Source of the DNA: Bacteroidota bacterium
Lineage (GTDB): Bacteria; Bacteroidota; Ignavibacteria; UBA10030; UBA6906
DNA length: 64,000 bases
Direction: 5' to 3'
Assembly (NCBI GenBank): GCA_019637975.1
Contig: JAHBUR010000011.1
Location: forward strand, 62,001 to 126,000
Shown here one piece after another: positions 1 through 64,000 of the stretch. The translations under genes were made by a program, and so were the position numbers. The notes below the pieces were generated by a model. It saw only the letters and a program-made list of their open reading frames with translations. It was not told the origin of the DNA and did no database searches. Numbering within the stretch: position 1 is the first letter of the stretch; each line of letters begins with the position of its first letter.

Positions 1-923
1 GTCTTGTCGCGCAGAAGGATAGGATTGCTGTGGCCTGCATTGACGTAGAAGATGAGCCCCTTGTCATTTGCCATCAATTCAAGATAGACCATAGACAGAA
101 AATGCTCGGTCGTAAACGTTCTGTTGACAAGCTGGTTAATTCTGCTGATGAACGTGTCCATCTTGGTTTGATATTCAACCGCCATGCGGAGCGCGCCTGA
201 GACGTACAGTGCCTGGGCCGCAGCCGAAAGTCCCTTGCTTGCCGCATCGCCTATAACAACTCCGATTCTGTCTTTATCACCGGATGCCTGCAGGTAATCA
301 AAAAAATCTCCTCCGACAATCCGTTCGGGAAGCGAAACGCCGTACATTTCATAACTGTGAAAGCGCATTTCATGTCCGGGCAGGATGCTGCGCTGGATCT
401 CCCTCGCCTTGTCCAGGTCTTTTTCGAGTGCGGCGGCTTTGACTTCAATCCTCTTGTTCTTGAGTGCGGCGGTGAGAACCTTGCCGATAATGTTCAGCGC
501 GTACGCCTCGTCCTGTTTCATGTACTCGGCATTGAAACCGATGACATACGGGTAGAGGCTGTGTCCCTTCCACGGAACTTTTTCACCGATACCCGTCGCG
601 GAATACAGCTTGATGCCCCTCTGGCGAAGATACTTGTCCGTTTCGTTCGCAACGACTGTTTGCTTGCGCGCCAACTGAAGAAACATGGGGTAGTTGGCAA
701 TGCGAAGCCCGAAATTCTTCTTAATAGGCTCCACATCGCCGTACTGATGGATCAGGCGGTAGGTTCCGGCTGACGCGTCAAGTTTCCAGATTCGTCCGCC
801 GCGGATCGGGATTTCATCATTCTGGATGATGCTTGCAAGAACATGATTCAGCAGTTGATCATCCGTTCTGAATTTCTTTTCTGTAAGACTTTCTATTGTT
901 CGATGGAGTCTGTGTTGGTTCAT
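1..923 (-). CDS. SpoIIE-type PP2C serine phosphatase, C-terminus cut by window edge
   Basis: Reads from an ATG at 923 leftwards to the window edge (307 codons visible), so the C-terminus is missing. The C-terminal half carries the SpoIIE/PP2C signatures in order: AREIQRSILPG, VGGDFFDY (metal-binding Asp), IGDAASKGLSAA (metal-binding Asp) and NAGHSNP. The first ~150 residues (predicted cytosolic, no membrane segment) look like a sensor region of unclear family. Such phosphatases usually dephosphorylate a STAS anti-sigma antagonist in a partner-switching pathway; a STAS gene lies far away at 37141-37482, so any link is inference. No clear ribosome binding site was seen before the chosen start. 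Confidence 0.88.
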   Translation of the reverse strand, partial: MNQHRLHRTIESLTEKKFRTDDQLLNHVLASIIQNDEIPIRGGRIWKLDASAGTYRLIHQYGDVEPIKKNFGLRIANYPMFLQLARKQTVVANETDKYLRQRGIKLYSATGIGEKVPWKGHSLYPYVIGFNAEYMKQDEAYALNIIGKVLTAALKNKRIEVKAAALEKDLDKAREIQRSILPGHEMRFHSYEMYGVSLPERIVGGDFFDYLQASGDKDRIGVVIGDAASKGLSAAAQALYVSGALRMAVEYQTKMDTFISRINQLVNRTFTTEHFLSMVYLELMANDKGLIFYVNAGHSNPILLRDK

Positions 924-967
924 TGTTGTATTGGAGTGATCAGATAACGGCCGGGAATCTGAGCCGG

Positions 968-1651
968 TCAGTGGTGGTAGTTCACTTCGCCGACACGCAG
1001 CGCGATGTTAATCCGGTCTTCCTTTCTTGGTATTGCACAGGAAAACATGTCGCTGTAGGCGCAGTACGGATTGTAGGCCTTGTTCAAATCGATTGAGTAC
1101 ACAAAATCCGGGTCGGGGTGTTCCTCTCCCACTTCCACATATCTTCCGACACCGTAGGTTTCTTTTCCTGTTGTGTTGTCCGTAAACCAGACACTCAGGT
1201 TGTTTCTGAACAATTCGTAGCGCCTTTTGTCATACGGCGTGAATTTATACGCATTGATGCGAATCGTGGTTGCACTACCTGTTTCATCAGGGACATCAAA
1301 CTCGAAATATCCGTAGCGGAGATTTTTCCTCTCTTCCCCTTTCGTGCCCATCACGACAACAGTTTCGGGATTCTCGTACCTGTGCAATACGGACCGGCCT
1401 CTGAAACGGGGGTTAATTGGGAACCATTGTATCCCTGTATACTCGATGGTTGTATCTCTTTGAAACGGCGAGTCGGGGCTATCGCGGAAGAAGCCGTCAA
1501 CTTCCCGCCGGTGATTCATGTTGTCCTGAACGATGGCAAGACTGTCTTCCGGCGTCAGTAACTGCCGGGCCTCTTTCTGGCCGCAGCCGGTCAGCATAAT
1601 GGTCAACATCACGAATGCAAACATGACCTTTCCGATAGCCATCACATCCAT
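968..1651 (-). CDS. DUF1684 family lipoprotein
   Basis: 227 aa. The N-terminus is a lipoprotein signal: hydrophobic stretch followed by the lipobox LTGC at about residues 20-23. The body matches DUF1684 in its recognisable blocks: GIQWFPINPRFRG, YGYFEF, a polar TGKETYGVGRY block and the C-terminal NPYCAYSDMFSCAIP region. The family is widespread in Bacteroidota and actinobacteria, is secreted or surface-attached, and has no established function. It is preceded by its own promoter (1702-1730) with a G8 homopolymer in the spacer. It is divergent from the gene starting at 1825. Confidence 0.88.
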   Translation of the reverse strand: MDVMAIGKVMFAFVMLTIMLTGCGQKEARQLLTPEDSLAIVQDNMNHRREVDGFFRDSPDSPFQRDTTIEYTGIQWFPINPRFRGRSVLHRYENPETVVVMGTKGEERKNLRYGYFEFDVPDETGSATTIRINAYKFTPYDKRRYELFRNNLSVWFTDNTTGKETYGVGRYVEVGEEHPDPDFVYSIDLNKAYNPYCAYSDMFSCAIPRKEDRINIALRVGEVNYHH

Positions 1652-1701
1652 CTTTCATCTTTTTCTTGATTCTTAACCAACTGTCATCCAATGTGACATC
1701 A

Positions 1702-1730
1702 AAGATACACACCCCCCCCTTCACAATCAA
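1702..1730 (-). promoter_or_regulatory. Promoter of DUF1684 lipoprotein gene with G8 tract in spacer
   Basis: On the minus strand a -35 TTGATT (1730-1725) and a -10 TATCTT followed by TG (1707-1702) are separated by exactly 17 bp. The spacer holds eight consecutive G residues (C8 on the plus strand at 1712-1719). Expected transcription start is near 1695, about 45 nt before the ATG at 1651. Slippage in the G8 tract would alter the -35/-10 spacing. Confidence 0.6.
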
Positions 1731-1824
1731 CGTACACGATTCGGACGCTCACCGGTTGTGTTATCCATAAACAAAGCGTACATTCTCACAAACTTCAACC
1801 CCAATCACAACGAAAGGAGTGAGT

Positions 1825-2646
1825 ATGAGGACACGGACGGCAATCAGTTTCGCCCTGCTTGTGGCCGGTATTGTTGTATTCGGGGCCGCAATGGTTCTTA
1901 CCACAATACAATCTTTGGAACGTGTCGGAATATCACCGACCATCAGCAAGGATTGTATCTACTACAGCATTTCCGGCGGCTACCTGAATTATCCGAGCCC
2001 GTCCAGATTGAAGCAAATTGCAACCGGAGACAGGGCGGCCGCGGTTCGCGAGATTGCCGCGTTCGCGAAAGAGTTTACGAAGTCGGACGATTTCCGGAAG
2101 CGATATATCGAATACCGCGAGAATCAGAAACCGGAGCCCCCCGAAAAGCCAAAGCCGATGGCCCAGCAGCGCGCCGAATTGAAAGCGCAGATGCAACAGA
2201 GCATCAAAGAAACCGAAAGCAATATGAAGTCATTGTCTGCCGACCAACGCCCGATCCTTCAACAGACGGTGGATATGCTGAAACAACAGGTGAAGGAGTA
2301 TGACAACCCCGACAACCCGATGTTCAGCAAGGATATGGAAAATATGCAGAAGCAGATGTATGACATGACTGTTGAGGAATACAAGAAGAAACTGGCGGAA
2401 TGGGAACAGAAGTATCCAGCCGACCCGAAGCCGATGATCCGCGCCTGGCTGACAAAGTTCCTCGAGGAAACGAAGGAGGTGGACTTCTCCGCACAGCTCA
2501 AAGATGGTCAGTACGGGAAGAAGGTGTTTGTCAATCCAGCCTACGAAGGCAAGTCATCAAACTGGAAAATGGCCTACCGCGCCGGCAAGGCGGTGGTTGA
2601 AGCGGGCCGTTCTGAAGCGCGTCGATGGTTGGAGGAGCTGAAGTAG
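1825..2646 (+). CDS. Membrane-anchored hypothetical protein with coiled-coil
   Basis: 273 aa from the ATG at 1825, which sits 5 nt after an AAAGGAG ribosome binding site; a GTG two codons upstream is in frame but overlaps that site. Residues ~5-28 form one N-terminal membrane segment with no lipobox. Residues ~85-195 are rich in Glu, Lys and Gln and predict a coiled coil, preceded by a Pro-rich KPEPPEKPKP linker. The remainder is exported or periplasmic if the anchor is N-in. I do not recognise a family. The next gene follows 55 nt later on the same strand, so the two are likely co-transcribed. Confidence 0.75.
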   Translation: MRTRTAISFALLVAGIVVFGAAMVLTTIQSLERVGISPTISKDCIYYSISGGYLNYPSPSRLKQIATGDRAAAVREIAAFAKEFTKSDDFRKRYIEYRENQKPEPPEKPKPMAQQRAELKAQMQQSIKETESNMKSLSADQRPILQQTVDMLKQQVKEYDNPDNPMFSKDMENMQKQMYDMTVEEYKKKLAEWEQKYPADPKPMIRAWLTKFLEETKEVDFSAQLKDGQYGKKVFVNPAYEGKSSNWKMAYRAGKAVVEAGRSEARRWLEELK

Positions 2647-2701
2647 TCCGAGTTGCGTCGCAAGATGTATTTTTCCTAACTATCAAAAGGAGAACAACAC
2701 G

Positions 2702-3289
2702 ATGAAGCAATATCTCATGGCGCTGTTTGTGGTTGCTGCCGTGCAATCAAGCCCGGCACAGAAGATCGGCGTTCTGCCATTTGAAGACGCCTCGGGCGTT
2801 GGTGCCGCGTTCGGCGAGCAGGTGGCGAAGTTCATTCGTTCAGAGTTCTTGAAAGACAAGAAGTTCCTTCCGAAATTCATTCCGAACGAGACCGCATCAA
2901 AAACTGTTGATGTCGAGCAAGCAATTGAACTGGGCAGGAACAGCAATGTTGACTACGTCGTGATCGGCACGATTCTCGAAGCAGAGGCATCAAGCAGTTC
3001 GTCTGGACTTGGCGGCGTACGCCTGTTCGGCCAGTCTGTCGGCTCGAAACTCAAGACGGTTACGGCCGAAGTCACGTTGCAGGGCGATCTTCTCTCAGTG
3101 AAGGAGGGAAGGTTGATCGAAAGCTTCAGGGTACAGGGGAGCAACACGGATGCCTCCGTCGGCGCGAACGTCTCGACGAAATGGGGAAGCGTGAATTCCG
3201 ATAACAAGAGCGACGACTCGCCGAATGCGAAGGCGCTTCGTGAGGCCGTGGAAGACCTCGTCGAGCAGATCATAGAAAAGATCGAATAG
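2702..3289 (+). CDS. CsgG/TolB-N-like exported protein
   Basis: 195 aa with a short cleavable signal peptide (positively charged start, hydrophobic core, SSPAQ cleavage region near residue 19). The mature start KIGVLPFEDASGVG, the later AIELGRNSNVDYVVIGTI block and the length fit the CsgG/HfaB-like or TolB N-terminal-like fold seen in many periplasmic proteins of this group. A Ser-rich loop and a Gly/Leu segment follow. A strong AAAAGGAG site lies before the ATG. It lacks the lipobox of genuine CsgG, so a pore role in curli export is not supported; a periplasmic or outer-membrane accessory role is the safer reading. It converges with the C39-like gene, whose stop is only 4 nt away. Confidence 0.72.
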   Translation: MKQYLMALFVVAAVQSSPAQKIGVLPFEDASGVGAAFGEQVAKFIRSEFLKDKKFLPKFIPNETASKTVDVEQAIELGRNSNVDYVVIGTILEAEASSSSSGLGGVRLFGQSVGSKLKTVTAEVTLQGDLLSVKEGRLIESFRVQGSNTDASVGANVSTKWGSVNSDNKSDDSPNAKALREAVEDLVEQIIEKIE

Positions 3290-3293
3290 GCGT

Positions 3294-4157
3294 CTACTCG
3301 CTACTGCCGTACATCTCGTCTACGCCGTATTTGCTTGCCGCCCAGAGCGAGAGGTTGATGCAGATTGCCGCTATGGCGCGCTTCTCTTCCGATTTTTTTA
3401 CGACGAGATCATACGTGTCGGCGACAAATTTCATGTTCCTTAATACTTTGGCTACCTGCTCACGCTTCACGGCTCCGTGCCAGTACGCCACTTGATCCTT
3501 GATCATTTCGCCGTGCCTGCGGAGCAGTTCGCCCATCGGGAAGACTTGCTGGCTGAGCGGTGTACGCGGCGCGCAGATTTGCGAGAGATCGTCGAAGTAC
3601 TCGTCCCAATGCGTGGCAAACGTGTGGTTTTCGGGCCGGCGCAAATGGCGCGCCCGCTCAAGGGAGAATCGCGCTTTCGTCTTGGCGCGGAATTTCGGGA
3701 CAACAGGGTGAAGATCGTACAGCGTCTCCGTTACAGTTGGATCTCCTTCATCGACTTCTTTGTACACCCAACGCTTTTTCAGTTGCCGCCACGTCGCAAC
3801 ACACACAACAGGGGCTTTGCTGCTGTCGAGGTAGATGAAGCGCCCTTTCTCGGCGCCCACGACAGTAATCCAATGACCCCAACTGTCAACACACAGCAGC
3901 GCCGGTCGGCCTTTCTTAAGGGCAAACAACAACTCACGTTTTGCATGAAGCGGATTCTTCTCCCGCACAACACTCATTTTGCAGTCATACACGCGCGCGG
4001 CGCGCGCAAGTTGAATCTCGTCCGTTCCGGACCACCACGTTGTGCCGGCAATATCCGAGACACGCTTTTCGTTCACAAACTTTCCAAGCATGATGAGCGC
4101 GTGCTTCAAGGCAAACGGCCCGCACTGCCACTTGTTCGGTTGCGGATACAAACCCAT
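3294..4157 (-). CDS. Stand-alone C39-like cysteine peptidase domain protein
   Basis: 287 aa from the ATG at 4157 (an in-frame TTG lies at 4166). The N-terminal ~120 residues match the papain-like C39 fold: Cys12 in WQCGPFAL, His95 in SWGHWITVVG and Asp111 in YLDSSK form the expected Cys-His-Asp set. Unlike bacteriocin-processing transporters there is no ABC or membrane part and no signal peptide, so the protein is predicted cytosolic. The C-terminal ~170 residues are basic and aromatic and unrecognised; they contain several helices and no zinc motif. It might process or bind peptides, but no leader-peptide substrate gene is visible nearby. Confidence 0.72.
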   Translation of the reverse strand: MGLYPQPNKWQCGPFALKHALIMLGKFVNEKRVSDIAGTTWWSGTDEIQLARAARVYDCKMSVVREKNPLHAKRELLFALKKGRPALLCVDSWGHWITVVGAEKGRFIYLDSSKAPVVCVATWRQLKKRWVYKEVDEGDPTVTETLYDLHPVVPKFRAKTKARFSLERARHLRRPENHTFATHWDEYFDDLSQICAPRTPLSQQVFPMGELLRRHGEMIKDQVAYWHGAVKREQVAKVLRNMKFVADTYDLVVKKSEEKRAIAAICINLSLWAASKYGVDEMYGSSE

Positions 4158-4275
4158 AATTGTCAAATATCCCGTAGTTCAGAGAATCTCACCCACATCG
4201 TCATCAACGACTTCGAAGAATATGGTGGGAACAAAAAGTAGAGAAGAAGAGGAGAAAAACCAAGAACCTCGAAAC

Positions 4276-4314
4276 AAAAAAAATGCCCTATCCCGTGCGG
4301 AATAGGGCATTTTT
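4276..4314. terminator. Bidirectional intrinsic terminator
   Basis: An 11-bp perfect stem (4281-4291 with 4302-4312) around the core ATGCCCTAT / ATAGGGCAT is flanked by an A run on the left and a T run on the right, so it can terminate in both directions. In practice it ends the minus-strand lipoprotein gene, whose stop is at 4328. Confidence 0.85.
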
Positions 4315-4327
4315 CCAAAAAAAACCA

Positions 4328-4753
4328 TCACTTGGGCGGATCGTGAGGCAGTTCCTTTCCCTGCTTAACAATGTCTACTGCTTGTTTGAATCTTCTGTGA
4401 AATGTCGTCTCGGTAAGCCCCGTTGCAATGTTCGTTTGCATTTTGCGTTTCGTAACACAGGTGACCTTGACGCTGTTGTTGCCCTGAGGCTCGACCCACA
4501 CCGCGATCACCGAGCCGGCGGAGATCAAATTCTGGCCGATGGTGGTGACCATGTAATTCTCATCCTTGTGTTGCTCGATTGTTTCGGCATCCTCCCACCG
4601 CAACACCCGCAGCGCAACTTTCCATCCCTGCTCGAAATCAACAGGATACGTGACAACCGTGCCGTCGTCCTTTGCCTTGATGGCGTCCGAAATGGACGCG
4701 CAGGAGACGAGGATCAACGACGGTAAAAGGATGCTGTACAGAAATGTTTTCAT
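4328..4753 (-). CDS. Small lipoprotein of unknown function
   Basis: 141 aa. Residues 1-18 are a lipoprotein signal with the lipobox LVSC, so Cys18 would be lipidated. The mature part has a strand-rich pattern (VVTYPVDFEQGWKVALRVLR, later SVIAVWVEP and VKVTCVTKR) similar to small DUF3568-like envelope lipoproteins, but I cannot assign the family firmly. AAAGGA precedes the ATG with good spacing. It is followed directly by a strong terminator and is probably monocistronic. Confidence 0.72.
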   Translation of the reverse strand: MKTFLYSILLPSLILVSCASISDAIKAKDDGTVVTYPVDFEQGWKVALRVLRWEDAETIEQHKDENYMVTTIGQNLISAGSVIAVWVEPQGNNSVKVTCVTKRKMQTNIATGLTETTFHRRFKQAVDIVKQGKELPHDPPK

Positions 4754-4876
4754 AGTGATATTCCTTTATGTTGTTGGTGATCTGGGGGCTCTCAATTTCT
4801 TTTGGCCGCGTTGGCGCGGGCAAGCAAGACTTACTTACTCCATCCAACCGGTACCGGCACTTCCCGGGCTTTTTGT

Positions 4877-5737
4877 CTAACACCCCCTGGAGTAGAACCA
4901 TGCCGTTACCTTGTGCCCTGTTCCCCAAGCCGGAATCCATCCCGTCGCGACCACGCCCGGCATGCCGCCCTCGCACGGACTTTCTGCCAATATCTCCACG
5001 CGGAACCAGAGTGTTGTCTCGTCGCGTCGCGCTTCCAGCACATTGGCCGGCGTCTCGCGGCCGCGCGTGATAGGCACGGGTCTCGCCGCAACTCCGATGC
5101 TTGGCGCGTCCCGGAGTTGGCCATCCCACGCCTCAGTGAGATAGTTGAGCCGGTTGGGGATCAACTGCTCCAAGTGCATGAAGCGTCCGACTGATTGCGC
5201 CCGGAGCCATGCCCGTCCGCCGTCGGGGCGGCCGACGAGGTACCACTCATAGTACGATCCATAAACGGTAATGCCCGATTCCTCGTACTCGTATTCCTTT
5301 GTCTCGTAGTGCGGCAGCGAATCGGGCGGCGCCGTCACAAGAGCGAGCAAGGAATCGGGAGTGCCTTTGGCAGGCACAGCGGGCGGAATCGTGACACCGT
5401 TCGAGTCGCGCTCAGGAAGTGCGGCGATTGCCTCTTCGTGTGCCCGCTGCGTGGTGACGGTTGAAGTCCGGATCAGGAAGAAGATTGACGCAACCCCGGT
5501 TGCCATAGCGAAAACTGTCGCAACGGTTAACGGTTTGGTTTGCAGCCTGCGGCCCAGGAGAATCCCGCCGGCCAATCCGATAAGCGCGCCGGCAATGCCA
5601 TACACCGCCACTGTTGCGCCACCGGCGAGGCCGTCGCCCGACGAGACGACTAACTTGGCGGCAATCAGGCCCCCGGCGATAAACCCGATGGTCATCATGC
5701 CGGCTGAAAGAAGGAGAATGAGCAATGTACGTTTCAT
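4877..5737 (-). CDS. Membrane protein with C-terminal extracytoplasmic domain, unknown function
   Basis: 286 aa. Three hydrophobic segments at roughly residues 5-27, 38-62 and 70-92 are Gly/Ala rich. A Pro-rich linker follows, then a ~150-residue soluble domain with many aromatic residues (YGSYYEWYLVGRP, GRAWLRAQ) suggestive of an SH3-like wall- or ligand-binding fold, which is a guess. A GAGG site precedes the ATG. The spacer to 4753 holds a perfect 10-bp palindrome CCGGTACCGG (4848-4857) but no clear T-run terminator. No family recognised. Confidence 0.68.
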   Translation of the reverse strand: MKRTLLILLLSAGMMTIGFIAGGLIAAKLVVSSGDGLAGGATVAVYGIAGALIGLAGGILLGRRLQTKPLTVATVFAMATGVASIFFLIRTSTVTTQRAHEEAIAALPERDSNGVTIPPAVPAKGTPDSLLALVTAPPDSLPHYETKEYEYEESGITVYGSYYEWYLVGRPDGGRAWLRAQSVGRFMHLEQLIPNRLNYLTEAWDGQLRDAPSIGVAARPVPITRGRETPANVLEARRDETTLWFRVEILAESPCEGGMPGVVATGWIPAWGTGHKVTAWFYSRGC

Positions 5738-5840
5738 GAATACCTCGCCGCGAGTTGATTAATCGGTGATTGAAACCTTGTGAGGCTTCCGTGTGAAGGT
5801 CCATCTTCCATCTGTTGAAGATCCGTCTCCGGCGGCACGT

Positions 5841-6344
5841 CTATTCGATCCCAAGTTCTGTCCTGCGAACCCAACGAGGAGCCGACCCGATTGCTCTACT
5901 CAAAAGTAAATTCAATTGAGCTGCATGATGTTGAACGTGACGCATATTGTACAACAGCACTTCAGACACAGATAAGTCAAGCCAATCAAAGCCGCACCGC
6001 CTTTTCGCTTGATCTTCGGTCATTGAGAGAATGACGGAACGGCATTTCGCCCGACCATGTGTTAGATATTCTTTGAGTTGTTGTTTTGTGTAGATGCGAT
6101 CGGGGAGCAACCCTCGTTCATCCAACTCATCCAGCGTAAAGGGTGGCGGCGGAAGAAATCCTTTATCAGTTTCTGCCAAATAGAGATCCAAATAGAACAC
6201 CGAATGAAAAGCGATATACCAGAACTCATGAAATCCGATTTTCTTGCCCCAGAGGGATTCGGGGCAGGCATCAATTGCATTCTCCAACATATCAATCGCA
6301 GCACCAAACTGGCGCCAAATGATCTCTTTTATTTCTGCATTCAC
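5841..6344 (-). CDS. DinB-family protein
   Basis: 167 aa starting at a GTG with CGGAGA upstream. DinB/YfiT proteins are four-helix bundles that bind one metal ion through three His residues; here the candidates are the His in YIAFHSVFY (~residue 47) and the HVQHHAAQLN cluster (~residues 136-140). Family members act as thiol-dependent transferases or have no known role. It is the last of a run of seven minus-strand accessory genes and is preceded by one copy of a 40-bp dispersed repeat (6374-6413). A second, unrelated-looking DinB protein is at 15123-15620. Confidence 0.83.
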   Translation of the reverse strand: MNAEIKEIIWRQFGAAIDMLENAIDACPESLWGKKIGFHEFWYIAFHSVFYLDLYLAETDKGFLPPPPFTLDELDERGLLPDRIYTKQQLKEYLTHGRAKCRSVILSMTEDQAKRRCGFDWLDLSVSEVLLYNMRHVQHHAAQLNLLLSRAIGSAPRWVRRTELGIE

Positions 6345-6373
6345 CAGAATTTCTCCGTATCACTTTTTGCCGC

Positions 6374-6413
6374 TCGTCGCGTTGACCACGACATACTGAA
6401 TGCGTCAATGAAC
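6374..6413. repeat. 40-bp dispersed repeat, copy A
   Basis: Matches 8382-8421 at 36 of 40 positions by eye. The first 19 and the last 11 bases are identical; the four differences lie in the middle. It contains a small stem TCGT/ACGA and lies 30 bp upstream of the DinB gene start. Neither copy is coding. Confidence 0.8.
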
Positions 6414-6438
6414 TGTTGTTGACCAATACCACATATTG

Positions 6439-6457
6439 TGAAGTACTGCTCACTTCA
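6439..6457. other. Small hairpin in the spacer upstream of dinB-like gene
   Basis: TGAAGT and ACTTCA form a 6-bp stem with a 7-nt loop in the 205-bp spacer between the DUF2442 gene and the DinB gene. There is no T run, so it is not an obvious terminator; its role is unknown. Confidence 0.4.
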
Positions 6458-6549
6458 CCGCTGGAGGATTCTATCTTCTTTCGGACCCGCCGTGGGAGAC
6501 CTCTTCCTCTTGAGGAGGTGAGCCTATTGCGGAGGGAGGTTTTCGTAAA

Positions 6550-6792
6550 CTAATTTGCGGCGAGCAGACTCTTTACAGAAATATCCTCGTCCACATCTTC
6601 CCAATGAATGCCGATTCCCCTTCCAATGATACGCCAGTTCTTTCGCTGTCGTTCGTTTGCATCACGTAACCGGGGAAACCATTCCAACGGAGCAGAGACT
6701 TCCCTGCCATCCGCCAGAACGACTTTCAGCGAGTCAGATGTAAAAGACAAATCTATGACTCGTGGTTCAACCTTTACTTCTAAAGTACTCAT
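6550..6792 (-). CDS. DUF2442 domain protein, putative antitoxin-like partner
   Basis: 80 aa from the ATG at 6792, where the family alignment starts; an upstream in-frame start at 6807 is less likely. It shows the family hallmarks VVLADGREVSAPLEWFPRL and RIIGRGIGIHWEDVDEDISV. DUF2442 proteins are typically encoded right after DUF4160 genes, as here with a 26-bp overlap, in pairs widely suspected to be toxin-antitoxin or regulatory modules. That role is known only from gene association, so the antitoxin label is inference. Confidence 0.88.
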   Translation of the reverse strand: MSTLEVKVEPRVIDLSFTSDSLKVVLADGREVSAPLEWFPRLRDANERQRKNWRIIGRGIGIHWEDVDEDISVKSLLAAN

Positions 6793-7009
6793 TCCATCTC
6801 TCCTCAAATAGAGTCCTGTTTTCCTGAACCAATGTTCTCAGTTCTGAAATCTCGCCACTACGAAATCCCTCCGATTCTGCCAACTGAATCGGATTCAACC
6901 AGAATTTTGCGTACCGTTCTGCCTGCTCAACATGTATGTGTGAAGGCTCGTCCCCTTCACGGCTGAAGAAGAAGAACCTGTACCCTTTTATCCGTAGTAT
7001 TGTTGGCAC
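6767..7009 (-). CDS. DUF4160 domain protein
   Basis: 80 aa with a GTG start at 7009. The family signature is complete: MPTILRIKGYRFFFFSREGD followed by EPSHIHVEQAERYAKFWL, including the HIHV motif. It is the upstream partner of the DUF2442 gene and overlaps it. The start codon follows the likely -10 box (TATATT at 7020-7015) by only 5 nt, so the transcript may be leaderless. A palindrome overlaps this promoter (7010-7036), as expected of an autoregulated pair. Confidence 0.88.
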   Translation of the reverse strand: MPTILRIKGYRFFFFSREGDEPSHIHVEQAERYAKFWLNPIQLAESEGFRSGEISELRTLVQENRTLFEERWNEYFRSKG

Positions 7010-7036
7010 GTTCCAATATACAATTTTGTATGGAAC
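7010..7036 (-). promoter_or_regulatory. Palindromic operator overlapping DUF4160-DUF2442 promoter
   Basis: Outer arms GTTCCA and TGGAAC and inner arms TACAA and TTGTA form an interrupted palindrome of 27 bp. The likely -10 TATATT lies inside it; a poor -35 TTCCCA is 17 bp upstream. Binding of one of the two gene products here would give autoregulation; that is inference. Confidence 0.55.
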
Positions 7037-7102
7037 TTGGGAAGTGGAGATGCAGAACAGGTTAACGACCGACCATTCCGCCCGCGGATCTTCAACATAG
7101 GG

Positions 7103-7720
7103 TCAGGTTGCCGCCATTGCCGTTTCCTGCGGGAATCCCTTGAATCTCCCAACGACTGTGACAATGGCATATATGGAAAACGCAATTGAGAGTGTCAGGA
7201 ATGTCCATGTAGTGAAATCACCTGCGGTGAGCGCAATGTGAAACAGGTCTCCTTGAAAGCCGGTAACATATCCGATGGTTTCACATACCAAGTCAAAAGC
7301 AGGACGCAAGCATAGCACCATGAAGAGAAATCCGATGAGAAAAGCATTGCTGGAGAGTTTCCGCTGAAGAATGTACACACCAACTGCTATGCTCACAAGA
7401 TCGAGAACATACGGTGAGGCCGTCATAATCAACCGGGTCCATTCGCTGGTGAAGCCCTCCGATTTGATCCACGCAACAGCAATCTCTCCAACCCAAAACC
7501 TCGGGATGAGTTTGACTTCGACAATCCGACCGCCAACAATGTATGCGCCCAACAGATGGCTCAATTCATGTATAGGCGCATAGACGAAATACCACAGTAT
7601 CGGAATGGTGGACATACACGCCACCATCGTTTGTTGTTTCCAGGTTCCCCTGAGATAAAGCACAAGAAGAGGAGCAACCACGGTGACGAGTATTTCGAAG
7701 GTGATCAGGAGATGGTTCAT
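7103..7720 (-). CDS. Integral membrane HELSH protein, putative zinc metalloprotease-like
   Basis: 205 aa with about five to six hydrophobic helices. PIHELSHLLGAY at residues ~49-60, inside or next to the second helix, is an HEXXH zinc-binding motif like that of M50 site-2 or M48-like membrane proteases. I see no convincing third ligand of the NPDG type, so it may be an inactive or divergent relative. Stop codon TGA lies in the box ACCTGACCC, one base from the cassette-end box seen at 8457 and 9157. It follows the 7749-8273 gene by 28 nt and probably shares its transcript. Confidence 0.65.
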   Translation of the reverse strand: MNHLLITFEILVTVVAPLLVLYLRGTWKQQTMVACMSTIPILWYFVYAPIHELSHLLGAYIVGGRIVEVKLIPRFWVGEIAVAWIKSEGFTSEWTRLIMTASPYVLDLVSIAVGVYILQRKLSSNAFLIGFLFMVLCLRPAFDLVCETIGYVTGFQGDLFHIALTAGDFTTWTFLTLSIAFSIYAIVTVVGRFKGFPQETAMAAT

Positions 7721-7748
7721 GAGCGGGACTTGTTCCCTGTCTACGGCA

Positions 7749-8273
7749 TTAGCCTGCGCCTTTAAGGTGATTGTTCATAAGATAAGCAATGATTTTGCAG
7801 CGCTCAAAGGGAAGCCTCTCCCCGAAGATAATTTGATTCGATGCTCGTACTGTGGAATCAACCTCGCTTAGTTGGAGAACAACCGAACCAAGGGGTTCCT
7901 CATTCCGTCTTGGGAAAACGCCAACGACTTTGTCTATTTCGACAGAAGCAACCTTAAATCGCATCCCCAACAGAGAGACGCCAATGGTCAGCAGAGGATA
8001 GCGTAGGGCAATAGATTGACGCGCTATTGAGAAATACGTCGCGATCAAAAGCGTGGCAATCAAAAGCACTGCAAATGGCGTGACCTTCCCGACAAATTGG
8101 GAGGTGTCTTGATTCTCGTTGAGCACCAGGGCAATTCCGGCTACAAGCAAGAAGGAGCGCAACAAGATCAAAACGGACCAACTGAGCGAGTAATCTGCTT
8201 CAATAACAAATCCATCAGGGAGCGCTTTGAATCTGATTGCGTCTTCATCGAGTTCTTTGCGTGAAATATCCAT
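7749..8273 (-). CDS. Small membrane protein, unknown (PH-like C-terminal part possible)
   Basis: 174 aa from the ATG at 8273; the open frame continues upstream but the extension lies in the structured spacer. Two membrane helices occur near residues 32-48 and 63-82. The C-terminal cytosolic part (RYPLLTIGVSLLGMRFKVASVEIDKVVGV) has the look of bacterial PH-like domains found in two-helix membrane proteins, which is only a suggestion. A GTTAGGT box lies 10 nt before the start codon. No family firmly recognised. Confidence 0.62.
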   Translation of the reverse strand: MDISRKELDEDAIRFKALPDGFVIEADYSLSWSVLILLRSFLLVAGIALVLNENQDTSQFVGKVTPFAVLLIATLLIATYFSIARQSIALRYPLLTIGVSLLGMRFKVASVEIDKVVGVFPRRNEEPLGSVVLQLSEVDSTVRASNQIIFGERLPFERCKIIAYLMNNHLKGAG

Positions 8274-8285
8274 CTGTAAAGCACA

Positions 8286-8458
8286 ACCTAACGATAGGCA
8301 ACTACGTGGAGAGAGAGACTGCCGATTGTTTGTACTGCACGCAACTGTGTTTGACACCTCCATCGAGAGCTGCTGCCCCGGTCGTCGCGTTGACCACGAC
8401 TTATTGATTACGTCAATGAACAGATCTGCGGCCAATTCCGTGCAGCGAAGGGTTAGGC
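8286..8458 (-). repeat. attC-like spacer between GNAT and membrane-protein genes
   Basis: Read on the minus strand, this 173-bp segment begins with GCCTAAC, whose TAA is the stop codon of the GNAT gene, and ends with GTTAGGT ten nt before the next start. These match the RYYYAAC and GTTRRRY boxes of integron attC sites. Inner arms CTGCACG(C/G)AA (8335-8344 and 8436-8445) form a 10-bp inverted repeat with one mismatch. It also holds copy B of the 40-bp repeat. It is longer than most attC sites and its L boxes are not convincing, so it could be a degenerate site or coincidence. Confidence 0.42.
8382..8421. repeat. 40-bp dispersed repeat, copy B
   Basis: Second copy of the element at 6374-6413 (36/40 identical, same orientation). 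It contains a 5-bp stem GTCGT/ACGAC and lies inside the attC-like spacer, 109 bp upstream of the membrane-protein gene. Confidence 0.8.
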
Positions 8459-8974
8459 CGCATCGGATTCTCCAACGGGCAGCCACATATGCACCTTGGA
8501 CCTGAAGCCCTCCGGTGTAGCGATGGCCATTGGCTCGACGCCGAACTGCCGGAAGCCATAACGCTCATAAAGACCGACCGCCGGCGCATTGCCTTCCGTG
8601 ACGGTGAGTGTGACCACGCGAACCCCGGGACGAGACCCGGCTGCGGTTAGAGCGGCTTGAACAAGCATGGCTCCGGCACCTTGGCCGCGACTGGACTCGT
8701 GAACGAACATGCCGATGAGCTTGGCCTTGTGCCGTGTCTTGGGCTTGAGCTCGAACTCGACCGTTACGGTACCAACGAGTAAATTCTCGTGGAAGGCACC
8801 GAAGGCTTGGCTTTGGCCGCTTGGATCAGTAATACGATTGAGCCACCAAGAGTCCGGTTCCGCGGCGCGCTCTTCTGCGGTGGAAGTGAAAGCATCCGGG
8901 GCAGTGGCGTACGCGTGAAGCATCAACTCGCGGTAGCGCGGCAAATCCGATGCGATGAGCCGTGCAACGCGCAT
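8453..8974 (-). CDS. GNAT family N-acetyltransferase
   Basis: 173 aa, full GNAT length. Motif A, the acetyl-CoA pyrophosphate loop, is RGQGAGAML near residues 95-103, preceded by the strand LIGMFVHE. The later segment NAPAVGLYERYGFRQFG is the conserved C-terminal motif B with the helix and strand typical of RimI-like enzymes. Substrate unknown. The start codon lies 8 nt after a GTCAGGC box and the stop codon TAA sits inside GCCTAACCC. The gene is flanked on both sides by structured ~175-bp spacers, as a mobile cassette would be. Confidence 0.9.
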   Translation of the reverse strand: MRVARLIASDLPRYRELMLHAYATAPDAFTSTAEERAAEPDSWWLNRITDPSGQSQAFGAFHENLLVGTVTVEFELKPKTRHKAKLIGMFVHESSRGQGAGAMLVQAALTAAGSRPGVRVVTLTVTEGNAPAVGLYERYGFRQFGVEPMAIATPEGFRSKVHMWLPVGESDAA

Positions 8975-8982
8975 GGGGTGCG

Positions 8983-9158
8983 GCCTGACTGTTGATTATC
9001 CTGCAACCCGTTCCCGCAGCATTTCACGCTCTTACAGCGTGTTGTCTTGCAGGGATATTCCGTGCAGTGCGGAATATCTGTTACCTGATTTCATTCAGAA
9101 ATCGTTGGCGAAGATCCGCCTCAAGCGGGACTTTTTCCTTTTTTAAAAAGGGTTAGGT
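8983..9158 (-). repeat. Hairpin-dense attC-like spacer between HEPN-like and GNAT genes
   Basis: On the minus strand it starts with ACCTAAC, containing the HEPN-like gene's TAA stop, and ends with GTCAGGC before the GNAT start. Between these are at least six inverted repeats: CCTGCAA/TTGCAGG (9000-9006, 9047-9053) enclosing CACGCT/AGCGTG (9025-9041); an 8-bp perfect stem ATATTCCG/CGGAATAT (9055-9077); GATTTC/GAAATC (9087-9103); GGCG/CGCC (9107-9120); CCGC/GCGG (9116-9128). It carries no gene that I can support. Identity as an attC site is inference. Confidence 0.45.
9116..9142 (+). terminator. Possible plus-strand terminator inside spacer
   Basis: CCGC-CTCAA-GCGG followed by GACTTTTT resembles a weak rho-independent terminator on the plus strand. 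No plus-strand gene precedes it, so it may protect the island from antisense reading or be accidental. Confidence 0.3.
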
Positions 9159-9866
9159 ACCTCGCATCATGGTGTTTTTTTCGTAGACAAGCCTATCCCC
9201 TTCATACACCTTCACGGCGCTAATGGGTACGCGAACCCGATGGATCAGACCGTCAACGTACGGTTGATAGTCGGTCCCGCTTGGAAAAACCTCGGAGAGC
9301 CGTTCACTGCCCATGTGAACGTAGAAGAGCCTGATAACTTTAGGGTCATCCTCAGAGGCTCCCTGATGTATTATGGTGAGGTTGGCCCCACCCCGTTTGC
9401 CAGTGTCCCAGCCTCGATCGTCTGCATCTTGAATCCAAGCGGGAGGAGGCTGACCGACATGTTGATAGATGGCTTCCACAGCTTTACGGACGACGTCGAT
9501 TGCCTCATCGGCGATCTTGGCTTCAGGAAACAAATTCTGTTCGGATAGGAATCGGTGCACGTATCCCTTACGCTGCTTTTGTAAAGCGATAACTAGTTGC
9601 CAGATGCCGGTGCCCCATTCAAGAGGTTGGAATCCTTGTCTATTGATTGCTGTCTCCAAATTCTTTCGGAACCTGTAAGAGATCTTGGGTTCATTGAGAG
9701 CGTTCTGACAAGCAATCTCAAGAACAGTCCAGGCAGTTGCTACCGTCCACCGCACATATGCTCCCCGATCCCATTTATTGTTGGCTTGATGGGATAGAGC
9801 ACAAGCATGCAGGGCATCCGTCCACAGATGGTAGTGTGGATTCTCAACAATCTTTGGTTGATTCAT
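9153..9866 (-). CDS. HEPN-like protein of unknown function
   Basis: 237 aa from the ATG at 9866; the open frame extends upstream but past a GTTAGGC box, which argues for this start. The N-terminal ~140 residues are helical with an RxxxxH motif (RKGYVHR near residues 100-106), the arrangement of HEPN ribonuclease or nucleotidyl-handling domains. The C-terminal part is strand-rich (NLTIIHQGA, VIRLFYVHMGSE, VYEGDRLVYEK) and unrecognised. HEPN proteins often act in toxin-antitoxin or defence modules, but no partner nucleotidyltransferase is encoded next to it, so the role is open. Confidence 0.6.
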   Translation of the reverse strand: MNQPKIVENPHYHLWTDALHACALSHQANNKWDRGAYVRWTVATAWTVLEIACQNALNEPKISYRFRKNLETAINRQGFQPLEWGTGIWQLVIALQKQRKGYVHRFLSEQNLFPEAKIADEAIDVVRKAVEAIYQHVGQPPPAWIQDADDRGWDTGKRGGANLTIIHQGASEDDPKVIRLFYVHMGSERLSEVFPSGTDYQPYVDGLIHRVRVPISAVKVYEGDRLVYEKNTMMRGT

Positions 9867-9883
9867 TCTCTCGCTCTTTGAGC

Positions 9884-9890
9884 GCCTAAC
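9884..9890 (-). other. GTTAGGC box upstream of HEPN-like gene
   Basis: On the minus strand GTTAGGC lies 17 nt before the start of the HEPN-like gene and follows GGTGCTTAATCATA, similar to the L'-R' half of integron attC sites. Nearby is an imperfect palindrome CCGCATA/TATGCTGCGG with a two-base bulge. No matching RYYYAAC half was found further upstream. Confidence 0.35.
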
Positions 9891-10003
9891 TATGATTAAG
9901 CACCACACCGCAGCATATCCACGTGTATGCGGCAATACTCCACGCAAAGTAAAAATCCCACGATGCAGAAGCAAGGAGCCGTGTCCCTACGAAACAGGTA
10001 GTA

Positions 10004-10024
10004 GGGGCACGCCCCGGCGTGTCC
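10004..10024. repeat. REP-like GC-rich hairpin
   Basis: GGGGCACGCC and GGCGTGTCC form a near-perfect stem with a 2-nt loop. Short GC-rich palindromes with GTAGGGGC-type arms are common interspersed elements in environmental bacteria. Only one clear copy is in this window. It marks the right end of the accessory island, between 9866 and 10076, where I see no gene. Confidence 0.5.
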
Positions 10025-10075
10025 TGCTTGAGTAGACCACCCCAACTCTTTCATGCAGCCTCGTCCCATCATCAT

Positions 10076-11248
10076 CTACCAGTTGCCCGTCGCGCCTCCG
10101 CCGCCGAATTCTCCTCCTCCGCTTTCTTTCTTGACTGCCTGCGGCGCCGGACCGAGTGTTTGCGAGATGAGGAGTCCTTCGACGTTCACATCTTTCAGTT
10201 TCTCTTTGAGAATGTTCCGGTGCGTGAAGCCGTTCCGGTCCGTCTTCAGATATCGAATGGAGAGTGCCGCAATCACAAACAGCGCGGCTCCCGCAATCGT
10301 CAGCGCCGTTTCGGGAGGGACGACGGCATAGTAATACCGGAATGTCAACACGGAGGCAACGGCAGCAAGCAAACCCGTTCGCAGCAACAGATGGTCACGA
10401 ATCATCAGTCCCCGCACAACGTACACAACCGGCGTCAGAATGGTGAGTGCGTAGAAAAGGAATGCGAGCGGGATGTCTTTGCCCTCGGGGATCGGTGCGC
10501 CCATCAGTATCTCATTTCCTTCCCGCACGACGAAGTAGTTGCCGCCGCAATAGAATGCGACGAGCGCGAGAAGCTCGACCACGAAGAGACATTCTTTCCA
10601 CGGCTCCAAAGATTTTCGCTTTCCGTATTTTTGCACGAGAACATACGTCAGCGCCGCGGCAGCCATTGCAACGAAGGGAAGGACGGCTTTGGCAACCGGG
10701 CCCCCTTCCGCAAGCGGGACGAGAAGAACGGCGAGCGCGCAGAGATACGCCGCTGCTGTTACCAAACGATCTGCATAACGCATTGCGCCAAACATCAGGA
10801 AGGGGAGGGCAATGATCCAGGGAACCACGCCGGGCCGAGGCGCGTAGGTTGCGTCCGTGTACAGCAACACAACGCCGCCGATGGTAAGGCCCAGCGCGGC
10901 GTACAGCAATGCCTCTTCGATGCCGGCTTCGTAGAACTTCCGTTGCTTGACAACAGTCTCCATCGCCACGAACGAAAGAACTCCCGTCACGACAAAGAAG
11001 AATGCAAACGCCGAGTCCTTCGTTGGCGAGACGGCAAGGAAGATGATTCCGTACACTCCGAGAAGGGCAATACACGTGAACACAAACAGAACAATCCTGA
11101 TGAAGAGTGTAGGCGTGTAAAGCGGAGTCGTGTACGCCGTCTTAATCGCATCATATTGTGCGGTGGAGATGATGCCGCTTGAAAGCCATTGCTTTACCTC
11201 ACGGACAACCCGCAGCTTGCGGACCCACTCCATGTTGTGAATGATCAT
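10076..11248 (-). CDS. Polytopic membrane protein, DUF2157-like, with Gly-rich tail
   Basis: 390 aa from the ATG at 11248, which overlaps the upstream gene's stop by ATGA; the longer open frame to 11704 lies inside that gene and is rejected. The N-terminal ~45 residues are soluble and helical (VREVKQWLSSGIISTAQYDAIK), the DUF2157-type head, followed by roughly nine to ten membrane helices. The C-terminus ends in a Gly-rich tail GGGEFGGGGATGNW, similar to tails of TPM-domain membrane proteins. Function unknown. Translationally coupled to the next gene upstream, so the two probably form one complex. Confidence 0.78.
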   Translation of the reverse strand: MIIHNMEWVRKLRVVREVKQWLSSGIISTAQYDAIKTAYTTPLYTPTLFIRIVLFVFTCIALLGVYGIIFLAVSPTKDSAFAFFFVVTGVLSFVAMETVVKQRKFYEAGIEEALLYAALGLTIGGVVLLYTDATYAPRPGVVPWIIALPFLMFGAMRYADRLVTAAAYLCALAVLLVPLAEGGPVAKAVLPFVAMAAAALTYVLVQKYGKRKSLEPWKECLFVVELLALVAFYCGGNYFVVREGNEILMGAPIPEGKDIPLAFLFYALTILTPVVYVVRGLMIRDHLLLRTGLLAAVASVLTFRYYYAVVPPETALTIAGAALFVIAALSIRYLKTDRNGFTHRNILKEKLKDVNVEGLLISQTLGPAPQAVKKESGGGEFGGGGATGNW

Positions 11249-12198
11249 CGCCGTGCCAGGAATTTCTTGTAATGGAAAATGAAATAGATAACGGCCCCGC
11301 ACGACACAACGAAATAGAAGAAGAGACTGAATGCTTGATGAAGGAAATCCGACAACATGTACGTGAGGCCGATGTATCCGTACACGCAGGAAAGAAGGAG
11401 GAAAAGAAACGATTGCTCTTTGCGTGCGTAGAGAATCCCCGCTGTGCAGAACAGCGCGAGAAGCAAAAAGTACACGATGCTTGGATGGAGCGTGAAGACA
11501 GCAGCGAGGCAGGCGATGAAAAGAATGTTGGAACCGAGCGCCAAGGAAGTGAATGTGAAATGTCTCTTGATGCCTGCGCGGTCGAGCAGCAGCGCCGCCG
11601 CACAAACCACAATGCCGAATAACAATCCGGTGTAGATAAGTCCTTCGGAGCGGAAAATTCCCTCTTTCATCAATTCCACCGGCGAGACGGTCAGGCCGAG
11701 CCATGATGCGAGTCCGGCAATGCCTAACGAGAGAACTCCCCGATGATCAAACGAATATGCGAGAACGAGAAACGCTACCGCGGGAAGTAACGCGCTCAAC
11801 TGCCACCTTGTTCCGAAGATTTCATACTGGAATTGGATGTAGCCGACGATGATGGCGAAGAGCAGACATCCCAACAAGAGAACATACTCATACAAAGAAC
11901 CGGGGCTTTCCACTTCGCCGTTGGAGTAGGGAGGCTTTCGCTTTGCGGCGTACCCGAAACAGACGATCATCAAAAGAGTCAGCGCGCCGATGATTGCCTG
12001 ATGGCCGATCGTGTCAATGTTCTGGTAGATGATGACTCCAAGCCCGGCGGTGAAGAGCAGCACCCCGAGGTAGAGCATGCTTCTCAGCTCGTAGTAGAGG
12101 GAGAAGAGGGATTTGTCATGGATGCGCGAGAGGAACGCTTTCTGCGCGTCTGTGATGAGTCCCCCGGAATGCAGGGAGTTGAGCGTTTCCGAATTCAT
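11245..12198 (-). CDS. Polytopic membrane protein, DUF2157-like
   Basis: 317 aa. A soluble head of about 38 residues (LHSGGLITDAQKAFLSRIHDK) resembles the DUF2157 N-terminal helix pair, then about nine hydrophobic helices up to the basic end HYKKFLARR. It is first of the coupled pair (4-bp ATGA overlap with the gene ending at 10076) and shares its layout, which suggests an old duplication. No substrate-binding motif seen; function unknown. Confidence 0.78.
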   Translation of the reverse strand: MNSETLNSLHSGGLITDAQKAFLSRIHDKSLFSLYYELRSMLYLGVLLFTAGLGVIIYQNIDTIGHQAIIGALTLLMIVCFGYAAKRKPPYSNGEVESPGSLYEYVLLLGCLLFAIIVGYIQFQYEIFGTRWQLSALLPAVAFLVLAYSFDHRGVLSLGIAGLASWLGLTVSPVELMKEGIFRSEGLIYTGLLFGIVVCAAALLLDRAGIKRHFTFTSLALGSNILFIACLAAVFTLHPSIVYFLLLALFCTAGILYARKEQSFLFLLLSCVYGYIGLTYMLSDFLHQAFSLFFYFVVSCGAVIYFIFHYKKFLARR

Positions 12199-12244
12199 CT
12201 ACTCTGAAGAGGTAAAGAGAGTTTATATGAAGAACGACTTGTCC

Positions 12245-12268
12245 GGCAGCAGCCGGATTGTTGCTGCC
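12245..12268. other. Hairpin between HPF-like gene and membrane-protein gene
   Basis: GGCAGCA and TGCTGCC form a perfect 7-bp stem with a 10-nt loop. No T run follows on either strand. It lies after the HPF-like gene on the minus strand and could act as a 3' end stabiliser or weak terminator. Confidence 0.4.
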
Positions 12269-12300
12269 AGACGACATCACTCCGGCAACGCTGAACTGAT

Positions 12301-12615
12301 CTACCGCTTGGCGAGTTTCCCGAGTTTGCTGTCGATGGCGCGCTCGAGCTTGGCTGCGGCTCCGTCAATCGCCAGCTCCAACGTCGGTGCTTGATGTTTG
12401 ACTGCGATCGGCTGGAGTCCGGCGAGCCGGGCTTCCATCAAGCATCGTTTGTCGTCGCCGACGGTTTTGTGGCTGTTCTCGTCACCGAGGTGAACTTCAA
12501 CGCGGGTCACCCTCGTGCTGAAACGATCAAGCGTACTCTTGATGGTATCTTCGACAAGCTTGGTCAGTGTGATGCTGCCGTCAACGTGTCTGTCTGTATT
12601 GACCTGAATGTGCAT
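12301..12615 (-). CDS. HPF/RaiA-like ribosome-associated protein
   Basis: 104 aa from the ATG at 12615, the size of short hibernation factors. The pattern MHIQVNTDRHVDGS, VTRVEVHLGDENSHK and the C-terminal AAAKLERAIDSKLGKL helix match the S30AE/RaiA fold (beta-alpha-beta3-alpha), which sits in the ribosomal decoding cleft and stops translation during stress. It begins 37 nt after nrfH on the same strand and likely shares the nrfA promoter, which would tie ribosome protection to nitrite or anoxic growth. The longer upstream frame lies inside nrfH and is not used. Confidence 0.8.
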   Translation of the reverse strand: MHIQVNTDRHVDGSITLTKLVEDTIKSTLDRFSTRVTRVEVHLGDENSHKTVGDDKRCLMEARLAGLQPIAVKHQAPTLELAIDGAAAKLERAIDSKLGKLAKR

Positions 12616-12652
12616 TCTTTGATTTCTCCCTTGATCAATCTGATTGGAAAAT

Positions 12653-13096
12653 TCAAAACGCGTGTCCCACACCTTTGTGGCAATCGAAACAACGCATACC
12701 TGTGTCGCTGACACCGTGCGAGATGTTCGAGACGGTGCTGACATGGCATCGGATGCAGTTCGCTTCGACAGTCCGCTGTCCGATGGGGGCAAGCCGGAAA
12801 ATCTGGGGATTTTCGAACGTGAAGACATACGAATGCCGGAAGCCGTTCTCCGCCTTTACGTAGTATTTTGTGATGGGGCCGTCGGGGACGTGACAGCCGT
12901 TGCAGCTTACCGAACGATGGCTCGAAACTTCCCACGCAATGAAATTATCGCGCATCACATGGCAGTTGATGCACGCCTTCGGATCATCCATCAGATAGGA
13001 ATACCCCTTCGCGTAGTAAAAGGTGTACGCGCTCAATCCAATCACAATCCCCGGAAGAGCAATAAGCAAGAGTCCCAGAAGCCGCTTGATATTCAT
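12653..13096 (-). CDS. nrfH: Cytochrome c nitrite reductase small subunit NrfH
   Basis: 147 aa membrane-anchored tetraheme quinol oxidase. One N-terminal helix (residues ~7-26) anchors it on the periplasmic side. Four CXXCH heme sites are visible at about residues 42-46 (CINCH), 65-69 (CNGCH), 114-118 (CIRCH) and 136-140 (CFDCH). The CINCHVM site matches the NapC/NirT family first heme with Met ligand. It passes electrons from menaquinol to NrfA. It starts 6 nt after the nrfA stop; the usual gene order in other bacteria is nrfH before nrfA, so the order here is reversed. Confidence 0.95.
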   Translation of the reverse strand: MNIKRLLGLLLIALPGIVIGLSAYTFYYAKGYSYLMDDPKACINCHVMRDNFIAWEVSSHRSVSCNGCHVPDGPITKYYVKAENGFRHSYVFTFENPQIFRLAPIGQRTVEANCIRCHVSTVSNISHGVSDTGMRCFDCHKGVGHAF

Positions 13097-13102
13097 GACG
13101 CG

Positions 13103-14443
13103 TTATTCGGCTGCGTATGAAACTCGCTGCCCGCGCGTGCCGCGCGTGGCAAGTACTTTGTAGGCCTCAAGCTCGGATTGCCGCGCATAGTCGATGGCGT
13201 CCCCGAGAATTCGTGCAACCTCCTGCGAACTGTGAAATCCCATGCTGTTTTCCGCGCTGATGAAGTCCCAGCGCATTTGGGATTTCCTGTGCAACTGGCG
13301 CGCAGCCTTTAATTCTTCGTCTGTTGCTCCTGCCTGCATCGCGGCCTTGATGCCGTCAATAGCCGCAATGATGGCGATCTCAGAGCGCTGCATCAAACCG
13401 TATGTCCTGTCTTGGATTTGCAGAACACGTTCCCGCATTTCTGTTTCGCTTTGGCGGTGACACGTCAGGCAGGCGTTTGTGAGATTTCCGAGCGGACTTC
13501 GAATCCAATGATCCGTCACCTTGATGGCCCCCTCCCTCCGATACGGCATGTGGCAATCTGCGCAGCTGACGTTGGAGCGGGCGTGAATTCCAGTCGACCA
13601 GATTTCGAATTCTGGATGTTGCATCTTGATCATCGGGGCCTTCGATTCGGCGTGTGTCCAGTCGGAGAAGCCTTCCTTCTCATAGTACGCCTCGATGCTG
13701 TCGAGCACTACGCCCTTGTCCCACGGAAACGTAAGGTACTTGCCCGGTCCTTTGAAATAGTATTCAACGTGGCACTGCCCGCACACATAGCTTCGCATCT
13801 CCTGGCGGGAGGCCTTGGAGATGTCAATCCCGCGGCGCTGCATTGCTTCCTTGAATGCAATGCGAGTCACCTTCAACTCCATCGTTTTGGAATCATGACA
13901 GTCGGCACAAACCACCGAGTGCTTGAAGCCGTGTTTCTCCACCAACTCCTTTACGGGAGTCTTGTAGAACAATTCTGCACCGTACTGCTCGACGAACGCC
14001 GGCACTTGCGAGCTTTTGCACGTCATGCAGGTTCCGGGCTTCTCATCTCCGAGACGCGGCGATGCAAGCATATCCTTCAGGGCGTTCATGTGTCCGCGTT
14101 CTTCCCTGTACTCGACCGAGAAGGGGTATCCCGCAAACAGGCGGCGATAATCGGGATGCTTTTCGAGTTTAGAGAATGCTTCCGAACCGCCGTAGCGTCC
14201 CCACTTGCTGTACTCATCCATCTCGCTTGTTCGCACGGTTCGCATGTATGCCTCGTACTCCCGGGGGAAGTTCACCTTCCATGCATCGGGATCGGGTTCG
14301 CCAGGCGGAATCTCCACAATCCGCATGTAGGTGAGCCTGCCTTCCTGTTGCCGCTCAAAGATGTTGATCAAGAGTGCTGCAACGAGAATCGTGACAAGTA
14401 TGCTTCCGCCGAATGTGAGCCAGCGTTTTGTACGAGTGTTCAT
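13103..14443 (-). CDS. nrfA: Ammonia-forming cytochrome c nitrite reductase NrfA
   Basis: 446 aa periplasmic pentaheme enzyme reducing nitrite to ammonium with six electrons. The active-site heme has the special CXXCK motif (CMTCK, 139-143); the others are CXXCH at 179-183, 221-225, 294-298 and 325-329. The catalytic surroundings are present: VEYYF and KMQHPEFE around the calcium site and ENSMGFHS near the C-terminal end. An uncleaved or cleaved N-terminal helix lies at residues ~10-28. It leads an operon with nrfH and an HPF-like gene and has a near-consensus promoter at 14500-14528. Confidence 0.97.
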   Translation of the reverse strand: MNTRTKRWLTFGGSILVTILVAALLINIFERQQEGRLTYMRIVEIPPGEPDPDAWKVNFPREYEAYMRTVRTSEMDEYSKWGRYGGSEAFSKLEKHPDYRRLFAGYPFSVEYREERGHMNALKDMLASPRLGDEKPGTCMTCKSSQVPAFVEQYGAELFYKTPVKELVEKHGFKHSVVCADCHDSKTMELKVTRIAFKEAMQRRGIDISKASRQEMRSYVCGQCHVEYYFKGPGKYLTFPWDKGVVLDSIEAYYEKEGFSDWTHAESKAPMIKMQHPEFEIWSTGIHARSNVSCADCHMPYRREGAIKVTDHWIRSPLGNLTNACLTCHRQSETEMRERVLQIQDRTYGLMQRSEIAIIAAIDGIKAAMQAGATDEELKAARQLHRKSQMRWDFISAENSMGFHSSQEVARILGDAIDYARQSELEAYKVLATRGTRGQRVSYAAE

Positions 14444-14499
14444 GGGAGCCTCTTGAAAAAGAAGGGATTAGTAGAATCGATGGAAATGTAGCCACTGAA

Positions 14500-14528
14500 A
14501 TTATAGCCAATCGGCTTGGAATTATCAA
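14500..14528 (-). promoter_or_regulatory. Promoter of nrfA-nrfH operon
   Basis: TTGATA and TATAAT separated by 17 bp on the minus strand, the closest to consensus in the window. Predicted start near 14493 gives a leader of about 50 nt. The -35 lies in a small palindrome GCTTG-N7-CAAGC that could be a regulator site. Confidence 0.75.
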
Positions 14529-14575
14529 GCGAATGCCGTGATTGCACTACAATTTTACAGCGGATAATCAACAAG

Positions 14576-15103
14576 CTATGTGTGCCGGTAGGATCGAATT
14601 GCCGCAACACTCATCGCAGCAATAGCGCCTGCACATACCACCAATCCAACGCCCCGAACCACCATCCCCATCGGTTCAGCCCAATCAAGATTGTCGGAAA
14701 GGAGCCAATGCCAGTCGTGAATCAATCCCTCTTTGATGAGTTTCAGATTTCTGTGCGGCGCATCGGCAATGTACACACTCACATTAACGAGATTCTCGCC
14801 GAACCAGAACAACGGGTAGCCAGCCTGCTGCGGCTTCTCGCGCCAAGTCACGAATGTAAGCGCAAGAGGTATAAGACATTGCGTGATCGAGCCACCCAGA
14901 ATGTAAAGCGTTTGCCCGAACAGGCGAAAGAACAGATGCCCCGCTTCATGAATGAAGAGATTGATCGTGTCGACGATCCATAACACAAACGGGGCTTGAA
15001 ATCCCAGAGGGTCAGCAGGATGGTACTCGAATGTGAGGAACCACACCAAGTACGAGGCATAAGCAATGACCAACAGTTTGACTGCAAAGAGAAACTGTTT
15101 CAT
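14576..15103 (-). CDS. Integral membrane HEAGH protein
   Basis: 175 aa with about four hydrophobic helices. LFIHEAGHLFFRLFG at residues ~49-63 is an HEXXH motif in a predicted helix next to the membrane, as in small membrane zinc proteases. The third ligand is not obvious; an Asp or Glu in the later DWHWLLSDNLDW loop is possible. It resembles the HELSH protein at 7103-7720 only in the motif and layout. It follows the DinB gene by 19 nt, at the end of a long minus-strand run. Proteolytic activity is inference. Confidence 0.62.
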   Translation of the reverse strand: MKQFLFAVKLLVIAYASYLVWFLTFEYHPADPLGFQAPFVLWIVDTINLFIHEAGHLFFRLFGQTLYILGGSITQCLIPLALTFVTWREKPQQAGYPLFWFGENLVNVSVYIADAPHRNLKLIKEGLIHDWHWLLSDNLDWAEPMGMVVRGVGLVVCAGAIAAMSVAAIRSYRHT

Positions 15104-15122
15104 GAGCTGCGATGATCGTTGC

Positions 15123-15620
15123 TCATCCCGGTTTCACTTCCCGATAGAATCGAATCAGATCGGTGGAGGGCGGTTTTACGCCGTGCTGCCGCATCATGGT
15201 AATGATCTGTCCCCGATGGTACGTTGAGTGATTGACGACGTGCTGGAACGTCTGCCAGAAAACATGCGTGTAGCTGTCACCTTTCGCAGTCTTCATGGTA
15301 AATGTCCCCTGCAACGATTTGTCCGATTGCGCTCCGAGCCATTTTGCCGTATCGAAGCCGGTTTTCCCCCAGATTGTTTTAACTTCGGCCAATGAAGGGG
15401 GAGGGTTCTCGGAGAGGAACGGCTGCGCAGCGCCCTGAAATCGTTCAAGCCAGACTTTCTCTGCTCCCACCATGTGTACGAGCGTGTTATGAATGCTGCC
15501 GTGACTTGCCTTCATATCCTGCATGTATTGCCCGGTCGGCATTGTTGCAAGCACATCGAATATCTGGTTGCTTGCCCACGCATTGTAGGCGTGTAATGTT
15601 TTTATTTCCAGCAATGTCAT
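15123..15620 (-). CDS. DinB-family protein
   Basis: 165 aa, complete length for a DinB/DUF664 four-helix bundle. The metal-binding His residues are visible: His in NTLVHMVGAEKVWLERF (~residue 48) and in FQHVVNHSTYHRGQ (~residues 127-138), the latter being the classic HxxxH end. GGAGAA lies just before the ATG. Sits between LysE and the HEAGH gene in the same operon-like run; function of such proteins includes thiol-transferases, not testable from sequence. Confidence 0.87.
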   Translation of the reverse strand: MTLLEIKTLHAYNAWASNQIFDVLATMPTGQYMQDMKASHGSIHNTLVHMVGAEKVWLERFQGAAQPFLSENPPPSLAEVKTIWGKTGFDTAKWLGAQSDKSLQGTFTMKTAKGDSYTHVFWQTFQHVVNHSTYHRGQIITMMRQHGVKPPSTDLIRFYREVKPG

Positions 15621-15659
15621 GACGTTCTCCTTTCTTGTTGATGAAGAAGAGATTTTGTT

Positions 15660-16373
15660 TCAATTGCCCAGAACAGCGGGCCATTCCGTATTTACGGCAA
15701 CATTATACGCAAGCGCAAGAGCGAACAACACCAACGCCCCTCCCGCGATCTTGTAGATTGTAGTGATAAATGCAGAAGAAAGTTTGGCGTGATGCTTCAT
15801 GATGAACCGAAGGATGACGGAAAACCATATCGTTGTTCCCACGCCAAATCCGACCGCGTACATGAAGTTGGCGGAAAGAGAACGCTCAAGGAAGCCCTCC
15901 GCATGCAAGTAACTGATTGCAGCAATCATTGACGGCAGGAATGTAGGAGTCGCAAGATTGGTGAACGCTATCAGCGTTCCGAGAAAGAACGGCGAGCCGC
16001 GCCCGATTTTGCGCACACGTTCCTCTGTAGCACGCTCACGTTCAACGATGTTCCGTTCCCCCTTCATATCGTGCTTGTCAAGCAGGTAGCGGATACCCAG
16101 CACAATCAAAACTAAAAAGCAAAGGGTTTGAAAAACGAGGGAAAGCCATTTGTTCTCTACAAAGAGATCGCTCAACCAGACGACCAATGCAGAGGAAGCG
16201 GAGGCAGCAACGAGATTGTAGAAGATATCCATCACCGCCGCGCCGAATGCCACCATGAACGCAGCGGAATATTGCTTGCTGACCGCCTTCTTCATGAAAG
16301 CTAGCGAAAGAGGGCCGGGCGGGATTGAGAGTGCAAAGCCGAGCAATATGCCGAGCAGAAGGGCGGTCGCCAT
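15660..16373 (-). CDS. LysE/RhtB family exporter
   Basis: 237 aa with six predicted membrane helices. The first helix holds GFALSIPPGPLSLAFMKKA, the family signature PPGP for amino-acid exporters, and a second hydrophobic group carries ATPTFLPSMIAA. A charged cytosolic loop at residues ~100-125 is long and basic. Substrate unknown; amino acids or similar metabolites are typical. Its ATG shares one base with the stop of the TPR gene upstream (TGATG), so translation is coupled. Confidence 0.86.
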   Translation of the reverse strand: MATALLLGILLGFALSIPPGPLSLAFMKKAVSKQYSAAFMVAFGAAVMDIFYNLVAASASSALVVWLSDLFVENKWLSLVFQTLCFLVLIVLGIRYLLDKHDMKGERNIVERERATEERVRKIGRGSPFFLGTLIAFTNLATPTFLPSMIAAISYLHAEGFLERSLSANFMYAVGFGVGTTIWFSVILRFIMKHHAKLSSAFITTIYKIAGGALVLFALALAYNVAVNTEWPAVLGN

Positions 16374-18247
16374 CAGTCGAGCAATCCTCGTTCTTTTGCC
16401 CGGAGACGCATTGCTTCGATGCGCGCACGCAGGTCGTTCATGAGATTCCGGAATCCGGAGTCGGAGCGGAGCGCTTCGTACATAGGCTCAATCTTCGCCC
16501 ACCGATAGTCACGCCAGCCTCGTTCCACAGCCGTGCGCAGCCATGCCACAGCATCCTTCGGTTGTGACCTGATGGAATGGATGGTAGCAACCGCGACAGG
16601 ATTGTATGCATCTTCCGGAGAGAGCGAACTTTGCGTTGTGAAGTATGCGAGATTCATATCGAGAATAGCATGCGCTTCCTGAGTCCTTCCCAGCTTCAGC
16701 AATGTGAATGCGAGTTGGTTTCCCGGTCCGTCGTGATATGATGACCCCGCTACCGACTTCCGGTAGTAATCGTATGCAAGCGTGTAATTGCCATTCACCA
16801 TCTCGATATCACCGGCAGCATGTTGAACGGAAACGTCCTCGGGCGATGCCTCAAACGCCTTTGCGGCATGCCATCGGGCCTGCTTCGCATCTCCCTGGTT
16901 CAGGTAATGATAGATCAACGACCAATGCGCCACTATCAAATGTTCATCCAATGCCAATGCACGGCGGTACCACTGAAGCGCCAGGGAGTCTTCGCCGAGA
17001 AAATCATACATACTCCCGACATTAACATACCGTGAAGCAACGTCAGGCGTCAGGGTCACGCCTTTGCGCATCCAGGCAACCGCGTGGTCGATGCGGCCGA
17101 ATCCGAATTCAATGAAGCCGATGCTCGCAAACGCCGGAGCGTAGTTCGGACTCAATGCAATGGCGCGATTGTACTGCGGCAGAGCCAACGACAACTTGCC
17201 GATTGCCTCATATCCCTTTCCGAGCGTATGAAAGCCGTCGGGGATTTCCGGATCCAGCGCAATCGCTTTTTGCGCGTATATGACCCCCGTATCGACAGAA
17301 GCACTGGAAAAACCGAACGCAAGATAGCGGGAGATATGCGCCATGCCAAGAAGCGCATATGCGGCAGCGTAACCCGAATCAAGCGCGATCACATTGTGCA
17401 GAAGCTCCACGGCACGCCTGTTTCCTTCAAGTGTGCGCTTGTTCTGAAAATCTCTTGCCTTCAGAAAGAGTCCGTATGCCTCGAGATTCTTCGTCGGCTC
17501 GGCCTGCAGAAGCTTCTGCTCTTCCGGCGAGAGACGCGCTTTGAGTTCACGGGCAATGCTGTGAGCGACTTCGCTCTGAATGGCAAAGATATCCTTGATC
17601 TCGCGATCATACATCTCCGCCCAGATGTGTTTGTCTTCGCGGGCCTGAATGAGCTGGCCTGTAATGCGGACACGATTACCTGAACGCCGTACGCTCCCTT
17701 CGAGGATGGCTGTTGCCCCGAGCTCCGCGGCAATCTCGCGAATGGACTTCCGCGTATCCTTGTACTTCATAACGGATGTTCGCGAGATGACATTCAAGTC
17801 ACCGATTTTTGAGAGTTGTGTGAGAATATCCTCCGTGATGCCGTCGCTGAAATACTCGTCTTCTTTGTTATCACTCAAATTCGTGAATGGAAGAACGGCT
17901 ATGGTTTTGCCGGCCGGCTCGGATGATTCCTGTTTCCCCGGCGAAGTTCCGACACGAAACGAGATTGCTGCGGCAACACACAGAATTATGAGGTGCAGAA
18001 GTACTTCTTTCCGGCGGAAAGACTGGCGTCCCTCCTTGCCATGGTACCAGGCGAACAGAAATGCACTCGCTACGCCAAACACCAACAGCGTGACGACTAC
18101 AGGAAACAAGGTTTTCGGAAGGCTGTACGCATCGGTAAGCAATCGCAGAATACCGATAGTCGTCAGGGCGGAACTCATGTAAATCGCCAGCGTCTTGCGT
18201 ACGTTGCGCGCTTTGAGTTCGGCAAGAAATGTCCTGAATTGTGGCAT
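16373..18247 (-). CDS. TolB-N/FlgO-like membrane-anchored TPR protein, paralog 2
   Basis: 624 aa. Residues 15-100 hold about three membrane segments. Next is a ~130-residue domain starting KTIAVLPFTNLSDNKEDEYF and continuing DGITEDILTQLSKIGDLNVISRTS, the TolB-N-like domain usually found with adenylate cyclase or TPR proteins in this group. The C-terminal ~330 residues are TPR-like helix repeats (AYALLGMAHISR, FASIGFIEFGFG, RYVNVGSMYDFLG). It is a close tandem paralog of the 18263-20203 protein. Probably a protein-binding scaffold; no catalytic domain seen. Confidence 0.85.
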   Translation of the reverse strand: MPQFRTFLAELKARNVRKTLAIYMSSALTTIGILRLLTDAYSLPKTLFPVVVTLLVFGVASAFLFAWYHGKEGRQSFRRKEVLLHLIILCVAAAISFRVGTSPGKQESSEPAGKTIAVLPFTNLSDNKEDEYFSDGITEDILTQLSKIGDLNVISRTSVMKYKDTRKSIREIAAELGATAILEGSVRRSGNRVRITGQLIQAREDKHIWAEMYDREIKDIFAIQSEVAHSIARELKARLSPEEQKLLQAEPTKNLEAYGLFLKARDFQNKRTLEGNRRAVELLHNVIALDSGYAAAYALLGMAHISRYLAFGFSSASVDTGVIYAQKAIALDPEIPDGFHTLGKGYEAIGKLSLALPQYNRAIALSPNYAPAFASIGFIEFGFGRIDHAVAWMRKGVTLTPDVASRYVNVGSMYDFLGEDSLALQWYRRALALDEHLIVAHWSLIYHYLNQGDAKQARWHAAKAFEASPEDVSVQHAAGDIEMVNGNYTLAYDYYRKSVAGSSYHDGPGNQLAFTLLKLGRTQEAHAILDMNLAYFTTQSSLSPEDAYNPVAVATIHSIRSQPKDAVAWLRTAVERGWRDYRWAKIEPMYEALRSDSGFRNLMNDLRARIEAMRLRAKERGLLD

Positions 18248-18262
18248 GCTGGTATCTGTGAA

Positions 18263-20203
18263 TCAGCGTGTCTGGTAGTTGGCACTCATTGACGCGTACT
18301 CCGTGCTTGATGATGCATGCTGATCGGGGCTGCGAAACAGTCCCTCCAACTTTGCCTTGTCGCGCATGGTATTCAAACGTTTCCCGAGTGCGTCCATGAT
18401 CGCGCGGAACCCCGGCTCCTGCCGTACATTCTCCATCATCGGTTCGACCGTGAGCCAGCGGTGCTCGGAGTACCCCAACTCGACGGCAATGCGAAGCCAG
18501 GTCAAAGCTTCCTCGGGGTTGTTCTTGACTGCGAGTATCGTTGCAACGACAAGAGGGTTGTGCGAGTCTTCCGGATTGTCGCCGCTTCTCCTTTTATAGA
18601 TCGCGAGGTTCGAGTCGAGAATGGCATGCGCCGCACGTGTCTCGCCTGACTTCAGCATAGTAAAGGCAAGTTGGTTTCCGGGCCCGTCTACAAGCGAGGA
18701 GTGTTTCACAGCCCGTTCATAATGCGCCCTCGCCCGCGCATAGTTGCCTGCGATGGACTCGACGTCACCCGAAGCATGAAGTATCCAAAGATCATCGGGA
18801 GATTTCTCAAGTCCTATTTTTGCGAGTCTTCTTGCTTCGGCGATATTGCGTTGGAAGAGATGGAGATAAATTTTGTGGTAGTATGTGGTAACGAGAATAT
18901 CCGGTTCCACAGTGAGCGACTTGTTGAACCAGAGCACAGCGATGGAATCCTCGCCGAGGAGATTGCACATCAACCCGACATTCACATACCGCGATGCCTC
19001 ATCCGGCGCGAGCTCGACGCTTTTCCGCATCCAAGCCAGAGCCTCATCGAGCTTGCCGAGATAGAAGGCCACCCAGCCGACACCGGCGATCGCGGCGGCG
19101 TAGTTCGGGCTTAGTTGGATAGCCTTGTTATAACTCTCCAACGCCCTGCTGTATGTACCGAGCGCTTCGTATCCGCTTCCCAAAGTTCGGTAGCCTTCTG
19201 CGCACGAAGGGTCAATGTCAACAGCCTGCTGGCCGAGTGCGACGGCTGAGTCCGCCCATTCACCCGGGAAACCGTAGGCGATGTACCGTTGGCGGTAGGC
19301 CAATCCGAGCTCCGCGTAGGCGAGCGCGTAGCGAGGATCAAGAGCAATTGCCTTCTGCAACACAGCGACCGCCTGCTCATTTGCCTCGGATGTTCCTTTC
19401 CCCTTCAGATCGCGGCCCCGGAGATAGAGTGCATATGCTTCGAGGTTTGTGGTGGGAGGTACGTTCACGCGATGGGTTTCTTCTTCCGTCATGCGCGCTC
19501 GCAATGCTTCCGCGATGCGTCCCGCGACTTCACTCTGAATTGCGAAAATATTCTTGAATTCACGGTCGTAGGTCTCTGCCCACAGGTACTCGTCGGAAGT
19601 TGTACTGATCAGACGCCCGCTGATCCGTATACGGTCGCCGTCGCGCCGCATCCCGCCCGTCACGATCGCAGCCACGCCAAGCTCGTTGCCGATTTCCCGC
19701 GCAGTCTTCTTGGTGTCCTTGTACTTGAGTGCCGTCCCGTGGGCAATCACTCTCAGGTCGTTGATCTTCGCAAGCTGGGTGAGAATATCTTCCGTTACCC
19801 CGTCGCTGAAGTACTCATCCTCCTTCAACCCGCTCATGTTCGTGAACGGAAGAACGGCGATGGATTTCCCTAGACGTTGGGGCGAAGAAGCCGGGGGTGC
19901 ATACACCATCCGTGCCGAGAGATATACTGCCACAATTCCTACCAAGGCATGAAGGAGTACCTCCTTCCTCCCGAACGGCTGTCTTCCCTCCTGGCCGTGA
20001 TACCATGCAAACAAGAATGCACTTACGAGCCCGCATGTTAAAAGGGTCACGACGAGCGGGAAAATCCATGGAGGGAGTTTGTACACGTCCGTAAAGAGCC
20101 TCACAATACCGATGGTCGTGAGTCCGGAACTCATGTAAATCGCGAGAGTCTTGCGCACGCCGCGCGATCTGAGTTCTGCGAAGAAGTTCTTAAGTACAGG
20201 CAT
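18263..20203 (-). CDS. TolB-N/FlgO-like membrane-anchored TPR protein, paralog 1
   Basis: 646 aa and same layout as its downstream neighbour: N-terminal membrane helices, then the KSIAVLPFTNMSGLKEDEYF domain, then TPR repeats to about residue 600. The C-terminus has an extra Ser/Ala tail (PDQHASSSTEYASMSANYQ). The two genes are 15 nt apart and clearly arose by tandem duplication. It has its own promoter with an overlapping palindrome (20228-20275), so it leads the operon that continues through LysE, DinB and the HEAGH gene. Confidence 0.85.
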   Translation of the reverse strand: MPVLKNFFAELRSRGVRKTLAIYMSSGLTTIGIVRLFTDVYKLPPWIFPLVVTLLTCGLVSAFLFAWYHGQEGRQPFGRKEVLLHALVGIVAVYLSARMVYAPPASSPQRLGKSIAVLPFTNMSGLKEDEYFSDGVTEDILTQLAKINDLRVIAHGTALKYKDTKKTAREIGNELGVAAIVTGGMRRDGDRIRISGRLISTTSDEYLWAETYDREFKNIFAIQSEVAGRIAEALRARMTEEETHRVNVPPTTNLEAYALYLRGRDLKGKGTSEANEQAVAVLQKAIALDPRYALAYAELGLAYRQRYIAYGFPGEWADSAVALGQQAVDIDPSCAEGYRTLGSGYEALGTYSRALESYNKAIQLSPNYAAAIAGVGWVAFYLGKLDEALAWMRKSVELAPDEASRYVNVGLMCNLLGEDSIAVLWFNKSLTVEPDILVTTYYHKIYLHLFQRNIAEARRLAKIGLEKSPDDLWILHASGDVESIAGNYARARAHYERAVKHSSLVDGPGNQLAFTMLKSGETRAAHAILDSNLAIYKRRSGDNPEDSHNPLVVATILAVKNNPEEALTWLRIAVELGYSEHRWLTVEPMMENVRQEPGFRAIMDALGKRLNTMRDKAKLEGLFRSPDQHASSSTEYASMSANYQTR

Positions 20204-20227
20204 GAACTGTTGTCGAGGGATGTTCGA

Positions 20228-20242
20228 TCAGGATGATCCTGA
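20228..20242. promoter_or_regulatory. Palindromic operator candidate at TPR operon start
   Basis: TCAGGAT-G-ATCCTGA is a perfect 7-bp inverted repeat, starting 5 bp downstream of the -10 box, so it covers the predicted transcription start. Outer GTTC/GAAC adds further symmetry. A repressor site is the likely reading. Confidence 0.5.
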
Positions 20243-20246
20243 ACCC

Positions 20247-20275
20247 ATAATACGGATTACGTTCGGAATGTGCAA
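20247..20275 (-). promoter_or_regulatory. Promoter of TPR-TPR-LysE operon
   Basis: TTGCAC and TATTAT with exact 17-bp spacing on the minus strand; predicted start near 20240 and ATG at 20203. It is back-to-back with the plus-strand promoter at 20355-20383 in the 221-bp divergent spacer, which holds no gene. Confidence 0.65.
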
Positions 20276-20354
20276 TCAGACGAAAAATACGTCAAAGGAA
20301 CGTCCAGCCGCCGATTCTCAAGCCATTCAGAATCCTCCCCGGAACGAGTCACAC

Positions 20355-20383
20355 TTGATTCTCCTCCGATTTTCGCCTAAGTT
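20355..20383 (+). promoter_or_regulatory. Promoter of DUF2085 gene
   Basis: TTGATT and TAAGTT (TAAGTTTC) with 17-bp spacing; predicted start near 20390, 35 nt before the ATG at 20425. Confidence 0.55.
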
Positions 20384-20424
20384 TCTTCGGTCGCAGCACT
20401 TCAGAATCGTTCCTTCAATCCCTC

Positions 20425-20931
20425 ATGAATCTTCCGCGAACAACATACCTCGTGATTCTTGTCAGCGCGTTTGCATGGTGCACGGCAATTGTAACGGCGC
20501 CGTATCTGGCTGCAGCAGCATCGCCGTTGAGCGTTTCCGTCTATCAGATTTTTCGACCCATCTGTCATCAGTTGCCGGAAAGGTCGTTCTTCTTTTTCGG
20601 CGAGAAGTTGGCGGTGTGTTCACGCTGTTCATCCGTCTATTTTGCATTCTTAGCGGGAACGTTTGTGTTCCCGTTTCTCCATCGTCGCATCTCTCCCCTG
20701 TTCCACAACTCCGTTCGCACCCGGTTTGTTCTCTTCGCTGTGTTGCTGCCGATGCTGTTGGATGTTGTGGGGGAGTTTGCAGGGATTCACGATTCGACAT
20801 TCCTGACGCGAACGATCACTGGAGCGTTACTCGGACTGGTTCTTCCGTTTGTTATTCTTCCCGCTGCAATCGAAGGCGTGCAGCAGCTTGTCGTTCAAAG
20901 ATCCGCAGTAAGTACTATCATTGACAATTAG
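20425..20931 (+). CDS. DUF2085 membrane protein
   Basis: 168 aa with four membrane helices. The family signature is clear: ICHQLPERSFFFFGEKLAVCSRCSSVYFAFLAG, with paired Cys residues CxRC that might bind a metal or form a redox pair, read in two pieces ICHQLPERS and VCSRC. DUF2085 has no known function; members are common in Bacteroidota and thermophiles. First gene of a plus-strand group that continues with a small membrane protein 13 nt later. Confidence 0.88.
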   Translation: MNLPRTTYLVILVSAFAWCTAIVTAPYLAAAASPLSVSVYQIFRPICHQLPERSFFFFGEKLAVCSRCSSVYFAFLAGTFVFPFLHRRISPLFHNSVRTRFVLFAVLLPMLLDVVGEFAGIHDSTFLTRTITGALLGLVLPFVILPAAIEGVQQLVVQRSAVSTIIDN

Positions 20932-20944
20932 AAAGGATATCCCC

Positions 20945-21457
20945 ATGCAAGAAAAACCCAGTATGCTGATGCCCGCGTTGTACGGAGGCATTATCATGGC
21001 AGTGATCGGCGCTGTCCCCGGACTGAACCTTATCAACTGTCTTTGCTGCGCCGGAGTAATGTTCGGCGGATTTATGGCCGTTTTTTTCTACAAGAAGGAA
21101 TTGCTGCCCGGGATGCCTCCGCTCACGAGCAGCGACGGAATGCAACTCGGCGCGCTTGCCGGCGTGTTCGGCGGTGTTGTCGGCGGACTGCTTTCCATCA
21201 TCATTCTTAATCTCGCCGGTAACGTAGGCGGCGATATGATGCTGCAGTTTATGGAGAGCTTCAAGGACAATATTCCGCCTGAAGCGTGGGATCAAATGGA
21301 GCAAGGGATTCGTGAAGGCGAGGTCTCCGTCTTCAATCTCGTTATCGGCCTCATTATCGATGTGATCTTCGGGCTTGTTGGCGGCCTCATCGGCTACTCG
21401 GTTCTGAAACCGAAAAAGCAAATGATGAACATGCAGCCTCCGACACAGATGCCGTGA
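20945..21457 (+). CDS. Small Gly-rich membrane protein
   Basis: 170 aa from the ATG at 20945, preceded by GAAAGGA. An upstream ATG at 20921 is in frame but overlaps the DUF2085 gene. Four hydrophobic segments are rich in Gly and carry GxxxG-like spacing (AGVFGGVVGGLL, GLVGGLIGY). A CLCC pair sits in the first hairpin. A hydrophilic loop of about 40 residues connects helices 3 and 4. It resembles small membrane proteins named DUF4199-like in this phylum, but I cannot confirm the family. Confidence 0.72.
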   Translation: MQEKPSMLMPALYGGIIMAVIGAVPGLNLINCLCCAGVMFGGFMAVFFYKKELLPGMPPLTSSDGMQLGALAGVFGGVVGGLLSIIILNLAGNVGGDMMLQFMESFKDNIPPEAWDQMEQGIREGEVSVFNLVIGLIIDVIFGLVGGLIGYSVLKPKKQMMNMQPPTQMP

Positions 21458-21542
21458 TGACGGTGAACAACGTATTGGGGGCTGAAGCATCTGTTGTGTT
21501 CTCCCCCCCGTCCAAAAACGAAGGAGAGAATGACAGGGAATC

Positions 21543-21764
21543 ATGACACAGGGCATGAAAATCGTAATCGCTGAATTTGAAAACGAACTCGAAGCCGAAA
21601 TCGCTATCGGGCATCTTGAAGCTGCCGGCATCGAAGCGCGTCTCATCAAGGATGATGCAGGAGGAATGCTGCCTTCGCTGCAGCAGACATCGGGCGTTCG
21701 AGTCCTGGTAGATGAAGGAAAGCGGCAGGAGGCGGAAGCGGTACTCCACGAGAAGCTGGCATAG
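21543..21764 (+). CDS. DUF2007-like small protein
   Basis: 73 aa. The pattern FENELEAEIAIGHLEAAGIEARLIKDDAGG followed by VRVLVDEGKRQEAEAVL is typical of the putative signal-transducing DUF2007 domain, an alpha-beta fold often found in short proteins of this phylum. It has no membrane segment. The ATG at 21543 is used; another at 21555 is also possible. A GAAGGAGAG site lies about 13 nt upstream, somewhat far. Confidence 0.78.
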   Translation: MTQGMKIVIAEFENELEAEIAIGHLEAAGIEARLIKDDAGGMLPSLQQTSGVRVLVDEGKRQEAEAVLHEKLA

Positions 21765-21872
21765 TCCCTTTTTCTGACCGAATTGATTTTGTCGGGCTAC
21801 TTCTGTAGCTTGATCGTGCTGTTGTTGCATTCCCCCTTCGTGTCTGTTCCCAAATCCTAAGGAGTACTCTGC

Positions 21873-22604
21873 GTGAATCGAGAAATCCACCATTGGCATA
21901 GTCCGGGTTTGAACAAAGAAATGGAGATTGCCGTTTACGGCCATTACGGTTTTGCGTTGTTGATGTTTCCGACCGCGGCAGCAGACTATCTGGAATATGA
22001 ACGATTCCAGTTGATCGACTCGATTGCGCCGTTCATTGATGCAGGTATCCTCAAGGCGTTCTCTATCAACAGCATCAACAATGAATCATGGTTGAACAGT
22101 CACATCCCGCCGCCGTACAGGGCAATCCGGCATCAACAGTTCAACCACTATGTTGTAGAAGAAGTTGTTCCGTTTATTCGAAGCAAAACGAGTCACGACA
22201 CGCCAATCATCACCACAGGGGCCAGCTTCGGCGCCTTGCATGCGGCAAACTCGTTATTTCGCCGACCCGACCTGTTCGACGGCACGATAGCCATGAGCGG
22301 CACGTACGACCTGAAATCGTACACGAACGGCTACTATGATGATAATTGCTATTTCAATTCGCCGGCGGACTATCTGCCCAATCTGAACGATGAAGATGTC
22401 TTGAACAACCTCCGGTCGAAGCATCACATCTACATTCTTTCGGGACAGGGCGATTATGAAGCGCCGGAGCGATCACTGCAACTCGGCAGAATTCTCGAGG
22501 CAAAGGGAATTCCCCATGTAGTCGATTTGTGGGGACACGACATACCTCATGAGTGGCCAACGTGGAGAAAAATGCTGCCGCATGTATTGGGAACGTGCTT
22601 CTGA
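21873..22604 (+). CDS. Putative esterase (alpha/beta hydrolase)
   Basis: 243 aa with GTG start after AAGGAG. The nucleophile elbow is GASFGA (about residue 115, Ser), with upstream strand HDTPIITTGAS; the acid may be in the YILSGQGDYE region and the catalytic His in LWGHDIPHEWPTW near the C-terminus. This is the layout of the esterase D/putative esterase family that hydrolyses carboxylic or formylglutathione esters. Substrate not predictable. No signal peptide, so cytosolic. Confidence 0.85.
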   Translation: MNREIHHWHSPGLNKEMEIAVYGHYGFALLMFPTAAADYLEYERFQLIDSIAPFIDAGILKAFSINSINNESWLNSHIPPPYRAIRHQQFNHYVVEEVVPFIRSKTSHDTPIITTGASFGALHAANSLFRRPDLFDGTIAMSGTYDLKSYTNGYYDDNCYFNSPADYLPNLNDEDVLNNLRSKHHIYILSGQGDYEAPERSLQLGRILEAKGIPHVVDLWGHDIPHEWPTWRKMLPHVLGTCF

Positions 22605-22782
22605 TACTCTTGCAACGCCGGCCGTGAATCGCGTCGCGCGCCGCCAGGTTCTTGTTGCTTCTCGTCACCTATCAACGTACCTTTTGTTTGTACTGTTTGC
22701 TGTACGGCGGTCCCCTCTTTGCTCCCGCGCGTAAGAACTGCCCCTTCTAAACACGTTCTGTACAAAGAAGTTACCTTCAACT

Positions 22783-25700
22783 ATGTCAATAGCATCACAG
22801 ATACATGATCGCGCATTTCATCTCCTGTTTCGGAATATGCCGATTCCTTCGTGGGTGTTTGATAGGAAATCGCTTCGTATTCTTGATGTGAACGGTGCCG
22901 CTCTGATGTTGTACGGGTATTCGCGGGATGAATTTCTCGCGATGAAAGCAGACGATGTGTGTCCCGATCTCGCGGGACGAGTGCAACATCGTTCGAAGAA
23001 CGGAGATCTGATCGACGTGGAAGTGACGTCACATGCAACAGAACTTGCAGGATGTAGTGTTGAAGTAGTACTCGCAAAGGATATTACCGCTCAGAAGCGG
23101 ACCGAAGAGACCTTGCGGCAAAGTTCCGAGTTGCAGGAACTGTTGATGCGCATGGCAACGAACTTCGTCAACATCCCCATCGAAAGAACCGACGAAGCCA
23201 TTAATGAGGCGCTGGCAACAATCGGGAAGTTCGTTCAAGCCGATCGGGCGTACCTGTTCCGCTACGACTTCGAGACGGAAACGATGAGCAATACGCACGA
23301 GTGGTGTGCCGAGGGAATATCCAGGGAAATTCACAACTCGCAGAATATCCCCCACAACCTTGTGATGCCGGATGCTGTGCAGGCACACTGGAGGGGGGAA
23401 GTGTATGTCCTTCCCGCAGTTTCAGACCTCCCTGCAGGACACAGTTTCCGCGCGATACTCGAGCCGCAGCACATCCAATCTCTCATCCTCTTTCCAATGT
23501 TATACGACAAGGAACTTCTCGGCTTTGTAGGGTTTGATGCCGTCAGGGAACCGCGGCAGTACGCCGAAAAGGAAACGGCTCTGCTGAAAGTGTTGGCGGA
23601 GATTCTCGCAAACGCCGAGGTGCGACGGAGAAGCGACAAATCGTTGCGCAGAAGCGAGGATACCTTTCGCGCACTGGTTGAAACTACAAGCGACTTCATA
23701 TGGGAGGTGGATGCCCGTTGTGTGTACACGTACGCCAGTCCGCAGATCGAAAAAATACTGGGTTACACACCGTCGGAAGTGATCGGAAAAACACCGTTTG
23801 ATTTCATGGCACCGGACGAGGCGCGTATCCTTCGGCCGCAAGTCGAACGGGTCATGTCTGAAAAGGTGCCGTTTACAAATCTCAGGAACTTGAACGTTCA
23901 CCGCGAAGGCCATATTCTGGTGTTTGAAACCAGCGGCGTACCAGTGTTCGACCGGACTGGAACCCTCCGGGGGTACCGCGGCATTGATCGTGACATCACA
24001 ACGAGGGCAAGCGTGGAAGAGGCCCTGAGAGAAAACGAAGAACGGTTGAGGCTTGCACTCATGGCGTCGAGTCAGGGTCTCTATGATCTTGACCTGAGGA
24101 CCGGCGAGGCGATTGTGAGTCCGGAATACGCCCGCATGTTGGGCTATGAGCCCGACGAGTTCCATGAAACGAATGCGCGGTGGCGTGAACGACTTCATCC
24201 GGATGACCACGGGGAAGTAACGCGAATATATGAAGACTATGTGGCAGGCAGGCGAAATGAGTACCGTGTGGAGTTCCGGCAGAAGACAAAGTCCGGCAAT
24301 TGGAAATGGATTCTCTCGCTCGGCAGGATTGTGGAATGGGACAAGGAGGGTCGCCCCGTACGCATGCTCGGCACACACACGGAAGTAACTGAACGCAAGC
24401 GCGCCGAAGAAGAACTTGCAGCAAAGGAACAACGGTATCGAACGCTGTTCAATCTTTCTCCCGCCGGTATCATGCTGCTCGATGCCTCTGGGACTATTCT
24501 CGAGGTGAACGATACCTTCAACAAAACGCATCTCTACTCGCGTGCCGAGATGGTTGGCAGGAAGATTCATATGTTGGTGCCGGTGGAAGAATATGCGAGG
24601 GTTGATGCCCATCTGAAAAGAATACTCTCCGGGGAAACGCTCGACCACGAAGTCGTAAACCTCAGAAAGGATGGTTCGCCCTGTATTGTCGAGTTGCGCG
24701 AAACAGCAATCTCGCTGCCCAACGGGCAACGGGGCATTCTCTCCGTCGTGAACGACATCTCCGAGCGCAAACGAACCGAAGATGCGTTGCGGGAAAGCGA
24801 ACAGAAGTTCCGGTCGGTTGTTCAGAATGCCCAGGCAATCATCTTCGTTCTTGACAAGAACGGCGTGTTCCAACTTTCCGAAGGACACGCGCTTGCGAAT
24901 CTCGGATTGCAGCCCGGACAAGTAGTAGGTCTCTCCGCCTTGGAATTGTACAAGAACTACCCCGAGGTGGTAGAGGGCATTCAACGTTCCCTCAGCGGCG
25001 AAGCCACAAGGGCAACGGCCAATGTCGAGGGGCATATTTTTGACACGCTGTACTCTCCATACTTTGATCGTAACGGCAAACTGCTGGGTGTTGTAGGCGT
25101 GTCCACGGATATCACCGAGCGGATTCGGTCGGAGCAGATGTTGCGCGAGAGCGAAGAACGCTATCGTCGTTTCTTCGAGGAGGATTTGACGGGCATCTTC
25201 ATCACAAATCCCGACGGAACATTCGCCGACTGCAATCCCGCATTCCTCCGGATTTTCGGATTTGCTTCCCGGGAAGAGGCAATGCGTACAAACGCCACAC
25301 GATTATACGAAAGCGTCGAGCAACGAAATACCATGCTTGATTTGCTACGCAAGAAGAGGCAGTTGCAGAACTTCGAGTTGACACTCCGCCGGATGGATGG
25401 AAGAAAGGTCCATATACTCGAGAATATCGTCGGAACGTTCGACGAACAGGGCAACCTGACCCAGTTGATGGGCTACGTGTCGGACAAGACCGTGCAGAAG
25501 CAGTTGGAAGAACATCTTCTTCAATCTCAAAAAATGGAAAGCCTCGGTACTCTCGCCAGCGGCATTGCTCACGATTTCAACAACATCCTCGGTATTATTC
25601 TCGGGCACGCTACATTGTTGGGCGAGTCGGGTGCCATCCCTCAAAAGGCGCGGCACCATACGGAGATCATCCAGGGTGCCACTGAGCGCGGGGTCGGAGT

Positions 25701-26667
25701 TGTGAAGCAATTGCTGACCTTCGCGCGCAAAACGGATGTATTACTCGAATCCGTCCGGCTCAACGAAATCATCATCGAGATGACGACCCTTTTGCGTGAG
25801 ACATTTCCCAGAACAATAGTAATTGAGACGTCGCTCGAGGATGATATCCCATCGATCGTTGCGGACACGAACCAAATGCATCAGGTGTTGCTGAATCTGT
25901 TTGTAAACGCCCGCGATGCAATGCCGACAGGCGGACGTTTAACTGTTTCAACGCATGTTGCGCCTCCTGACGAAATCCGCGAACGGTGGCCGGATGCAAC
26001 AGAGGCAGAGTATGTTGTACTCTCGGTAGTTGATACGGGTGTTGGAATGGATGAGGCCACACGCGCCCGTATCTTCGAACCGTTCTTCACCACAAAAGAG
26101 CATGGCAAAGGAACAGGCCTGGGTCTTGCAACAGTGTACGGCATTGTCCAGACTCACAAAGGATTCATCGACGTCCAAAGCACGCCCGGCCAGGGAACGA
26201 CATTCATGATATGCTTCCCGGTTCAACCCCGCCGGTTCGACGAAAGCCATGGCTCGCTTCTTTCCGCCGCCAAGATGGCACGCGGCACCGAGACAATCCT
26301 CTTCGTGGAAGATGAACCGATGCTGCAAGAAATGGTAACCGAGTTGCTCACGTCAAAGGGCTACACTGTCCTGAGTGCTTCCGACGGGATGCGGGCCTCG
26401 GAGATTTATTCGGAACGCAAGGCAGACATTGCTTTGATCATTTCCGATCTTGGCTTGCCGCGCATGGGCGGCGACGAACTCTTCAAAACAATCAGGGCGC
26501 TCGATCCGTCGGCGAAGTTCATTCTCGCCAGCGGATTCATTGATCCGATTATCAAAGCCATGCTGACCGATCAGGGACTTCAGCACATCATCAATAAACC
26601 GTATCATCCAACCCATATGCTCACGAAGATTCGAGAGGTGTTGGATGGCAACCCTTCCACAACGTAA
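22783..26667 (+). CDS. Hybrid histidine kinase with six PAS and one GAF domain
   Basis: 1294 aa, soluble, no membrane segment. Order by residue: PAS (~5-110), GAF (~115-285), PAS (~290-410), PAS (~410-540), PAS (~540-665), PAS (~665-785), PAS (~785-905); each PAS end is marked by a DIT(E/A)(R/Q)KRxE-like linker. Then HisKA with phosphoacceptor His930 in GIAHDFNN, the HATPase domain (N, G1, G2 boxes: [29 protein letters not shown]) and a C-terminal receiver with Asp1222 in IISDLGLP. Such kinases sense redox, light or small ligands. No cognate output gene is adjacent; the receiver may pass phosphate to a separate regulator. Confidence 0.95.
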
Positions 26668-26675
26668 ATTCGCTT

Positions 26676-27377
26676 GTGTCGTCTGAACTCCAACGCCTGC
26701 AAAAACAAGTAATTTCATGCCGGGCCTGTCCCCGACTTGTCCGGTGGCGCGAGAGAGTCGGCAAAGAAAAAGTCAGGCGCTTTTCAGAGGAAGAGTACTG
26801 GGCAAAACCCATCCCAAGTTTCGGCGACCCGAAGGGGCGCCTGTTGCTCGTCGGCCTCGCCCCGGCAGCGCACGGCGGCAACCGGACCGGGCGCATGTTC
26901 ACCGGCGACAACAGCGGCAACTGGTTGTACAGAGCCCTCTACAAAGCAGGATTCGCAAATCAACCGACATCTCTCCATCGTGATGACGGATTGAAACTTG
27001 GCGACTGCTACATCACAGCAGCACTGCGTTGCGCACCGCCTCTGAACAAGCCGACTCCGAAGGAAATCAGCAATTGCCGCCCGTTTCTTCTCAAAGAAAT
27101 TGCGTTGCTGAAAAACGTCCGGGTTGTTGTCGGGCTTGGCAAGATCGGTTTTGAAGCCGCATTGAATGCCTTTCGTGATGCCGGCAAGATTGAGTTCAAG
27201 AAGAAGCCGAAGTTTGCGCATTGCGCTGTGCACGAGTTTGAGGGATTGACCTTCATCGCCTCATTTCATCCGAGCCAGCAGAATACATTCACGGGAAGAT
27301 TAACGGAGAAGATGTTGGATGATGTGTTTGTTTCGGCAAGAAGGATTTTAAGGTTGATTAAGGCGGAAGGATTGTAA
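26676..27377 (+). CDS. udgB: Uracil-DNA glycosylase family 5 (UDGb)
   Basis: 233 aa, GTG start 9 nt after the kinase stop. Four Cys residues (15, 18, 119, 134) fit the 4Fe-4S cluster of families 4/5. Motif A is GLAPAAHGGNRTGRMFTGD (60-78) and motif B SFHPSQQNTFTGRLT (196-210), the UDGb signature lacking the catalytic Asp of motif A. It removes uracil or hypoxanthine from DNA. The start overlaps no other feature; its stop lies inside the -35 box of the next promoter. Confidence 0.93.
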   Translation: MSSELQRLQKQVISCRACPRLVRWRERVGKEKVRRFSEEEYWAKPIPSFGDPKGRLLLVGLAPAAHGGNRTGRMFTGDNSGNWLYRALYKAGFANQPTSLHRDDGLKLGDCYITAALRCAPPLNKPTPKEISNCRPFLLKEIALLKNVRVVVGLGKIGFEAALNAFRDAGKIEFKKKPKFAHCAVHEFEGLTFIASFHPSQQNTFTGRLTEKMLDDVFVSARRILRLIKAEGL

Positions 27378-27400
27378 CTCCCGCCTATCTTTTCTATCTT
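27372..27400 (+). promoter_or_regulatory. Promoter of patatin-like gene
   Basis: TTGTAA (overlapping the UDG stop codon) and TATCTT separated by 17 bp; predicted start near 27407, about 40 nt before the ATG at 27448. Confidence 0.5.
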
Positions 27401-27447
27401 TATTGCATTGAATTTGTTGGCATTGTTGATTTCTTGCAGGTACCATC

Positions 27448-28584
27448 ATGAGTAAACTTGCTTTGGTCTTATCCGGCGGCGGAGCGCGGGGCGCGTTCCA
27501 GGCCGGGGCGCTTGTGGAATTGCTGGAGTATTTTGAGCGAACGGGGAGACGCATCAACATTCTTTCGGGCACCTCGGTCGGCGCGCTGAACGGCATGAGT
27601 ATCGCGCAGGCTCCCGACCTGAAAGCGGCACGGGTAGAAATCGAGACCCAATGGAAGAAGCTGACGAACGACGACATCTACAAGGTTCGCGGCTGGGAGA
27701 TTTTCAAGCTGATTGCGAAGTTTGCAACGCATCGCATCGAGAAATGGCCAACACTTGCCGGCGTCGATTCCATTTTCGACAACACGCCGCTGTACAACAA
27801 GTACGTCGAACATTATCTCGACCTTGACGCCATCCGTTCACGGCGAACGGTTGACGATTTCTTCGTCTCGCTGACGTCGCTGCACACCGGCGCCGCATAT
27901 CTGCAATGCCTCACCACCGAACCCGACTTGCAGAAAGCAAAAGAGTACATCATGGCCTCGACGATTACCACCGTTGCCTATCCGCCGGTGAAGACGGTTG
28001 TTGTCGATCCGGAAATCCCCGAACATTTGCAGGACACGCCCCAACTCTACGCCGATGGCGGCATCTCCAACAAAACTCCTTTGAAGACGATTCTGCAAAC
28101 CGGCGACATCAATGAGTTGTTTGTCGTCAACACGTATCCTTCATATCCGAACAAGACGGAGGAAAGCATCAACCGGAATTTCCCGAATGTGTTTTCGATG
28201 CTGATCCGCACGGCGGTGGAGTTGCTGCCGAACCTCTATTTCCGGCGGGACATGGAATCGGTGCAGGATGTGAACAACGACATCGAACGCTGGAACACGC
28301 TGAAAGCAAAACTCCTCGGCACAGTCCGCAACGATGCCGACCGGGTACGGCTTGAAGAATTGCTGGCGGAAGAAGAGCAGAAGTTCTCGTTCAAGCAGGG
28401 CAACAAGCAGATTATCAATCCCGTGATCATTGCGCCGGACGAGGAACTGCCTGTGCAGGATACCGAGTTCGTTCAGCCGAAGTTAGGCGAAACGTTCGAA
28501 ATGGGAAGGGAGAAGGCGAAGCAGGTTCTTGCAGGATTGGAGGAGCGGGGAGTTTATAGAGTTCGCGGGGTTGAGAGTTTGTAG
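27448..28584 (+). CDS. Patatin-like phospholipase
   Basis: 378 aa. Oxyanion hole GGGARG (10-15), nucleophile Ser43 in GTSVG and catalytic Asp203 in YADGGISN form the patatin catalytic dyad. A cytosolic or peripheral lipid acyl hydrolase is expected. The C-terminal ~100 residues are charged and helical, beyond the usual core. A strong terminator follows at 28597. Confidence 0.93.
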   Translation: MSKLALVLSGGGARGAFQAGALVELLEYFERTGRRINILSGTSVGALNGMSIAQAPDLKAARVEIETQWKKLTNDDIYKVRGWEIFKLIAKFATHRIEKWPTLAGVDSIFDNTPLYNKYVEHYLDLDAIRSRRTVDDFFVSLTSLHTGAAYLQCLTTEPDLQKAKEYIMASTITTVAYPPVKTVVVDPEIPEHLQDTPQLYADGGISNKTPLKTILQTGDINELFVVNTYPSYPNKTEESINRNFPNVFSMLIRTAVELLPNLYFRRDMESVQDVNNDIERWNTLKAKLLGTVRNDADRVRLEELLAEEEQKFSFKQGNKQIINPVIIAPDEELPVQDTEFVQPKLGETFEMGREKAKQVLAGLEERGVYRVRGVESL

Positions 28585-28596
28585 AGGTAGCTGCAC

Positions 28597-28623
28597 AAAA
28601 GCCCGACTTTCGCCGGGCTTTTT
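28597..28623 (+). terminator. Intrinsic terminator after patatin gene
   Basis: AAAGCCCG/CGGGCTTT 8-bp stem (28598-28605 with 28614-28621), 8-nt loop, T run of five. The flanking A residues make it usable from both sides, so it may also end the T9SS gene that stops at 28649. Confidence 0.85.
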
Positions 28624-28648
28624 GATTTTATGCTGATGGCTGTGTATG

Positions 28649-31600
28649 CTACTTCGTCAGCACCAACTTACTCACCTTGTTCAACCGCACACCTCCGCTC
28701 ATATCCGTTGCCGTGAACCTCGCAAAGTACACGCCGCTCGCCACAGCGGATGCATCCCACATTGCAGAGTGATACCCTTCGGACTTCGGGCCGCTTACGA
28801 GTTCCGTGACCTTCCGGCCCAAGAGATCGTAAACCACTAACGACACTTGCGCCGCCTCAGGGAGATCGTACTTGATTGTGGTAGAGGGATTGAACGGGTT
28901 GGGATAGTTCGGATGAACGGCAAACACCTCAGGCAAACCGTTTGGTGCGGTTGCATGAGCCAATTGCTTTGCCAATGATGCTGCCTCATCCACCACATAC
29001 CAGCGTTCAAGATCGATGCGGCCTAACTGTGATACCCCGACAGGCTGAAGCACAAGTTTGAGTTGTCGGTTGCCGTGATTGAGCGCGGTCTGGAACGTCA
29101 CAAGTGTGTCGTCGCCGACGTGGAAGGTCCGGAGATTCTGTACAACATTCCCCGTTGCGGCATCGCGCAAGGTCATGCGGATGTTGATGCCGTTCGGGAG
29201 TTGACCTTTTGCCGTAAACAATGTCGTCAGCTTCATCATCCCGGTTCCCGCGAATGGCTCCGTGGAAAGCACATTCTCGAACTGCGAGAGAGTGATACGC
29301 GCTGTGTCGTTCATCTCCGCAAACCCGAGCCGCATTTCGTTCGCTTGAGCATCCAGCACGGCAATGTGCAGCGAGCCGTTGCGAAACATCAATCTGCCGC
29401 CGCGCCCTTCCGAGGTCAACGGCATGCTGTCCCCTTCCTCGTTTTCGTCCGTCATGGTGATACCTTGGCGCTGAATGGCGTACGGGGCTGTTGTGCCGCG
29501 CGAGACGAGATACTCAAACGAGTTCGCCAAATAGCCTGCGCTGAGTGTCGGGTCAACGCCTGCGCCCCTCGAAGCAACCGAACCCCAAGCGCTGGGACGG
29601 CCGCGCACGGTGTACATCAACGGCGTTTCTGTTGTCTGCCACGCTATTGTGGCCTTCAGTGTCCCGATGCTTCCGGTAACGCTTGGTTTTACATAGCTTG
29701 CCGTTGTGTAGTACGGCACCCACGTTGCCGGATAGCTCCACGTTTGCGTGTTGCGCTGCGAGTACTGTATTACGCCGGTGACAAACTCCCAGTAGTAGGC
29801 CTGCCACGTTACGCCGATAGTATCGCCATCAAGCCCCGCATTCACCAAGGCAATACACGGCGCGTTGAGATATACCGATTCATCACCTTCAAGAACTGTT
29901 TGCGGTATTCCTGCTTGAGGCCAGCCGGGGTATGCGATAACCGGCCTATACATCACATTGTTGTATTCGATATACGCAAGATGCCACGTGTCAGGTGTAT
30001 TGGCATAAGGCGAAAGTGAGAACGCGGTAATACCGCTCCCGAGATTTGTTATGCCTGAGGTCGAGTTGTCAGGCATCCACATGATGCACCGGAGTTCATC
30101 CAAATCACAATCATACCACGTGACAAGTGTGTAAAACGCTGTCGTGTACTTTTCACTCCCTTCCCGTGCAATACCGAGAACAGGTCGCGCAGACTCACCC
30201 TGCCCCAGCCACAGTGAGCCGAGTTGCTCGGGGCCATAGGTAATGTTTCCGTTGAGATCAAGTTCACAGACATAGATTCCGTGTTCGCTTTCATCCGTTG
30301 CATAAATTTCATACGCGATACGAATTCTGTGCTCTTGTGCATCGGGCATTTCGCCGTCTCCAAACACACCGCCGCCTCCAGTGGCCACCTCGGGAACATA
30401 GATAATAGAGGGGTCACGATACCGGCCCTGTTCAGGATAGCCTTCAAATATTGGGCTTACCAATTTCTCCGGAGCCCACGATGTGCCACTGAAGTCCAGC
30501 GAGCGTGTGTACCAGATGAGACCCGCCGATTGATATACCTTGTGCCAGTAGCCGAGATTGTCGCGCGTGATTTTTCGCTGGTTATTGAATGCCACGGCTT
30601 CAGGCGAGGAGGAGGCGAGGTGGAGCTTGTAGTTCGCTGTTGCCATAGCGCCGGAACTCGTAAAAACGACACCGGTTTGGGCAGCATCGGCGTTTTGATA
30701 TTGCACGCTCGAACCCTCCCAGTTCCGAAAATATGCTGAGTAGTTGTTCCCGTTGATGGTAAACGTGTTCGGGTTCGGGGCTCCCACGGAGTAGTAGGGC
30801 TTCAGTGGATCTTGCGGATCCGGGACTTGGTTCAAGAACACGCCGCGGTATTCGGAAGTTGTCGAAATCGTCCACGGTGAGCTGTTCGTTTTGAACGGTG
30901 CCGACATACCCTGACTTCTATTCTCGCCACCGTACCCAACTACATCTTCCAACCACGGGTCTTTGAACTGGATGGTCCCCGCCGCAGATGGGACATCCCA
31001 AAGTTCGGCTTTGATCGTTGCCTCACAGAATCCTCGATGGTGAAACGTGAAGCTATTTTCCTGTGGGTGGGGATAGATCGGATAAGCAGCATAATTCGCA
31101 TATCGAATCTGGTCAAGAACATTTGCCGTTACTCCTCTATGGAATTTTTCGCCCAAGCCCGCAATGTTCGGTTTGATCTTGAGTTCTTCGCCGTGACTCA
31201 TGGGGATAGAACTACCCGGTGATGCCCAATCACCCGATGTTAAAGACCCCCACTTGTAGCCAGACCATCGCCCAATGGTGTCTGCAGAAAAGCCCGCAAG
31301 AGGTGTCCCGTCCTCCTTGCGGGCGTACAGCGACGCAAATTTGGGATATCCGTACTTGGCTGTTGTAACGGTTGATGAGGTGATGGTGTCGCCATCAACA
31401 ATAATCCTGACATACACATACGTTAAGTCATTGATGTCATTGTCTATCCACATTTTCCGTCCCTCCATGCCTGACCCGCTATGTATAAGAATCCAATTTC
31501 CAACACCATCGACTTGTTCATACCATCGGTAGTCGTAACTATTGTAATTAGTTTGCAGAATGCCATCAAGATAGAATTGAGCCGAATGCCATGCGGCCCA

Positions 31601-31741
31601 CTCATTCTCGCTCCGCCAGTAGATGTCATCGTGAATGACGCATGCCTCGTAGCCGACCCCCGTGATGTTACAGGGTACTTCTTGGGCAACCGCGCCGACG
31701 CAAGCGAAGATCAATAAGACTGATACGATAATAGTTTTCAT
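28649..31741 (-). CDS. T9SS-exported large protein with C-terminal sorting domain
   Basis: 1030 aa from the ATG at 31741, preceded by AAAGGAGA; an in-frame upstream start at 31768 is less likely. Signal peptide MKTIIVSVLLIFACVGAVAQ. The central ~800 residues are strand- and aromatic-rich with propeller-like repeats (SGLxx, YSPxx and WxxTTxTPLMYT stretches), no catalytic motif seen. The last ~85 residues form the type A T9SS sorting domain: YPNPFNPSTT, VYDLLGRKVTELV, GYHSAMWDASAVASGVYFAR and a basic end KLVLTK. The protein is therefore expected on the cell surface or released. It also has a complex leader (31789-31946). Confidence 0.9.
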   Translation of the reverse strand: MKTIIVSVLLIFACVGAVAQEVPCNITGVGYEACVIHDDIYWRSENEWAAWHSAQFYLDGILQTNYNSYDYRWYEQVDGVGNWILIHSGSGMEGRKMWIDNDINDLTYVYVRIIVDGDTITSSTVTTAKYGYPKFASLYARKEDGTPLAGFSADTIGRWSGYKWGSLTSGDWASPGSSIPMSHGEELKIKPNIAGLGEKFHRGVTANVLDQIRYANYAAYPIYPHPQENSFTFHHRGFCEATIKAELWDVPSAAGTIQFKDPWLEDVVGYGGENRSQGMSAPFKTNSSPWTISTTSEYRGVFLNQVPDPQDPLKPYYSVGAPNPNTFTINGNNYSAYFRNWEGSSVQYQNADAAQTGVVFTSSGAMATANYKLHLASSSPEAVAFNNQRKITRDNLGYWHKVYQSAGLIWYTRSLDFSGTSWAPEKLVSPIFEGYPEQGRYRDPSIIYVPEVATGGGGVFGDGEMPDAQEHRIRIAYEIYATDESEHGIYVCELDLNGNITYGPEQLGSLWLGQGESARPVLGIAREGSEKYTTAFYTLVTWYDCDLDELRCIMWMPDNSTSGITNLGSGITAFSLSPYANTPDTWHLAYIEYNNVMYRPVIAYPGWPQAGIPQTVLEGDESVYLNAPCIALVNAGLDGDTIGVTWQAYYWEFVTGVIQYSQRNTQTWSYPATWVPYYTTASYVKPSVTGSIGTLKATIAWQTTETPLMYTVRGRPSAWGSVASRGAGVDPTLSAGYLANSFEYLVSRGTTAPYAIQRQGITMTDENEEGDSMPLTSEGRGGRLMFRNGSLHIAVLDAQANEMRLGFAEMNDTARITLSQFENVLSTEPFAGTGMMKLTTLFTAKGQLPNGINIRMTLRDAATGNVVQNLRTFHVGDDTLVTFQTALNHGNRQLKLVLQPVGVSQLGRIDLERWYVVDEAASLAKQLAHATAPNGLPEVFAVHPNYPNPFNPSTTIKYDLPEAAQVSLVVYDLLGRKVTELVSGPKSEGYHSAMWDASAVASGVYFARFTATDMSGGVRLNKVSKLVLTK

Positions 31742-31788
31742 GAGAGAAATCTCCTTTTTCGTCGTCAATTGAACTGCATTGCAGAGAA

Positions 31789-31830
31789 CCGGTGCTTCGA
31801 GGAGCCGTCATCCTTGACACCTTGCACCGG
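31789..31830 (-). other. Structured leader of T9SS gene
   Basis: CCGGTGC and GCACCGG pair over a 28-nt interior containing further partial complementarity (TGTCA/TGACG). It lies about 50-90 nt upstream of the ATG in the mRNA leader. Function unknown; a regulatory stem or mRNA stabiliser is possible. Confidence 0.4.
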
Positions 31831-31913
31831 AATGTTTGCGCATCAAAAGGCATTTGTTCTTCGCATGTCCCTTTTGATTCTTAGTTTGCTGTTCATTAGA
31901 TTAACAGAGGCAG

Positions 31914-31946
31914 ATAAAAAGGCGTACGCTGACGCCTTTGGCGTCA
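31914..31946 (-). terminator. Overlapping hairpins with T run, possible terminator or attenuator
   Basis: On the minus strand TGACGCC-AAA-GGCGTCA (31946-31930) forms a tight 7-bp hairpin. Its right arm also pairs in a second hairpin GGCGT-CAGCGT-ACGCC (31936-31921) directly followed by TTTTT. Only one of the two can form at a time. The lipoprotein gene ends 90 nt upstream, so this is probably its terminator; an attenuator acting on the T9SS gene is possible. Confidence 0.45.
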
Positions 31947-32036
31947 CGCAGAGCACAGCCAATTTATATGCCCTTTCTGCTGCGGGCGGCGCTGCAACGT
32001 CGCCCGTAGTTATATGAATTTCATCATCATGCGATA

Positions 32037-33365
32037 TCACCGCCTTCCCATTATGATGAGCGCTCGATCAGAAAAGAATCCGCTCACCGTATACCCAACC
32101 GCAACCACCATGTCCTGGGACACTGCCACCGATTCAAAATAGTAACTTGATGGAATCTCTGTGGCCATTCTCCAGCTCACACCGTTGAAGTGAGCCAGTC
32201 TACCATGCCAGCCTACAGCAACAATATTGTTATCCGTGCTTCCGCGAATCCTCCTGACAGAGACCGATGGGGGTACTCCTTCCATCTGGTGCCAGGATGG
32301 ATGTCTATACCGCCAGATGCCCACGCCCGAAACGTAGGTTCTGAACCTGTTCACTGTCCAGACACTCCCGATAGAGAGTGTCGAATACCAAGAGAGTGTA
32401 TCACGCGCACCCGCAGGCGAAAGAGAGAGAAGTCGAACGTCATTGGATGTTCCGCCGACTGCAAATACCACCGCATTCCCATTCAATGGGTTGGTGAACC
32501 CCCATACGTCAACCAAGTTTCCCGTCGTCCCGCTCTCCAAGCGCCGCCACGTGCCGGAAGGACTTCGGATTGCGATTCCACCTCCATTACCAACCGCATA
32601 GAGCTCTCCAGTTGATGAATTGCCCCATAGCTTGTTGATTGACACCGGCGTGCATGTCGGCGCGCTCTGGCTCCCTCCATTCCAGCGAACAACTTGCGAC
32701 CCATCCATTCCGATCCAAATATCTGTCGGGCTGAACGCAAAGATCGATTTTGTCGGATACGAACCCGTCCCCGATTGGCCGCAAAAGGTGTAGAATTGTA
32801 TTCTCATCAACTGCCACTCCCTTCCATTCCACTTCACCAAGTTGTACGCATTGGGGTCCCAATTTCCCAAGCTATCCCGCTTGTAAATTTCGCCAACCGC
32901 ATACACCAACGTATCGTTGATAATGGCCACATCGTACAGCACCGAGGAACTGCCATCTCCCAATAGCACCGGCGGATCAAAAAGCCAGGCATGAGATGTG
33001 GTGTCCATCGTCGTCACCTGCGCGCTTGCGCTGGTTTCTATCACGGTGGAGTTGTCGTTGAGGCGTTGCAGTTGGTAGGTGTATGCACGGTTGGGGAGTA
33101 AACCCTCGTCAATAACCAGAGAGTCAGAGGTCAGAAGTCGGAGGTCAGAAACACGTTGGCCATCGCGCAGCAGGCGCACGGTGGCGGGGAGTTGCGTTGT
33201 TGTTGGCTTCAGCCAGGCTTCGGTGCAGCTTGCGTCAACAGCAGTGAGCGAGAGCGTCGGCTCGGGCACAACGGGCGGCTCCTTCTTGCACCCCTCGGCA
33301 GCAAGTAAGCCTAACACTATGGGAAAGAAACAGAGAATGAATGCACGTAGATTCTTCATCTTCAC
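32037..33365 (-). CDS. Propeller-type lipoprotein
   Basis: 442 aa. Lipoprotein signal with AAEGC lipobox (Cys26). A fibronectin-III-like domain (residues ~35-115: TLSLTAVDASCTEAWLKP, AYTYQLQRL) is followed by a ~300-residue beta-propeller-like region with repeats such as VYAVGE, DIWIGMDG, LYAVGNGG and VFAVGGTSNDV. Probably a surface or periplasmic binding protein; no catalytic motif. It has a strong upstream promoter, a long leader and an 8-bp x5 tandem repeat just before its ribosome binding site (AGAGGTGA). Confidence 0.85.
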   Translation of the reverse strand: MKMKNLRAFILCFFPIVLGLLAAEGCKKEPPVVPEPTLSLTAVDASCTEAWLKPTTTQLPATVRLLRDGQRVSDLRLLTSDSLVIDEGLLPNRAYTYQLQRLNDNSTVIETSASAQVTTMDTTSHAWLFDPPVLLGDGSSSVLYDVAIINDTLVYAVGEIYKRDSLGNWDPNAYNLVKWNGREWQLMRIQFYTFCGQSGTGSYPTKSIFAFSPTDIWIGMDGSQVVRWNGGSQSAPTCTPVSINKLWGNSSTGELYAVGNGGGIAIRSPSGTWRRLESGTTGNLVDVWGFTNPLNGNAVVFAVGGTSNDVRLLSLSPAGARDTLSWYSTLSIGSVWTVNRFRTYVSGVGIWRYRHPSWHQMEGVPPSVSVRRIRGSTDNNIVAVGWHGRLAHFNGVSWRMATEIPSSYYFESVAVSQDMVVAVGYTVSGFFSDRALIIMGRR

Positions 33366-33376
33366 CTCTAAGAAAA

Positions 33377-33416
33377 GTGGGAGTGTGGGAGTGTGGGAGT
33401 GTGGGAGTGTGGGAGT
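33377..33416. repeat. 8-bp tandem repeat, five perfect copies
   Basis: GTGGGAGT (ACTCCCAC on the coding strand) is repeated five times without change, ending 12 nt upstream of the lipoprotein ATG. It lies in the 5' leader between the promoter and the ribosome binding site. Confidence 0.95.
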
Positions 33417-33496
33417 GTGTCCCTGCTCAAGCCCTGCGCCTTACCGGACCCACATCACTCCACGTCAAAGAACGAAGTGTTAAGAATAATTGAAGG

Positions 33497-33510
33497 CAAC
33501 TCTGGAGTTG
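33497..33510. other. Perfect short hairpin in lipoprotein leader
   Basis: CAACTC-TG-GAGTTG, a 6-bp stem with two-base loop, 16 bp downstream of the -10 box. It may be an operator or a leader hairpin. Confidence 0.35.
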
Positions 33511-33525
33511 TCTTTGACTGTGGGC

Positions 33526-33554
33526 AATATACATCTGTCTCAAAGAAGAGTCAA
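33526..33554 (-). promoter_or_regulatory. Promoter of propeller lipoprotein gene
   Basis: TTGACT and TATATT (followed by G) with 17-bp spacing on the minus strand. Predicted start near 33519, so the leader is about 150 nt and includes the hairpin and the tandem repeat. The spacer from 33366 to 33640 holds no gene. Confidence 0.75.
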
Positions 33555-33640
33555 GAACAATCGTAAGAATGGGCGAAAGAGAATTGCTATTTTGTGTTTG
33601 GCACTACGTCGTATCGCGTGTTGCGGTGTTCAACAACTCC

Positions 33641-34831
33641 TCACGCTCTCAGCTTAATCCTGAACGTCGTCCCTGCACCCGGCGCGCTTTGCTTCACGAA
33701 CAACTTCCCTTTGTGGTAATCTTCAATGATCCGCTTGGAGAGGGAAAGTCCTAATCCCCACCCGCGCTTTTTCGTGCTGTAGCCGGGGCGGAACACATCC
33801 TTGTGATGCTTCGGGTCGATGCCTTTGCCGGTATCGCTCACGTCGATGGTTGTCGCCCGCCCCGATTGCTCGATGCGGAAGGAAATTCTCCCCGCCGGCC
33901 CCTCCATCGCGTCGAGAGCGTTCTTCATCAGGTTTTCGATCACCCACTCGAACAATTCCCGGTTGATCTTCGCGTGAAATTCTCCCGGCGTGATAATCGC
34001 AAGCTCGATACTCTTGCCCGTCTTCGGGATGCGGCGGGAGATGTAGGTGATAACGCCCTGAATCACTTCGGTGAGATTCTCCTGCTTCAAGTCGGGACTT
34101 GAGCCGATTTTGGAAAACCGTGCGGCAACTTTATTGAGCCGCTCGACATCGTTGGACATCTCGCTCACCGTTTCACGCAATTCGGGATTTCCGCCTGCAT
34201 GTTCCTTCGCAAGTTCAATCCACCCCATCATGCTGGAAAGCGGCGTGCCGAGTTGATGCGCCGTTTCTTTCGCCATCCCCACCCAAATATTGCTTTGCTC
34301 GCTTCGTTTGATGTAGCTGAAGCCGACGTATGCGAGGAGAATGAACACTGCCGCCAATCCGATCTGCACATACGGCAGCCAGCGCAACTGACGTATCAAA
34401 TCCGACTCGCCGTAATGCACAATGCTCAGCACAGTGGAATCTCCCAACATCGCTTTGATGGGAATGTTCTGTTCGTCGAGCTTGGTGATGATGGATTTAA
34501 GGAATTCTTCCTGCTTGTCAGGTGTAAGAGTTGTGTCAAGCGCAACGTTGCGTACACTGGCACGAAGAGGTTGGATGGGATTATTCTCCGCGTCAGTCAG
34601 CACCATCGGAAAGTCAATCGTGCGGATGATTTCATCGAACACAAAACTGATGTCGCCGGAATTGGACTTGTCGCTGGCGACATATTCGATCGACTTGACA
34701 TAGAGATCAACAATCTCCCGCTCCTTCGCGAGCAGCTTGTCCAGCATGCCGCGCGTGTAAAACAACATGCCCACCACAATAGCAATGGCAGTGAGCAGAA
34801 GGAAGATTTTGAAGTTGAGCGTACCTTTCAC
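33641..34831 (-). CDS. Membrane sensor histidine kinase
   Basis: 396 aa from the GTG at 34831, 14 nt after the purA stop; the longer open frame into purA is not used. Membrane helices at residues ~6-24 and ~170-190 flank a ~145-residue periplasmic sensor with no recognised fold. The phosphoacceptor region is GMAKETAHQLGTPLSS, then an HATPase domain with NLMKNALDAME, DTGKGID and RGWGLGLSLSKRI. No HAMP domain or cognate response regulator is nearby. It looks like the third gene of a GT-purA-kinase transcript. Confidence 0.92.
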   Translation of the reverse strand: MKGTLNFKIFLLLTAIAIVVGMLFYTRGMLDKLLAKEREIVDLYVKSIEYVASDKSNSGDISFVFDEIIRTIDFPMVLTDAENNPIQPLRASVRNVALDTTLTPDKQEEFLKSIITKLDEQNIPIKAMLGDSTVLSIVHYGESDLIRQLRWLPYVQIGLAAVFILLAYVGFSYIKRSEQSNIWVGMAKETAHQLGTPLSSMMGWIELAKEHAGGNPELRETVSEMSNDVERLNKVAARFSKIGSSPDLKQENLTEVIQGVITYISRRIPKTGKSIELAIITPGEFHAKINRELFEWVIENLMKNALDAMEGPAGRISFRIEQSGRATTIDVSDTGKGIDPKHHKDVFRPGYSTKKRGWGLGLSLSKRIIEDYHKGKLFVKQSAPGAGTTFRIKLRA

Positions 34832-34845
34832 GACATGCCGGCCGG

Positions 34846-36159
<1,314 letters not shown>

Positions 36160-37020
36160 TCAAGCATCCGGCAAATACCTGCGTGCGAGAATGTTGTAGG
36201 TGGTATCGACGTTCCGGATGTAGCGCGGGGTGAGCTTTCCGGAATGAAAATTCCAGAAGTCCCTTCGCCATCGCGACCACCAAATGTTGCTCCACAGATG
36301 CATGCTGTACATTCCGCTGAAGTCTGCATCGCATTTTTTGAAAAGCGCATTAATGCCCGCGGGAGTATAATCGTGGTGGAAGAATGATCGTTGGGGTTCG
36401 ATGTGAACAAGGTCGGGATACTTCAGGCTGAGTTGATACGGCAGCAGTGAACTGTGTTTATTCCAGCTTCCGTCGAATGCCGTCTCCATCTCGCGAAGCC
36501 ACGATCTGCCGAATTCCGCCTGCGGTTCCGACATGATAATGGCGCTGCAGATTGAAGGCCTCGATTCGTTCGTTGTTTCATCACGAAAGTCGGGTTCGCG
36601 ACCCAGCACAAACGGCTTTTGCATCAGCCGCTCCGGAAGCGGGTTGACGAACAGTGTGTCGACGTCGGCATAGATGCCGCCATACTCAACCAGTTTCTCA
36701 AGTCTGATGAAATCCGATACGATGGCGTAACTGAATTTCCTGCTCCAGGAGCCCGGAATCTTCTTCTTCACAGACTCTTCGCGGGCTCTGTAGGCTGCTC
36801 CATCGAGCTGAACAGGGGTAATTCTCTCCTTGATACTATCCCACAGTCTGCCGTAGGGTCTTTTTAGAAAATGGAAAAAAATCTTGTCCGGCTTGTTCAC
36901 CTGCAAACACGACTCGATGCAAAGATAGAACGCCAGATGAAACGGCTCGGACTGCTTGACAAAAACAAAGTGAAACTGGTTCGGAATTCGAGAATTCAAT
37001 GTGTGTCTCTCACTGTACAT
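36160..37020 (-). CDS. Glycosyltransferase, DXD sugar-binding (GT32-like)
   Basis: 286 aa. N-terminal IPNQFHFVFVKQSEPF and the central SDFIRLEKLVEYGGIYADVDTLFV hold the hallmark of Gly_transf_sug/GT32 enzymes: the YGGIYxDxD motif, where the Asp residues bind the metal and nucleotide sugar. A C-terminal Trp-rich segment (HLWSNIWWSRWRRDFW) may contact the acceptor or membrane. Most such enzymes add hexose or hexosamine to surface polysaccharide; acceptor unknown. Neighbour of purA, probably by chance. Confidence 0.87.
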   Translation of the reverse strand: MYSERHTLNSRIPNQFHFVFVKQSEPFHLAFYLCIESCLQVNKPDKIFFHFLKRPYGRLWDSIKERITPVQLDGAAYRAREESVKKKIPGSWSRKFSYAIVSDFIRLEKLVEYGGIYADVDTLFVNPLPERLMQKPFVLGREPDFRDETTNESRPSICSAIIMSEPQAEFGRSWLREMETAFDGSWNKHSSLLPYQLSLKYPDLVHIEPQRSFFHHDYTPAGINALFKKCDADFSGMYSMHLWSNIWWSRWRRDFWNFHSGKLTPRYIRNVDTTYNILARRYLPDA

Positions 37021-37085
37021 GCACCGGCGGAGTTTGCGCTACACTCTCCCCCTTCGAGATCGTTGAGGGGGTCTCCGGGCACCGC

Positions 37086-37119
37086 AAAAAAAAACCGACC
37101 TCTCTGTGAGAAAGGTCGG
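37086..37119 (-). terminator. Intrinsic terminator of secD-secF-STAS operon
   Basis: CCGACC/GGTCGG stem extended by inner pairs (37095-37119), with a run of nine T on the minus strand (A run 37086-37094). It lies 22 nt after the STAS gene stop. Confidence 0.92.
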
Positions 37120-37140
37120 ACATTAAGCTTTCAGAATCAA

Positions 37141-37482
37141 TCATTTTTTGAAACTTGCCGCGGCATCGGCAGCCGAGGGGTACGTTGCGAGAACGCCGGT
37201 AAGCTTGGTAATCTTGATAAGGTCGAGAATCTTGTCCGAGGCGCCTGCAATAGCGAGTCTGCCCCCGGCTCCCTTCATCGTCGAGGCGCCTTTGATCAGC
37301 ATGCCGAGCCCCGAACTGTTGATGACGTTGACACCGCTGAGGTCGATCACAACGTGCTTCTTCTTGGCATCAATCAACTCAACCAGCTTGTCGTTCAGTG
37401 TGGAGGCATCCGGTCCGCCCATCAAGTTCCCTTCAATGGCAATGACCGTTGTGCCGCCTTGTTGTGATGTTTTGAATTTCAT
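37141..37482 (-). CDS. STAS-domain anti-sigma factor antagonist
   Basis: 113 aa. The fold is clear: TTVIAIEGNLMGGPDASTLND, VVIDLSGVNVINSSGLGMLIKG and IAGASDKILDLIKITKLTGVL. The regulatory Ser is in NSSGLG (~residue 57), the site that a partner kinase phosphorylates and a PP2C phosphatase releases. It is last in the secD-secF operon, 25 nt after secF. The SpoIIE phosphatase at 1-923 could act on it, but the two genes are 36 kb apart. Confidence 0.92.
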   Translation of the reverse strand: MKFKTSQQGGTTVIAIEGNLMGGPDASTLNDKLVELIDAKKKHVVIDLSGVNVINSSGLGMLIKGASTMKGAGGRLAIAGASDKILDLIKITKLTGVLATYPSAADAAASFKK

Positions 37483-37507
37483 GGACGTTCTCTTTCCGGG
37501 AGTGTTT

Positions 37508-38434
37508 CTACCCGATAAGTCGTGTTTGCTTCTTTGTCCGTTTCGACCACTCCAATACTGTTGCGCTCGCTATGTAAATGGAGGAATACGTTCCTGTAAT
37601 AATGCCGATTGTAAGGGCAAATGCAAAACCGCGATTCACTTCTCCGCCGAAAATCAGCAGCACAACCAGCACGACGAAAATAGTTCCCGAGGTAATGATT
37701 GTGCGGCTGAGGGTTTCGTTCAGGCTTTTGTTGATCAGTTCGTACGCTCCCATCGACTTGAAGATTTTCGAGTTCTCTCTGATACGGTCGAAGATGACCA
37801 CGGAATCGTTGACCGAAAGGCCGACGAGTGTCAGGAATGCGGCGATCATATTCTGGTCGATTTCCAGATAGAATCCCGGCGTGATGCCGTCGAAGATGGA
37901 GATGACGCCGAGCGTAACAAGCACATCGTGGAACAACGCCACAACGGCGCCGACACCGAAAATCCATTTGAAGCGAAATGCCACGTAAATGGTAATGGCT
38001 ATCAACGATGCGATAACGGCGTACAATGCGTCACGGCGGAGTTCAGCACCAATCTTCGGACCGATCTTGTCTTCCTTGGTCACTTCCTGGGCATTATCGG
38101 GAAACGATGTGAGCAGCCCCTCTCTGATCTTGTCGCCGATTGTTGTGCCGAATCCCTGTTCCGTCGTTCGGACAAGAATGTCGCGATCGCTGCCGAAAGT
38201 CTTGATCTCCGGCTTTTCAAGTCCGGCTTGCAGCATTGCTGTTCGAACATCACCAACATCAACAGGTTTGTCGAACCGGACGACCAGTTCCGTTCCTCCG
38301 AGGAAGTCAATGCCGTAATCCAGCCCTTTCATGAACAAGGAAACCATTCCGGTCAGAATCACAATTCCTGAAACAACAAACCAGAAATTCCGCTTTGCCA
38401 TGAAGTCAATAGTTGTCTTTCCAAAAATCCGCAT
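37508..38434 (-). CDS. secF: Protein export membrane protein SecF
   Basis: 308 aa. Six membrane helices, an N-terminal one at residues ~18-38 and five C-terminal; periplasmic P1 domain in between. Signatures: YGIDFLGGTELVVRF, DVLVTLG, VGLSVNDSVVIFDRIREN and the late GNIFVVL-like region. With SecD it uses proton flow to pull secreted proteins through SecYEG. The secD stop is 24 nt upstream. Confidence 0.97.
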   Translation of the reverse strand: MRIFGKTTIDFMAKRNFWFVVSGIVILTGMVSLFMKGLDYGIDFLGGTELVVRFDKPVDVGDVRTAMLQAGLEKPEIKTFGSDRDILVRTTEQGFGTTIGDKIREGLLTSFPDNAQEVTKEDKIGPKIGAELRRDALYAVIASLIAITIYVAFRFKWIFGVGAVVALFHDVLVTLGVISIFDGITPGFYLEIDQNMIAAFLTLVGLSVNDSVVIFDRIRENSKIFKSMGAYELINKSLNETLSRTIITSGTIFVVLVVLLIFGGEVNRGFAFALTIGIITGTYSSIYIASATVLEWSKRTKKQTRLIG

Positions 38435-38458
38435 GTTACGAAGTCTCCTGAAGAATGC

Positions 38459-40309
38459 TTAGCCGAAGCTGACTGCCGTGCTCGACTTTTCCGTAAGAAT
38501 GTTAAAGATGACGCGAGTAACGAAAATAGCGCTGAACATACTCGCGAGAATACCGATCATCAGCGTAAGCGCAAAACCCTGCACCGGCCCCGTTCCGAAC
38601 TGAAAGAGAATAACGCCCGTAATGAATGTTGTCAGGTTCGAATCAAAGATGGCCGTGAATGCTTTTTGGTAGCCTGCATCAATCGCTGCGCGCAATGTTT
38701 TGCCTGTTGCCTGCTCTTCGCGAATACGTTCGTAGATGAGCACGTTGGCGTCAACGGCTACGGCGAGCGTCAGAATGATGCCCGCAATGCCGGGCAACGT
38801 GAGTGTACCTTGAAATGCGGCCAACACACCAAGAAGCAGAATCAGGCAAAACAGAACGGCCAAGTCTGCGACGGCCCCGCCGGTCCGGTAGTACAGAACC
38901 ATGAAGATAATGGTGAGCAATGTGGCAAGGCCGGATGACAAAAGGCCGCGACGGATCGAGTCTTCACCGAGTGACGGCCCGACAGAACGCTGCTCGACGA
39001 TTTCGACGGGCGCCGGAAGAGCGCCGGCTTTCAAGACAATTTCAAGGAGCCGGGCTTCTTCGAGGTTTTCCATCCCTTCAATCTGCGAGTTGCCGCCGAT
39101 GATTTTGTTGCGGACGTTCGGTGCGGAAAACACCCCGTTATCCAGCACGATGGCAATCCGTTTGTTGATGTTTGCTCCGGTAATGCGCGCCCAATCGCGT
39201 GAGCCTTCACTATTCATCTCCATCGTCACGATGGGGGCGTTGTTGTTCGGGTCGAGATTGGCGCGGGCATTTGTGATAACGCCGCCTGTCAGTTCCGGCG
39301 TTGCCTTCACGGCGTAGAGGGTGAAGTACCGCTTGCCTTCGCTCACAAAGCGAGGCTTCGCGCTGAAAAGGAACTGCATGTCGGCGGGAATCAAGCGTTT
39401 CACGTCTTCACGTTCGAGCATGCGACGCACCTTATCTTTGTTCTCCTCCTGCACAATTGCCTCACCGGGAGCCCTGTTATCCACGAGCGCAACAGAAAAC
39501 CACGGATGCTGTCGCCTGAACTGCTCGGGGGTCAACTCGCCTTCCGGCGTAAGTTTCTCTGTATCGGCTTTCAGCAACTCGTTTTCCTGCGTCGTATCGA
39601 CGGGGGCCAGCAAGGTATCGGCAGCCAGCACTTTATCAATTGCCTGCATAACGGATACTACCTGCTCCGCTTCCTTCAACAGCTTGAACTCCAGCAGGGC
39701 GGTGCCTTGAAGCAATTGGCGGACTTCGCTTTCCTTGGTTACACCGGGAAGTTCGACGATAATCCGCGATGCGCCTAATTTTTGGATTGAGGGCTCGGAA
39801 ACGCCGTACTGATCGACGCGGTTGCGTACAATCTCCATTGCGCGGTCAATCGCTTTCTTCGTTTCATCCTCAAGAAAATCAGCAATATCGTCATTACTGT
39901 CGCGCAAACTTCTGTAGTACCGGCTCATGCGAATTTGCCGCTCTTCCATTTTCCTGCGGAGAATGGAAACGGGAGATTCGTCGGAGCGCCGGACTTCATC
40001 GGCTACATCCTTGATGATTTGAGTGAAGACGTCATCTTTGTTCTTCGCCAGATCTTCAATCAGCTTGAGAACGTTGACCTCGAGCACGACACGCATGCCG
40101 CCCTGGAGGTCGAGACCAAGCTTGATGCGTTTAGATCGTGCCTCGCGAATCGCCTCCTCGTTCTTCTCGGCAAATTCAAGACTGTCCGCACCACTCAAAC
40201 TGCTGAGTTTCTTGTGGAACGAATAATCCGTATAGGTTGGCCACAGATGGTAGATACCAAGGGCCGCAACGGCAAGTATGACAATAATTCTGAACCGATA
40301 CTTTCGCAC
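38459..40309 (-). CDS. secD: Protein export membrane protein SecD
   Basis: 616 aa from the GTG at 40309, 6 nt after GGAGG; the in-frame upstream extension to 40411 contains the promoter region. Features in order: helix (~6-24), the KLGLDLQGGMRVVLEV P1 start, long periplasmic P1 domain, then five helices with VDANVLIYERIREE and FQFGTGPVQGFALTLMIG. The acidic residues in the membrane fit RND-type proton coupling. Promoter at 40383-40411. Confidence 0.97.
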   Translation of the reverse strand: MRKYRFRIIVILAVAALGIYHLWPTYTDYSFHKKLSSLSGADSLEFAEKNEEAIREARSKRIKLGLDLQGGMRVVLEVNVLKLIEDLAKNKDDVFTQIIKDVADEVRRSDESPVSILRRKMEERQIRMSRYYRSLRDSNDDIADFLEDETKKAIDRAMEIVRNRVDQYGVSEPSIQKLGASRIIVELPGVTKESEVRQLLQGTALLEFKLLKEAEQVVSVMQAIDKVLAADTLLAPVDTTQENELLKADTEKLTPEGELTPEQFRRQHPWFSVALVDNRAPGEAIVQEENKDKVRRMLEREDVKRLIPADMQFLFSAKPRFVSEGKRYFTLYAVKATPELTGGVITNARANLDPNNNAPIVTMEMNSEGSRDWARITGANINKRIAIVLDNGVFSAPNVRNKIIGGNSQIEGMENLEEARLLEIVLKAGALPAPVEIVEQRSVGPSLGEDSIRRGLLSSGLATLLTIIFMVLYYRTGGAVADLAVLFCLILLLGVLAAFQGTLTLPGIAGIILTLAVAVDANVLIYERIREEQATGKTLRAAIDAGYQKAFTAIFDSNLTTFITGVILFQFGTGPVQGFALTLMIGILASMFSAIFVTRVIFNILTEKSSTAVSFG

Positions 40310-40382
40310 TACAAACCTCCGGGATTCAAAAACAGGAACTGAAGTGTGGAAGGAAACGCATATCTCCAAAATAAAGCCTTCA

Positions 40383-40411
40383 AATGTAAACCAATCGGCG
40401 GAGAAAGTCAA
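40383..40411 (-). promoter_or_regulatory. Promoter of secD-secF-STAS operon
   Basis: TTGACT and TACATTTG with 17-bp spacing on the minus strand; the -10 is a perfect Bacteroidota-type TAnnTTTG. Predicted start near 40376, about 65 nt before the GTG. It is back-to-back with the promoter at 40421. Confidence 0.78.
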
Positions 40412-40420
40412 TAATTAGCG

Positions 40421-40451
40421 TTGCATTTACAGGCCCTTTCGGTTATATTTG
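40421..40451 (+). promoter_or_regulatory. Promoter of ppiD-like operon
   Basis: TTGCAT and TATATT (TATATTTG) with 17-bp spacing. Predicted start about 40457, 45 nt before the ATG at 40504. The 194-bp divergent spacer between secD and the ppiD-like gene carries only these promoters. Confidence 0.78.
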
Positions 40452-40503
40452 TTGCACTTTTGTTTGTATCCGTCCACATTTAGATCAAGGGTTTCTTACT
40501 GTT

Positions 40504-42639
40504 ATGCCTATCATGACCCGCATGCGGGAAAGCATGCCAGTTATTCTGTTCGGCCTCCTTATTGCGTTTGTGATTACTATTGTGTTTGAATGGGGGATGG
40601 ACTATCTCGGACTCAGTTCGGGAGGACGCCCGGCAGTTGTCGGCTCAATCGACGGGAAAGACATACCGCTGGATGAATTCTCCGAACTTGTACGAAATGT
40701 CACCGAGAATCAGCGGCAGCAAACCAACATCGACCCCGACGAAAACCAGATGAAGCAAGCCCGCGACCAGGTATGGCAGCAGCTGGTCAACCAGCATCTC
40801 ATCGAAAGTCAAATTAAAAAGCTCGGCATTACGGTAAGTGATCAGGAGATTGTTGACTGGGTGCGGGGTGACAATCCTCCCGAGGACCTCAGGCGGAACT
40901 TTGTTGATTCACTCGGTCAGTTCCGGCGCGATGTGTACGATCAGTTTCTCCGCGATCCCAACCAGTTTATTCAAGATCCGCAAGGGGTCAACAAAGCGTA
41001 TGGAACCAAGTGGCTTGCCGACTTCGAGAAGAATCTCCGCGTACGTCGCCAGCAGGAAAAACTCCAGAGTCTTATCACCGCCGCCGTGCGTGTAAGCGAG
41101 AGTGAAGTACGAAGACGATTCGACGAACAGAGTATCCGGTACGACGCATCGTTTGCATTCTTCGATCCGAATGTGTTTGCGACGGATGATGAAATTACCG
41201 TCACTGAATCGGATTTGAAAGCGTATTACGACGAGACGATTGAGACATACAAGTTCGCAGCAAAGCGCAAGCTCAAGTACGTGACATTCCTTGACCATCC
41301 GACCGCCGCCGATACTGCCGGACGGGTGGCCGACCTTGAGGATGCCCGGCAAAAAGCCGCCAGCGGCGTAGATTTCCTCCAGCTTGTCAATACGTATTCC
41401 GACCGACCAGACAGCGGAACCTGGTTCAAGCACGGGGAGTTGAGCCCGAATCTTGAGAATGCAATCTTCTCGGCAAAGGTTGGCGAACTCGTCGGGCCGA
41501 TACTCGAGTTCGACACTTACCATCTCATCAAGATACTGGAAGAACGAAAGGGATCGGCGGAGTTTGTCCGTGCAAGCCATATTCTTTTTCAACTCACGGA
41601 TGCCGATTCAAACGCGCTGAAAGCGACGGCGATGGAAGTTGCCCGCGCAGCGCGAGCCGGAGCCGACTTCGCGGCCTTGGCGGCGAAACATTCCGGCGAC
41701 CCGAGCAATGCCCAGAAAGGCGGCGACCTCGGCTGGTTCGGCAAGGGACGTATGGTGAAAGAGTTTGAAGATGCCTCATTCAAGGCCCGCATCGGTGAAA
41801 TCGTCGGCCCGGTTCGAACGGCGTTCGGATTGCACATTATCAAGCTGACGGGACGTGATTCGCGTGAAGTGAAAACAGCGAGCATCGTTTCAAAAATCAC
41901 CGCAAGCATGCAAACCAAGAATGATGTAACGGATCGCGCACGTGATTTTGCTGCCATTGCCCGTGAATCGGAGTTTGTGAAGGAGGCAACGGCCCTCGGC
42001 CTCGAACCGAAGGAAGCTGAAATTCAGGAGAAGAGCGGAATCATTCCCGGTCTTGGCGTGAATGAAGCCGTCACCAAGTGGGCATTTGCCAACAAGGTCG
42101 GCTCCGTCAGCGATCCCTTTACGGTACCGAACGTTTGGGGCGTGTTTGTTATTGCAGAGGCAACGGATGCCGGCGTCCAGCCCTTTGCTGATGTCAAAGA
42201 GTCGCTGAAGCCGCAGGTTCTGAGGAAGAAGAAAATAGAGAGGGTGAAGGAGGTCGCGTCAGACCTTAAGGCAAAACTCTCGCCGTCGGACAGCGTGACG
42301 AGACTTTCGTCGCTTGATTCACGCGTCCAAGTTCAACAAACATCTCCGTTTTTGCCAATTAGCGGGGTTCCCGGAGTAGGCCGCGATATTGTTTTCAATG
42401 GCGTGATTGAAGCGCTGTCAGTTGGACAGATATCGTCTCCGTTCGCTGGGGCGAGGGGTGTGTATATTGTCCAGCTTATTTCAAAGACTCCGTTTGATGA
42501 AACTGCATACGAAGCCCAGCGGGAAACAATTCGCAACCAATTACTTCAGGACAAGCGAAGCCGCTATGTTGCCGAATGGCTTGCAAAATTGAAGGAAACT
42601 GCTAACATAGAGGATAACAGGGATCAGTTTTACAGATGA
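40504..42639 (+). CDS. PpiD/SurA-like peptidyl-prolyl isomerase
   Basis: 711 aa. Single N-terminal membrane helix (residues ~12-30), then a SurA/PpiD-N helical chaperone region, then two PpiC parvulin domains: the first weak around residues 240-345, the second clear at ~355-465 (VRASHILFQLTD, HSGDPSNAQKGGDLGWFGKGRM, FGLHIIKLTGRDSR). A C-terminal extension of ~230 residues follows. Anchored like PpiD at the inner membrane, it should help fold exported proteins, fitting its divergent neighbour secDF. Confidence 0.9.
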   Translation: MPIMTRMRESMPVILFGLLIAFVITIVFEWGMDYLGLSSGGRPAVVGSIDGKDIPLDEFSELVRNVTENQRQQTNIDPDENQMKQARDQVWQQLVNQHLIESQIKKLGITVSDQEIVDWVRGDNPPEDLRRNFVDSLGQFRRDVYDQFLRDPNQFIQDPQGVNKAYGTKWLADFEKNLRVRRQQEKLQSLITAAVRVSESEVRRRFDEQSIRYDASFAFFDPNVFATDDEITVTESDLKAYYDETIETYKFAAKRKLKYVTFLDHPTAADTAGRVADLEDARQKAASGVDFLQLVNTYSDRPDSGTWFKHGELSPNLENAIFSAKVGELVGPILEFDTYHLIKILEERKGSAEFVRASHILFQLTDADSNALKATAMEVARAARAGADFAALAAKHSGDPSNAQKGGDLGWFGKGRMVKEFEDASFKARIGEIVGPVRTAFGLHIIKLTGRDSREVKTASIVSKITASMQTKNDVTDRARDFAAIARESEFVKEATALGLEPKEAEIQEKSGIIPGLGVNEAVTKWAFANKVGSVSDPFTVPNVWGVFVIAEATDAGVQPFADVKESLKPQVLRKKKIERVKEVASDLKAKLSPSDSVTRLSSLDSRVQVQQTSPFLPISGVPGVGRDIVFNGVIEALSVGQISSPFAGARGVYIVQLISKTPFDETAYEAQRETIRNQLLQDKRSRYVAEWLAKLKETANIEDNRDQFYR

Positions 42640-42657
42640 TTTCCAGAGAGGTGGGTT

Positions 42658-43407
42658 ATGAACGTTGTTCGCCCGCCTGCTCACCGTGTCGCACATGCGA
42701 CGCCGCGGGCAGGCCTCTTCGTTGCAGCGGTTCTGGCGTGTGCGTTCCTCTCGCAAGCCCGGGCGGCAGACTTCAAACTCTTTTCAATTGCGCTTAAGGG
42801 GAGTCTTACAACAGGCTCCCAGATCTTTCTCGATCCAAATTCCTCAGACGAGCTTCGCCGCGCGCAGTTTTTCTCCATCGACAAGACGTGGGGCTACGGT
42901 GTAGAAGTACGCTACCGCTTCCCCGAATCCGACATTGCTGTAGCCCTGTCTGCTGATTATCTCCGTACAACACAAACCTCGTTCATCAGGCTTTCCAACC
43001 GGCAAATTCCCGTTGATGATGGCTACCGGGTGATCCCTGTTGAAATGACGGGCTATTTCATTATTCCGTTTTCTGGTGAAGTCATCGGCGTGTACATTGG
43101 AGGCGGAGGCGGGGCGTATTTTGGCCGGAGGATCTACAGAATCGGAAACACGGAAGCCCCGTCAATTGATCAGGGGGTCGGGTACGGCATTCACGTCCTC
43201 AGCGGCGTGACATACCGTCTGCATCCATTTGTGCAACTGTGCGCCGAGATGAAGTTCAGGGATCTGCAGTTCAATTCTGTCAATCAATTCTCATCACCTC
43301 AGGCCGAGTACGGCTCGACGCTTGTTCAAGTCAGCACGCAACCGTTCGAATCGCGGGTTCACACAGACGGAATGATCTTTCAGGTTGGCATTGTGCTTGA
43401 GTTGTAG
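42658..43407 (+). CDS. Outer-membrane beta-barrel protein
   Basis: 249 aa. Signal peptide to about residue 37 (VLACAFLSQARA). The mature part alternates polar and hydrophobic residues as amphipathic strands (FSIALKGSLTTGSQIF, YGVEVRYRFPESDIAVALSADYL, GVYIGGGGGAYFGRR), and ends in the hydrophobic strand MIFQVGIVLEL, typical of a BAM-dependent barrel. OmpW-like size, eight strands expected. 18 nt after the chaperone gene, probably co-transcribed. Confidence 0.78.
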   Translation: MNVVRPPAHRVAHATPRAGLFVAAVLACAFLSQARAADFKLFSIALKGSLTTGSQIFLDPNSSDELRRAQFFSIDKTWGYGVEVRYRFPESDIAVALSADYLRTTQTSFIRLSNRQIPVDDGYRVIPVEMTGYFIIPFSGEVIGVYIGGGGGAYFGRRIYRIGNTEAPSIDQGVGYGIHVLSGVTYRLHPFVQLCAEMKFRDLQFNSVNQFSSPQAEYGSTLVQVSTQPFESRVHTDGMIFQVGIVLEL

Positions 43408-43413
43408 GTATTT

Positions 43414-44175
43414 GTGAATCCGTCATCTCCGCATCATCCCTCGTTGCACGAGGAAGTTCACCCCGCATCTTCGTTACCCTTGCAGGAAGACCTTCGACAC
43501 AAACTGTCCGCCAAGTATGATGTGGTTGAGAAGGAGTATGGTATTGCGGGAAAATCTGTCACACTCTTGAAAGTCCGCGACACCAATGTTCTTGTCGATG
43601 CAATTGATCCTGAGACGTTCTCCGAAGATGAGCGACTTCCTTACTGGGCGGATGTTTGGACTTCTTCGCTTGAACTGGCCCGGTGGTGCCTTGAGGACGG
43701 GGTACTTCGAGGGAAGCGCGTTCTTGAGTTGGGTTGCGGACTGGGACTTGCCGGAATCGCCGCTGCACAAGCTGGTGCAATCGTTACATTTTCCGATTAT
43801 GAAACTGACGCGTTGGATTTCGTACGGTACAATGTGCAACGCAACCTTCCTGCTCACGTAGTAGAATCAAGCATCGACGTGATCCAATTCGACTGGCGCC
43901 GCCCTCCCCTTCTTGAACCGTTTGATGTTGTGATCGCAGCCGACGTTGTGTACGAGCAAAGAATGTTCGCCGCAATCAAACACGTGTTGTCACTGCTTCT
44001 TGCCCCAAATGGTATTGCCGTTATGACCGAACCCGGACGCTCTGTCGGGGAAATGTTCTTTGCTTCTTTGAAGGATAGTGAATTCCGTATCTCGACCGGG
44101 ATGACGTCTGTCGAGAGTGAGGGAAAGACAATCGCCGTCGTCCGCGCGATGATTCAGAGAACGCACCGGGAGTAG
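43414..44175 (+). CDS. Class I SAM methyltransferase, METTL20/ETFBKMT-like
   Basis: 253 aa, GTG start. SAM-binding motif I is VLELGCGLGLAGIAAAQAGA (about residues 110-130), the later acidic end of motif II FSDYE and the motif IV-like FDVVIAADVVYE. The preceding LPYWADVWTSSLELARWC is the signature of Methyltransf_16, which includes lysine methyltransferases acting on ETF-beta and elongation factors. Cytosolic. Stop 2 nt before aroK, so these are in one operon. Confidence 0.87.
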   Translation: MNPSSPHHPSLHEEVHPASSLPLQEDLRHKLSAKYDVVEKEYGIAGKSVTLLKVRDTNVLVDAIDPETFSEDERLPYWADVWTSSLELARWCLEDGVLRGKRVLELGCGLGLAGIAAAQAGAIVTFSDYETDALDFVRYNVQRNLPAHVVESSIDVIQFDWRRPPLLEPFDVVIAADVVYEQRMFAAIKHVLSLLLAPNGIAVMTEPGRSVGEMFFASLKDSEFRISTGMTSVESEGKTIAVVRAMIQRTHRE

Positions 44176-44177
44176 CC

Positions 44178-44735
44178 ATGTCCGAGCCTCTGCAGCGGAA
44201 AACACTCATCTACCTGACTGGTTTCATGGGAAGCGGCAAAAGTACGATCGGGCCGATTCTTGCCAATACGCTCGGCTTCGAGTTCATCGATATCGACAAA
44301 GCGATTGAGCAGCGGCTCGGCAAAAGTGTGAAAGAGATCTTCCAGAGCGAGGGAGCGGACTTCTTTCGCACAACGGAGCATGATGTTCTTGAAGAAATCA
44401 GCAAGCGCGACCACATCGTTGTTTCGTTGGGTGGAGGATCCTTGGTCGATCCTGCGAACTTTCATCGGGTCAAAACTTCAGGCCTTCTCATTTACCTGGA
44501 GTCCTCTCCTGAGCATCTTCTCAAACGGCTGCAACACAAATCCGACAGGCCGGTTCTTGCCGATCGCGAAGGGGGTCGTCTTGAGTACGAAGCGCTTCGC
44601 GAACGCGTGATGAGCTTGTATCGTGAGCGCGAGCCGATCTATGCACAGGCCGATCTAACAATTCATACCGACCAGAAGAAGGTCGGCTTTACGGTGGACG
44701 AGATAGTGAAAAGACTCACGCGCCACGGCAGGTAA
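44178..44735 (+). CDS. aroK: Shikimate kinase
   Basis: 185 aa, the usual size. Walker A GFMGSGKST (14-22), shikimate contacts EFIDIDKAIEQR and EGADFFRTTEHDVL, then the GGG of VSLGGGSLV and lid RPVLADREGG. It phosphorylates shikimate at the 3-OH in aromatic amino-acid synthesis. Last gene of the ppiD-like operon. Confidence 0.96.
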   Translation: MSEPLQRKTLIYLTGFMGSGKSTIGPILANTLGFEFIDIDKAIEQRLGKSVKEIFQSEGADFFRTTEHDVLEEISKRDHIVVSLGGGSLVDPANFHRVKTSGLLIYLESSPEHLLKRLQHKSDRPVLADREGGRLEYEALRERVMSLYREREPIYAQADLTIHTDQKKVGFTVDEIVKRLTRHGR

Positions 44736-44759
44736 GTTCGTGCGCGTCCCCACAAATCG

Positions 44760-44788
44760 TTGCATTTCAACGAGTTAATTGCTATATA
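44760..44788 (+). promoter_or_regulatory. Promoter of hldA-hldE2-tamB-rnr operon
   Basis: TTGCAT and TATATA with exact 17-bp spacing; predicted start about 44795, 30 nt before the GTG at 44825. A GGGGGAG ribosome binding site lies just before the start codon. Confidence 0.75.
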
Positions 44789-44824
44789 TAGCCATGAAAT
44801 TTCACATACTATAGGGGGAGTAGC

Positions 44825-45835
44825 GTGGTATCGTTCTCTGAAGCGAGGCTTCATGAACTGCTGCACAATTTCAAGGGGAAACGCGTTGCTGTCGTCGGCG
44901 ACTTGATGGTGGACAGGTATTACTGGGGCACAGTGGGCCGGATATCACCCGAGGCTCCTGTACCTGTTGTTGAAGTGATTGATGAACAGGTCCGGCTGGG
45001 CGGCGCCGCCAATGTGGCAAACAACATTCAGACGCTCGGCGGCGAGCCGATACTTGTCGGGTTGATCGGCAAGGACCATCCGGGTGATATGTTTATTCAG
45101 ATTCTGAATGAGCGGAATCTCTCCTCAAAGGGCGTCGTGGTTGACGCCGGCCGGCCGACAACAATCAAGACGCGGGTCATCGCTCACGCGCAGCATGTTG
45201 TCCGCATCGATAACGAATCAAAAGCGGAATGCCCCGAACACATCCGTCATTTGATTGTCGATGCCGTGAAGTACAACATTCACGAACTTGATGCCATCAT
45301 CATTGAAGACTACAACAAGGGCGTCGTCACGAAAGAAGTCATTCACGAACTTGTTGCCGTGGCGAAAAAATACAACAAGATTATCACGGTTGATCCGAAG
45401 TTGAACAACTTTTTTGAATACAAAGGTGTTACAGTATTCAAACCCAACAGGCGCGAAGTGGAAGAGGCAATAGGCGGCAGGCTGAAGACGCAAAATGATG
45501 TCGAGAACGCCGGCAAACACCTGCTGGATTCGCTTGAAGCGGAGAACATCCTCATCACCCGCGGCGAAGAGGGCATGTCGCTCTTTGAATCAAACGGCGG
45601 CATCGGGCATGTACCGACGGAAGCGACCAACGTGCAGGATGTGTCGGGAGCCGGAGACACGGTTGTTTCAACCTTGACGATGGCCCTTGCAAGCGGAGCC
45701 GGTATCCGTGAAGCATCGGTTCTGGCTAATTGCGCCGCAGGTGTTGTTGTTGCGTCGGTCGGCATTGTGCCGATATTGCCCAGTCAATTGCTCGAAGCGG
45801 CGATGCGTTTTTCACCAAACGGGCAAGGCCGATGA
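44825..45835 (+). CDS. hldA: D-glycero-beta-D-manno-heptose-7-phosphate kinase
   Basis: 336 aa, GTG start. PfkB/ribokinase fold with the HldE N-domain signatures VVGDLMVDRYYWGTVGRISPEAPVPVVEV, GGAANVANNI, DPKLNN and the anion hole SGAGDTV. It makes heptose 1,7-bisphosphate for LPS inner core. Four-base ATGA overlap with the following nucleotidyltransferase gene; in other bacteria the two are often fused as HldE. Confidence 0.95.
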   Translation: MVSFSEARLHELLHNFKGKRVAVVGDLMVDRYYWGTVGRISPEAPVPVVEVIDEQVRLGGAANVANNIQTLGGEPILVGLIGKDHPGDMFIQILNERNLSSKGVVVDAGRPTTIKTRVIAHAQHVVRIDNESKAECPEHIRHLIVDAVKYNIHELDAIIIEDYNKGVVTKEVIHELVAVAKKYNKIITVDPKLNNFFEYKGVTVFKPNRREVEEAIGGRLKTQNDVENAGKHLLDSLEAENILITRGEEGMSLFESNGGIGHVPTEATNVQDVSGAGDTVVSTLTMALASGAGIREASVLANCAAGVVVASVGIVPILPSQLLEAAMRFSPNGQGR

Positions 45836-46320
45836 GCAAAGTTCTTGCGCTGAAGTCGCTCGTTGCCTTGCGCAAGAGGCTTCGCAGACACAAAAAGAAA
45901 GTCGTGTTCACCAACGGCACATTCGATATTCTGCACCGGGGGCACGTGGAATATCTCGCAAAGGCAAAAAGGTTGGGTGATGTGTTGATTGTCGGCCTCA
46001 ATTCTGATGCATCGATCAGGCGAATCAAGGGACCGAAGCGTCCTATCAATTCCAATGCAGACAGGGCCGCCGTTTTGAGCGCTCTCGCTTCGGTTGATTA
46101 CATTTGTTTCTTCGGTGAAGACACGCCGCAACGCATCATCTCGAAACTCGTACCCGATATTCTTGTCAAGGGTGCCGATTGGAGTATTGACGCTATTGTG
46201 GGGAGGGAGGTTGTTGAGCGACACGGCGGTACGGTGAAAACCATCCGGCTGACCCCGGGGCGCTCGACAACAAACGTCATTCAGAAAGTATTGGATGCTT
46301 ACGGGGGAAAACAGCAGTGA
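45832..46320 (+). CDS. hldC: D-glycero-beta-D-manno-heptose 1-phosphate adenylyltransferase
   Basis: 162 aa from the ATG at 45832. The nucleotidyltransferase motifs are TNGTFDILHRGHVEYL (HxGH = HRGH) and RSTTNVIQKV. It converts heptose 1-phosphate to ADP-heptose. Coupled to hldA by a 4-bp overlap, so the two enzymes are made together. Cytosolic. Confidence 0.95.
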   Translation: MSKVLALKSLVALRKRLRRHKKKVVFTNGTFDILHRGHVEYLAKAKRLGDVLIVGLNSDASIRRIKGPKRPINSNADRAAVLSALASVDYICFFGEDTPQRIISKLVPDILVKGADWSIDAIVGREVVERHGGTVKTIRLTPGRSTTNVIQKVLDAYGGKQQ

Positions 46321-46370
46321 TGCGGCATGTTGCCGCGAATTCACCAACGACGTTCGTGTGGAAGTGAATA

Positions 46371-49300
46371 GTGAAGAAGTTCCTTAAATGGCTTGCGTAC
46401 TGTGCGGCAGCGTTCATCATTCTGATCAGCATCCTGGCCGGGATAACACAAACCCAATTCTTCCGGAATACGCTCCGTTCATTTGCTCAAGCGCAGCTTG
46501 ACTCTCTTCTGGATGCCGACATTCATCTCGGCAACATTCAGGGCAATCTCATCTCCGGATTCTCCATCGATTCGGTTTCGATCGCAGTTCAGGGAGAACG
46601 TGTCATTTCCATGGACCGGCTCGACATCCGGTACGATCTGCTTGAGATTCCTTCCCGCAAAATAAACGTCAGCACGCTCACCCTCATTCAGCCGCGCATT
46701 CAATTGCTCTGCGGCAGGGATAGCATATGGAATTTTTCGCGCATGATACGGCCCGCGCCGGACGATACCGCATCCGGCCCGTTCGATTGGCCTATTGCCG
46801 TGAACAGATTTGAAATCAAGAACGGCTCTCTCAGGCTTGCGGATTCGGCAAGTCTCGCGGAATTCGATCATGAAACCACAGGACCCTACTTTGTGGAATA
46901 CCATGATTTCGCTCTCGACAATCTCAACTTGGTGCTGAACTCCGTCCTTGTCGCAACCGATTTCAAACGCGCCAATTTCAAGTCAATGTCCTTCGTCTCA
47001 AGGACCCCCGATGTTACAGTAAACCAGTTCTCGGGCGAGTTCCGCGTGACAGATCGGGAAGCGGTAGTGAAGAATCTGAAAATCCAGACTTCCCGCTCGC
47101 AACTCACGCTGGATGCGTCAATGAAGGATATTGACCTGCTGGCCGGCATTGAGTTGTCAGATCTCAAGGCAAAACCCGTTGAGCTTGCCTTGCGGACGAA
47201 CAGGCTCGACCTCGCCGAACTTCGCCGCTTCATCCATCAACTCGATTTTCTCGACGGCCAGATAACAAGCGAAATCGTTGCGTCGGGACAGTTCGGCCGG
47301 TTGGAGGTGCAACAAATTCATCTGAACTCGCGGAACACGAACCTCCATCTTGCAGGCTTTGTCTCCAATCTGCACGACCCTGATCGTTTGCTGCTCAACG
47401 TGAAATGTCGCGAAAGCGTTATTGACTACAGCGATGTTCTTGCGTTGATGCCCTCGTTCGAACTTCCCGACTATACGTCCATCGGCCCGGCAACCGTCGA
47501 GTTTGATTTTAACGGTGAACCGCTTGATTTCAGTACCGATCTCACATTCCAATCACAAGCCGGCGCGATCTCGACAAAAGGAGCCAAGCTCAGGATTGGC
47601 GGTCCGGAAACCCTCGCGTACCAGGCGGAGATTGTGACACGCGGGCTTCAGCTTTCGCATCTCATACAGAACGAGAAAATCAACGGAGAGCTGAACAGCG
47701 TATTGCGACTTGAAGGGCACGGAACCTCTCTCGACGATCTGACGGGAACAGTTCAACTCGTGACGGATTCATCGATGTTCGCTGGGGAGGTTGTCGGGCC
47801 TTCGGAAATCTTCTTCACTTCTGCAAACAAAAAACTTGAGGGGAATATTCACCTTGCATTCGGCTCGATGCGCACGCAGTTGCAGGGAGAACTCGACAGA
47901 TCAAATACAGACGTGCCGGAATTTCACGTCGAGGGGAAGGTATCGTCACTCAATCTTGCCGAGTTGCTGGATGACGATTCACAAGTCAGCGACTTGACAA
48001 TGACGCTTGAAGCTCAGGGAACCGGGCTGCGGTGGGAGAGAATCAACGGCAACTCGAGAATTGCTCTTTCCTCTTCACGATACAGGGAATACCGGATCGA
48101 TTCGAGCTTGGTGTCGCTTGCGGTTGATCAACGCGATCCGATGAACAGTTCCATCCGAATGACTTCCGATGTCGCGGATTTTTCGATCAACGGCAGGTTT
48201 GATCTCGACTATATGGTCGGATTGATCCGCTACGAAGTCGACAATCTGCGGCTCGCAATCGGCAGACGTTTCAGCGCGCTCGACTCGACGCTTGTTACGT
48301 CGTTCGACGAGGCGGCGTTGCTGGCGAAAGGCGAAAGGCTCCGTTCGGAACACAAAGAACTGGATGCCGCGTATACGCTGACGGTAAAGACTCTTGAGCC
48401 CGTCTCCATTCTCACCGGCAACAGAATGTTCGACGCAACCGGAACCATCAGCGGATCGTTGAAAGGGAATTTCGATGATCTTCAAGGTGAGGCCGATGTT
48501 ATGGTGGCGGAGTTTTTCTACGGCGACGCCGACGCCGGCATGCTCGTGCAAAACGGGATCGCATCGCTGCGATTCAATGATCTCAAGCCCGTCAATCCTC
48601 TTTCCGAACTCACCTTGCGTGTCCGTGTTGATGCGGGAAAGATGCACATCAACCGCACAAAGCTCGATACGCTGAAGTTCGGCATCTTCTACGATAAAGA
48701 GTATGCCGGTTTTGTGGTGCAGGCTGACCACGACAAGGACACCCATCTGAGAACCAGCGGCCAAATCGGCGTGACGGACGAAGAGATACAGTTCATTCTG
48801 ACCAACCTGTTCGCCGGATACAAGGATTTCATGTGGAAGGCTGATGACGGCGCATCTGTTGCGGTGAGCAGCGGCGGTATGCGCATTCAGCACGTCACGT
48901 TCCGGCGAGACTCGCAGAGGATTTCCCTCAACGGTGCCATTGAATCGGAGGGAAGGTTGAACGTTGTTCTTCGCGGAACAGATCTGAATCTTGAACAACT
49001 CAAGTACGTTCTGCCGGAAAAAGAGCAGGGGAACAACAAGCGGCACTTCGAAGGGCTTGCCGATTTCGATGTAAACGTGAAAGGTACGCTGTCGTTTCCT
49101 CTCTACGACGCGAAACTTGGCGCCCGCAACGTGTTCTACAGCGGGTTCCCGTTCGGTGAAATTCAGGGCATACTCGACTACGAGGATCAGAAGCTTGCCA
49201 CGACGTTGCTGATAGATAACAGGCAAGATAAAACAAGCGGCCAACCCGATTTGTCGGTTACCGGGGTTCTGCCGATTGATCTCGCGTTGACGGATGTTGA

Positions 49301-50915
49301 AGAACGCTTGCCCGCCCGCCCGATGGAATTTACCGTGTACTCCGACGGCCTGCAGATGAGCTTGCTCGATCCTCTCCTCCCGACATTCAATGAACTGAAG
49401 GGGATCCTCAAAGCTAATTTCAAGGTCGGTGGCACGCCGCAGAGGCCGAACTTTACCGGATCGATGAACATCGAGGAGTGTTCATTCCTGTTTATGCCGA
49501 ACAACATGTTTTACAGGTTGAGCGGAACATTCAAACCGGACGGTGAACGCATTAAAATTCTCTCCGCAAAAATCCGTAACGTGGAGAGCGACAACCGGCC
49601 CGGCCGCGAAGGAGTCATCACCGTTACCGGCGACTTTGCGTTGAGCGAGCTTGTGCCGTCCGATTTCAATTTCGATATCAGCGGGCAACTGCTTGTTGTC
49701 AACAGAAACACCCGGACATCCTCGCTGGCAGTGTACGGCGAGTTGCCGGTGGAAATCGCGCAGCGGGGACTTCATTTTTCAGGAGATGTACAAAATTCGT
49801 TACTCAGGGGACAGGTTCTCGTACGCAATTCGACGCTTGCATTTCCACCCACCGCCTCGACGGCGCGTGAAGATACCTTCTACATTCCTCTCAGGGTTGT
49901 GGATGATACAACGAAAGTTGTCGAGTCCGAAGTTGCCGTCAGCACCGCCAGGTACTTCACAACAGGACAGCGCAGCGCGGCGGGCGAGCAGAACGGAGAA
50001 ACACGGTCACGTTCATTCATCGACGGCTTGCGTTATGATTTGAGTGTGGAGTTTGCCGGAAGCAACAATGAAGTGCGTATGATTTTCAATCCGACAACCA
50101 ACGAAGAACTTGTCGCGAACATTACAGGCAACGCGGCAATTACCGAGGACGGAAAATCGTGGAACGGAGTCATGGATGTCCGCCGTGCATCATACAACTT
50201 CTACGGCAAACGGTTCGACGCCGAAGGAACGATGACATACACGGGCGACTTCCTGAACCCCGAGTTGAATATTACGGCAACCTACCAGGGCTCCCGCAAA
50301 TACACCGAATCATCAACAGAAGAGAACGTTATCGTAACGTACAAGATTCTCGGTACACGCTTTGCTCCGCGGCCGGAGATTTCCATGACAATCGACGGAG
50401 TTGACTACTACGCCTACAAGGAGAGTCCCACCTCAAACGACGTACAATCCGATGCCCTCACCTTTGTTATCACCAACAATTTTCCGTTGACGCGAGGCGA
50501 GCGGAACAACATTGCCGAGCAGGTCGGGCCGACTGTCGGTGCCGGGCTCCTCGGCGGGGCGACCTCGTTGCTTACGAGCACACTTGCCGAGTTTCTTCGG
50601 AATAGAACAGGTTTCATCCATTCCTTCGAGTTCCGTTACGACAGAAGCGGCTCATTCGGCCAGAGCGCCGATGTCCGACTCGGCGGCACGGCATTCAAGG
50701 GTTACTGGCGGTACGGGGGAAAAATACTTGAAGATCCGTTCAGCAACGCCAACTTCAGCATTCTCTACTCGTTCGGCGATATTTTCGACAGACCGGCCCT
50801 GCGGAATTTCATGGTGGAACTGGAACGAAAGGTGGATACCATGACGTTGTTCGGATCAGTAGATGCAAGGAAGGAAATGACTTCCGCGCGGTTCTTCTAC
50901 CGCATTTCATTCTAA
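46371..50915 (+). CDS. tamB: TamB/AsmA-like translocation and assembly protein
   Basis: 1514 aa, GTG start. N-terminal signal anchor (LAYCAAAFIILISILAGI). The ~1200 central residues are an almost uninterrupted beta-helix (AsmA-like then TamB repeats, e.g. GEFRVTDREAVVKNLKIQTS). The C-terminal ~350 residues are the DUF490/TamB domain ending in YRISF. It spans the periplasm and helps move lipids or outer-membrane proteins. It is 50 nt after the heptose genes and 15 nt before the likely RNase R start. Confidence 0.93.
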   Translation: MKKFLKWLAYCAAAFIILISILAGITQTQFFRNTLRSFAQAQLDSLLDADIHLGNIQGNLISGFSIDSVSIAVQGERVISMDRLDIRYDLLEIPSRKINVSTLTLIQPRIQLLCGRDSIWNFSRMIRPAPDDTASGPFDWPIAVNRFEIKNGSLRLADSASLAEFDHETTGPYFVEYHDFALDNLNLVLNSVLVATDFKRANFKSMSFVSRTPDVTVNQFSGEFRVTDREAVVKNLKIQTSRSQLTLDASMKDIDLLAGIELSDLKAKPVELALRTNRLDLAELRRFIHQLDFLDGQITSEIVASGQFGRLEVQQIHLNSRNTNLHLAGFVSNLHDPDRLLLNVKCRESVIDYSDVLALMPSFELPDYTSIGPATVEFDFNGEPLDFSTDLTFQSQAGAISTKGAKLRIGGPETLAYQAEIVTRGLQLSHLIQNEKINGELNSVLRLEGHGTSLDDLTGTVQLVTDSSMFAGEVVGPSEIFFTSANKKLEGNIHLAFGSMRTQLQGELDRSNTDVPEFHVEGKVSSLNLAELLDDDSQVSDLTMTLEAQGTGLRWERINGNSRIALSSSRYREYRIDSSLVSLAVDQRDPMNSSIRMTSDVADFSINGRFDLDYMVGLIRYEVDNLRLAIGRRFSALDSTLVTSFDEAALLAKGERLRSEHKELDAAYTLTVKTLEPVSILTGNRMFDATGTISGSLKGNFDDLQGEADVMVAEFFYGDADAGMLVQNGIASLRFNDLKPVNPLSELTLRVRVDAGKMHINRTKLDTLKFGIFYDKEYAGFVVQADHDKDTHLRTSGQIGVTDEEIQFILTNLFAGYKDFMWKADDGASVAVSSGGMRIQHVTFRRDSQRISLNGAIESEGRLNVVLRGTDLNLEQLKYVLPEKEQGNNKRHFEGLADFDVNVKGTLSFPLYDAKLGARNVFYSGFPFGEIQGILDYEDQKLATTLLIDNRQDKTSGQPDLSVTGVLPIDLALTDVEERLPARPMEFTVYSDGLQMSLLDPLLPTFNELKGILKANFKVGGTPQRPNFTGSMNIEECSFLFMPNNMFYRLSGTFKPDGERIKILSAKIRNVESDNRPGREGVITVTGDFALSELVPSDFNFDISGQLLVVNRNTRTSSLAVYGELPVEIAQRGLHFSGDVQNSLLRGQVLVRNSTLAFPPTASTAREDTFYIPLRVVDDTTKVVESEVAVSTARYFTTGQRSAAGEQNGETRSRSFIDGLRYDLSVEFAGSNNEVRMIFNPTTNEELVANITGNAAITEDGKSWNGVMDVRRASYNFYGKRFDAEGTMTYTGDFLNPELNITATYQGSRKYTESSTEENVIVTYKILGTRFAPRPEISMTIDGVDYYAYKESPTSNDVQSDALTFVITNNFPLTRGERNNIAEQVGPTVGAGLLGGATSLLTSTLAEFLRNRTGFIHSFEFRYDRSGSFGQSADVRLGGTAFKGYWRYGGKILEDPFSNANFSILYSFGDIFDRPALRNFMVELERKVDTMTLFGSVDARKEMTSARFFYRISF

Positions 50916-50929
50916 TAATCGGAACGTCG

Positions 50930-53119
50930 ATTGAGACGTTCTCTACGGAGTACATTATCAAACACATCAAAAAGAAGCTGCTCGGTTTTCTTTCCGAGAA
51001 CCCCACGCAGGCATACACCCTCAAAGAACTTGTCAAGCATCTCAAGATCAACGCAAAGGATGAATACAGCCATCTGCGCTCGCTCGTGGATGAGCTTGAC
51101 CGCAAAGGCCTCATCCAATCCGATGAACGGGGACGGGTAGGGTACGTCAAACAGAAGAAAGCGAAATCCGGAAAACAGCAACGCCCGTCAAACAGGCTGG
51201 TCGGAACGCTGAGTGTCACGCGGCGCGGGTTCGGCTTTGTCAAAATTGAAGGCACGGATACCGAGGTCTTCATTTCCGAAAAATTCATGGGCACGGCATT
51301 ACATGGCGATAGGGTGGTGATCGCCCTTCTTGCACAACCGATGAGAAGACGGGAGCGGAATGATCGGGAGAAAGCCGAAGGAGAGATTATTGAGATTGTC
51401 GAACGACGAACAAGTACAATTGTCGGTACGTTGGAGCGAAGCCGGAATTTTTTCTTCGTCAAGCCTGATGATGAGCGCATCTCGCGCGATGTGTATGTTT
51501 CGGCGGAAGATGCGAAACAGGCAAAGCACGGCGACAAGGTTGTGGTGAAGTTGTTTCCCTGGGATGATCCGGCCCAGAATCCCGAAGGAACCATCATTGA
51601 AACGCTCGGGCCTTCGGGCGATGCGCGGGTGGAAGTGTTGAGCGTGGCACGCAGTTTCGGCTTGCCGATGAGTTTTCCGCCTTCTGTTGAACAGGAGGCA
51701 AACGCTTTGAGTGAGGTTGTCTCCGCAAGCGACATTGCTCCGCGACTCGATCTCCGCTCGACCGTTTGCGTAACCATCGATCCGGAAGACGCCAAGGATT
51801 TCGACGATGCCGTTTCATTCGAGCCGCTGAAGAACGGGAACTACCGGCTCGGCGTTCACATTGCCGATGTGAGCCATTATGTGAAAGAAGGCTCTGCACT
51901 CGATGCCGAAGCGCTGCTGCGCGGAACAAGCGTGTATATGGTCAACGAAGTGGTTCCGATGCTGCCGGAACGCCTTTCCAACAACATCTGCAGCCTTCGC
52001 CCGAACGTCGACCGCCTTACCTACAGCGTGCTGATGGAGGTGACGAAGAGCGGGAAGATCGAGCAGTATCAGATTGCGAAGACGGTGATTCATAGCGCAC
52101 GGCGTTTCACGTACGAGGAGGTTCAAGCCATTATCGAGCGCGGGAAGGGTGAGCGCTCCGACATGTTGCTGCCTCTGCACAAATTCACACAACTTCTTAC
52201 CGCTCAACGCCGTAAGAAGGGAAGCATCGACTTCGATACGGGCGAAGCCAAGTTCCGGTTCGATGCACAGGGCTTTCCATCGGCCATTATCAAAAAAACA
52301 CGACTTGACGCTCACCGCCTTGTTGAAGAATGCATGCTGCTCGCCAACAAGGTCGTCGCCGAACATATCGGCAAGGTCAGAAAGGATGAACATGAAAGGC
52401 CGTTCGTCTATCGGGTGCATGATGTCCCCGACCCGTCACGGCTTGAAGATCTCGGCAGTTTTGTGAAGCAATTCGGCTATTCGCTGGACACAAAACACGG
52501 GGTAACGGCATTGCAGTTGCAGAAGCTGCTCGATAAGGTGAAAGGTTCGGAAGTCGAAACCGTCATCAACGAAGTCGCTCTCCGCTCGATGGCAAAGGCC
52601 GTGTACTCCGACAAGAACATCGGGCATTTCGGGTTGGCGTTCAAACACTATACACACTTCACTTCTCCCATCAGGCGGTATCCCGATCTCGTGGTCCATC
52701 GCTTGTTGCATGAATACGAGCAGGGAATGGGAGCAGGACGGCGCGCGGCAATGGCAAAACAGCTTCCCGCGATTTGCAGGCAATCCTCCGACCGCGAAAG
52801 GGTCGCGGCCGAAGCCGAGCGCGAATCGGTCAAAGTCATGCAGGTGGAGTACATGAAACGGCACCTCGGTGACGAATTCGAGGGGGTGATTTCAGGCGTG
52901 ACGACGTTTGGCATGTTTGTGGAGATTAATGACCTGTTGGTGCAGGGTTTGATTCGCGTTCGTGATTTGGAGGATGATTACTACCTGTTTGACGAAAAAC
53001 GATACCAACTGAAGGGACGCTCACGCGGCAAAGTGTACAGACTTGGCGACACTGTGCGCGTTCGAGTAGTCTCCGTCAACCCGGAAACTCGCGAGATAGA
53101 TTTCGTTGTTGTACGATAA
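50930..53119 (+). CDS. rnr: Ribonuclease R; start codon uncertain
   Basis: Up to 729 aa from a possible ATT start at 50930. The first in-frame ATG, GTG or TTG is the GTG at 51086, but upstream sequence in frame codes YIIKHIKKKLLGFL and TLKELVKHLK, which matches the RNase R winged-helix N-terminus. So the real start is upstream, either a non-standard codon or hidden by a sequence error. Domains: HTH_12, two cold-shock OB domains (FGFVKIEGTDTEVFI; NFFFVKPDDERISRDV), RNB (IDPEDAKDFDDAVSFE with three catalytic Asp) and S1 (EGVISGVTTFGMFVEI). It degrades structured RNA 3'-5'. Confidence 0.85.
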   Translation: METFSTEYIIKHIKKKLLGFLSENPTQAYTLKELVKHLKINAKDEYSHLRSLVDELDRKGLIQSDERGRVGYVKQKKAKSGKQQRPSNRLVGTLSVTRRGFGFVKIEGTDTEVFISEKFMGTALHGDRVVIALLAQPMRRRERNDREKAEGEIIEIVERRTSTIVGTLERSRNFFFVKPDDERISRDVYVSAEDAKQAKHGDKVVVKLFPWDDPAQNPEGTIIETLGPSGDARVEVLSVARSFGLPMSFPPSVEQEANALSEVVSASDIAPRLDLRSTVCVTIDPEDAKDFDDAVSFEPLKNGNYRLGVHIADVSHYVKEGSALDAEALLRGTSVYMVNEVVPMLPERLSNNICSLRPNVDRLTYSVLMEVTKSGKIEQYQIAKTVIHSARRFTYEEVQAIIERGKGERSDMLLPLHKFTQLLTAQRRKKGSIDFDTGEAKFRFDAQGFPSAIIKKTRLDAHRLVEECMLLANKVVAEHIGKVRKDEHERPFVYRVHDVPDPSRLEDLGSFVKQFGYSLDTKHGVTALQLQKLLDKVKGSEVETVINEVALRSMAKAVYSDKNIGHFGLAFKHYTHFTSPIRRYPDLVVHRLLHEYEQGMGAGRRAAMAKQLPAICRQSSDRERVAAEAERESVKVMQVEYMKRHLGDEFEGVISGVTTFGMFVEINDLLVQGLIRVRDLEDDYYLFDEKRYQLKGRSRGKVYRLGDTVRVRVVSVNPETREIDFVVVR

Positions 53120-53181
53120 ACCGGCGGCAGGCATCACGTGTCATACGGCCGGGGGAGACGCCTCCCTCCGCCATTCTTTCG

Positions 53182-53210
53182 TTGCATTTTCCGCCTGACT
53201 TTGTTAGTAT
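53182..53210 (+). promoter_or_regulatory. Promoter of zincin-propeller-barrel gene
   Basis: TTGCAT and TAGTAT with 17-bp spacing; predicted start about 53217, 31 nt before the ATG at 53248. Confidence 0.65.
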
Positions 53211-53247
53211 TTTATTGATGTTCTTTTCATCAGTTTGTGAGGACTAT

Positions 53248-56200
53248 ATGAAAGAGAGAGGGGTCTTGCTGAAGGGGCTTCTGCTGCTGGGATTGTTGGT
53301 GATAGCCGCAACAGGCCACGCGCAGGATGGTTTGTTCGGCAAGAACAAAGTGCAGTACACGAAGTTCAACTGGTACTTCATCCAAACTGATCACTTCGAT
53401 ATCTACTTTTCCGATGGCGGCGAGAAGATAGCCGAATTCACCGCTTCGGCTGCCGAGTCTGCTTATGCATCCATCAGAAAGACATTCCGCTACCAGCTCA
53501 CGAACCGCGTTCCGCTTATCGTCACGAATTCCCACAATGACTTTCAACAGAACAACGTTGTCAGCGTGTATCTTGAAGAAGGCGTTGGCGGCGTGACGGA
53601 ATTGTTCAAGAACCGTGTGCTTGTTCCGTTCGAAGGAAACTACAAGCAGTTCCGCCACGTTATCCATCACGAGCTGGTTCACGCCGTCATCAACGATATG
53701 TTCTACGGCGGCTCCATCCAATCGATCATTGCCAACAATATCACGCTTCAACTTCCCCTCTGGCTCAACGAAGGCATTGCAGAGTACGAGGCCCAGCGAT
53801 GGGAGACGGATTCCGACATGTTTCTGCGCGATGCAACAGTCCACAACTATCTCCCTCCGATCAACAGGCTGGGCGGGTATTTCGCCTATCGCGGCGGACA
53901 GGCACTCTGGTGGTACATTGCAAACAAATATGGCGAGCAGAAAATCGGAGACATCCTCAATCGGATCAAAAGTACGCGAAATGTCGAGGCAGGTTTCCGC
54001 GGGGCGTTGGGATTGAGTCTTGAAGAACTGAATGAACGCTGGCAGAAGGAAATGAAAGTTCTTTACTGGCCCGACATTGCCAAGCGCGAGGAACCCACCG
54101 ATTACGCCCGCAGGCTGACCGACCACAAGAAAGACGGTAACTTCTATAATACAAGTCCTGCTCTTTCCCCGCAGGGCGACAGGCTTGCATTCATTTCTGA
54201 TCGCAAGGATTACTTCGATGTGTTTGTGATGAACACGATCGACGGGAAGGATATTGACAAGGTAGTAAGCGGGCAGACAACGAACGATTTTGAAGAATTG
54301 AAGCTGCTTACACCGAGACTCACATGGTCTCCTGATGGAAAGATGATTGCGTTGGCGGCAAAAGCCGGAGCGCAAGATGCTATCTTAATGGTAGATGTTG
54401 AAAACGGCCGCAGCGAGAAACTAACATTCGATCTGAACGCAATCTATTCTGTTGATTGGTCCCCGCAGGGGAACAGGCTTGCCTTTGTGGGGAACAGATT
54501 CGAACGTTCGGATATCTATTCTTATGATATCGATTCAAAGAAATTTACAGCGCTGACTGCGGATATTTTCTCCGATTCCGACCCAACCTGGTCTCACGAC
54601 GGAAAATACGTGTATTTCTCCTCTGACAGGCAGGATTACATCCGAGGGGAGTCGGTTGATATGGCAACGTTTGATTTCTCCCACCGAAATCTGTACCGCG
54701 TGAACACGGAAACGCTGGAAATCGAACAACTGACGGATTGGCCGTTCAGTAACGAATCTTCCGTTGTGGTGTCGCCGGACGGAAAGAAGATTCTGTTTGT
54801 TTCCGACAAGAACGGCATCAGCAACATCTACGAGATGGTTCTGGAAACGAAGGCAACACGCCCCATCACCAACTCGCTGACCGGCGTGTATCAATTGTCG
54901 CTGTCGCGTGACGGTTCGAAGCTTGCGTTTGCTTCGCTGCATCATGCCGGGTTCGACCTGTTCCTGATGCGCAATCCATTCGAGCGTGAGTTGAAGGTGG
55001 ATGAGTTGGAACTGACGGAGTTCTTCAAGGCGGAGCGTGCCCAGCCTTCAGATCCGGAGGCGAAGGACACCGTTGGCGTTGCCGCGGCGCCCGCCGATTC
55101 GGCCGGACTGTACGGCAAAGATATTGAAATCGATTTCAGCGGATTTGCGGGCGATATTCTGCCCGATAATGTTCCTTCGGATTCGACGATTGTATCACGA
55201 CTACCGAGAATTGCCGGGAATATCGACAGCGAAGGACGATACAAGGTCAACAAGTACAAGCTCAATTTTTCGCCCGACATCATTTACGGCAATGCCGGAT
55301 ACAATACGTTCTACGGCGTTACCGGCTCGACGGTGATGGCATTCAGCGACTTACTGGGCAACCATCAAATTGTGTTCGTTACCAACTTGTTGCTCGACTT
55401 GAAGAACAGCGATTATGCCCTGCAGTATCTCTATCTTCCTGAACGGATCGATTACGGATTTACGGCATTCCACAGCGCCCGCTTCGTGATTATCAATGAT
55501 GTGTTTGGCGGAAGTCTGTACAGGTTCCGAACGTATGGCGTTTCGCTTAATGCACAGTACCCGATCGACAGGTTCAGACGGTTTGACGCGGGATTGAGTT
55601 GGTTCAATATCTCTCGCGAGAATCTCGATCAAATTTCCGATCCGACGCAGAAGCGGACGGTTGTCGTCCCTTCTCTCGGGTATACACATGACAATTCATT
55701 GTGGGGATTTACGGGCCCGATCAACGGTACCCGCTATTCGTTGAATGTGTTCGGCACACCGAAACTCGGTTCGGCCGGACTCAGTTTCGTTAATGTGACA
55801 GGCGACTACAGAACTTACCTGCGTCTTGGCCGGCAGTACAACATTGCGCTGAGACTGGCGGGCGGCGGCAGCTTTGGCCGCAATCCGCAAAAGTTCATCA
55901 TCGGGGGCGTGGATAATTGGATCAACCGGACATTTGAAGGGGGCTACATTCCACTGGAGAATGCCGAGGATTATATTTTTCTGCAAACCGGACTTCCGCT
56001 TCGCGGCTATAACTTCAATGCCGGCATCGGCTCGAAGTACGGCTTGTTCAACTTCGAATTCCGTTACCCGCTGTTTGCATTTCTGCAGGCGGGCCCGCTT
56101 CCTATCGGGTTGCAGAGCATCAACGGCGCCATCTTCTTCGATATGGGTGCCGCATGGAACCGGGAGAACGAGTTCAAGGCATTTACAAAAGATGCACGCG

Positions 56201-56355
56201 GATATACCGTTACTCGCGATCTGCTCATGGGTATGGGAACGGGCACGCGCATCTACTTCCTCGGCTTTCTCGTGAAGCTCGATGTTGCATGGGCATGGTA
56301 CTGGAGCGGATTCAGCGAGCCGAAGTACTACCTCTCGCTCGGTACGGATTTCTGA
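53248..56355 (+). CDS. Secreted HELVH zincin with propeller and C-terminal outer-membrane barrel
   Basis: 1035 aa from the ATG at 53248, after GAGGA; an in-frame start at 53182 lies in the promoter. Signal peptide ends near residue 25 (ATGHAQ). Residues ~35-265 hold an MA-clan metalloprotease-like domain: HELVH (141-145) and the Glu ligand in WLNEGIAEY (~175). Then ~350 residues of PD40/TolB-like propeller repeats (SPALSPQGDRLAFISD, TWSHDGKYVYFSSD). The last ~350 residues form a BamA-like barrel that ends in FSEPKYYLSLGTDF. Such proteins may place a protease and a propeller on the periplasmic face of the outer membrane. Confidence 0.87.
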   Translation: MKERGVLLKGLLLLGLLVIAATGHAQDGLFGKNKVQYTKFNWYFIQTDHFDIYFSDGGEKIAEFTASAAESAYASIRKTFRYQLTNRVPLIVTNSHNDFQQNNVVSVYLEEGVGGVTELFKNRVLVPFEGNYKQFRHVIHHELVHAVINDMFYGGSIQSIIANNITLQLPLWLNEGIAEYEAQRWETDSDMFLRDATVHNYLPPINRLGGYFAYRGGQALWWYIANKYGEQKIGDILNRIKSTRNVEAGFRGALGLSLEELNERWQKEMKVLYWPDIAKREEPTDYARRLTDHKKDGNFYNTSPALSPQGDRLAFISDRKDYFDVFVMNTIDGKDIDKVVSGQTTNDFEELKLLTPRLTWSPDGKMIALAAKAGAQDAILMVDVENGRSEKLTFDLNAIYSVDWSPQGNRLAFVGNRFERSDIYSYDIDSKKFTALTADIFSDSDPTWSHDGKYVYFSSDRQDYIRGESVDMATFDFSHRNLYRVNTETLEIEQLTDWPFSNESSVVVSPDGKKILFVSDKNGISNIYEMVLETKATRPITNSLTGVYQLSLSRDGSKLAFASLHHAGFDLFLMRNPFERELKVDELELTEFFKAERAQPSDPEAKDTVGVAAAPADSAGLYGKDIEIDFSGFAGDILPDNVPSDSTIVSRLPRIAGNIDSEGRYKVNKYKLNFSPDIIYGNAGYNTFYGVTGSTVMAFSDLLGNHQIVFVTNLLLDLKNSDYALQYLYLPERIDYGFTAFHSARFVIINDVFGGSLYRFRTYGVSLNAQYPIDRFRRFDAGLSWFNISRENLDQISDPTQKRTVVVPSLGYTHDNSLWGFTGPINGTRYSLNVFGTPKLGSAGLSFVNVTGDYRTYLRLGRQYNIALRLAGGGSFGRNPQKFIIGGVDNWINRTFEGGYIPLENAEDYIFLQTGLPLRGYNFNAGIGSKYGLFNFEFRYPLFAFLQAGPLPIGLQSINGAIFFDMGAAWNRENEFKAFTKDARGYTVTRDLLMGMGTGTRIYFLGFLVKLDVAWAWYWSGFSEPKYYLSLGTDF

Positions 56356-56380
56356 TTCTGCGAGTGGGAGAGAACCTCAT

Positions 56381-56408
56381 AAGCCCCATCATTCGGTGGG
56401 GCTTTTTT
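56381..56408 (+). terminator. Intrinsic terminator after barrel-protein gene
   Basis: AAGCCCCA/TGGGGCTT 8-bp stem with an 8-nt loop, followed by six T. Confidence 0.92.
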
Positions 56409-56426
56409 GTTTTCCGGAAAGCCGGC

Positions 56427-56455
56427 AAAAAAAAGGGTCATCGCATGGATGACCC
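56427..56455 (-). terminator. Intrinsic terminator of the Lys/Ala-rich protein gene
   Basis: GGGTCATC/GATGACCC 8-bp stem (56435-56455) with a run of eight T on the minus strand. It is 27 nt downstream of the stop of the minus-strand gene at 56483. It faces the previous terminator, isolating two convergent genes. Confidence 0.9.
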
Positions 56456-56482
56456 TGAGTAAACCTGGATGAACCTGGTCGG

Positions 56483-57007
56483 CTACTTCACTTCCTTCTT
56501 CACTTCGTCTTTCTTATCTGTTGCCTTCTTGATCATCTTCTTCTCTTCAACAGCTTTTTTTCCGACGGCCGGCTTTGCTGCGGACTCCTTGACGGCATGG
56601 TCAACATCGGGCTTGCCTTGTTCCTTCTGTATCATGAGGTCGGTTGCCTGCTTGACTGTTTCTTTCTTTCCGGTCATAGTCTTCACGGCTCCCGCCGCTT
56701 TCTTCTCGACTGCCGGCATTGCAGGGGCATCCTTCACCGGCGGGTCGACATCCGCCGTTCCTTCTTCTTTCTTGATCATCTCCTCCGTTGCCTGCTTCAC
56801 CGGCTCTTTCTTGCCGGTCACTGTCTTGACGGCTTCCGGACCTTTCTTCTCCGCCCCGATCTTTGCTTCAGTGGCTTTTTTCTCCCCCTGCGTTTTTACT
56901 TCCGTTGCCTTCTCCTGTAGAGACGTTTTCGCCGCAGGCTTGGGGTTATCCTGCGCTATTGCGCTCGCTGCAAACAGCATCGCAACTGCAACAACCACAC
57001 TCTTCAT
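56483..57007 (-). CDS. Exported Lys/Ala/Glu-rich repeat protein
   Basis: 174 aa from the ATG at 57007, after AGAGGATG; an in-frame start at 57061 would add 18 polar residues before the signal and is rejected. Signal peptide VVVAVAMLFAASAIAQ. The mature part is over 60% Lys, Ala, Glu, Val, Thr and Pro, likely disordered or helical. It has an internal tandem duplication of ~48 residues: AVKTVTGKKEPVKQAT and AVKTMTGKKETVKQAT mark the two starts. Isoelectric point near basic; function unknown. Confidence 0.75.
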   Translation of the reverse strand: MKSVVVAVAMLFAASAIAQDNPKPAAKTSLQEKATEVKTQGEKKATEAKIGAEKKGPEAVKTVTGKKEPVKQATEEMIKKEEGTADVDPPVKDAPAMPAVEKKAAGAVKTMTGKKETVKQATDLMIQKEQGKPDVDHAVKESAAKPAVGKKAVEEKKMIKKATDKKDEVKKEVK

Positions 57008-57135
57008 GATACATCCTCTTTGATAATGGCTAAACAAAAATGATGAATGAGGCTCGCTCACTCGTCATGCTAATATACCGGCAAAAGGTTAAGTCCTTGT
57101 TACGTTGGCGTTAAAGATGCTTAATCAGAATTGTG

Positions 57136-58617
57136 TCAATTGATCGGAATGGTTACTGTGAACCTGCTCCCCTTGTCAATCTCGCTTTCCACGGTAATGG
57201 TTCCCCTGTGAATCTCCGCAATCCACTTGGCAATGGAAAGGCCGAGTCCCGTCCCACCCATCTCCCGCGAACGAGCTTTGTCAACACGATAGAAGCGGTC
57301 GAATATCTTGTCAATATCCTGTTCAGGAATGCCGATGCCGTCATCTTCCACTTCAACCAACGCCGAGCCGTTCAACCGCTGAACGGAAATCGCCACGTGC
57401 CCGCCTCGGGGAGTGTATTTGATTGCGTTGTCGACGATATTGAGAAAGAGTTGATGCAGTCGTCCCTTGTCTCCCACAATCGTCACGGGTTCAGTGTTTT
57501 TCAGCTCGACGTGAATCTGTTTGGATTCGGCGAGCATTTCGCTGTCGTCAAACAGATCTTTGATAAGAGAATCGAGATGCACTTCTTCAAGCTTCAGGTC
57601 AAGCACACCATGATCGGCCTTGCCGAGTGTGAGAAGGTTGTCGATAATCGACTTGAGGCGAAGTATTTCTTCAAGTGTGCTGGACAGGATTTCACGGTAT
57701 TCCGCCGGAGTTTTTTCGTTGCGCAACGCAAGCTCAATCTCTCCACGCATAATCGTCAGGGGCGTGCGCAATTCATGCGATGCGTCGGACGAGAACTGCC
57801 GGGTTTGCGCAAACGAGCCGTGCAAGCGGCGGATCATTTCGTTCATTGTGCCGACAAGCCGCCCGATTTCATCGTCAACGTAGCGTGGAGGGATGGATTG
57901 GTCGAGATTTTCCGCCGTGATCTTTCTTGCGCGACGCGTCACGTCATCCACCGGAGCAAGCGCCTTGTTCGCGAGATACAATCCGCCGAGAACCGAAAGG
58001 GCAACGGCAATGGGAATGAGGTACAGAAAGATTGCAAAGAGATTCTCCAGCACATCTCCCAACTCGCTCAGCGAGTATGCGACAAGTATCGTAAAATTCT
58101 GATCCTTGTACATCGCTGTACGCAACTGTTCGCCACCCAACAGCGTCGTTACAACGATCGTCGTGTCGAGCGGAAGTTCGTCGGGGGCGGCAAGACTGTC
58201 GGACCCGAGACTATAGTTGCGATAGATGACATCGCCCTTCTTATCCTCCACCTGAATGAACGTCTTCTTCTGGCTGACGAGAGAATGCTTGAAGATGTGA
58301 TTCCAGATTTCGTCGGCTTCTTCTGTTTCGGGAGGTTCGGGCAGCACCGGCCCGATGAACCGTTGCGGGAATGTCGTCGATTTCTTGCGCAACAATGCAT
58401 CAATGGACTGCTTGCTCGGCTTTACTTTGCTTGCCTGCGGCGAGATGAAATCCTTCACCCAGCGGACTTCGCTCTTGAGGGAGATGTCGAGATTGTTGGA
58501 GAGCTGGTTGCGTGTGTAGTAATAGGCGGCAAGCCCGAAGGCGACAAGCGTAACAAGCACAAGCAACGTATACCAGACGGTAAGTCTTGTGCGGATGGAT
58601 TGATACCAAAACGCCAC
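57136..58617 (-). CDS. OmpR-type sensor histidine kinase
   Basis: 493 aa. Membrane helices at ~14-34 and ~190-212 flank a periplasmic sensor of ~155 residues. HAMP (~215-265), HisKA with His in DASHELRTPLTIMRGE, then HATPase with NIVDNAIKYTP, DDGIGIP, MGGTGLGLSIAKWI. It pairs with the response regulator 3 nt upstream. Stimulus unknown. Confidence 0.94.
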   Translation of the reverse strand: MAFWYQSIRTRLTVWYTLLVLVTLVAFGLAAYYYTRNQLSNNLDISLKSEVRWVKDFISPQASKVKPSKQSIDALLRKKSTTFPQRFIGPVLPEPPETEEADEIWNHIFKHSLVSQKKTFIQVEDKKGDVIYRNYSLGSDSLAAPDELPLDTTIVVTTLLGGEQLRTAMYKDQNFTILVAYSLSELGDVLENLFAIFLYLIPIAVALSVLGGLYLANKALAPVDDVTRRARKITAENLDQSIPPRYVDDEIGRLVGTMNEMIRRLHGSFAQTRQFSSDASHELRTPLTIMRGEIELALRNEKTPAEYREILSSTLEEILRLKSIIDNLLTLGKADHGVLDLKLEEVHLDSLIKDLFDDSEMLAESKQIHVELKNTEPVTIVGDKGRLHQLFLNIVDNAIKYTPRGGHVAISVQRLNGSALVEVEDDGIGIPEQDIDKIFDRFYRVDKARSREMGGTGLGLSIAKWIAEIHRGTITVESEIDKGSRFTVTIPIN

Positions 58618-58620
58618 GGT

Positions 58621-59292
58621 TTATCCTTCCTTCATCACATAGCCGACACCGCGTACGGTGTGTATCAGCTTCGGCTCGTATCCATCATCAACTTTGTTCC
58701 GGAGGTGATTGACGTACACGTCAATGATGTTCGTGCCTGTATCGAAGTTGTAATCCCAGATATGCTCGGAGATGATCGTGCGGCTGAGCACGCGATCACG
58801 GTTGCGCATAAAGTACTCCAGCAGCGAGTATTCCTTTGCCGTCAACTCGATTGTTTTGCCTGCCCGCTTGGCCTTGTGCGTAACGGTGTCGAGTTCGAGG
58901 TCGGCGACTTTGAGGATGGTGGATTTTTCCTGGGCACCGCGGCGGAGCAGCGAACGCACACGCGCCACAAGTTCCTCGAACGCAAACGGCTTCGTCAGAT
59001 AGTCATCCGCGCCACTGTCGAGACCGGCAACTTTATCCTCGGTGGTCGCTTTCGCGGTCAGCATCAACGTGGGCGTTGTTTTCTGTTTTGCGCGTACCGC
59101 CTTGATGAGTTCCAATCCGCTCATCTTCGGCAGCATCACATCAAGAATCATCACATCGTAGTTCTCGTTCAACGCCATCTGCAACCCCTTTTCGCCGTCG
59201 TGGGCCACGTCAACGGCGTAGTGTTCTTCCTCCAGTCCCTGTTGGATGAACTTGGCGACCTTCTTTTCATCTTCCACAACCAGTATGCGCAT
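58621..59292 (-). CDS. OmpR/PhoB-family response regulator
   Basis: 223 aa from the ATG at 59292. Receiver with acidic pair VVEDE and phosphorylated Asp51 (MILDVMLPKMSG), Thr/Ser and Lys in the conserved positions (TAKATTED, DYLTKPFAFEEL); the C-terminal winged-helix DNA-binding domain ends in LIHTVRGVGYVMKEG. Coupled with the kinase gene, 3 nt apart. Promoter at 59362-59390, with a divergent promoter 10 bp away that starts the TRAP transporter, so it might regulate it. Confidence 0.95.
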   Translation of the reverse strand: MRILVVEDEKKVAKFIQQGLEEEHYAVDVAHDGEKGLQMALNENYDVMILDVMLPKMSGLELIKAVRAKQKTTPTLMLTAKATTEDKVAGLDSGADDYLTKPFAFEELVARVRSLLRRGAQEKSTILKVADLELDTVTHKAKRAGKTIELTAKEYSLLEYFMRNRDRVLSRTIISEHIWDYNFDTGTNIIDVYVNHLRNKVDDGYEPKLIHTVRGVGYVMKEG

Positions 59293-59361
59293 GGACGTGT
59301 GTACGTTGAGTGTGGGTTGATTGTCTTCCGGCACGTTGCCTCCGCTCTTGATTTCAAGCGA

Positions 59362-59390
59362 AAAGTAAATCAATTTTTGAAGAGTTGCAA
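59362..59390 (-). promoter_or_regulatory. Promoter of two-component operon
   Basis: TTGCAA and TACTTT with 17-bp spacing on the minus strand. Predicted start about 59355, 60 nt before the ATG. Confidence 0.6.
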
Positions 59391-59399
59391 AGGTCGGCT

Positions 59400-59429
59400 T
59401 TGGAATCTTTCCCCGTTTCTCTCTATATT
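59400..59429 (+). promoter_or_regulatory. Promoter of TRAP transporter operon
   Basis: TTGGAA and TATATT (TATATTTTG) with 18-bp spacing. Predicted start about 59436, so the leader before the ATG at 59454 is only ~18 nt. Confidence 0.55.
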
Positions 59430-59453
59430 TTGTCAGCACATTCTGAAAGACTG

Positions 59454-60314
59454 ATGAAACCACACCAGCTACTCCTGTTTATCCCGCTTCTGATCTTCAC
59501 CGGCTGCATCCAAACCATCGCCGTCCGCTCCGTGGGCGGCATCGTGGAAGAGGGCTACGACGCGCTGACCGAAGAATCCGATCTGCTGTTTGCCGAACAA
59601 GCATTGCCGGGCAACATCAAGCTGCTCGAGGTGATGCTGAAGAACGATCCCGACAACGAGCGGCTGCTGAAACTCTGCGCAGAAGGTTATGCAAGCTACG
59701 CATTGGGATTTGTGGAAGATGTTGATGTCGAACGGGCGAGAGTGTTCTATCTGCGCGGAAGGGATTACGGATTACGGATTCTGGAGCAGGACAAGGATGT
59801 GAAGAAGGCGCTTGCCGGATCAGCGGACGATCTGAAAGCCGCGCTCTCAAAGAAATCGAAGGATTTCGTACCCGCGGTGTTTTGGACTGCATTTCCGTGG
59901 GGAGGATATCTCAACATCACACTTACGGATCCTGAAGCAATTGCCGCAATCCCGAAGCTTGAAGTGATGATGAATTTTGTGGCGGAAAAGGATCCGGCGT
60001 TTTACCACGGCGGAGCGCATCTTTTTCTCGGCACGCTCTACGGAAGCCGTTCGCGGTTCCTCGGCGGCAATCCCGAGAAATCAAAGGAACATTTCGAAGC
60101 CGCGCTGCGTTTGAACGAAGGCAAGTTCCTCATGTCGCATGTGTACTACGCAAAGTCGTATGCGTTTCAAACGCAGAACGAGGAACTGTTCGACGAGCTG
60201 TTGAAGCATGTTGAGAGCGCATCGCTTGACATACTGCCGACCTTCCGTCTCGGCAACGCGATAGCGAAGAAAAAAGGCAGGATGCTGATGCAGATGAAGG
60301 AAGAGTTGTTTTAG
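59454..60314 (+). CDS. TRAP transporter-associated TatT lipoprotein
   Basis: 286 aa from the ATG at 59454; an in-frame start upstream is outside the transcript. Lipoprotein signal with lipobox FTGC (Cys18). The rest is helical with TPR-like repeats (LLEVMLKNDPDNERLLKLCAEGY, AALRLNEGKFLMSHVYYAKS). The gene order and fold match the TatT component described in Treponema (Tp0956), which trimerises around the substrate-binding protein. It is followed by dctP in 30 nt. Confidence 0.88.
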   Translation: MKPHQLLLFIPLLIFTGCIQTIAVRSVGGIVEEGYDALTEESDLLFAEQALPGNIKLLEVMLKNDPDNERLLKLCAEGYASYALGFVEDVDVERARVFYLRGRDYGLRILEQDKDVKKALAGSADDLKAALSKKSKDFVPAVFWTAFPWGGYLNITLTDPEAIAAIPKLEVMMNFVAEKDPAFYHGGAHLFLGTLYGSRSRFLGGNPEKSKEHFEAALRLNEGKFLMSHVYYAKSYAFQTQNEELFDELLKHVESASLDILPTFRLGNAIAKKKGRMLMQMKEELF

Positions 60315-60344
60315 TCATCCAAGGCATAGACGCAAAGGTATTTG

Positions 60345-61355
60345 ATGAAAAAAGGAATTCTTGTGCTTGGCTTCGTGCTGTTGGCATTCGGCACAACCAC
60401 AAATGCTCAACATATCATCAAGTTTGCTTCGCTTGCTCCCGACGGCAGCACGTGGACAAATGTTCTGCGCGAATATGACGCGGCAATCCGCAAAGAAAGC
60501 GGAGGAAAGCTGGGTTTCAGAATCTACCCCGGTGGCGTGCAAGGCGAGGATAAGGATGTTATCAGGAAGATGCGGCTGGGCCAGCTTCACAGTGCCGGCT
60601 TGACGGGCGTGGGACTCGGTGATATTGCGTCGAAGGTTCGCATTCTCGATTCCCCGTTTTTGTTCAACAACGAAGCGGAGGTCGATCACATCTACACGAC
60701 TTTTGCTGAGGAATTTGACAAGGCATTCCGCGACAACGGGTATGTGCTGTTAGGATGGGCGGAAGTGGGGTGGGTGTATGTCCTGACGAACACGCCTGTT
60801 CGCACGCTCGCCGACATGAATGGTGTGAAGATGTGGATGTGGGAAGGGGACAAGGTTGCGGAAGCGACCTTCCGGGCTTTAGGCATCAGCCCGATTCCGC
60901 TCTCCGTGATTGATGTACTCACCTCGCTGCAAACAGGGCTTATCAACGGAGCATACACCTCGCCGCTCGCAGCGCTGGTGCTTCAGTGGCATACACGTGT
61001 AAAGTACATGATGAACCTGCCGCTCGCAGATGCCTCCGGTGCCGTGGTGATGACGAAGAAAAAGTTTGACGAGCTGCCATCGGATTTGCAGGAAATCCTT
61101 CTGCGCAACGGCAGGAAGTTCATGCGTGAACTCACGGTAAAATCACGCCAGGAGAACGATGCCGCCATCGCAGCAATGAAGAAAAGCGGCATCCAGCTTA
61201 TTGATGTGCCCTCCCAGAAAACGATCGACGAATACGTCGCGGCAGGCAAGAAAGCGCGGCAGTCTCTCGTCGGCACATTCTACGATCAGGATTTTCTGAA
61301 CAGGATCGAAAAATCCCTCGCCGAATTCCGGGCCAAGAACGCCGGAACGAAATGA
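60345..61355 (+). CDS. dctP: TRAP transporter substrate-binding protein DctP
   Basis: 336 aa from the ATG at 60345 (TTG one codon earlier in frame). Signal peptide ends at TTTNAQ. Family features: LAPDGSTWTNVLREYD, GGVQGEDKDVIRKMRLGQLHSAGLTGVG, and the organic-acid binding region VKMWMWEGD, FRALGISPIPLSVIDVLTSLQTGLINGA. The usual anchoring Arg of dicarboxylate-specific members is not assured here, so the substrate is open. Confidence 0.93.
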   Translation: MKKGILVLGFVLLAFGTTTNAQHIIKFASLAPDGSTWTNVLREYDAAIRKESGGKLGFRIYPGGVQGEDKDVIRKMRLGQLHSAGLTGVGLGDIASKVRILDSPFLFNNEAEVDHIYTTFAEEFDKAFRDNGYVLLGWAEVGWVYVLTNTPVRTLADMNGVKMWMWEGDKVAEATFRALGISPIPLSVIDVLTSLQTGLINGAYTSPLAALVLQWHTRVKYMMNLPLADASGAVVMTKKKFDELPSDLQEILLRNGRKFMRELTVKSRQENDAAIAAMKKSGIQLIDVPSQKTIDEYVAAGKKARQSLVGTFYDQDFLNRIEKSLAEFRAKNAGTK

Positions 61356-61855
61356 CGCTTCTCCGTTCTCTCGACCGCCTGCTGGTGAAGATAGAAACGG
61401 GCATGCTCGTTCTCTTTCTTTCTTCCATGATTCTTCTTGCGTTTACACAGGTCGTGTTGAGGAATGTGTTCGGAATAGGATTTCTCTGGGCCGATCCGCT
61501 GGTGCGCCATCTCGTCATTTGGGTGGGATTCATCGGGGCGGCAATTGCGGCACACGAAGAACGGCACATCGGCATTGACGCATTCTCGCGATTCTTCTCG
61601 GCCCGCTTGCAGGACGCCGTTCGCATTGTCACGTCGCTATTCGCCATCATCGTGTGTTATTATCTTGCCGATGCCTCGTGGACATTTTTGGTTGATGAGA
61701 AGGCGTCGGGCAGCGACTTCATGCTCAACGTGCCGACCTGGATTGCTCTGACCGTCATCCCCACCGGATATGCGTTGATGGCATTTCATTTTGCAGTCAA
61801 GATTGCGGAACATGCAATGAAGCTGCTTGGGAAAGGAGAGCCGGCAGATTCATGA
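61352..61855 (+). CDS. dctQ: TRAP transporter small permease DctQ
   Basis: 167 aa with four predicted membrane helices. Signature FTQVVLRNVFGIGFLWADPLVRHLVIWVGFIGA and HIGIDAF. It overlaps dctP and dctM by 4 bp each side (ATGA), so all three are coupled. Confidence 0.93.
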   Translation: MTLLRSLDRLLVKIETGMLVLFLSSMILLAFTQVVLRNVFGIGFLWADPLVRHLVIWVGFIGAAIAAHEERHIGIDAFSRFFSARLQDAVRIVTSLFAIIVCYYLADASWTFLVDEKASGSDFMLNVPTWIALTVIPTGYALMAFHFAVKIAEHAMKLLGKGEPADS

Positions 61856-63132
61856 GCACGCTGATCGCCGGACTGTTGCTTCTTCTGCTTGCGTTGCTTG
61901 GCGCGCCGTTGTTTGCCATTATCGGCGCGGTTGCAATGCTGAGTTTTGCGGCGGAGGGGATCGAGTCTTCGGCGGTGATGGTGGAGTTGTACCGCATTTG
62001 CAGCAATCCCACGCTCGTCGCCATTCCGCTTTTCACGTTCGCCGGGTATGTTCTTGCGGAAAGCAAAACGCCGCAGCGACTTGTGAATCTCGCGCGGGCA
62101 TTCTTCGGTTCGTTCAGCGGCGGACTTGCCGTTGTTGCGCTTGTGACGTGTGCCTTGTTTACGGCGTTCACCGGTGCATCGGGCGTTACAATCGTTGCAC
62201 TCGGCGGGCTGCTTCTTCCCATTCTTCTCAAAGAACACTATCCCGAAAAATTCTCGCTCGGACTCATTACCACCTCGGGAAGTCTCGGGCTGCTGTTCCC
62301 TCCCAGTCTTCCGCTCATTCTCTACTCCGTCACGGCGAAGCTGAGCATCGATCAACTGTTTGCGGCGGGCTTGATTCCGGGAATTCTTCTTCTCGCAATT
62401 CTCTCCGTGTACGGCGTGCGGCAAGGGAAAAAAGCTAAAGTCCCGACCGTCCCGTTCACATGGTCAAACGTCAAGAGTGCAGTACGGGAAGCTGCGTGGG
62501 AGATTCCGCTGCCCTTCATCGTGATCGGGGGGATCTACAGCGGAACGTTTACGGCGACAGAAGCGGCGGCAGTAACGGCATTCTACGTATTGGTTGTGGA
62601 AGTCTTCATCTACAAAGATTTGCATCTCTTCCGCGACATTCCCCGCGTGATGCGCCAAAGCATGGTGCTTGTCGGCGCCATTCTCATGATCATCGGAACG
62701 GCGATGGGGTTGACGAACTACCTTGTTGACAACGAAGTGCCGATGAAGCTGTTCGAATTCACGCAGTCATTCATCACCAACCCGATCATGTTTCTGATTG
62801 TGTTGAATATCTTTCTCATTCTGGTTGGAATGATGATGGATATTTTTTCAGCGATCATCGTTGTTGTTCCCCTCATTCTGCCGATTGCTGTTGCCTACGG
62901 GGTTCACCCGGTTCACCTCGGAATTATCTTTCTCACGAATCTTGAAATCGGTTATCTCACGCCGCCGGTCGGGCTGAATCTGTTCATCTCAAGCATCCGG
63001 TTTCAGAAGCCGGTCTTCTCTATCGTGAGGGCAGTGTTGCCGTATATCGGCATGCTGCTCATTGCACTTCTCATTATTACCTACGTTCCGTGGTTGAGTC
63101 TGTGGCTGGTGGAGTTGTTGGGTGTGAAGTAA
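61852..63132 (+). CDS. dctM: TRAP transporter large permease DctM
   Basis: 426 aa with about twelve helices. Key motifs: FTAFTGASGVTIVALGGLLLPIL, GSLGLLFPPSLPLILY, LEIGYLTPPVGLNLFIS. It conducts sodium-coupled substrate uptake with DctQ. The stop at 63132 faces the glycoside hydrolase gene 7 nt away, with no terminator between. Confidence 0.95.
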   Translation: MSTLIAGLLLLLLALLGAPLFAIIGAVAMLSFAAEGIESSAVMVELYRICSNPTLVAIPLFTFAGYVLAESKTPQRLVNLARAFFGSFSGGLAVVALVTCALFTAFTGASGVTIVALGGLLLPILLKEHYPEKFSLGLITTSGSLGLLFPPSLPLILYSVTAKLSIDQLFAAGLIPGILLLAILSVYGVRQGKKAKVPTVPFTWSNVKSAVREAAWEIPLPFIVIGGIYSGTFTATEAAAVTAFYVLVVEVFIYKDLHLFRDIPRVMRQSMVLVGAILMIIGTAMGLTNYLVDNEVPMKLFEFTQSFITNPIMFLIVLNIFLILVGMMMDIFSAIIVVVPLILPIAVAYGVHPVHLGIIFLTNLEIGYLTPPVGLNLFISSIRFQKPVFSIVRAVLPYIGMLLIALLIITYVPWLSLWLVELLGVK

Positions 63133-63139
63133 ACTGCGG

Positions 63140-64000
63140 TTACTGCGAGCGGTTTCTCTTCCACGGCATCTGCGGAACCTGCACGCGTCCGGTATAGGAA
63201 CTTCCGAACCGGCTCATATCCTTCACATTTTCATACCGGAAGAATACTTGCCCGTGCGCGCCCAACATGCGGCTTGCCGTTATCTGATCGGAAAGCTGGC
63301 CGAGGATTTCCGGCTTGTATGCCCCGATGCTGATATAGATGTGCCGCCCCTCGGCCTCTTTCAACCACGTTCGTGTAATGTGGGCAAAGTCGGGTCCTTG
63401 TGTTTCGAACTCCAGCGGCCAGTAAATTTGCGGCGCAAGATAGTCGAGCCAGCCGTTCTTCAGCCAAGCACGCGAATCCTGGTAGAAATCTCCCACCCCG
63501 CCGCGGGCGCTTCGTGAGTCAGGTTGCGCGCTCAATGAACCGCCAAAGTTGCCAAGCGGTGCTGCTCCCAGTTTTAGTTCCGGGTTTTGCCGCGAGACTG
63601 CGTCATGCGCATCGCGTACAAACCTGTTGATGTTCTCGCGTCTCCATTGTTCGAGCGGGACCCCGTTGCCGTACCTGCCGTACGTTGCCCGGTCGGGGAA
63701 ATCGCCAAGCGGGTAACGAATGAAATCGAAGCAAACCCCGTCGATGTCATACCTTCCCGTCAGATCAAGAAGAACTCGAATGAGATAGTCATTCACTTCG
63801 GGACGGCCCGGATCAAACCAGTACTCGTTGTCAAAGAAGACAACCGAATTGGGATAAGCGTTTACAGGGTGTTGCGGTGAACTGGCCCGCGGCGGAACTG
63901 GCCCCCGAATCTTGTACACGTTAAACCATGCATGGACTTCCATTCCGGCTGCGTGCGCCTCATCCAACAGAAACTGTAACGGATCCCAGCCGGGATCTCT
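63140..64000 (-). CDS. GH10-like family glycoside hydrolase, N-terminus cut by window edge
   Basis: At least 287 residues seen; the 5' end lies beyond 64000. The frame reads through DEAHAAGMEVHAWFNVY, VRVLLDLTGRYDIDGVCFDFIRYP, LAPQIYWP and ISIGAYKPEI, the signature of the DUF187/GHL10 family (TIM barrel). The DFIRYP Asp and a Glu in the YWPLE region fit catalytic acids. Likely secreted or periplasmic, acting on peptidoglycan or polysaccharide; export signal not visible because it is outside the window. Confidence 0.9.
   Translation of the reverse strand, partial: RDPGWDPLQFLLDEAHAAGMEVHAWFNVYKIRGPVPPRASSPQHPVNAYPNSVVFFDNEYWFDPGRPEVNDYLIRVLLDLTGRYDIDGVCFDFIRYPLGDFPDRATYGRYGNGVPLEQWRRENINRFVRDAHDAVSRQNPELKLGAAPLGNFGGSLSAQPDSRSARGGVGDFYQDSRAWLKNGWLDYLAPQIYWPLEFETQGPDFAHITRTWLKEAEGRHIYISIGAYKPEILGQLSDQITASRMLGAHGQVFFRYENVKDMSRFGSSYTGRVQVPQMPWKRNRSQ

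Follow-up and report, generated by a model that had tools for sequence, protein, structure and literature searches.

A probable integron remnant without an integrase gene in a Bacteroidota genome

A block of small, co-directional genes in the genome studied here (G000; 4.25 Mb in 68 contigs) very probably represents what is left of an integron whose integrase gene was lost or became separated from it, and is best read as a fossil integron or degraded CALIN. CALINs, clusters of attC sites lacking an integron-integrase, are an IntegronFinder class proposed to represent degraded integrons (PMC9024848). The block lies in the window, the whole 64,000-nucleotide stretch that we analysed (contig C11, positions 62001–126000; coordinates below are those of the window). 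Its genes are read as former cassettes on the basis of an attI-like boundary, an attI-homologous spacer, the occurrence of one gene, a GNAT acetyltransferase, as a cassette elsewhere, the absence of the block from a congener and the presence in the genome of a gene for an integron integrase (IntI). An earlier note on this DNA had taken the genes for former cassettes, some of them fused or degenerate, which proves largely right, except that no intact attC was found. The phenomenon is a known one, and the block is an example of an eroded integron, not a new class.

The insertion and its genes

Relative to the same-genus genome G001, the window carries about 5.3 kb of additional DNA (4785–10075, minus strand, end points approximate) that comprises eight genes. 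In G001 (L022), only 40 bp, measured from stop to start, lie between the counterparts of the genes at 10076 and 4328–4753, and the flanking gene at 10076 shares 70% amino acid identity with its homologue; the gene-order comparison that the earlier note had called for thus finds a congener without the block. Because the GNAT gene is foreign, a gain in the lineage of the window is more likely than a deletion in G001. Every gene at 5841–9866 lies on the minus strand, in agreement with the single orientation noted before. The count of seven genes with boxes at their ends has to be amended in two respects: an eighth gene of 286 aa (4877–5737, minus strand), which belongs to no family, has no match in G001 and G002 and is at most a candidate cassette, is part of the same insertion, and an overlapping gene pair has no box at its ends. 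A REP-like repeat is present at 10001–10030. T9SS-type C-terminal signals (NPFNPTT...) would fit an Ignavibacteria-like host within the Bacteroidota.

The presumed first cassette, by position, encodes a 237-aa protein (9153–9866, minus strand, as for all genes that follow). It had been labelled HEPN-like; no profile supports HEPN or matches the protein otherwise, no relative was found among 295 other genomes of the phylum, and its AlphaFold model was unusable (pLDDT 42). It is followed by the GNAT acetyltransferase gene (8453–8974; PF00583, 2.5e-17) and by a gene for a 174-aa membrane protein (7749–8273) of no family, with no relative among 390 other genomes of the class. The cassette nature of the 237-aa and 174-aa genes rests on their boxes, because they have no known relatives. 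The remaining genes encode a 205-aa HExxH membrane protein with a weak DUF3267 zincin match (7103–7720; PF11667, E 0.0018, below the cut-off), the overlapping DUF4160 and DUF2442 pair (6550–7009; PF13711, 7e-16, and PF10387, 7e-20), which occurs on plasmids too, and a DinB-superfamily protein (DinB_2, 5841–6344; PF12867, 3e-9). Defence-system profiles gave no match.

Relatives of the GNAT protein are mostly 57–77% identical at the amino acid level and nearly all come from Burkholderiales, and several of their genes are bounded by attC ends. One (L076) is directly preceded by a classic attC end, ...GCCGCTTAACTCTACGTTAGGC, another (L077) has GTTAGGCCGCA in front and GCCTAACCCCTCGCTCAAGCGG behind, and a third (L063) has a trailing GCGGCCTAACCCTTCG, the same as the tail of the GNAT gene in the window. 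The same gene is thus found as a cassette with attC elsewhere, and judged from these sequences it looks like an acquisition from a Burkholderiales-type pool, an apparent flow of cassettes into this lineage.

Gene-end boxes and attI-type sequence

Three stop codons had been reported to lie within boxes, and we confirmed these as RCCTRACCC boxes on the minus strand: ACCTAACCC at the stop of the 237-aa gene (R''-like box ACCTAAC, 9152–9158), GCCTAACCC at the GNAT stop (R'' box, 8452–8458) and ACCTGACCC at the stop of the HExxH-protein gene (R''-like box ACCTGAC, 7102–7108). RCCTRAC spans the stop in three of the seven genes here and in about 2 of 81 other non-overlapping, mechanically picked ORFs of the same genome (Fisher p = 0.003, in a test devised after the fact). 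GTYAGGY boxes, also on the minus strand, precede three gene starts: GTTAGGC (9884–9890) lies 17 nt before the 237-aa gene, GTCAGGC (8983–8989) 8 nt before the GNAT gene and the R'-like GTTAGGT (8286–8292) 12 nt before the membrane-protein gene. The first two distances and the box-to-box spans of 176 and 173 bp agree with the earlier values; the third had been given as 10 nt. As in the RYYYAAC and GTTRRRY pair of attC sites, the boxes around the spacer behind the GNAT gene (spacer A, GCCTAAC/GTTAGGT) and around the spacer in front of it (spacer B, ACCTAAC/GTCAGGC) are able to pair.

The boundary before the 237-aa gene, GTGCTTAATCATA followed directly by GTTAGGC (9884–9910, minus strand, crossover G at 9890), resembles an attI site. 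Scored with a matrix of seven attI sites from order-mates, to which this genome contributed none, it ranked first of 127,964 window positions, with 15.8 bits against 12.5 for the next. The motif is identical to the attI of G058 and of contig C8 of G030 across TAATCATA and the adjoining GTTAG, and relatives have a common motif, close to CAGTCTAATCATA followed by GTTAG, at the insertion points that lie upstream of their intI genes. Copies of GGTTGCAGSATAATCA with one mismatch in more distant relatives were mostly coding or unrelated and were set aside.

A second attI-type piece separates the 237-aa and GNAT genes. This 118-bp segment (8978–9095, minus strand), ending in ...GGTTGCAGGATAATCAACA and then GTCAGGCCGCAC, is 76% identical over 119 columns (E 4e-20) to the sequence that immediately adjoins the G001 intI on its 5' side (L035:12739–12857), and the homology, which contains a promoter-like stretch, runs up to and slightly beyond the GTYAGG box. 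The G001 segment is presumed to be attI from its position and motif, and the putative attI character of 8978–9095 follows from this homology; the attI matrix does not select the second site, where, as at the G001 site, GTC replaces GTT and one base is added. On sequence grounds, the 9890 motif and the 8978–9095 homology together would represent the attI site expected of a complete integron. Spacer B (8983–9158) was accordingly rejected as an attC pair. The two thirds of it nearest the GNAT gene are attI-homologous, and because this part is attI-derived, the two boxes around the spacer do not bound one attC. The low folding energy of spacer B (z = -4.7) was likewise dismissed as an attC stem, since it comes from several local hairpins, attI-like and terminator-like.

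The sequence thus suggests an order of attI, ORF, attI remnant and GNAT gene, in which the second piece would best be read as a delta-attI junction, with attI in place of attC. Cassettes of the delta-attI type, which by definition have an attI remnant recombined by IntI instead of an attC downstream of an ORF, have been reported in the order attI-ORF-deltaattI from class 1 and class 2 integrons (PMC12901181). As in the block, an attI piece separates two genes at a position normally taken by an attC. The block differs from them in being a divergent chromosomal integron with about 118 bp of attI-homologous sequence preceded by an R''-like box; it may show that arrangements similar to delta-attI cassettes occur naturally beyond mobile integrons.

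Eroded attC sites and a shared interior element

The attC of the GNAT gene appears decayed (8321–8458, minus strand). R'' (8452–8458) is intact and its own R' is probably lost. An L''-like arm (8433–8446) begins 5 nt inward of R'' and pairs at 13 of 14 positions with 8334–8347, a pairing equalled by 23 of 1,000 shuffles, compared with 2 to 21 of 1,000 for real attC of relatives. No L''/L' pairing, which in attC sites comes with an extrahelical base and unpaired spacers, adjoins the boxes in the box-adjacent arms of spacers A and B (reached by 1,235 and 1,941 of 2,000 shuffles, respectively), and the whole-site fold of spacer A was no better than that of shuffles (z = +0.7).

A covariance model built from ten attC of relatives (R2) recovered attC outside its training set at 57–106 bits and the attC of integrons in the same order or family at 57–171 bits. 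Applied to 4500–10500 with filters off, it found no attC (best 6.0 bits, E 0.3), which answers the attC search proposed in the earlier note with a clade-specific model. Because of this specificity, and because the classic attC of L076 escaped R2 as well, the result excludes only intact attC of the relatives' type. Rfam searches at gathering and permissive thresholds gave no match, and a scan of the whole window for R and L boxes gave one marginal chance match, outside the region.

That the block is a still functional CALIN, with an unfamiliar type of attC usable by the genome's IntI, seems very improbable. The R boxes are able to pair across spacer A, and there is one strong L-arm pair with attC-like spacing; however, the GNAT attC is without R', the spacer between the DUF2442 and DinB genes (spacer D) is without boxes, shuffled sequences fold as well as spacer A does and neither A nor B has L pairing in its box-adjacent arms. 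The sites are best read as having their L boxes lost or displaced, and the array as not a working one.

Spacers A and D share an attC-interior element, both copies on the minus strand. Copy 1 lies at 8377–8439; copy 2 (6369–6431), flanked by eroded boxes, scores 70 bits with a model of the element (R1) and is 80% identical to 8378–8439 over 62 bp. R1 finds four strong copies genome-wide, these two and others at C20:70811 and C42:28582, each of which lies directly after a gene. On C20 this is a 411-aa gene with its stop in GCCTAACCC, preceded by GGTTGCAGGATAATCA, a motif present without mismatch only at the window locus, at C20 and at the G001 attI in 41 genomes searched; the G001 copy carries C at the G/C choice in the eighth position. 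This attI-like short motif at C20 amounts to only 16 identical bases. On C42, GTTAGGC is followed by a DUF5677-type gene and then by the element. Viral contigs sharing a 17-nt core of the element turned out to be unrelated coding matches, and plasmid searches with the attI segment and the element gave no meaningful match.

These observations bear on whether the block could be an ordinary genomic island that arose by illegitimate recombination, its boxes and repeats being coincidental. The absence of an intact attC, the several genes without boxes and the REP-like repeat would fit such an island, but the attI motif of highest rank, which coincides exactly with a gene boundary, together with the attI homology, the GNAT gene attested as a cassette and a four-copy element invariably after genes make it extremely improbable.

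The integrase and the integrons of relatives

The window contains no intI gene, as reported before, and tblastn found no IntI relic in the block, which therefore has no adjacent intI of the kind found in complete integrons; yet a full integron integrase, the only IntI found in the genome, is encoded at C38:31569–32510 (TIGR02249, 467 bits, cut-off 265), 163 bp from the contig end. With attI remnants within the array and intI on another contig, the description of the locus as a non-integron context no longer applies. Of the 60 genomes searched, 13, among them the one studied here, encode an IntI above the cut-off.

The C38 integrase might itself have put cassettes singly at attI-like (attG-like) secondary sites here and on C20 and C42, the block never having had a local intI. 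Insertion by IntI at secondary sites is documented (PMC10127599), the three scattered cassette-like loci have the interior element in common, and two of them have a GTTAGGC box or the GGTTGCAGGATAATCA motif upstream. We nevertheless judge this unlikely: the 119-column homology to G001 far exceeds a minimal insertion motif and includes the promoter-like stretch, and the C38 integrase shares just 49% identity with the G001 enzyme, its 5' region being unlike the 8978–9095 segment. A former local IntI is therefore favoured as the source of the cassettes. A broader variant holds that in this genus the integrase puts cassettes at several scattered attI-like sites, and that attI segments move together with cassettes and act behind them as functional sites, as natural delta-attI cassettes of chromosomal integrons. 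This is improbable; if it were true, one intI would serve several integrase-less loci (C11, C20 and C42).

Under the preferred reading of an eroded integron, a local IntI would have inserted cassettes at attI through attI x attC recombination, leaving attI-type sequence at 9890 and at 8978–9095, and the cassettes (237-aa, GNAT, membrane-protein, HExxH, DUF4160/DUF2442 and DinB) would be read in one direction. Loss of the integrase would have been followed by erosion of the attC sites: R'', a single pair of L arms and the interior would remain behind the GNAT gene and the interior alone in the DUF2442/DinB spacer, and the other junctions would be fused. The array would recombine poorly or no longer, its genes persisting as ordinary chromosomal genes. 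The sequence homologies, the insertion and the IntI encoded elsewhere are observed; we infer from them this order of events, the loss of function and the identity as cassettes of those genes that have no boxes, and the block presumably has no present role as a recombination platform. Weighing against this reading are the negative attC search, the fold of spacer A, the lack of an IntI relic in the block, the two proteins without known relatives and the recurrence of the short motif at C20.

Like a CALIN, the block consists of co-directional, small, unrelated genes with boxes at their ends and no integrase nearby. A CALIN has at least two attC detectable without intI; in contrast, the block has fewer than two, its R and L boxes are eroded and attI-type sequence is present. 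Complete sedentary integrons with intI and cassette arrays occur in G030 (L038), G058 (L039) and G013 (L040), three genomes from this order or family. These integrons share the attI motif, the cassette type and long attC spans with the block and differ from it in that intI adjoins the array and the attC are detected by R2 at 57–171 bits. Nearly all of their attC span 144–197 bp (a single site that contains runs of N comes out at 80 bp), so the earlier objection that 173 and 176 bp exceed the typical length of attC falls; such spans are normal for the clade.

Where attC models fail, integrase-less remnants can be recognised through attI homology, relatives of their cassettes and an empty site in a congener, and they are probably under-counted. 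A parallel case is found in the order-mate G030, whose contig C8 carries a second, decayed integron that runs from a truncated intI and attI through a gene of the beta-lactamase family and an attC to a DinB gene; this second cassette is a distant homologue (about 30% identical) of the DinB gene in the block.

The integron integrase on contig C38

The sole full IntI of the genome under study (G000) lies on contig C38 (G000:C38:31569-32673; L012:7480-8674), which ends 163 bp beyond the end of IntI. Because a long non-cassette gene adjoins the 5′ side of IntI, its cassette array, if present, may lie on the 3′ side, that is, in an inverted arrangement. The IntI stop codon is followed by a perfectly paired hairpin, GCGCGTGTTAT...ATAACACGCGC.

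Integron remnants and an intI-upstream sequence in related genomes

The second integron of the order-mate genome G030 is decayed (L059, G030:C8:64000-68500, positions 1525-4501) and comprises a truncated intI, an attI motif, a beta-lactamase-family gene, an attC of 60.6 bits and a DinB cassette.

Sequences of the TGTTACCTGWTTTCGTTT type (L035:12729-12760; L052 and L054, G001:C24; L048, G000:C3) occurred 5′ of intI in the congener G001 and, in the same genome, before two further genes, one sigma-factor-like and the other small, and possibly represent a common promoter for intI.

Integrase-less loci and motif placements

Two additional cassette-like loci of G000, both without an integrase, carry the attC-interior element shared with the window spacers, which follows a 411-aa gene that belongs to no known family on C20 (L110:7480-8900) and a DUF5677-type gene on C42 (L111:8740-9750). 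At G030:C7:182356 (L115), where no R box was seen, GATTGCAGGATAATCAA lies immediately 5′ of a start codon, and the encoded protein begins with MRKVFLFNMISLDGF; the motif is placed as it is at G000:C20. Palindromes of REP-like type, GTAGGGGCACGCCCCGGCGTGTCC and GTAGGGACACGGCTCCGCCGTGTCC, were located at window 9985-10030 and near L111 position 7503, one of them immediately beyond the attI-like boundary.

Follow-up and report, generated by a model that had tools for sequence, protein, structure and literature searches.

What kind of element is the spacer at positions 8983-9158 of the window, by which the whole analysed stretch of 64,000 nucleotides is meant, and why is it so rich in hairpins? 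An earlier note made from the letters alone had described at least six inverted repeats in this spacer and had suggested a folded recombination site, a small RNA or a repeat element. The spacer was evaluated by its folding, its neighbouring genes and its counterparts in related genomes.

Hairpins and Folding of the Spacer

All six named stems were present in the sequence and are listed below, one of them also in a longer reading.

9000-9053, stem with an outer perfect pairing of 7 bp
9025-9041, perfect stem of 6 bp; its arms CACGCT/AGCGTG are also found in genome G002 of the same genus, with a different loop
9055-9077, perfect stem of 8 bp, or of 9 bp if read as 9054-9078
9054-9078, perfect hairpin of 9 bp, GATATTCCG-TGCAGTG-CGGAATATC
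9087-9103, perfect stem of 6 bp
9107-9120, perfect stem of 4 bp
9116-9128, perfect stem of 4 bp

The two 4-bp stems were unremarkable when taken alone. The comparison of minimum free energies with shuffled sequences, which the note had proposed, bore out the structure of the whole, and spacer 8983-9158 was more stable than its shuffles as RNA on both strands and as DNA. The z value was -3.84 for the RNA fold of the plus strand (0 of 200 dinucleotide shuffles were as good), -3.91 for that of the minus strand (1 of 200) and -4.23 for the DNA fold of the plus strand (0 of 200). The DNA stability was equalled by 3 of 251 window tiles of similar GC content, one of which (8977) overlaps the spacer.

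Such stability could be a property of the transcript. The hairpins might serve as structured RNA or as a terminator, either at the 3' end of the transcript of the gene on one side of the spacer (cassette 1 below) or within the GNAT leader on the other side. The fold z values near -3.9 on both strands agree with this explanation, and so do the terminator-like matches on the plus strand, of which there were two where 0.9 would be expected. However, these matches are opposite to both genes, and none was found on the minus (gene) strand; an intrinsic terminator was rejected on these counts. No Rfam family was matched at the gathering threshold over the whole window, and the suggested small RNA was left without support. 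Moreover, the conserved stretch described below stops at the cassette boundary, as expected of a recombination site. We consider an RNA element of this kind very unlikely.

The suggestion of a repeat element was not borne out by a nucleotide search of the organism's own genome, which gave no second full-length copy of the spacer. Only 8 short and weak matches of 15-33 bases were obtained beside the spacer itself, and a high-copy repeat was discarded. The statement that neither strand codes for a protein was agreed with; the one listed ORF that spans most of the spacer (8955-9146, plus strand) overlaps the GNAT gene on the opposite strand.

Organization of the Cassette Array

The features of the spacer and of the genes around it are as follows.

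4776-10075, minus strand, insert of minus-strand genes, about 5.3 kb; not at the same locus in G002
9884-9907, minus strand, attI-like core no. 1, TGTGGTGCTTAATCATAGTTAGGC, directly before cassette 1; second-best matrix score in the window
9153-9866, minus strand, cassette 1 ORF, 237 aa
9152-9158, minus strand, R''-type box ACCTAAC, which contains the TAA stop of cassette 1
9096-9151, minus strand, linker with small hairpins between R'' and the attI-like segment, about 56 nt
8978-9095, minus strand, attI-like segment no. 2, 76% identity over 119 bp to the intI-adjacent site of G002
9078-9095, plus strand, intI-promoter-side remnant; CTGTTACCTGATTTCATT matches CTGTTACCTGTTTTCGTT of G002, whose next TATATA is not kept
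8984-9005, minus strand, attI core of the spacer, TGCAGGATAATCAACAGTCAGG; presumed crossover triplet GTC (8989-8987), not GTT
8453-8974, minus strand, cassette 2, GNAT acetyltransferase, starting 8 bp past the R'-type box GTCAGGC (8989-8983)
8452-8458, minus strand, R''-type box GCCTAAC of cassette 2, which contains its stop
8286-8292, minus strand, R'-type box GTTAGGT, which precedes the next ORF (7749-8276)

Read on the plus strand, the spacer runs from GCCTGAC to GTTAGGT, and its edges are thus two cassette-end boxes. A 7-base box alone is no evidence, because GTTRRRY occurred in the window at chance frequency (102 observed, 102.5 expected). The ORF of cassette 1 starts 17 bp past GTTAGGC (9890-9884), and TAATCATAGTTA of the core at 9907-9884 is also present in the intI-adjacent sites of G030 and G058. 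The protein of cassette 1 had no match in Pfam, NCBIfam or PADLOC, and none of 10 cassette proteins matched a defence gene in PADLOC. The start of the linker, CCTAACCCTT followed by AAGG within 20 bases, recurs behind one cassette on contig C20 of the same genome; no further occurrence of this pattern was found in three genomes of the genus. Searched with two IntI queries, window 1-14000 showed no significant similarity and no integrase remnant.

The homologous blocks that flank the array are about 18 bp apart in G002 versus 5.3 kb here. Since the G002 locus is without the array, the array was either inserted here or lost in G002. Eight genes tested from the insert gave no match by tblastn (E 1e-4), either in the searched stretch of G002 or in five others.

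Several observations concern the neighbourhood. The best plasmid relative of the GNAT cassette protein (8453-8974) was 58% identical and came from Comamonas antarctica. Inside the insert (window 6550-7009), a DUF4160 gene overlaps the DUF2442 gene behind it. Two genes near the insert (12653-14443) have CxxCH-type motifs and are 93-95% identical in G002; by eye, we take this pair to be nitrite-reductase-like. An element of about 45 nt (GTTCATTGACGCAATCAGTATGTCGTGGTCAACGCGACGAC) occurs at four places in this genome with 76-89% identity, namely at window 6370-6413 and 8374-8422, at 10828-10875 of locus L062 and at 10582-10629 of locus L063, each in a spacer between cassette-like genes. A repeat common to 8286-8458 and 6370-6413 was considered as an explanation of the spacer and rejected; it is this separate element instead.

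Match to the Integrase-Adjacent Site of G002

The minus strand of the window at 9095-8978 and G002 share 76.5% identity along 119 bp, with an E value of about 1e-19 against a small local database. The match lies between the intI gene (51725-52666, minus strand) and the end of G002 contig C38, which is CAADGV010000038.1 of uncultured Chlorobi bacterium isolate CHB1. The similarity spans the DNA from the promoter side of intI to the first cassette bases. A 17-mer of the spacer (GGGTTGCAGGATAATCA, up to two mismatches) was found at three places in this genome and at three in G002, and one of the latter is about 160 bp from the start of the integron integrase (TIGR02249, 432.6 bits). The similarity came from local alignment only; G002 was not reported by a nucleotide search of 21 family genomes with the spacer. 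Furthermore, a search of 391 genomes with the G002 site gave a match in at least 2 of 391, scoring at most two candidates per genome among the matches listed, and this genome was not reported among those matches. The segment is labelled attI because of this homology and because of the position of the G002 site beside intI. Its core had the best matrix score of the window, but its crossover triplet is GTC rather than GTT, and the window lacks significant IntI similarity from 1 to 14000.

According to these comparisons, the spacer is probably (at about 0.78) a minus-strand junction of two integron cassettes that holds an attI-like site, with no intI beside it.

The sequence on the promoter side of the intI gene in G002 (AGCTGTTACCTGTTTTCGTTTTATATAGTAGG) also recurs before another gene of this genome, with 89% identity over 37 bp (L010 459-495 on contig C3 of G000, and L033 1022-1058). 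Judged by sequence, it is possibly a shared operator.

Core Matrix and Integrase-Adjacent Sites

The attI core was described by a two-block matrix. A survey of 60 genomes of the order gave 13 intI genes, one of which was cut by its contig, and both flanks of the other 12 were inspected; the assemblies are drafts, and several intI genes are near contig ends. Seven intI-adjacent sites, chosen by eye in the same flanks and not including the spacer site, served for training, and the matrix was tested by leave-one-out. At 7 of 12 intI loci, the site was matched by only 0-4 of 200 background windows (0 for G002, G026, G030, G045 and G058, 1 for G015 and 4 for G029). The matrix failed at the other five (G035, G024, G048, G025 and the organism's own IntI on contig C38, where 95 of 200 background windows scored as well). 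Outside the training set were G045 and two integrase loci of G279; the G279 loci scored 26.8 and 17.7, and a later locus, in G311, only 11.0.

On both strands of the 64-kb window, the spacer site scored best (17.1), the site at 9907-9884 second (15.8) and the third site 10.4. The order was kept when G002 was dropped from the training set (15.0, 13.8 and 10.7). When G002, G026 and G015 were all dropped, which left four training sites, the spacer site came fifth and the 9907 site was outside the top five. The R' ends of ten attC sites of G030 and G058, in both readings, scored at most 3.6; the core therefore separates attI from attC.

Of 9 intI-adjacent sites, 5 had a hairpin of at least 9 bp no more than 100 nt from the core, versus 6 of 500 random stretches. 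The hairpin was short at the 9907 site (6 bp) and on C20 (5 bp), and it was below 9 bp at 20 of 24 dispersed sites. The G002 counterpart of hairpin 9054-9078, GCTATTCCG...CGGAATAGC, lies at the same place with one pair changed on both sides. Covariation in relatives, which the note had also proposed as a check, was evaluated for five hairpins of G323, G036 and G026 and was modest only: 4 pairs were changed on both sides (75 of 500 shuffles reached the same), the covariation score was reached by 12 of 500 shuffles, and 85% of cells were paired (38 of 500). Three whole-site alignments were tried and were too gapped for use.

The genome has one IntI above the family cut-off, on contig C38, and this integrase is 49% identical to that of G002.

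Comparison with attC Sites

A canonical attC, the first reading of the spacer, was rejected after an end-pairing test and the G002 match. The 25-nt ends of the spacer were paired as well by 86 and 214 of 300 shuffles on the two strands, whereas all eight attC control sites of G030 were matched by at most 2 of 300. Two of four other attC controls were less clean (6 of 300 for G058 and 58 of 300 for G015), and the test is therefore not infallible. For the candidate at 8286-8458, 66 and 49 of 300 shuffles were as good; for a candidate on contig C42, 298 and 269 of 300. With the ends of 8983-9158 and 8286-8458 not convincingly paired, the array falls short of a CALIN, taken as at least two attC sites without an integrase.

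An ordinary attC of cassette 1, long and folded, bounded by R'' (9158-9152) and R' (8989-8983) and belonging to a CALIN, would still account for part of the data. The R'' box ACCTAAC fits RYYYAAC and holds the stop, the R' box GTCAGGC is one mismatch from GTTRRRY, and the spacer is placed between two ORFs. G030, of the same order, has attC sites of 155-197 nt, and the RNA fold of the plus strand pairs the spacer ends over 7 bp. The ends are open in the DNA fold, however, as well as being unpaired beyond shuffles; moreover, the DNA matched over 119 bp adjoins intI, and the core is missing from attC ends. Such an attC is unlikely.

The suggestion of a folded recombination site stands in its second half, since 9095-8978 on the minus strand matches the attI of an integron of the same genus and lies between two cassettes. 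The folded half is divided: several relatives also have the strongest hairpin (9054-9078) close to attI, but no end-to-end fold like that of attC was found.

Dispersed Cores Across the Order

Among 98 genomes of the order, 15 contained the pattern TGCAGNATAATNAANAGTTAGG with up to two mismatches, at 28 places in all, versus 4 for the reversed control. Five matches each were found in G041 and G323, and three each in G053 and G054. Intact IntI was present at 2 of the 28 loci, fragments at 2 (the last 23 residues in G036 and 43 residues in G037) and weak similarity (E 0.044) at 1; the remaining 23 had none within the inspected flanks of about 1.5 kb, sometimes less, on either side. Ten of the 15 genomes were without an IntI above the family cut-off. 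The first ORF past the core ended in RYYYAACC at 12 of 21 evaluable sites (two of the 12 in this genome); for comparison, 1 of 133 background ORFs ended in this way. A further 7 sites were left out, as they had no complete 90-aa ORF with a start within 120 nt. Several ORF ends read CCTAACCAG(T/G)CGCTCAAGCTGAC and resemble the attC starts of the G030 array.

In this genome, contig C42 carries a cassette after a 23-residue IntI tail (65% identity, E 0.002), with a core of poor matrix score (5.6 to 7.1), and contig C20 carries a cassette behind a core with two mismatches. At two attI-like loci, L063 9633-9701 in this genome and L089 1303-1371 in G036, all that is left of IntI is its final 23 residues, immediately ahead of the site.

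The dispersal could be taken to mean that the G002 match is a common leftover of a different mobile element and no integrase site. Similar cores are indeed dispersed, several per genome and mostly without IntI beside them, and the sites of G041 and G053 have other kinds of shared upstream stretches. Against this, the core was found within about 300 nt of an intact IntI in eight genomes (G002, G015, G026, G029, G030, G045, G058 and, twice, G279), and cassette-type ORF ends lie behind the dispersed copies. Such a leftover is highly improbable.

A wider reading of the same data is tentative and rather doubtful. The attI sites of the order would be a family of docking sites that are dispersed, several to a genome; any one of them could hold cassettes, and one IntI or a related recombinase would act on them in trans. 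The upstream hairpin would be part of the site, and the spacer would be one such site caught in an array. As separate observations, tyrosine recombinases at L118-L122 and L129-L131 (G036, G037, G041, G047 and G053) matched the integron-integrase model with 131-148 bits, at 2-180 and mostly again from about 232, the part between being unmatched. Some of these genomes hold several attI-like sites.

Discussion

In functional integrons, the attI core is the binding site of IntI, which joins circular cassettes to it behind the G of GTT. On the reading of the spacer as a cassette junction with an attI-like site, its first third would be the end of cassette 1, with the stop inside an R''-type box followed by small hairpins, and its last two thirds would be an attI of the type that adjoins the integrase gene in the sister species. 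The GNAT cassette would then occupy the exact place of a captured cassette, and its joining by IntI is assumed from known integrons. With the second attI-like core before cassette 1, the order would be attI - ORF - attI - GNAT. The junction may have arisen by a rearrangement in which attI replaced the rest of the attC of cassette 1, as in a delta-attI cassette; alternatively, a deletion may have taken intI and the rest of that attC and joined two arrays. The spacer site may be weaker for its GTC triplet, although the usual crossover would place the altered base in the half that the cassette contributes.

The nearest known arrangement is the delta-attI cassette of class 1 and class 2 integrons, which consists of an ORF, a piece of attI instead of attC, and the next cassette (PMC12901181). 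The examples given there include attI - ORF - attI orders and a 244-nt piece of attI2, and those tested were recombined by IntI1. Cassettes with only the R'' of attC left are another unusual type in that account, and an origin of delta-attI by crossover of attI L with attC R'' is proposed there and credited to Partridge et al. The present array is alike in its attI - ORF - attI - GNAT order and in its R'' box followed by the attI-like 9095-8978 in place of an attC. The delta-attI cassettes belong to mobile integrons with resistance genes, and the attI pieces quoted there are 100% identical to attI1 or attI2 (PMC12901181), whereas the present array is chromosomal, has no intI beside it, carries an attI piece with 76% identity to a sister species and has a hairpin-rich linker of about 56 nt. 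As to the source of this piece, a different attI-like core (9907-9884) precedes cassette 1, and no attI could be recognised for the C38 integrase.

Other known systems resemble the array in part. CALINs, as outlined in PMC9024848, are clusters of attC without an integrase, and the array shares with them cassette-like genes in one direction and no integrase nearby. However, attC sites define a CALIN, whereas here the tested ends lack an attC-type fold and the sites that can be recognised resemble attI. The attG sites likewise hold single cassettes at genomic sites without intI; they are described in PMC12901181 as divergent from classical att sites, whereas the spacer is recognisably attI-like. 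The attI sites of G002, G026, G030, G058 and G279 have the core TGCAGNATAATNAATAGTTAGG or TCTAATCATAGTTAG, a cassette start right behind it and, in several, an upstream hairpin, as does the spacer. The spacer differs from them in having no intI beside it and GTC for GTT. Sites of type attI outside class 1 integrons are described in PMC9024848 as poorly characterised and as not detected by IntegronFinder 2.0. At the level of titles and abstracts, which is no proof of absence, the literature named no dispersed or integrase-less attI in relatives among the Chlorobi and Ignavibacteria.

The observation stands, and the spacer probably carries an attI-like site fused to the end of a cassette, within a chromosomal array that lacks an integrase; it belongs to a dispersed set in the order. 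With a core that can be spotted in the absence of the integrase gene, one can search for integron platforms that have lost intI or depend on an integrase encoded elsewhere. Live sites would allow cassettes to be captured at many places of one chromosome; dead ones would be fossils that date the loss of the integrase. An orphan attI, if true, would show how gene-capture platforms persist without their enzyme.
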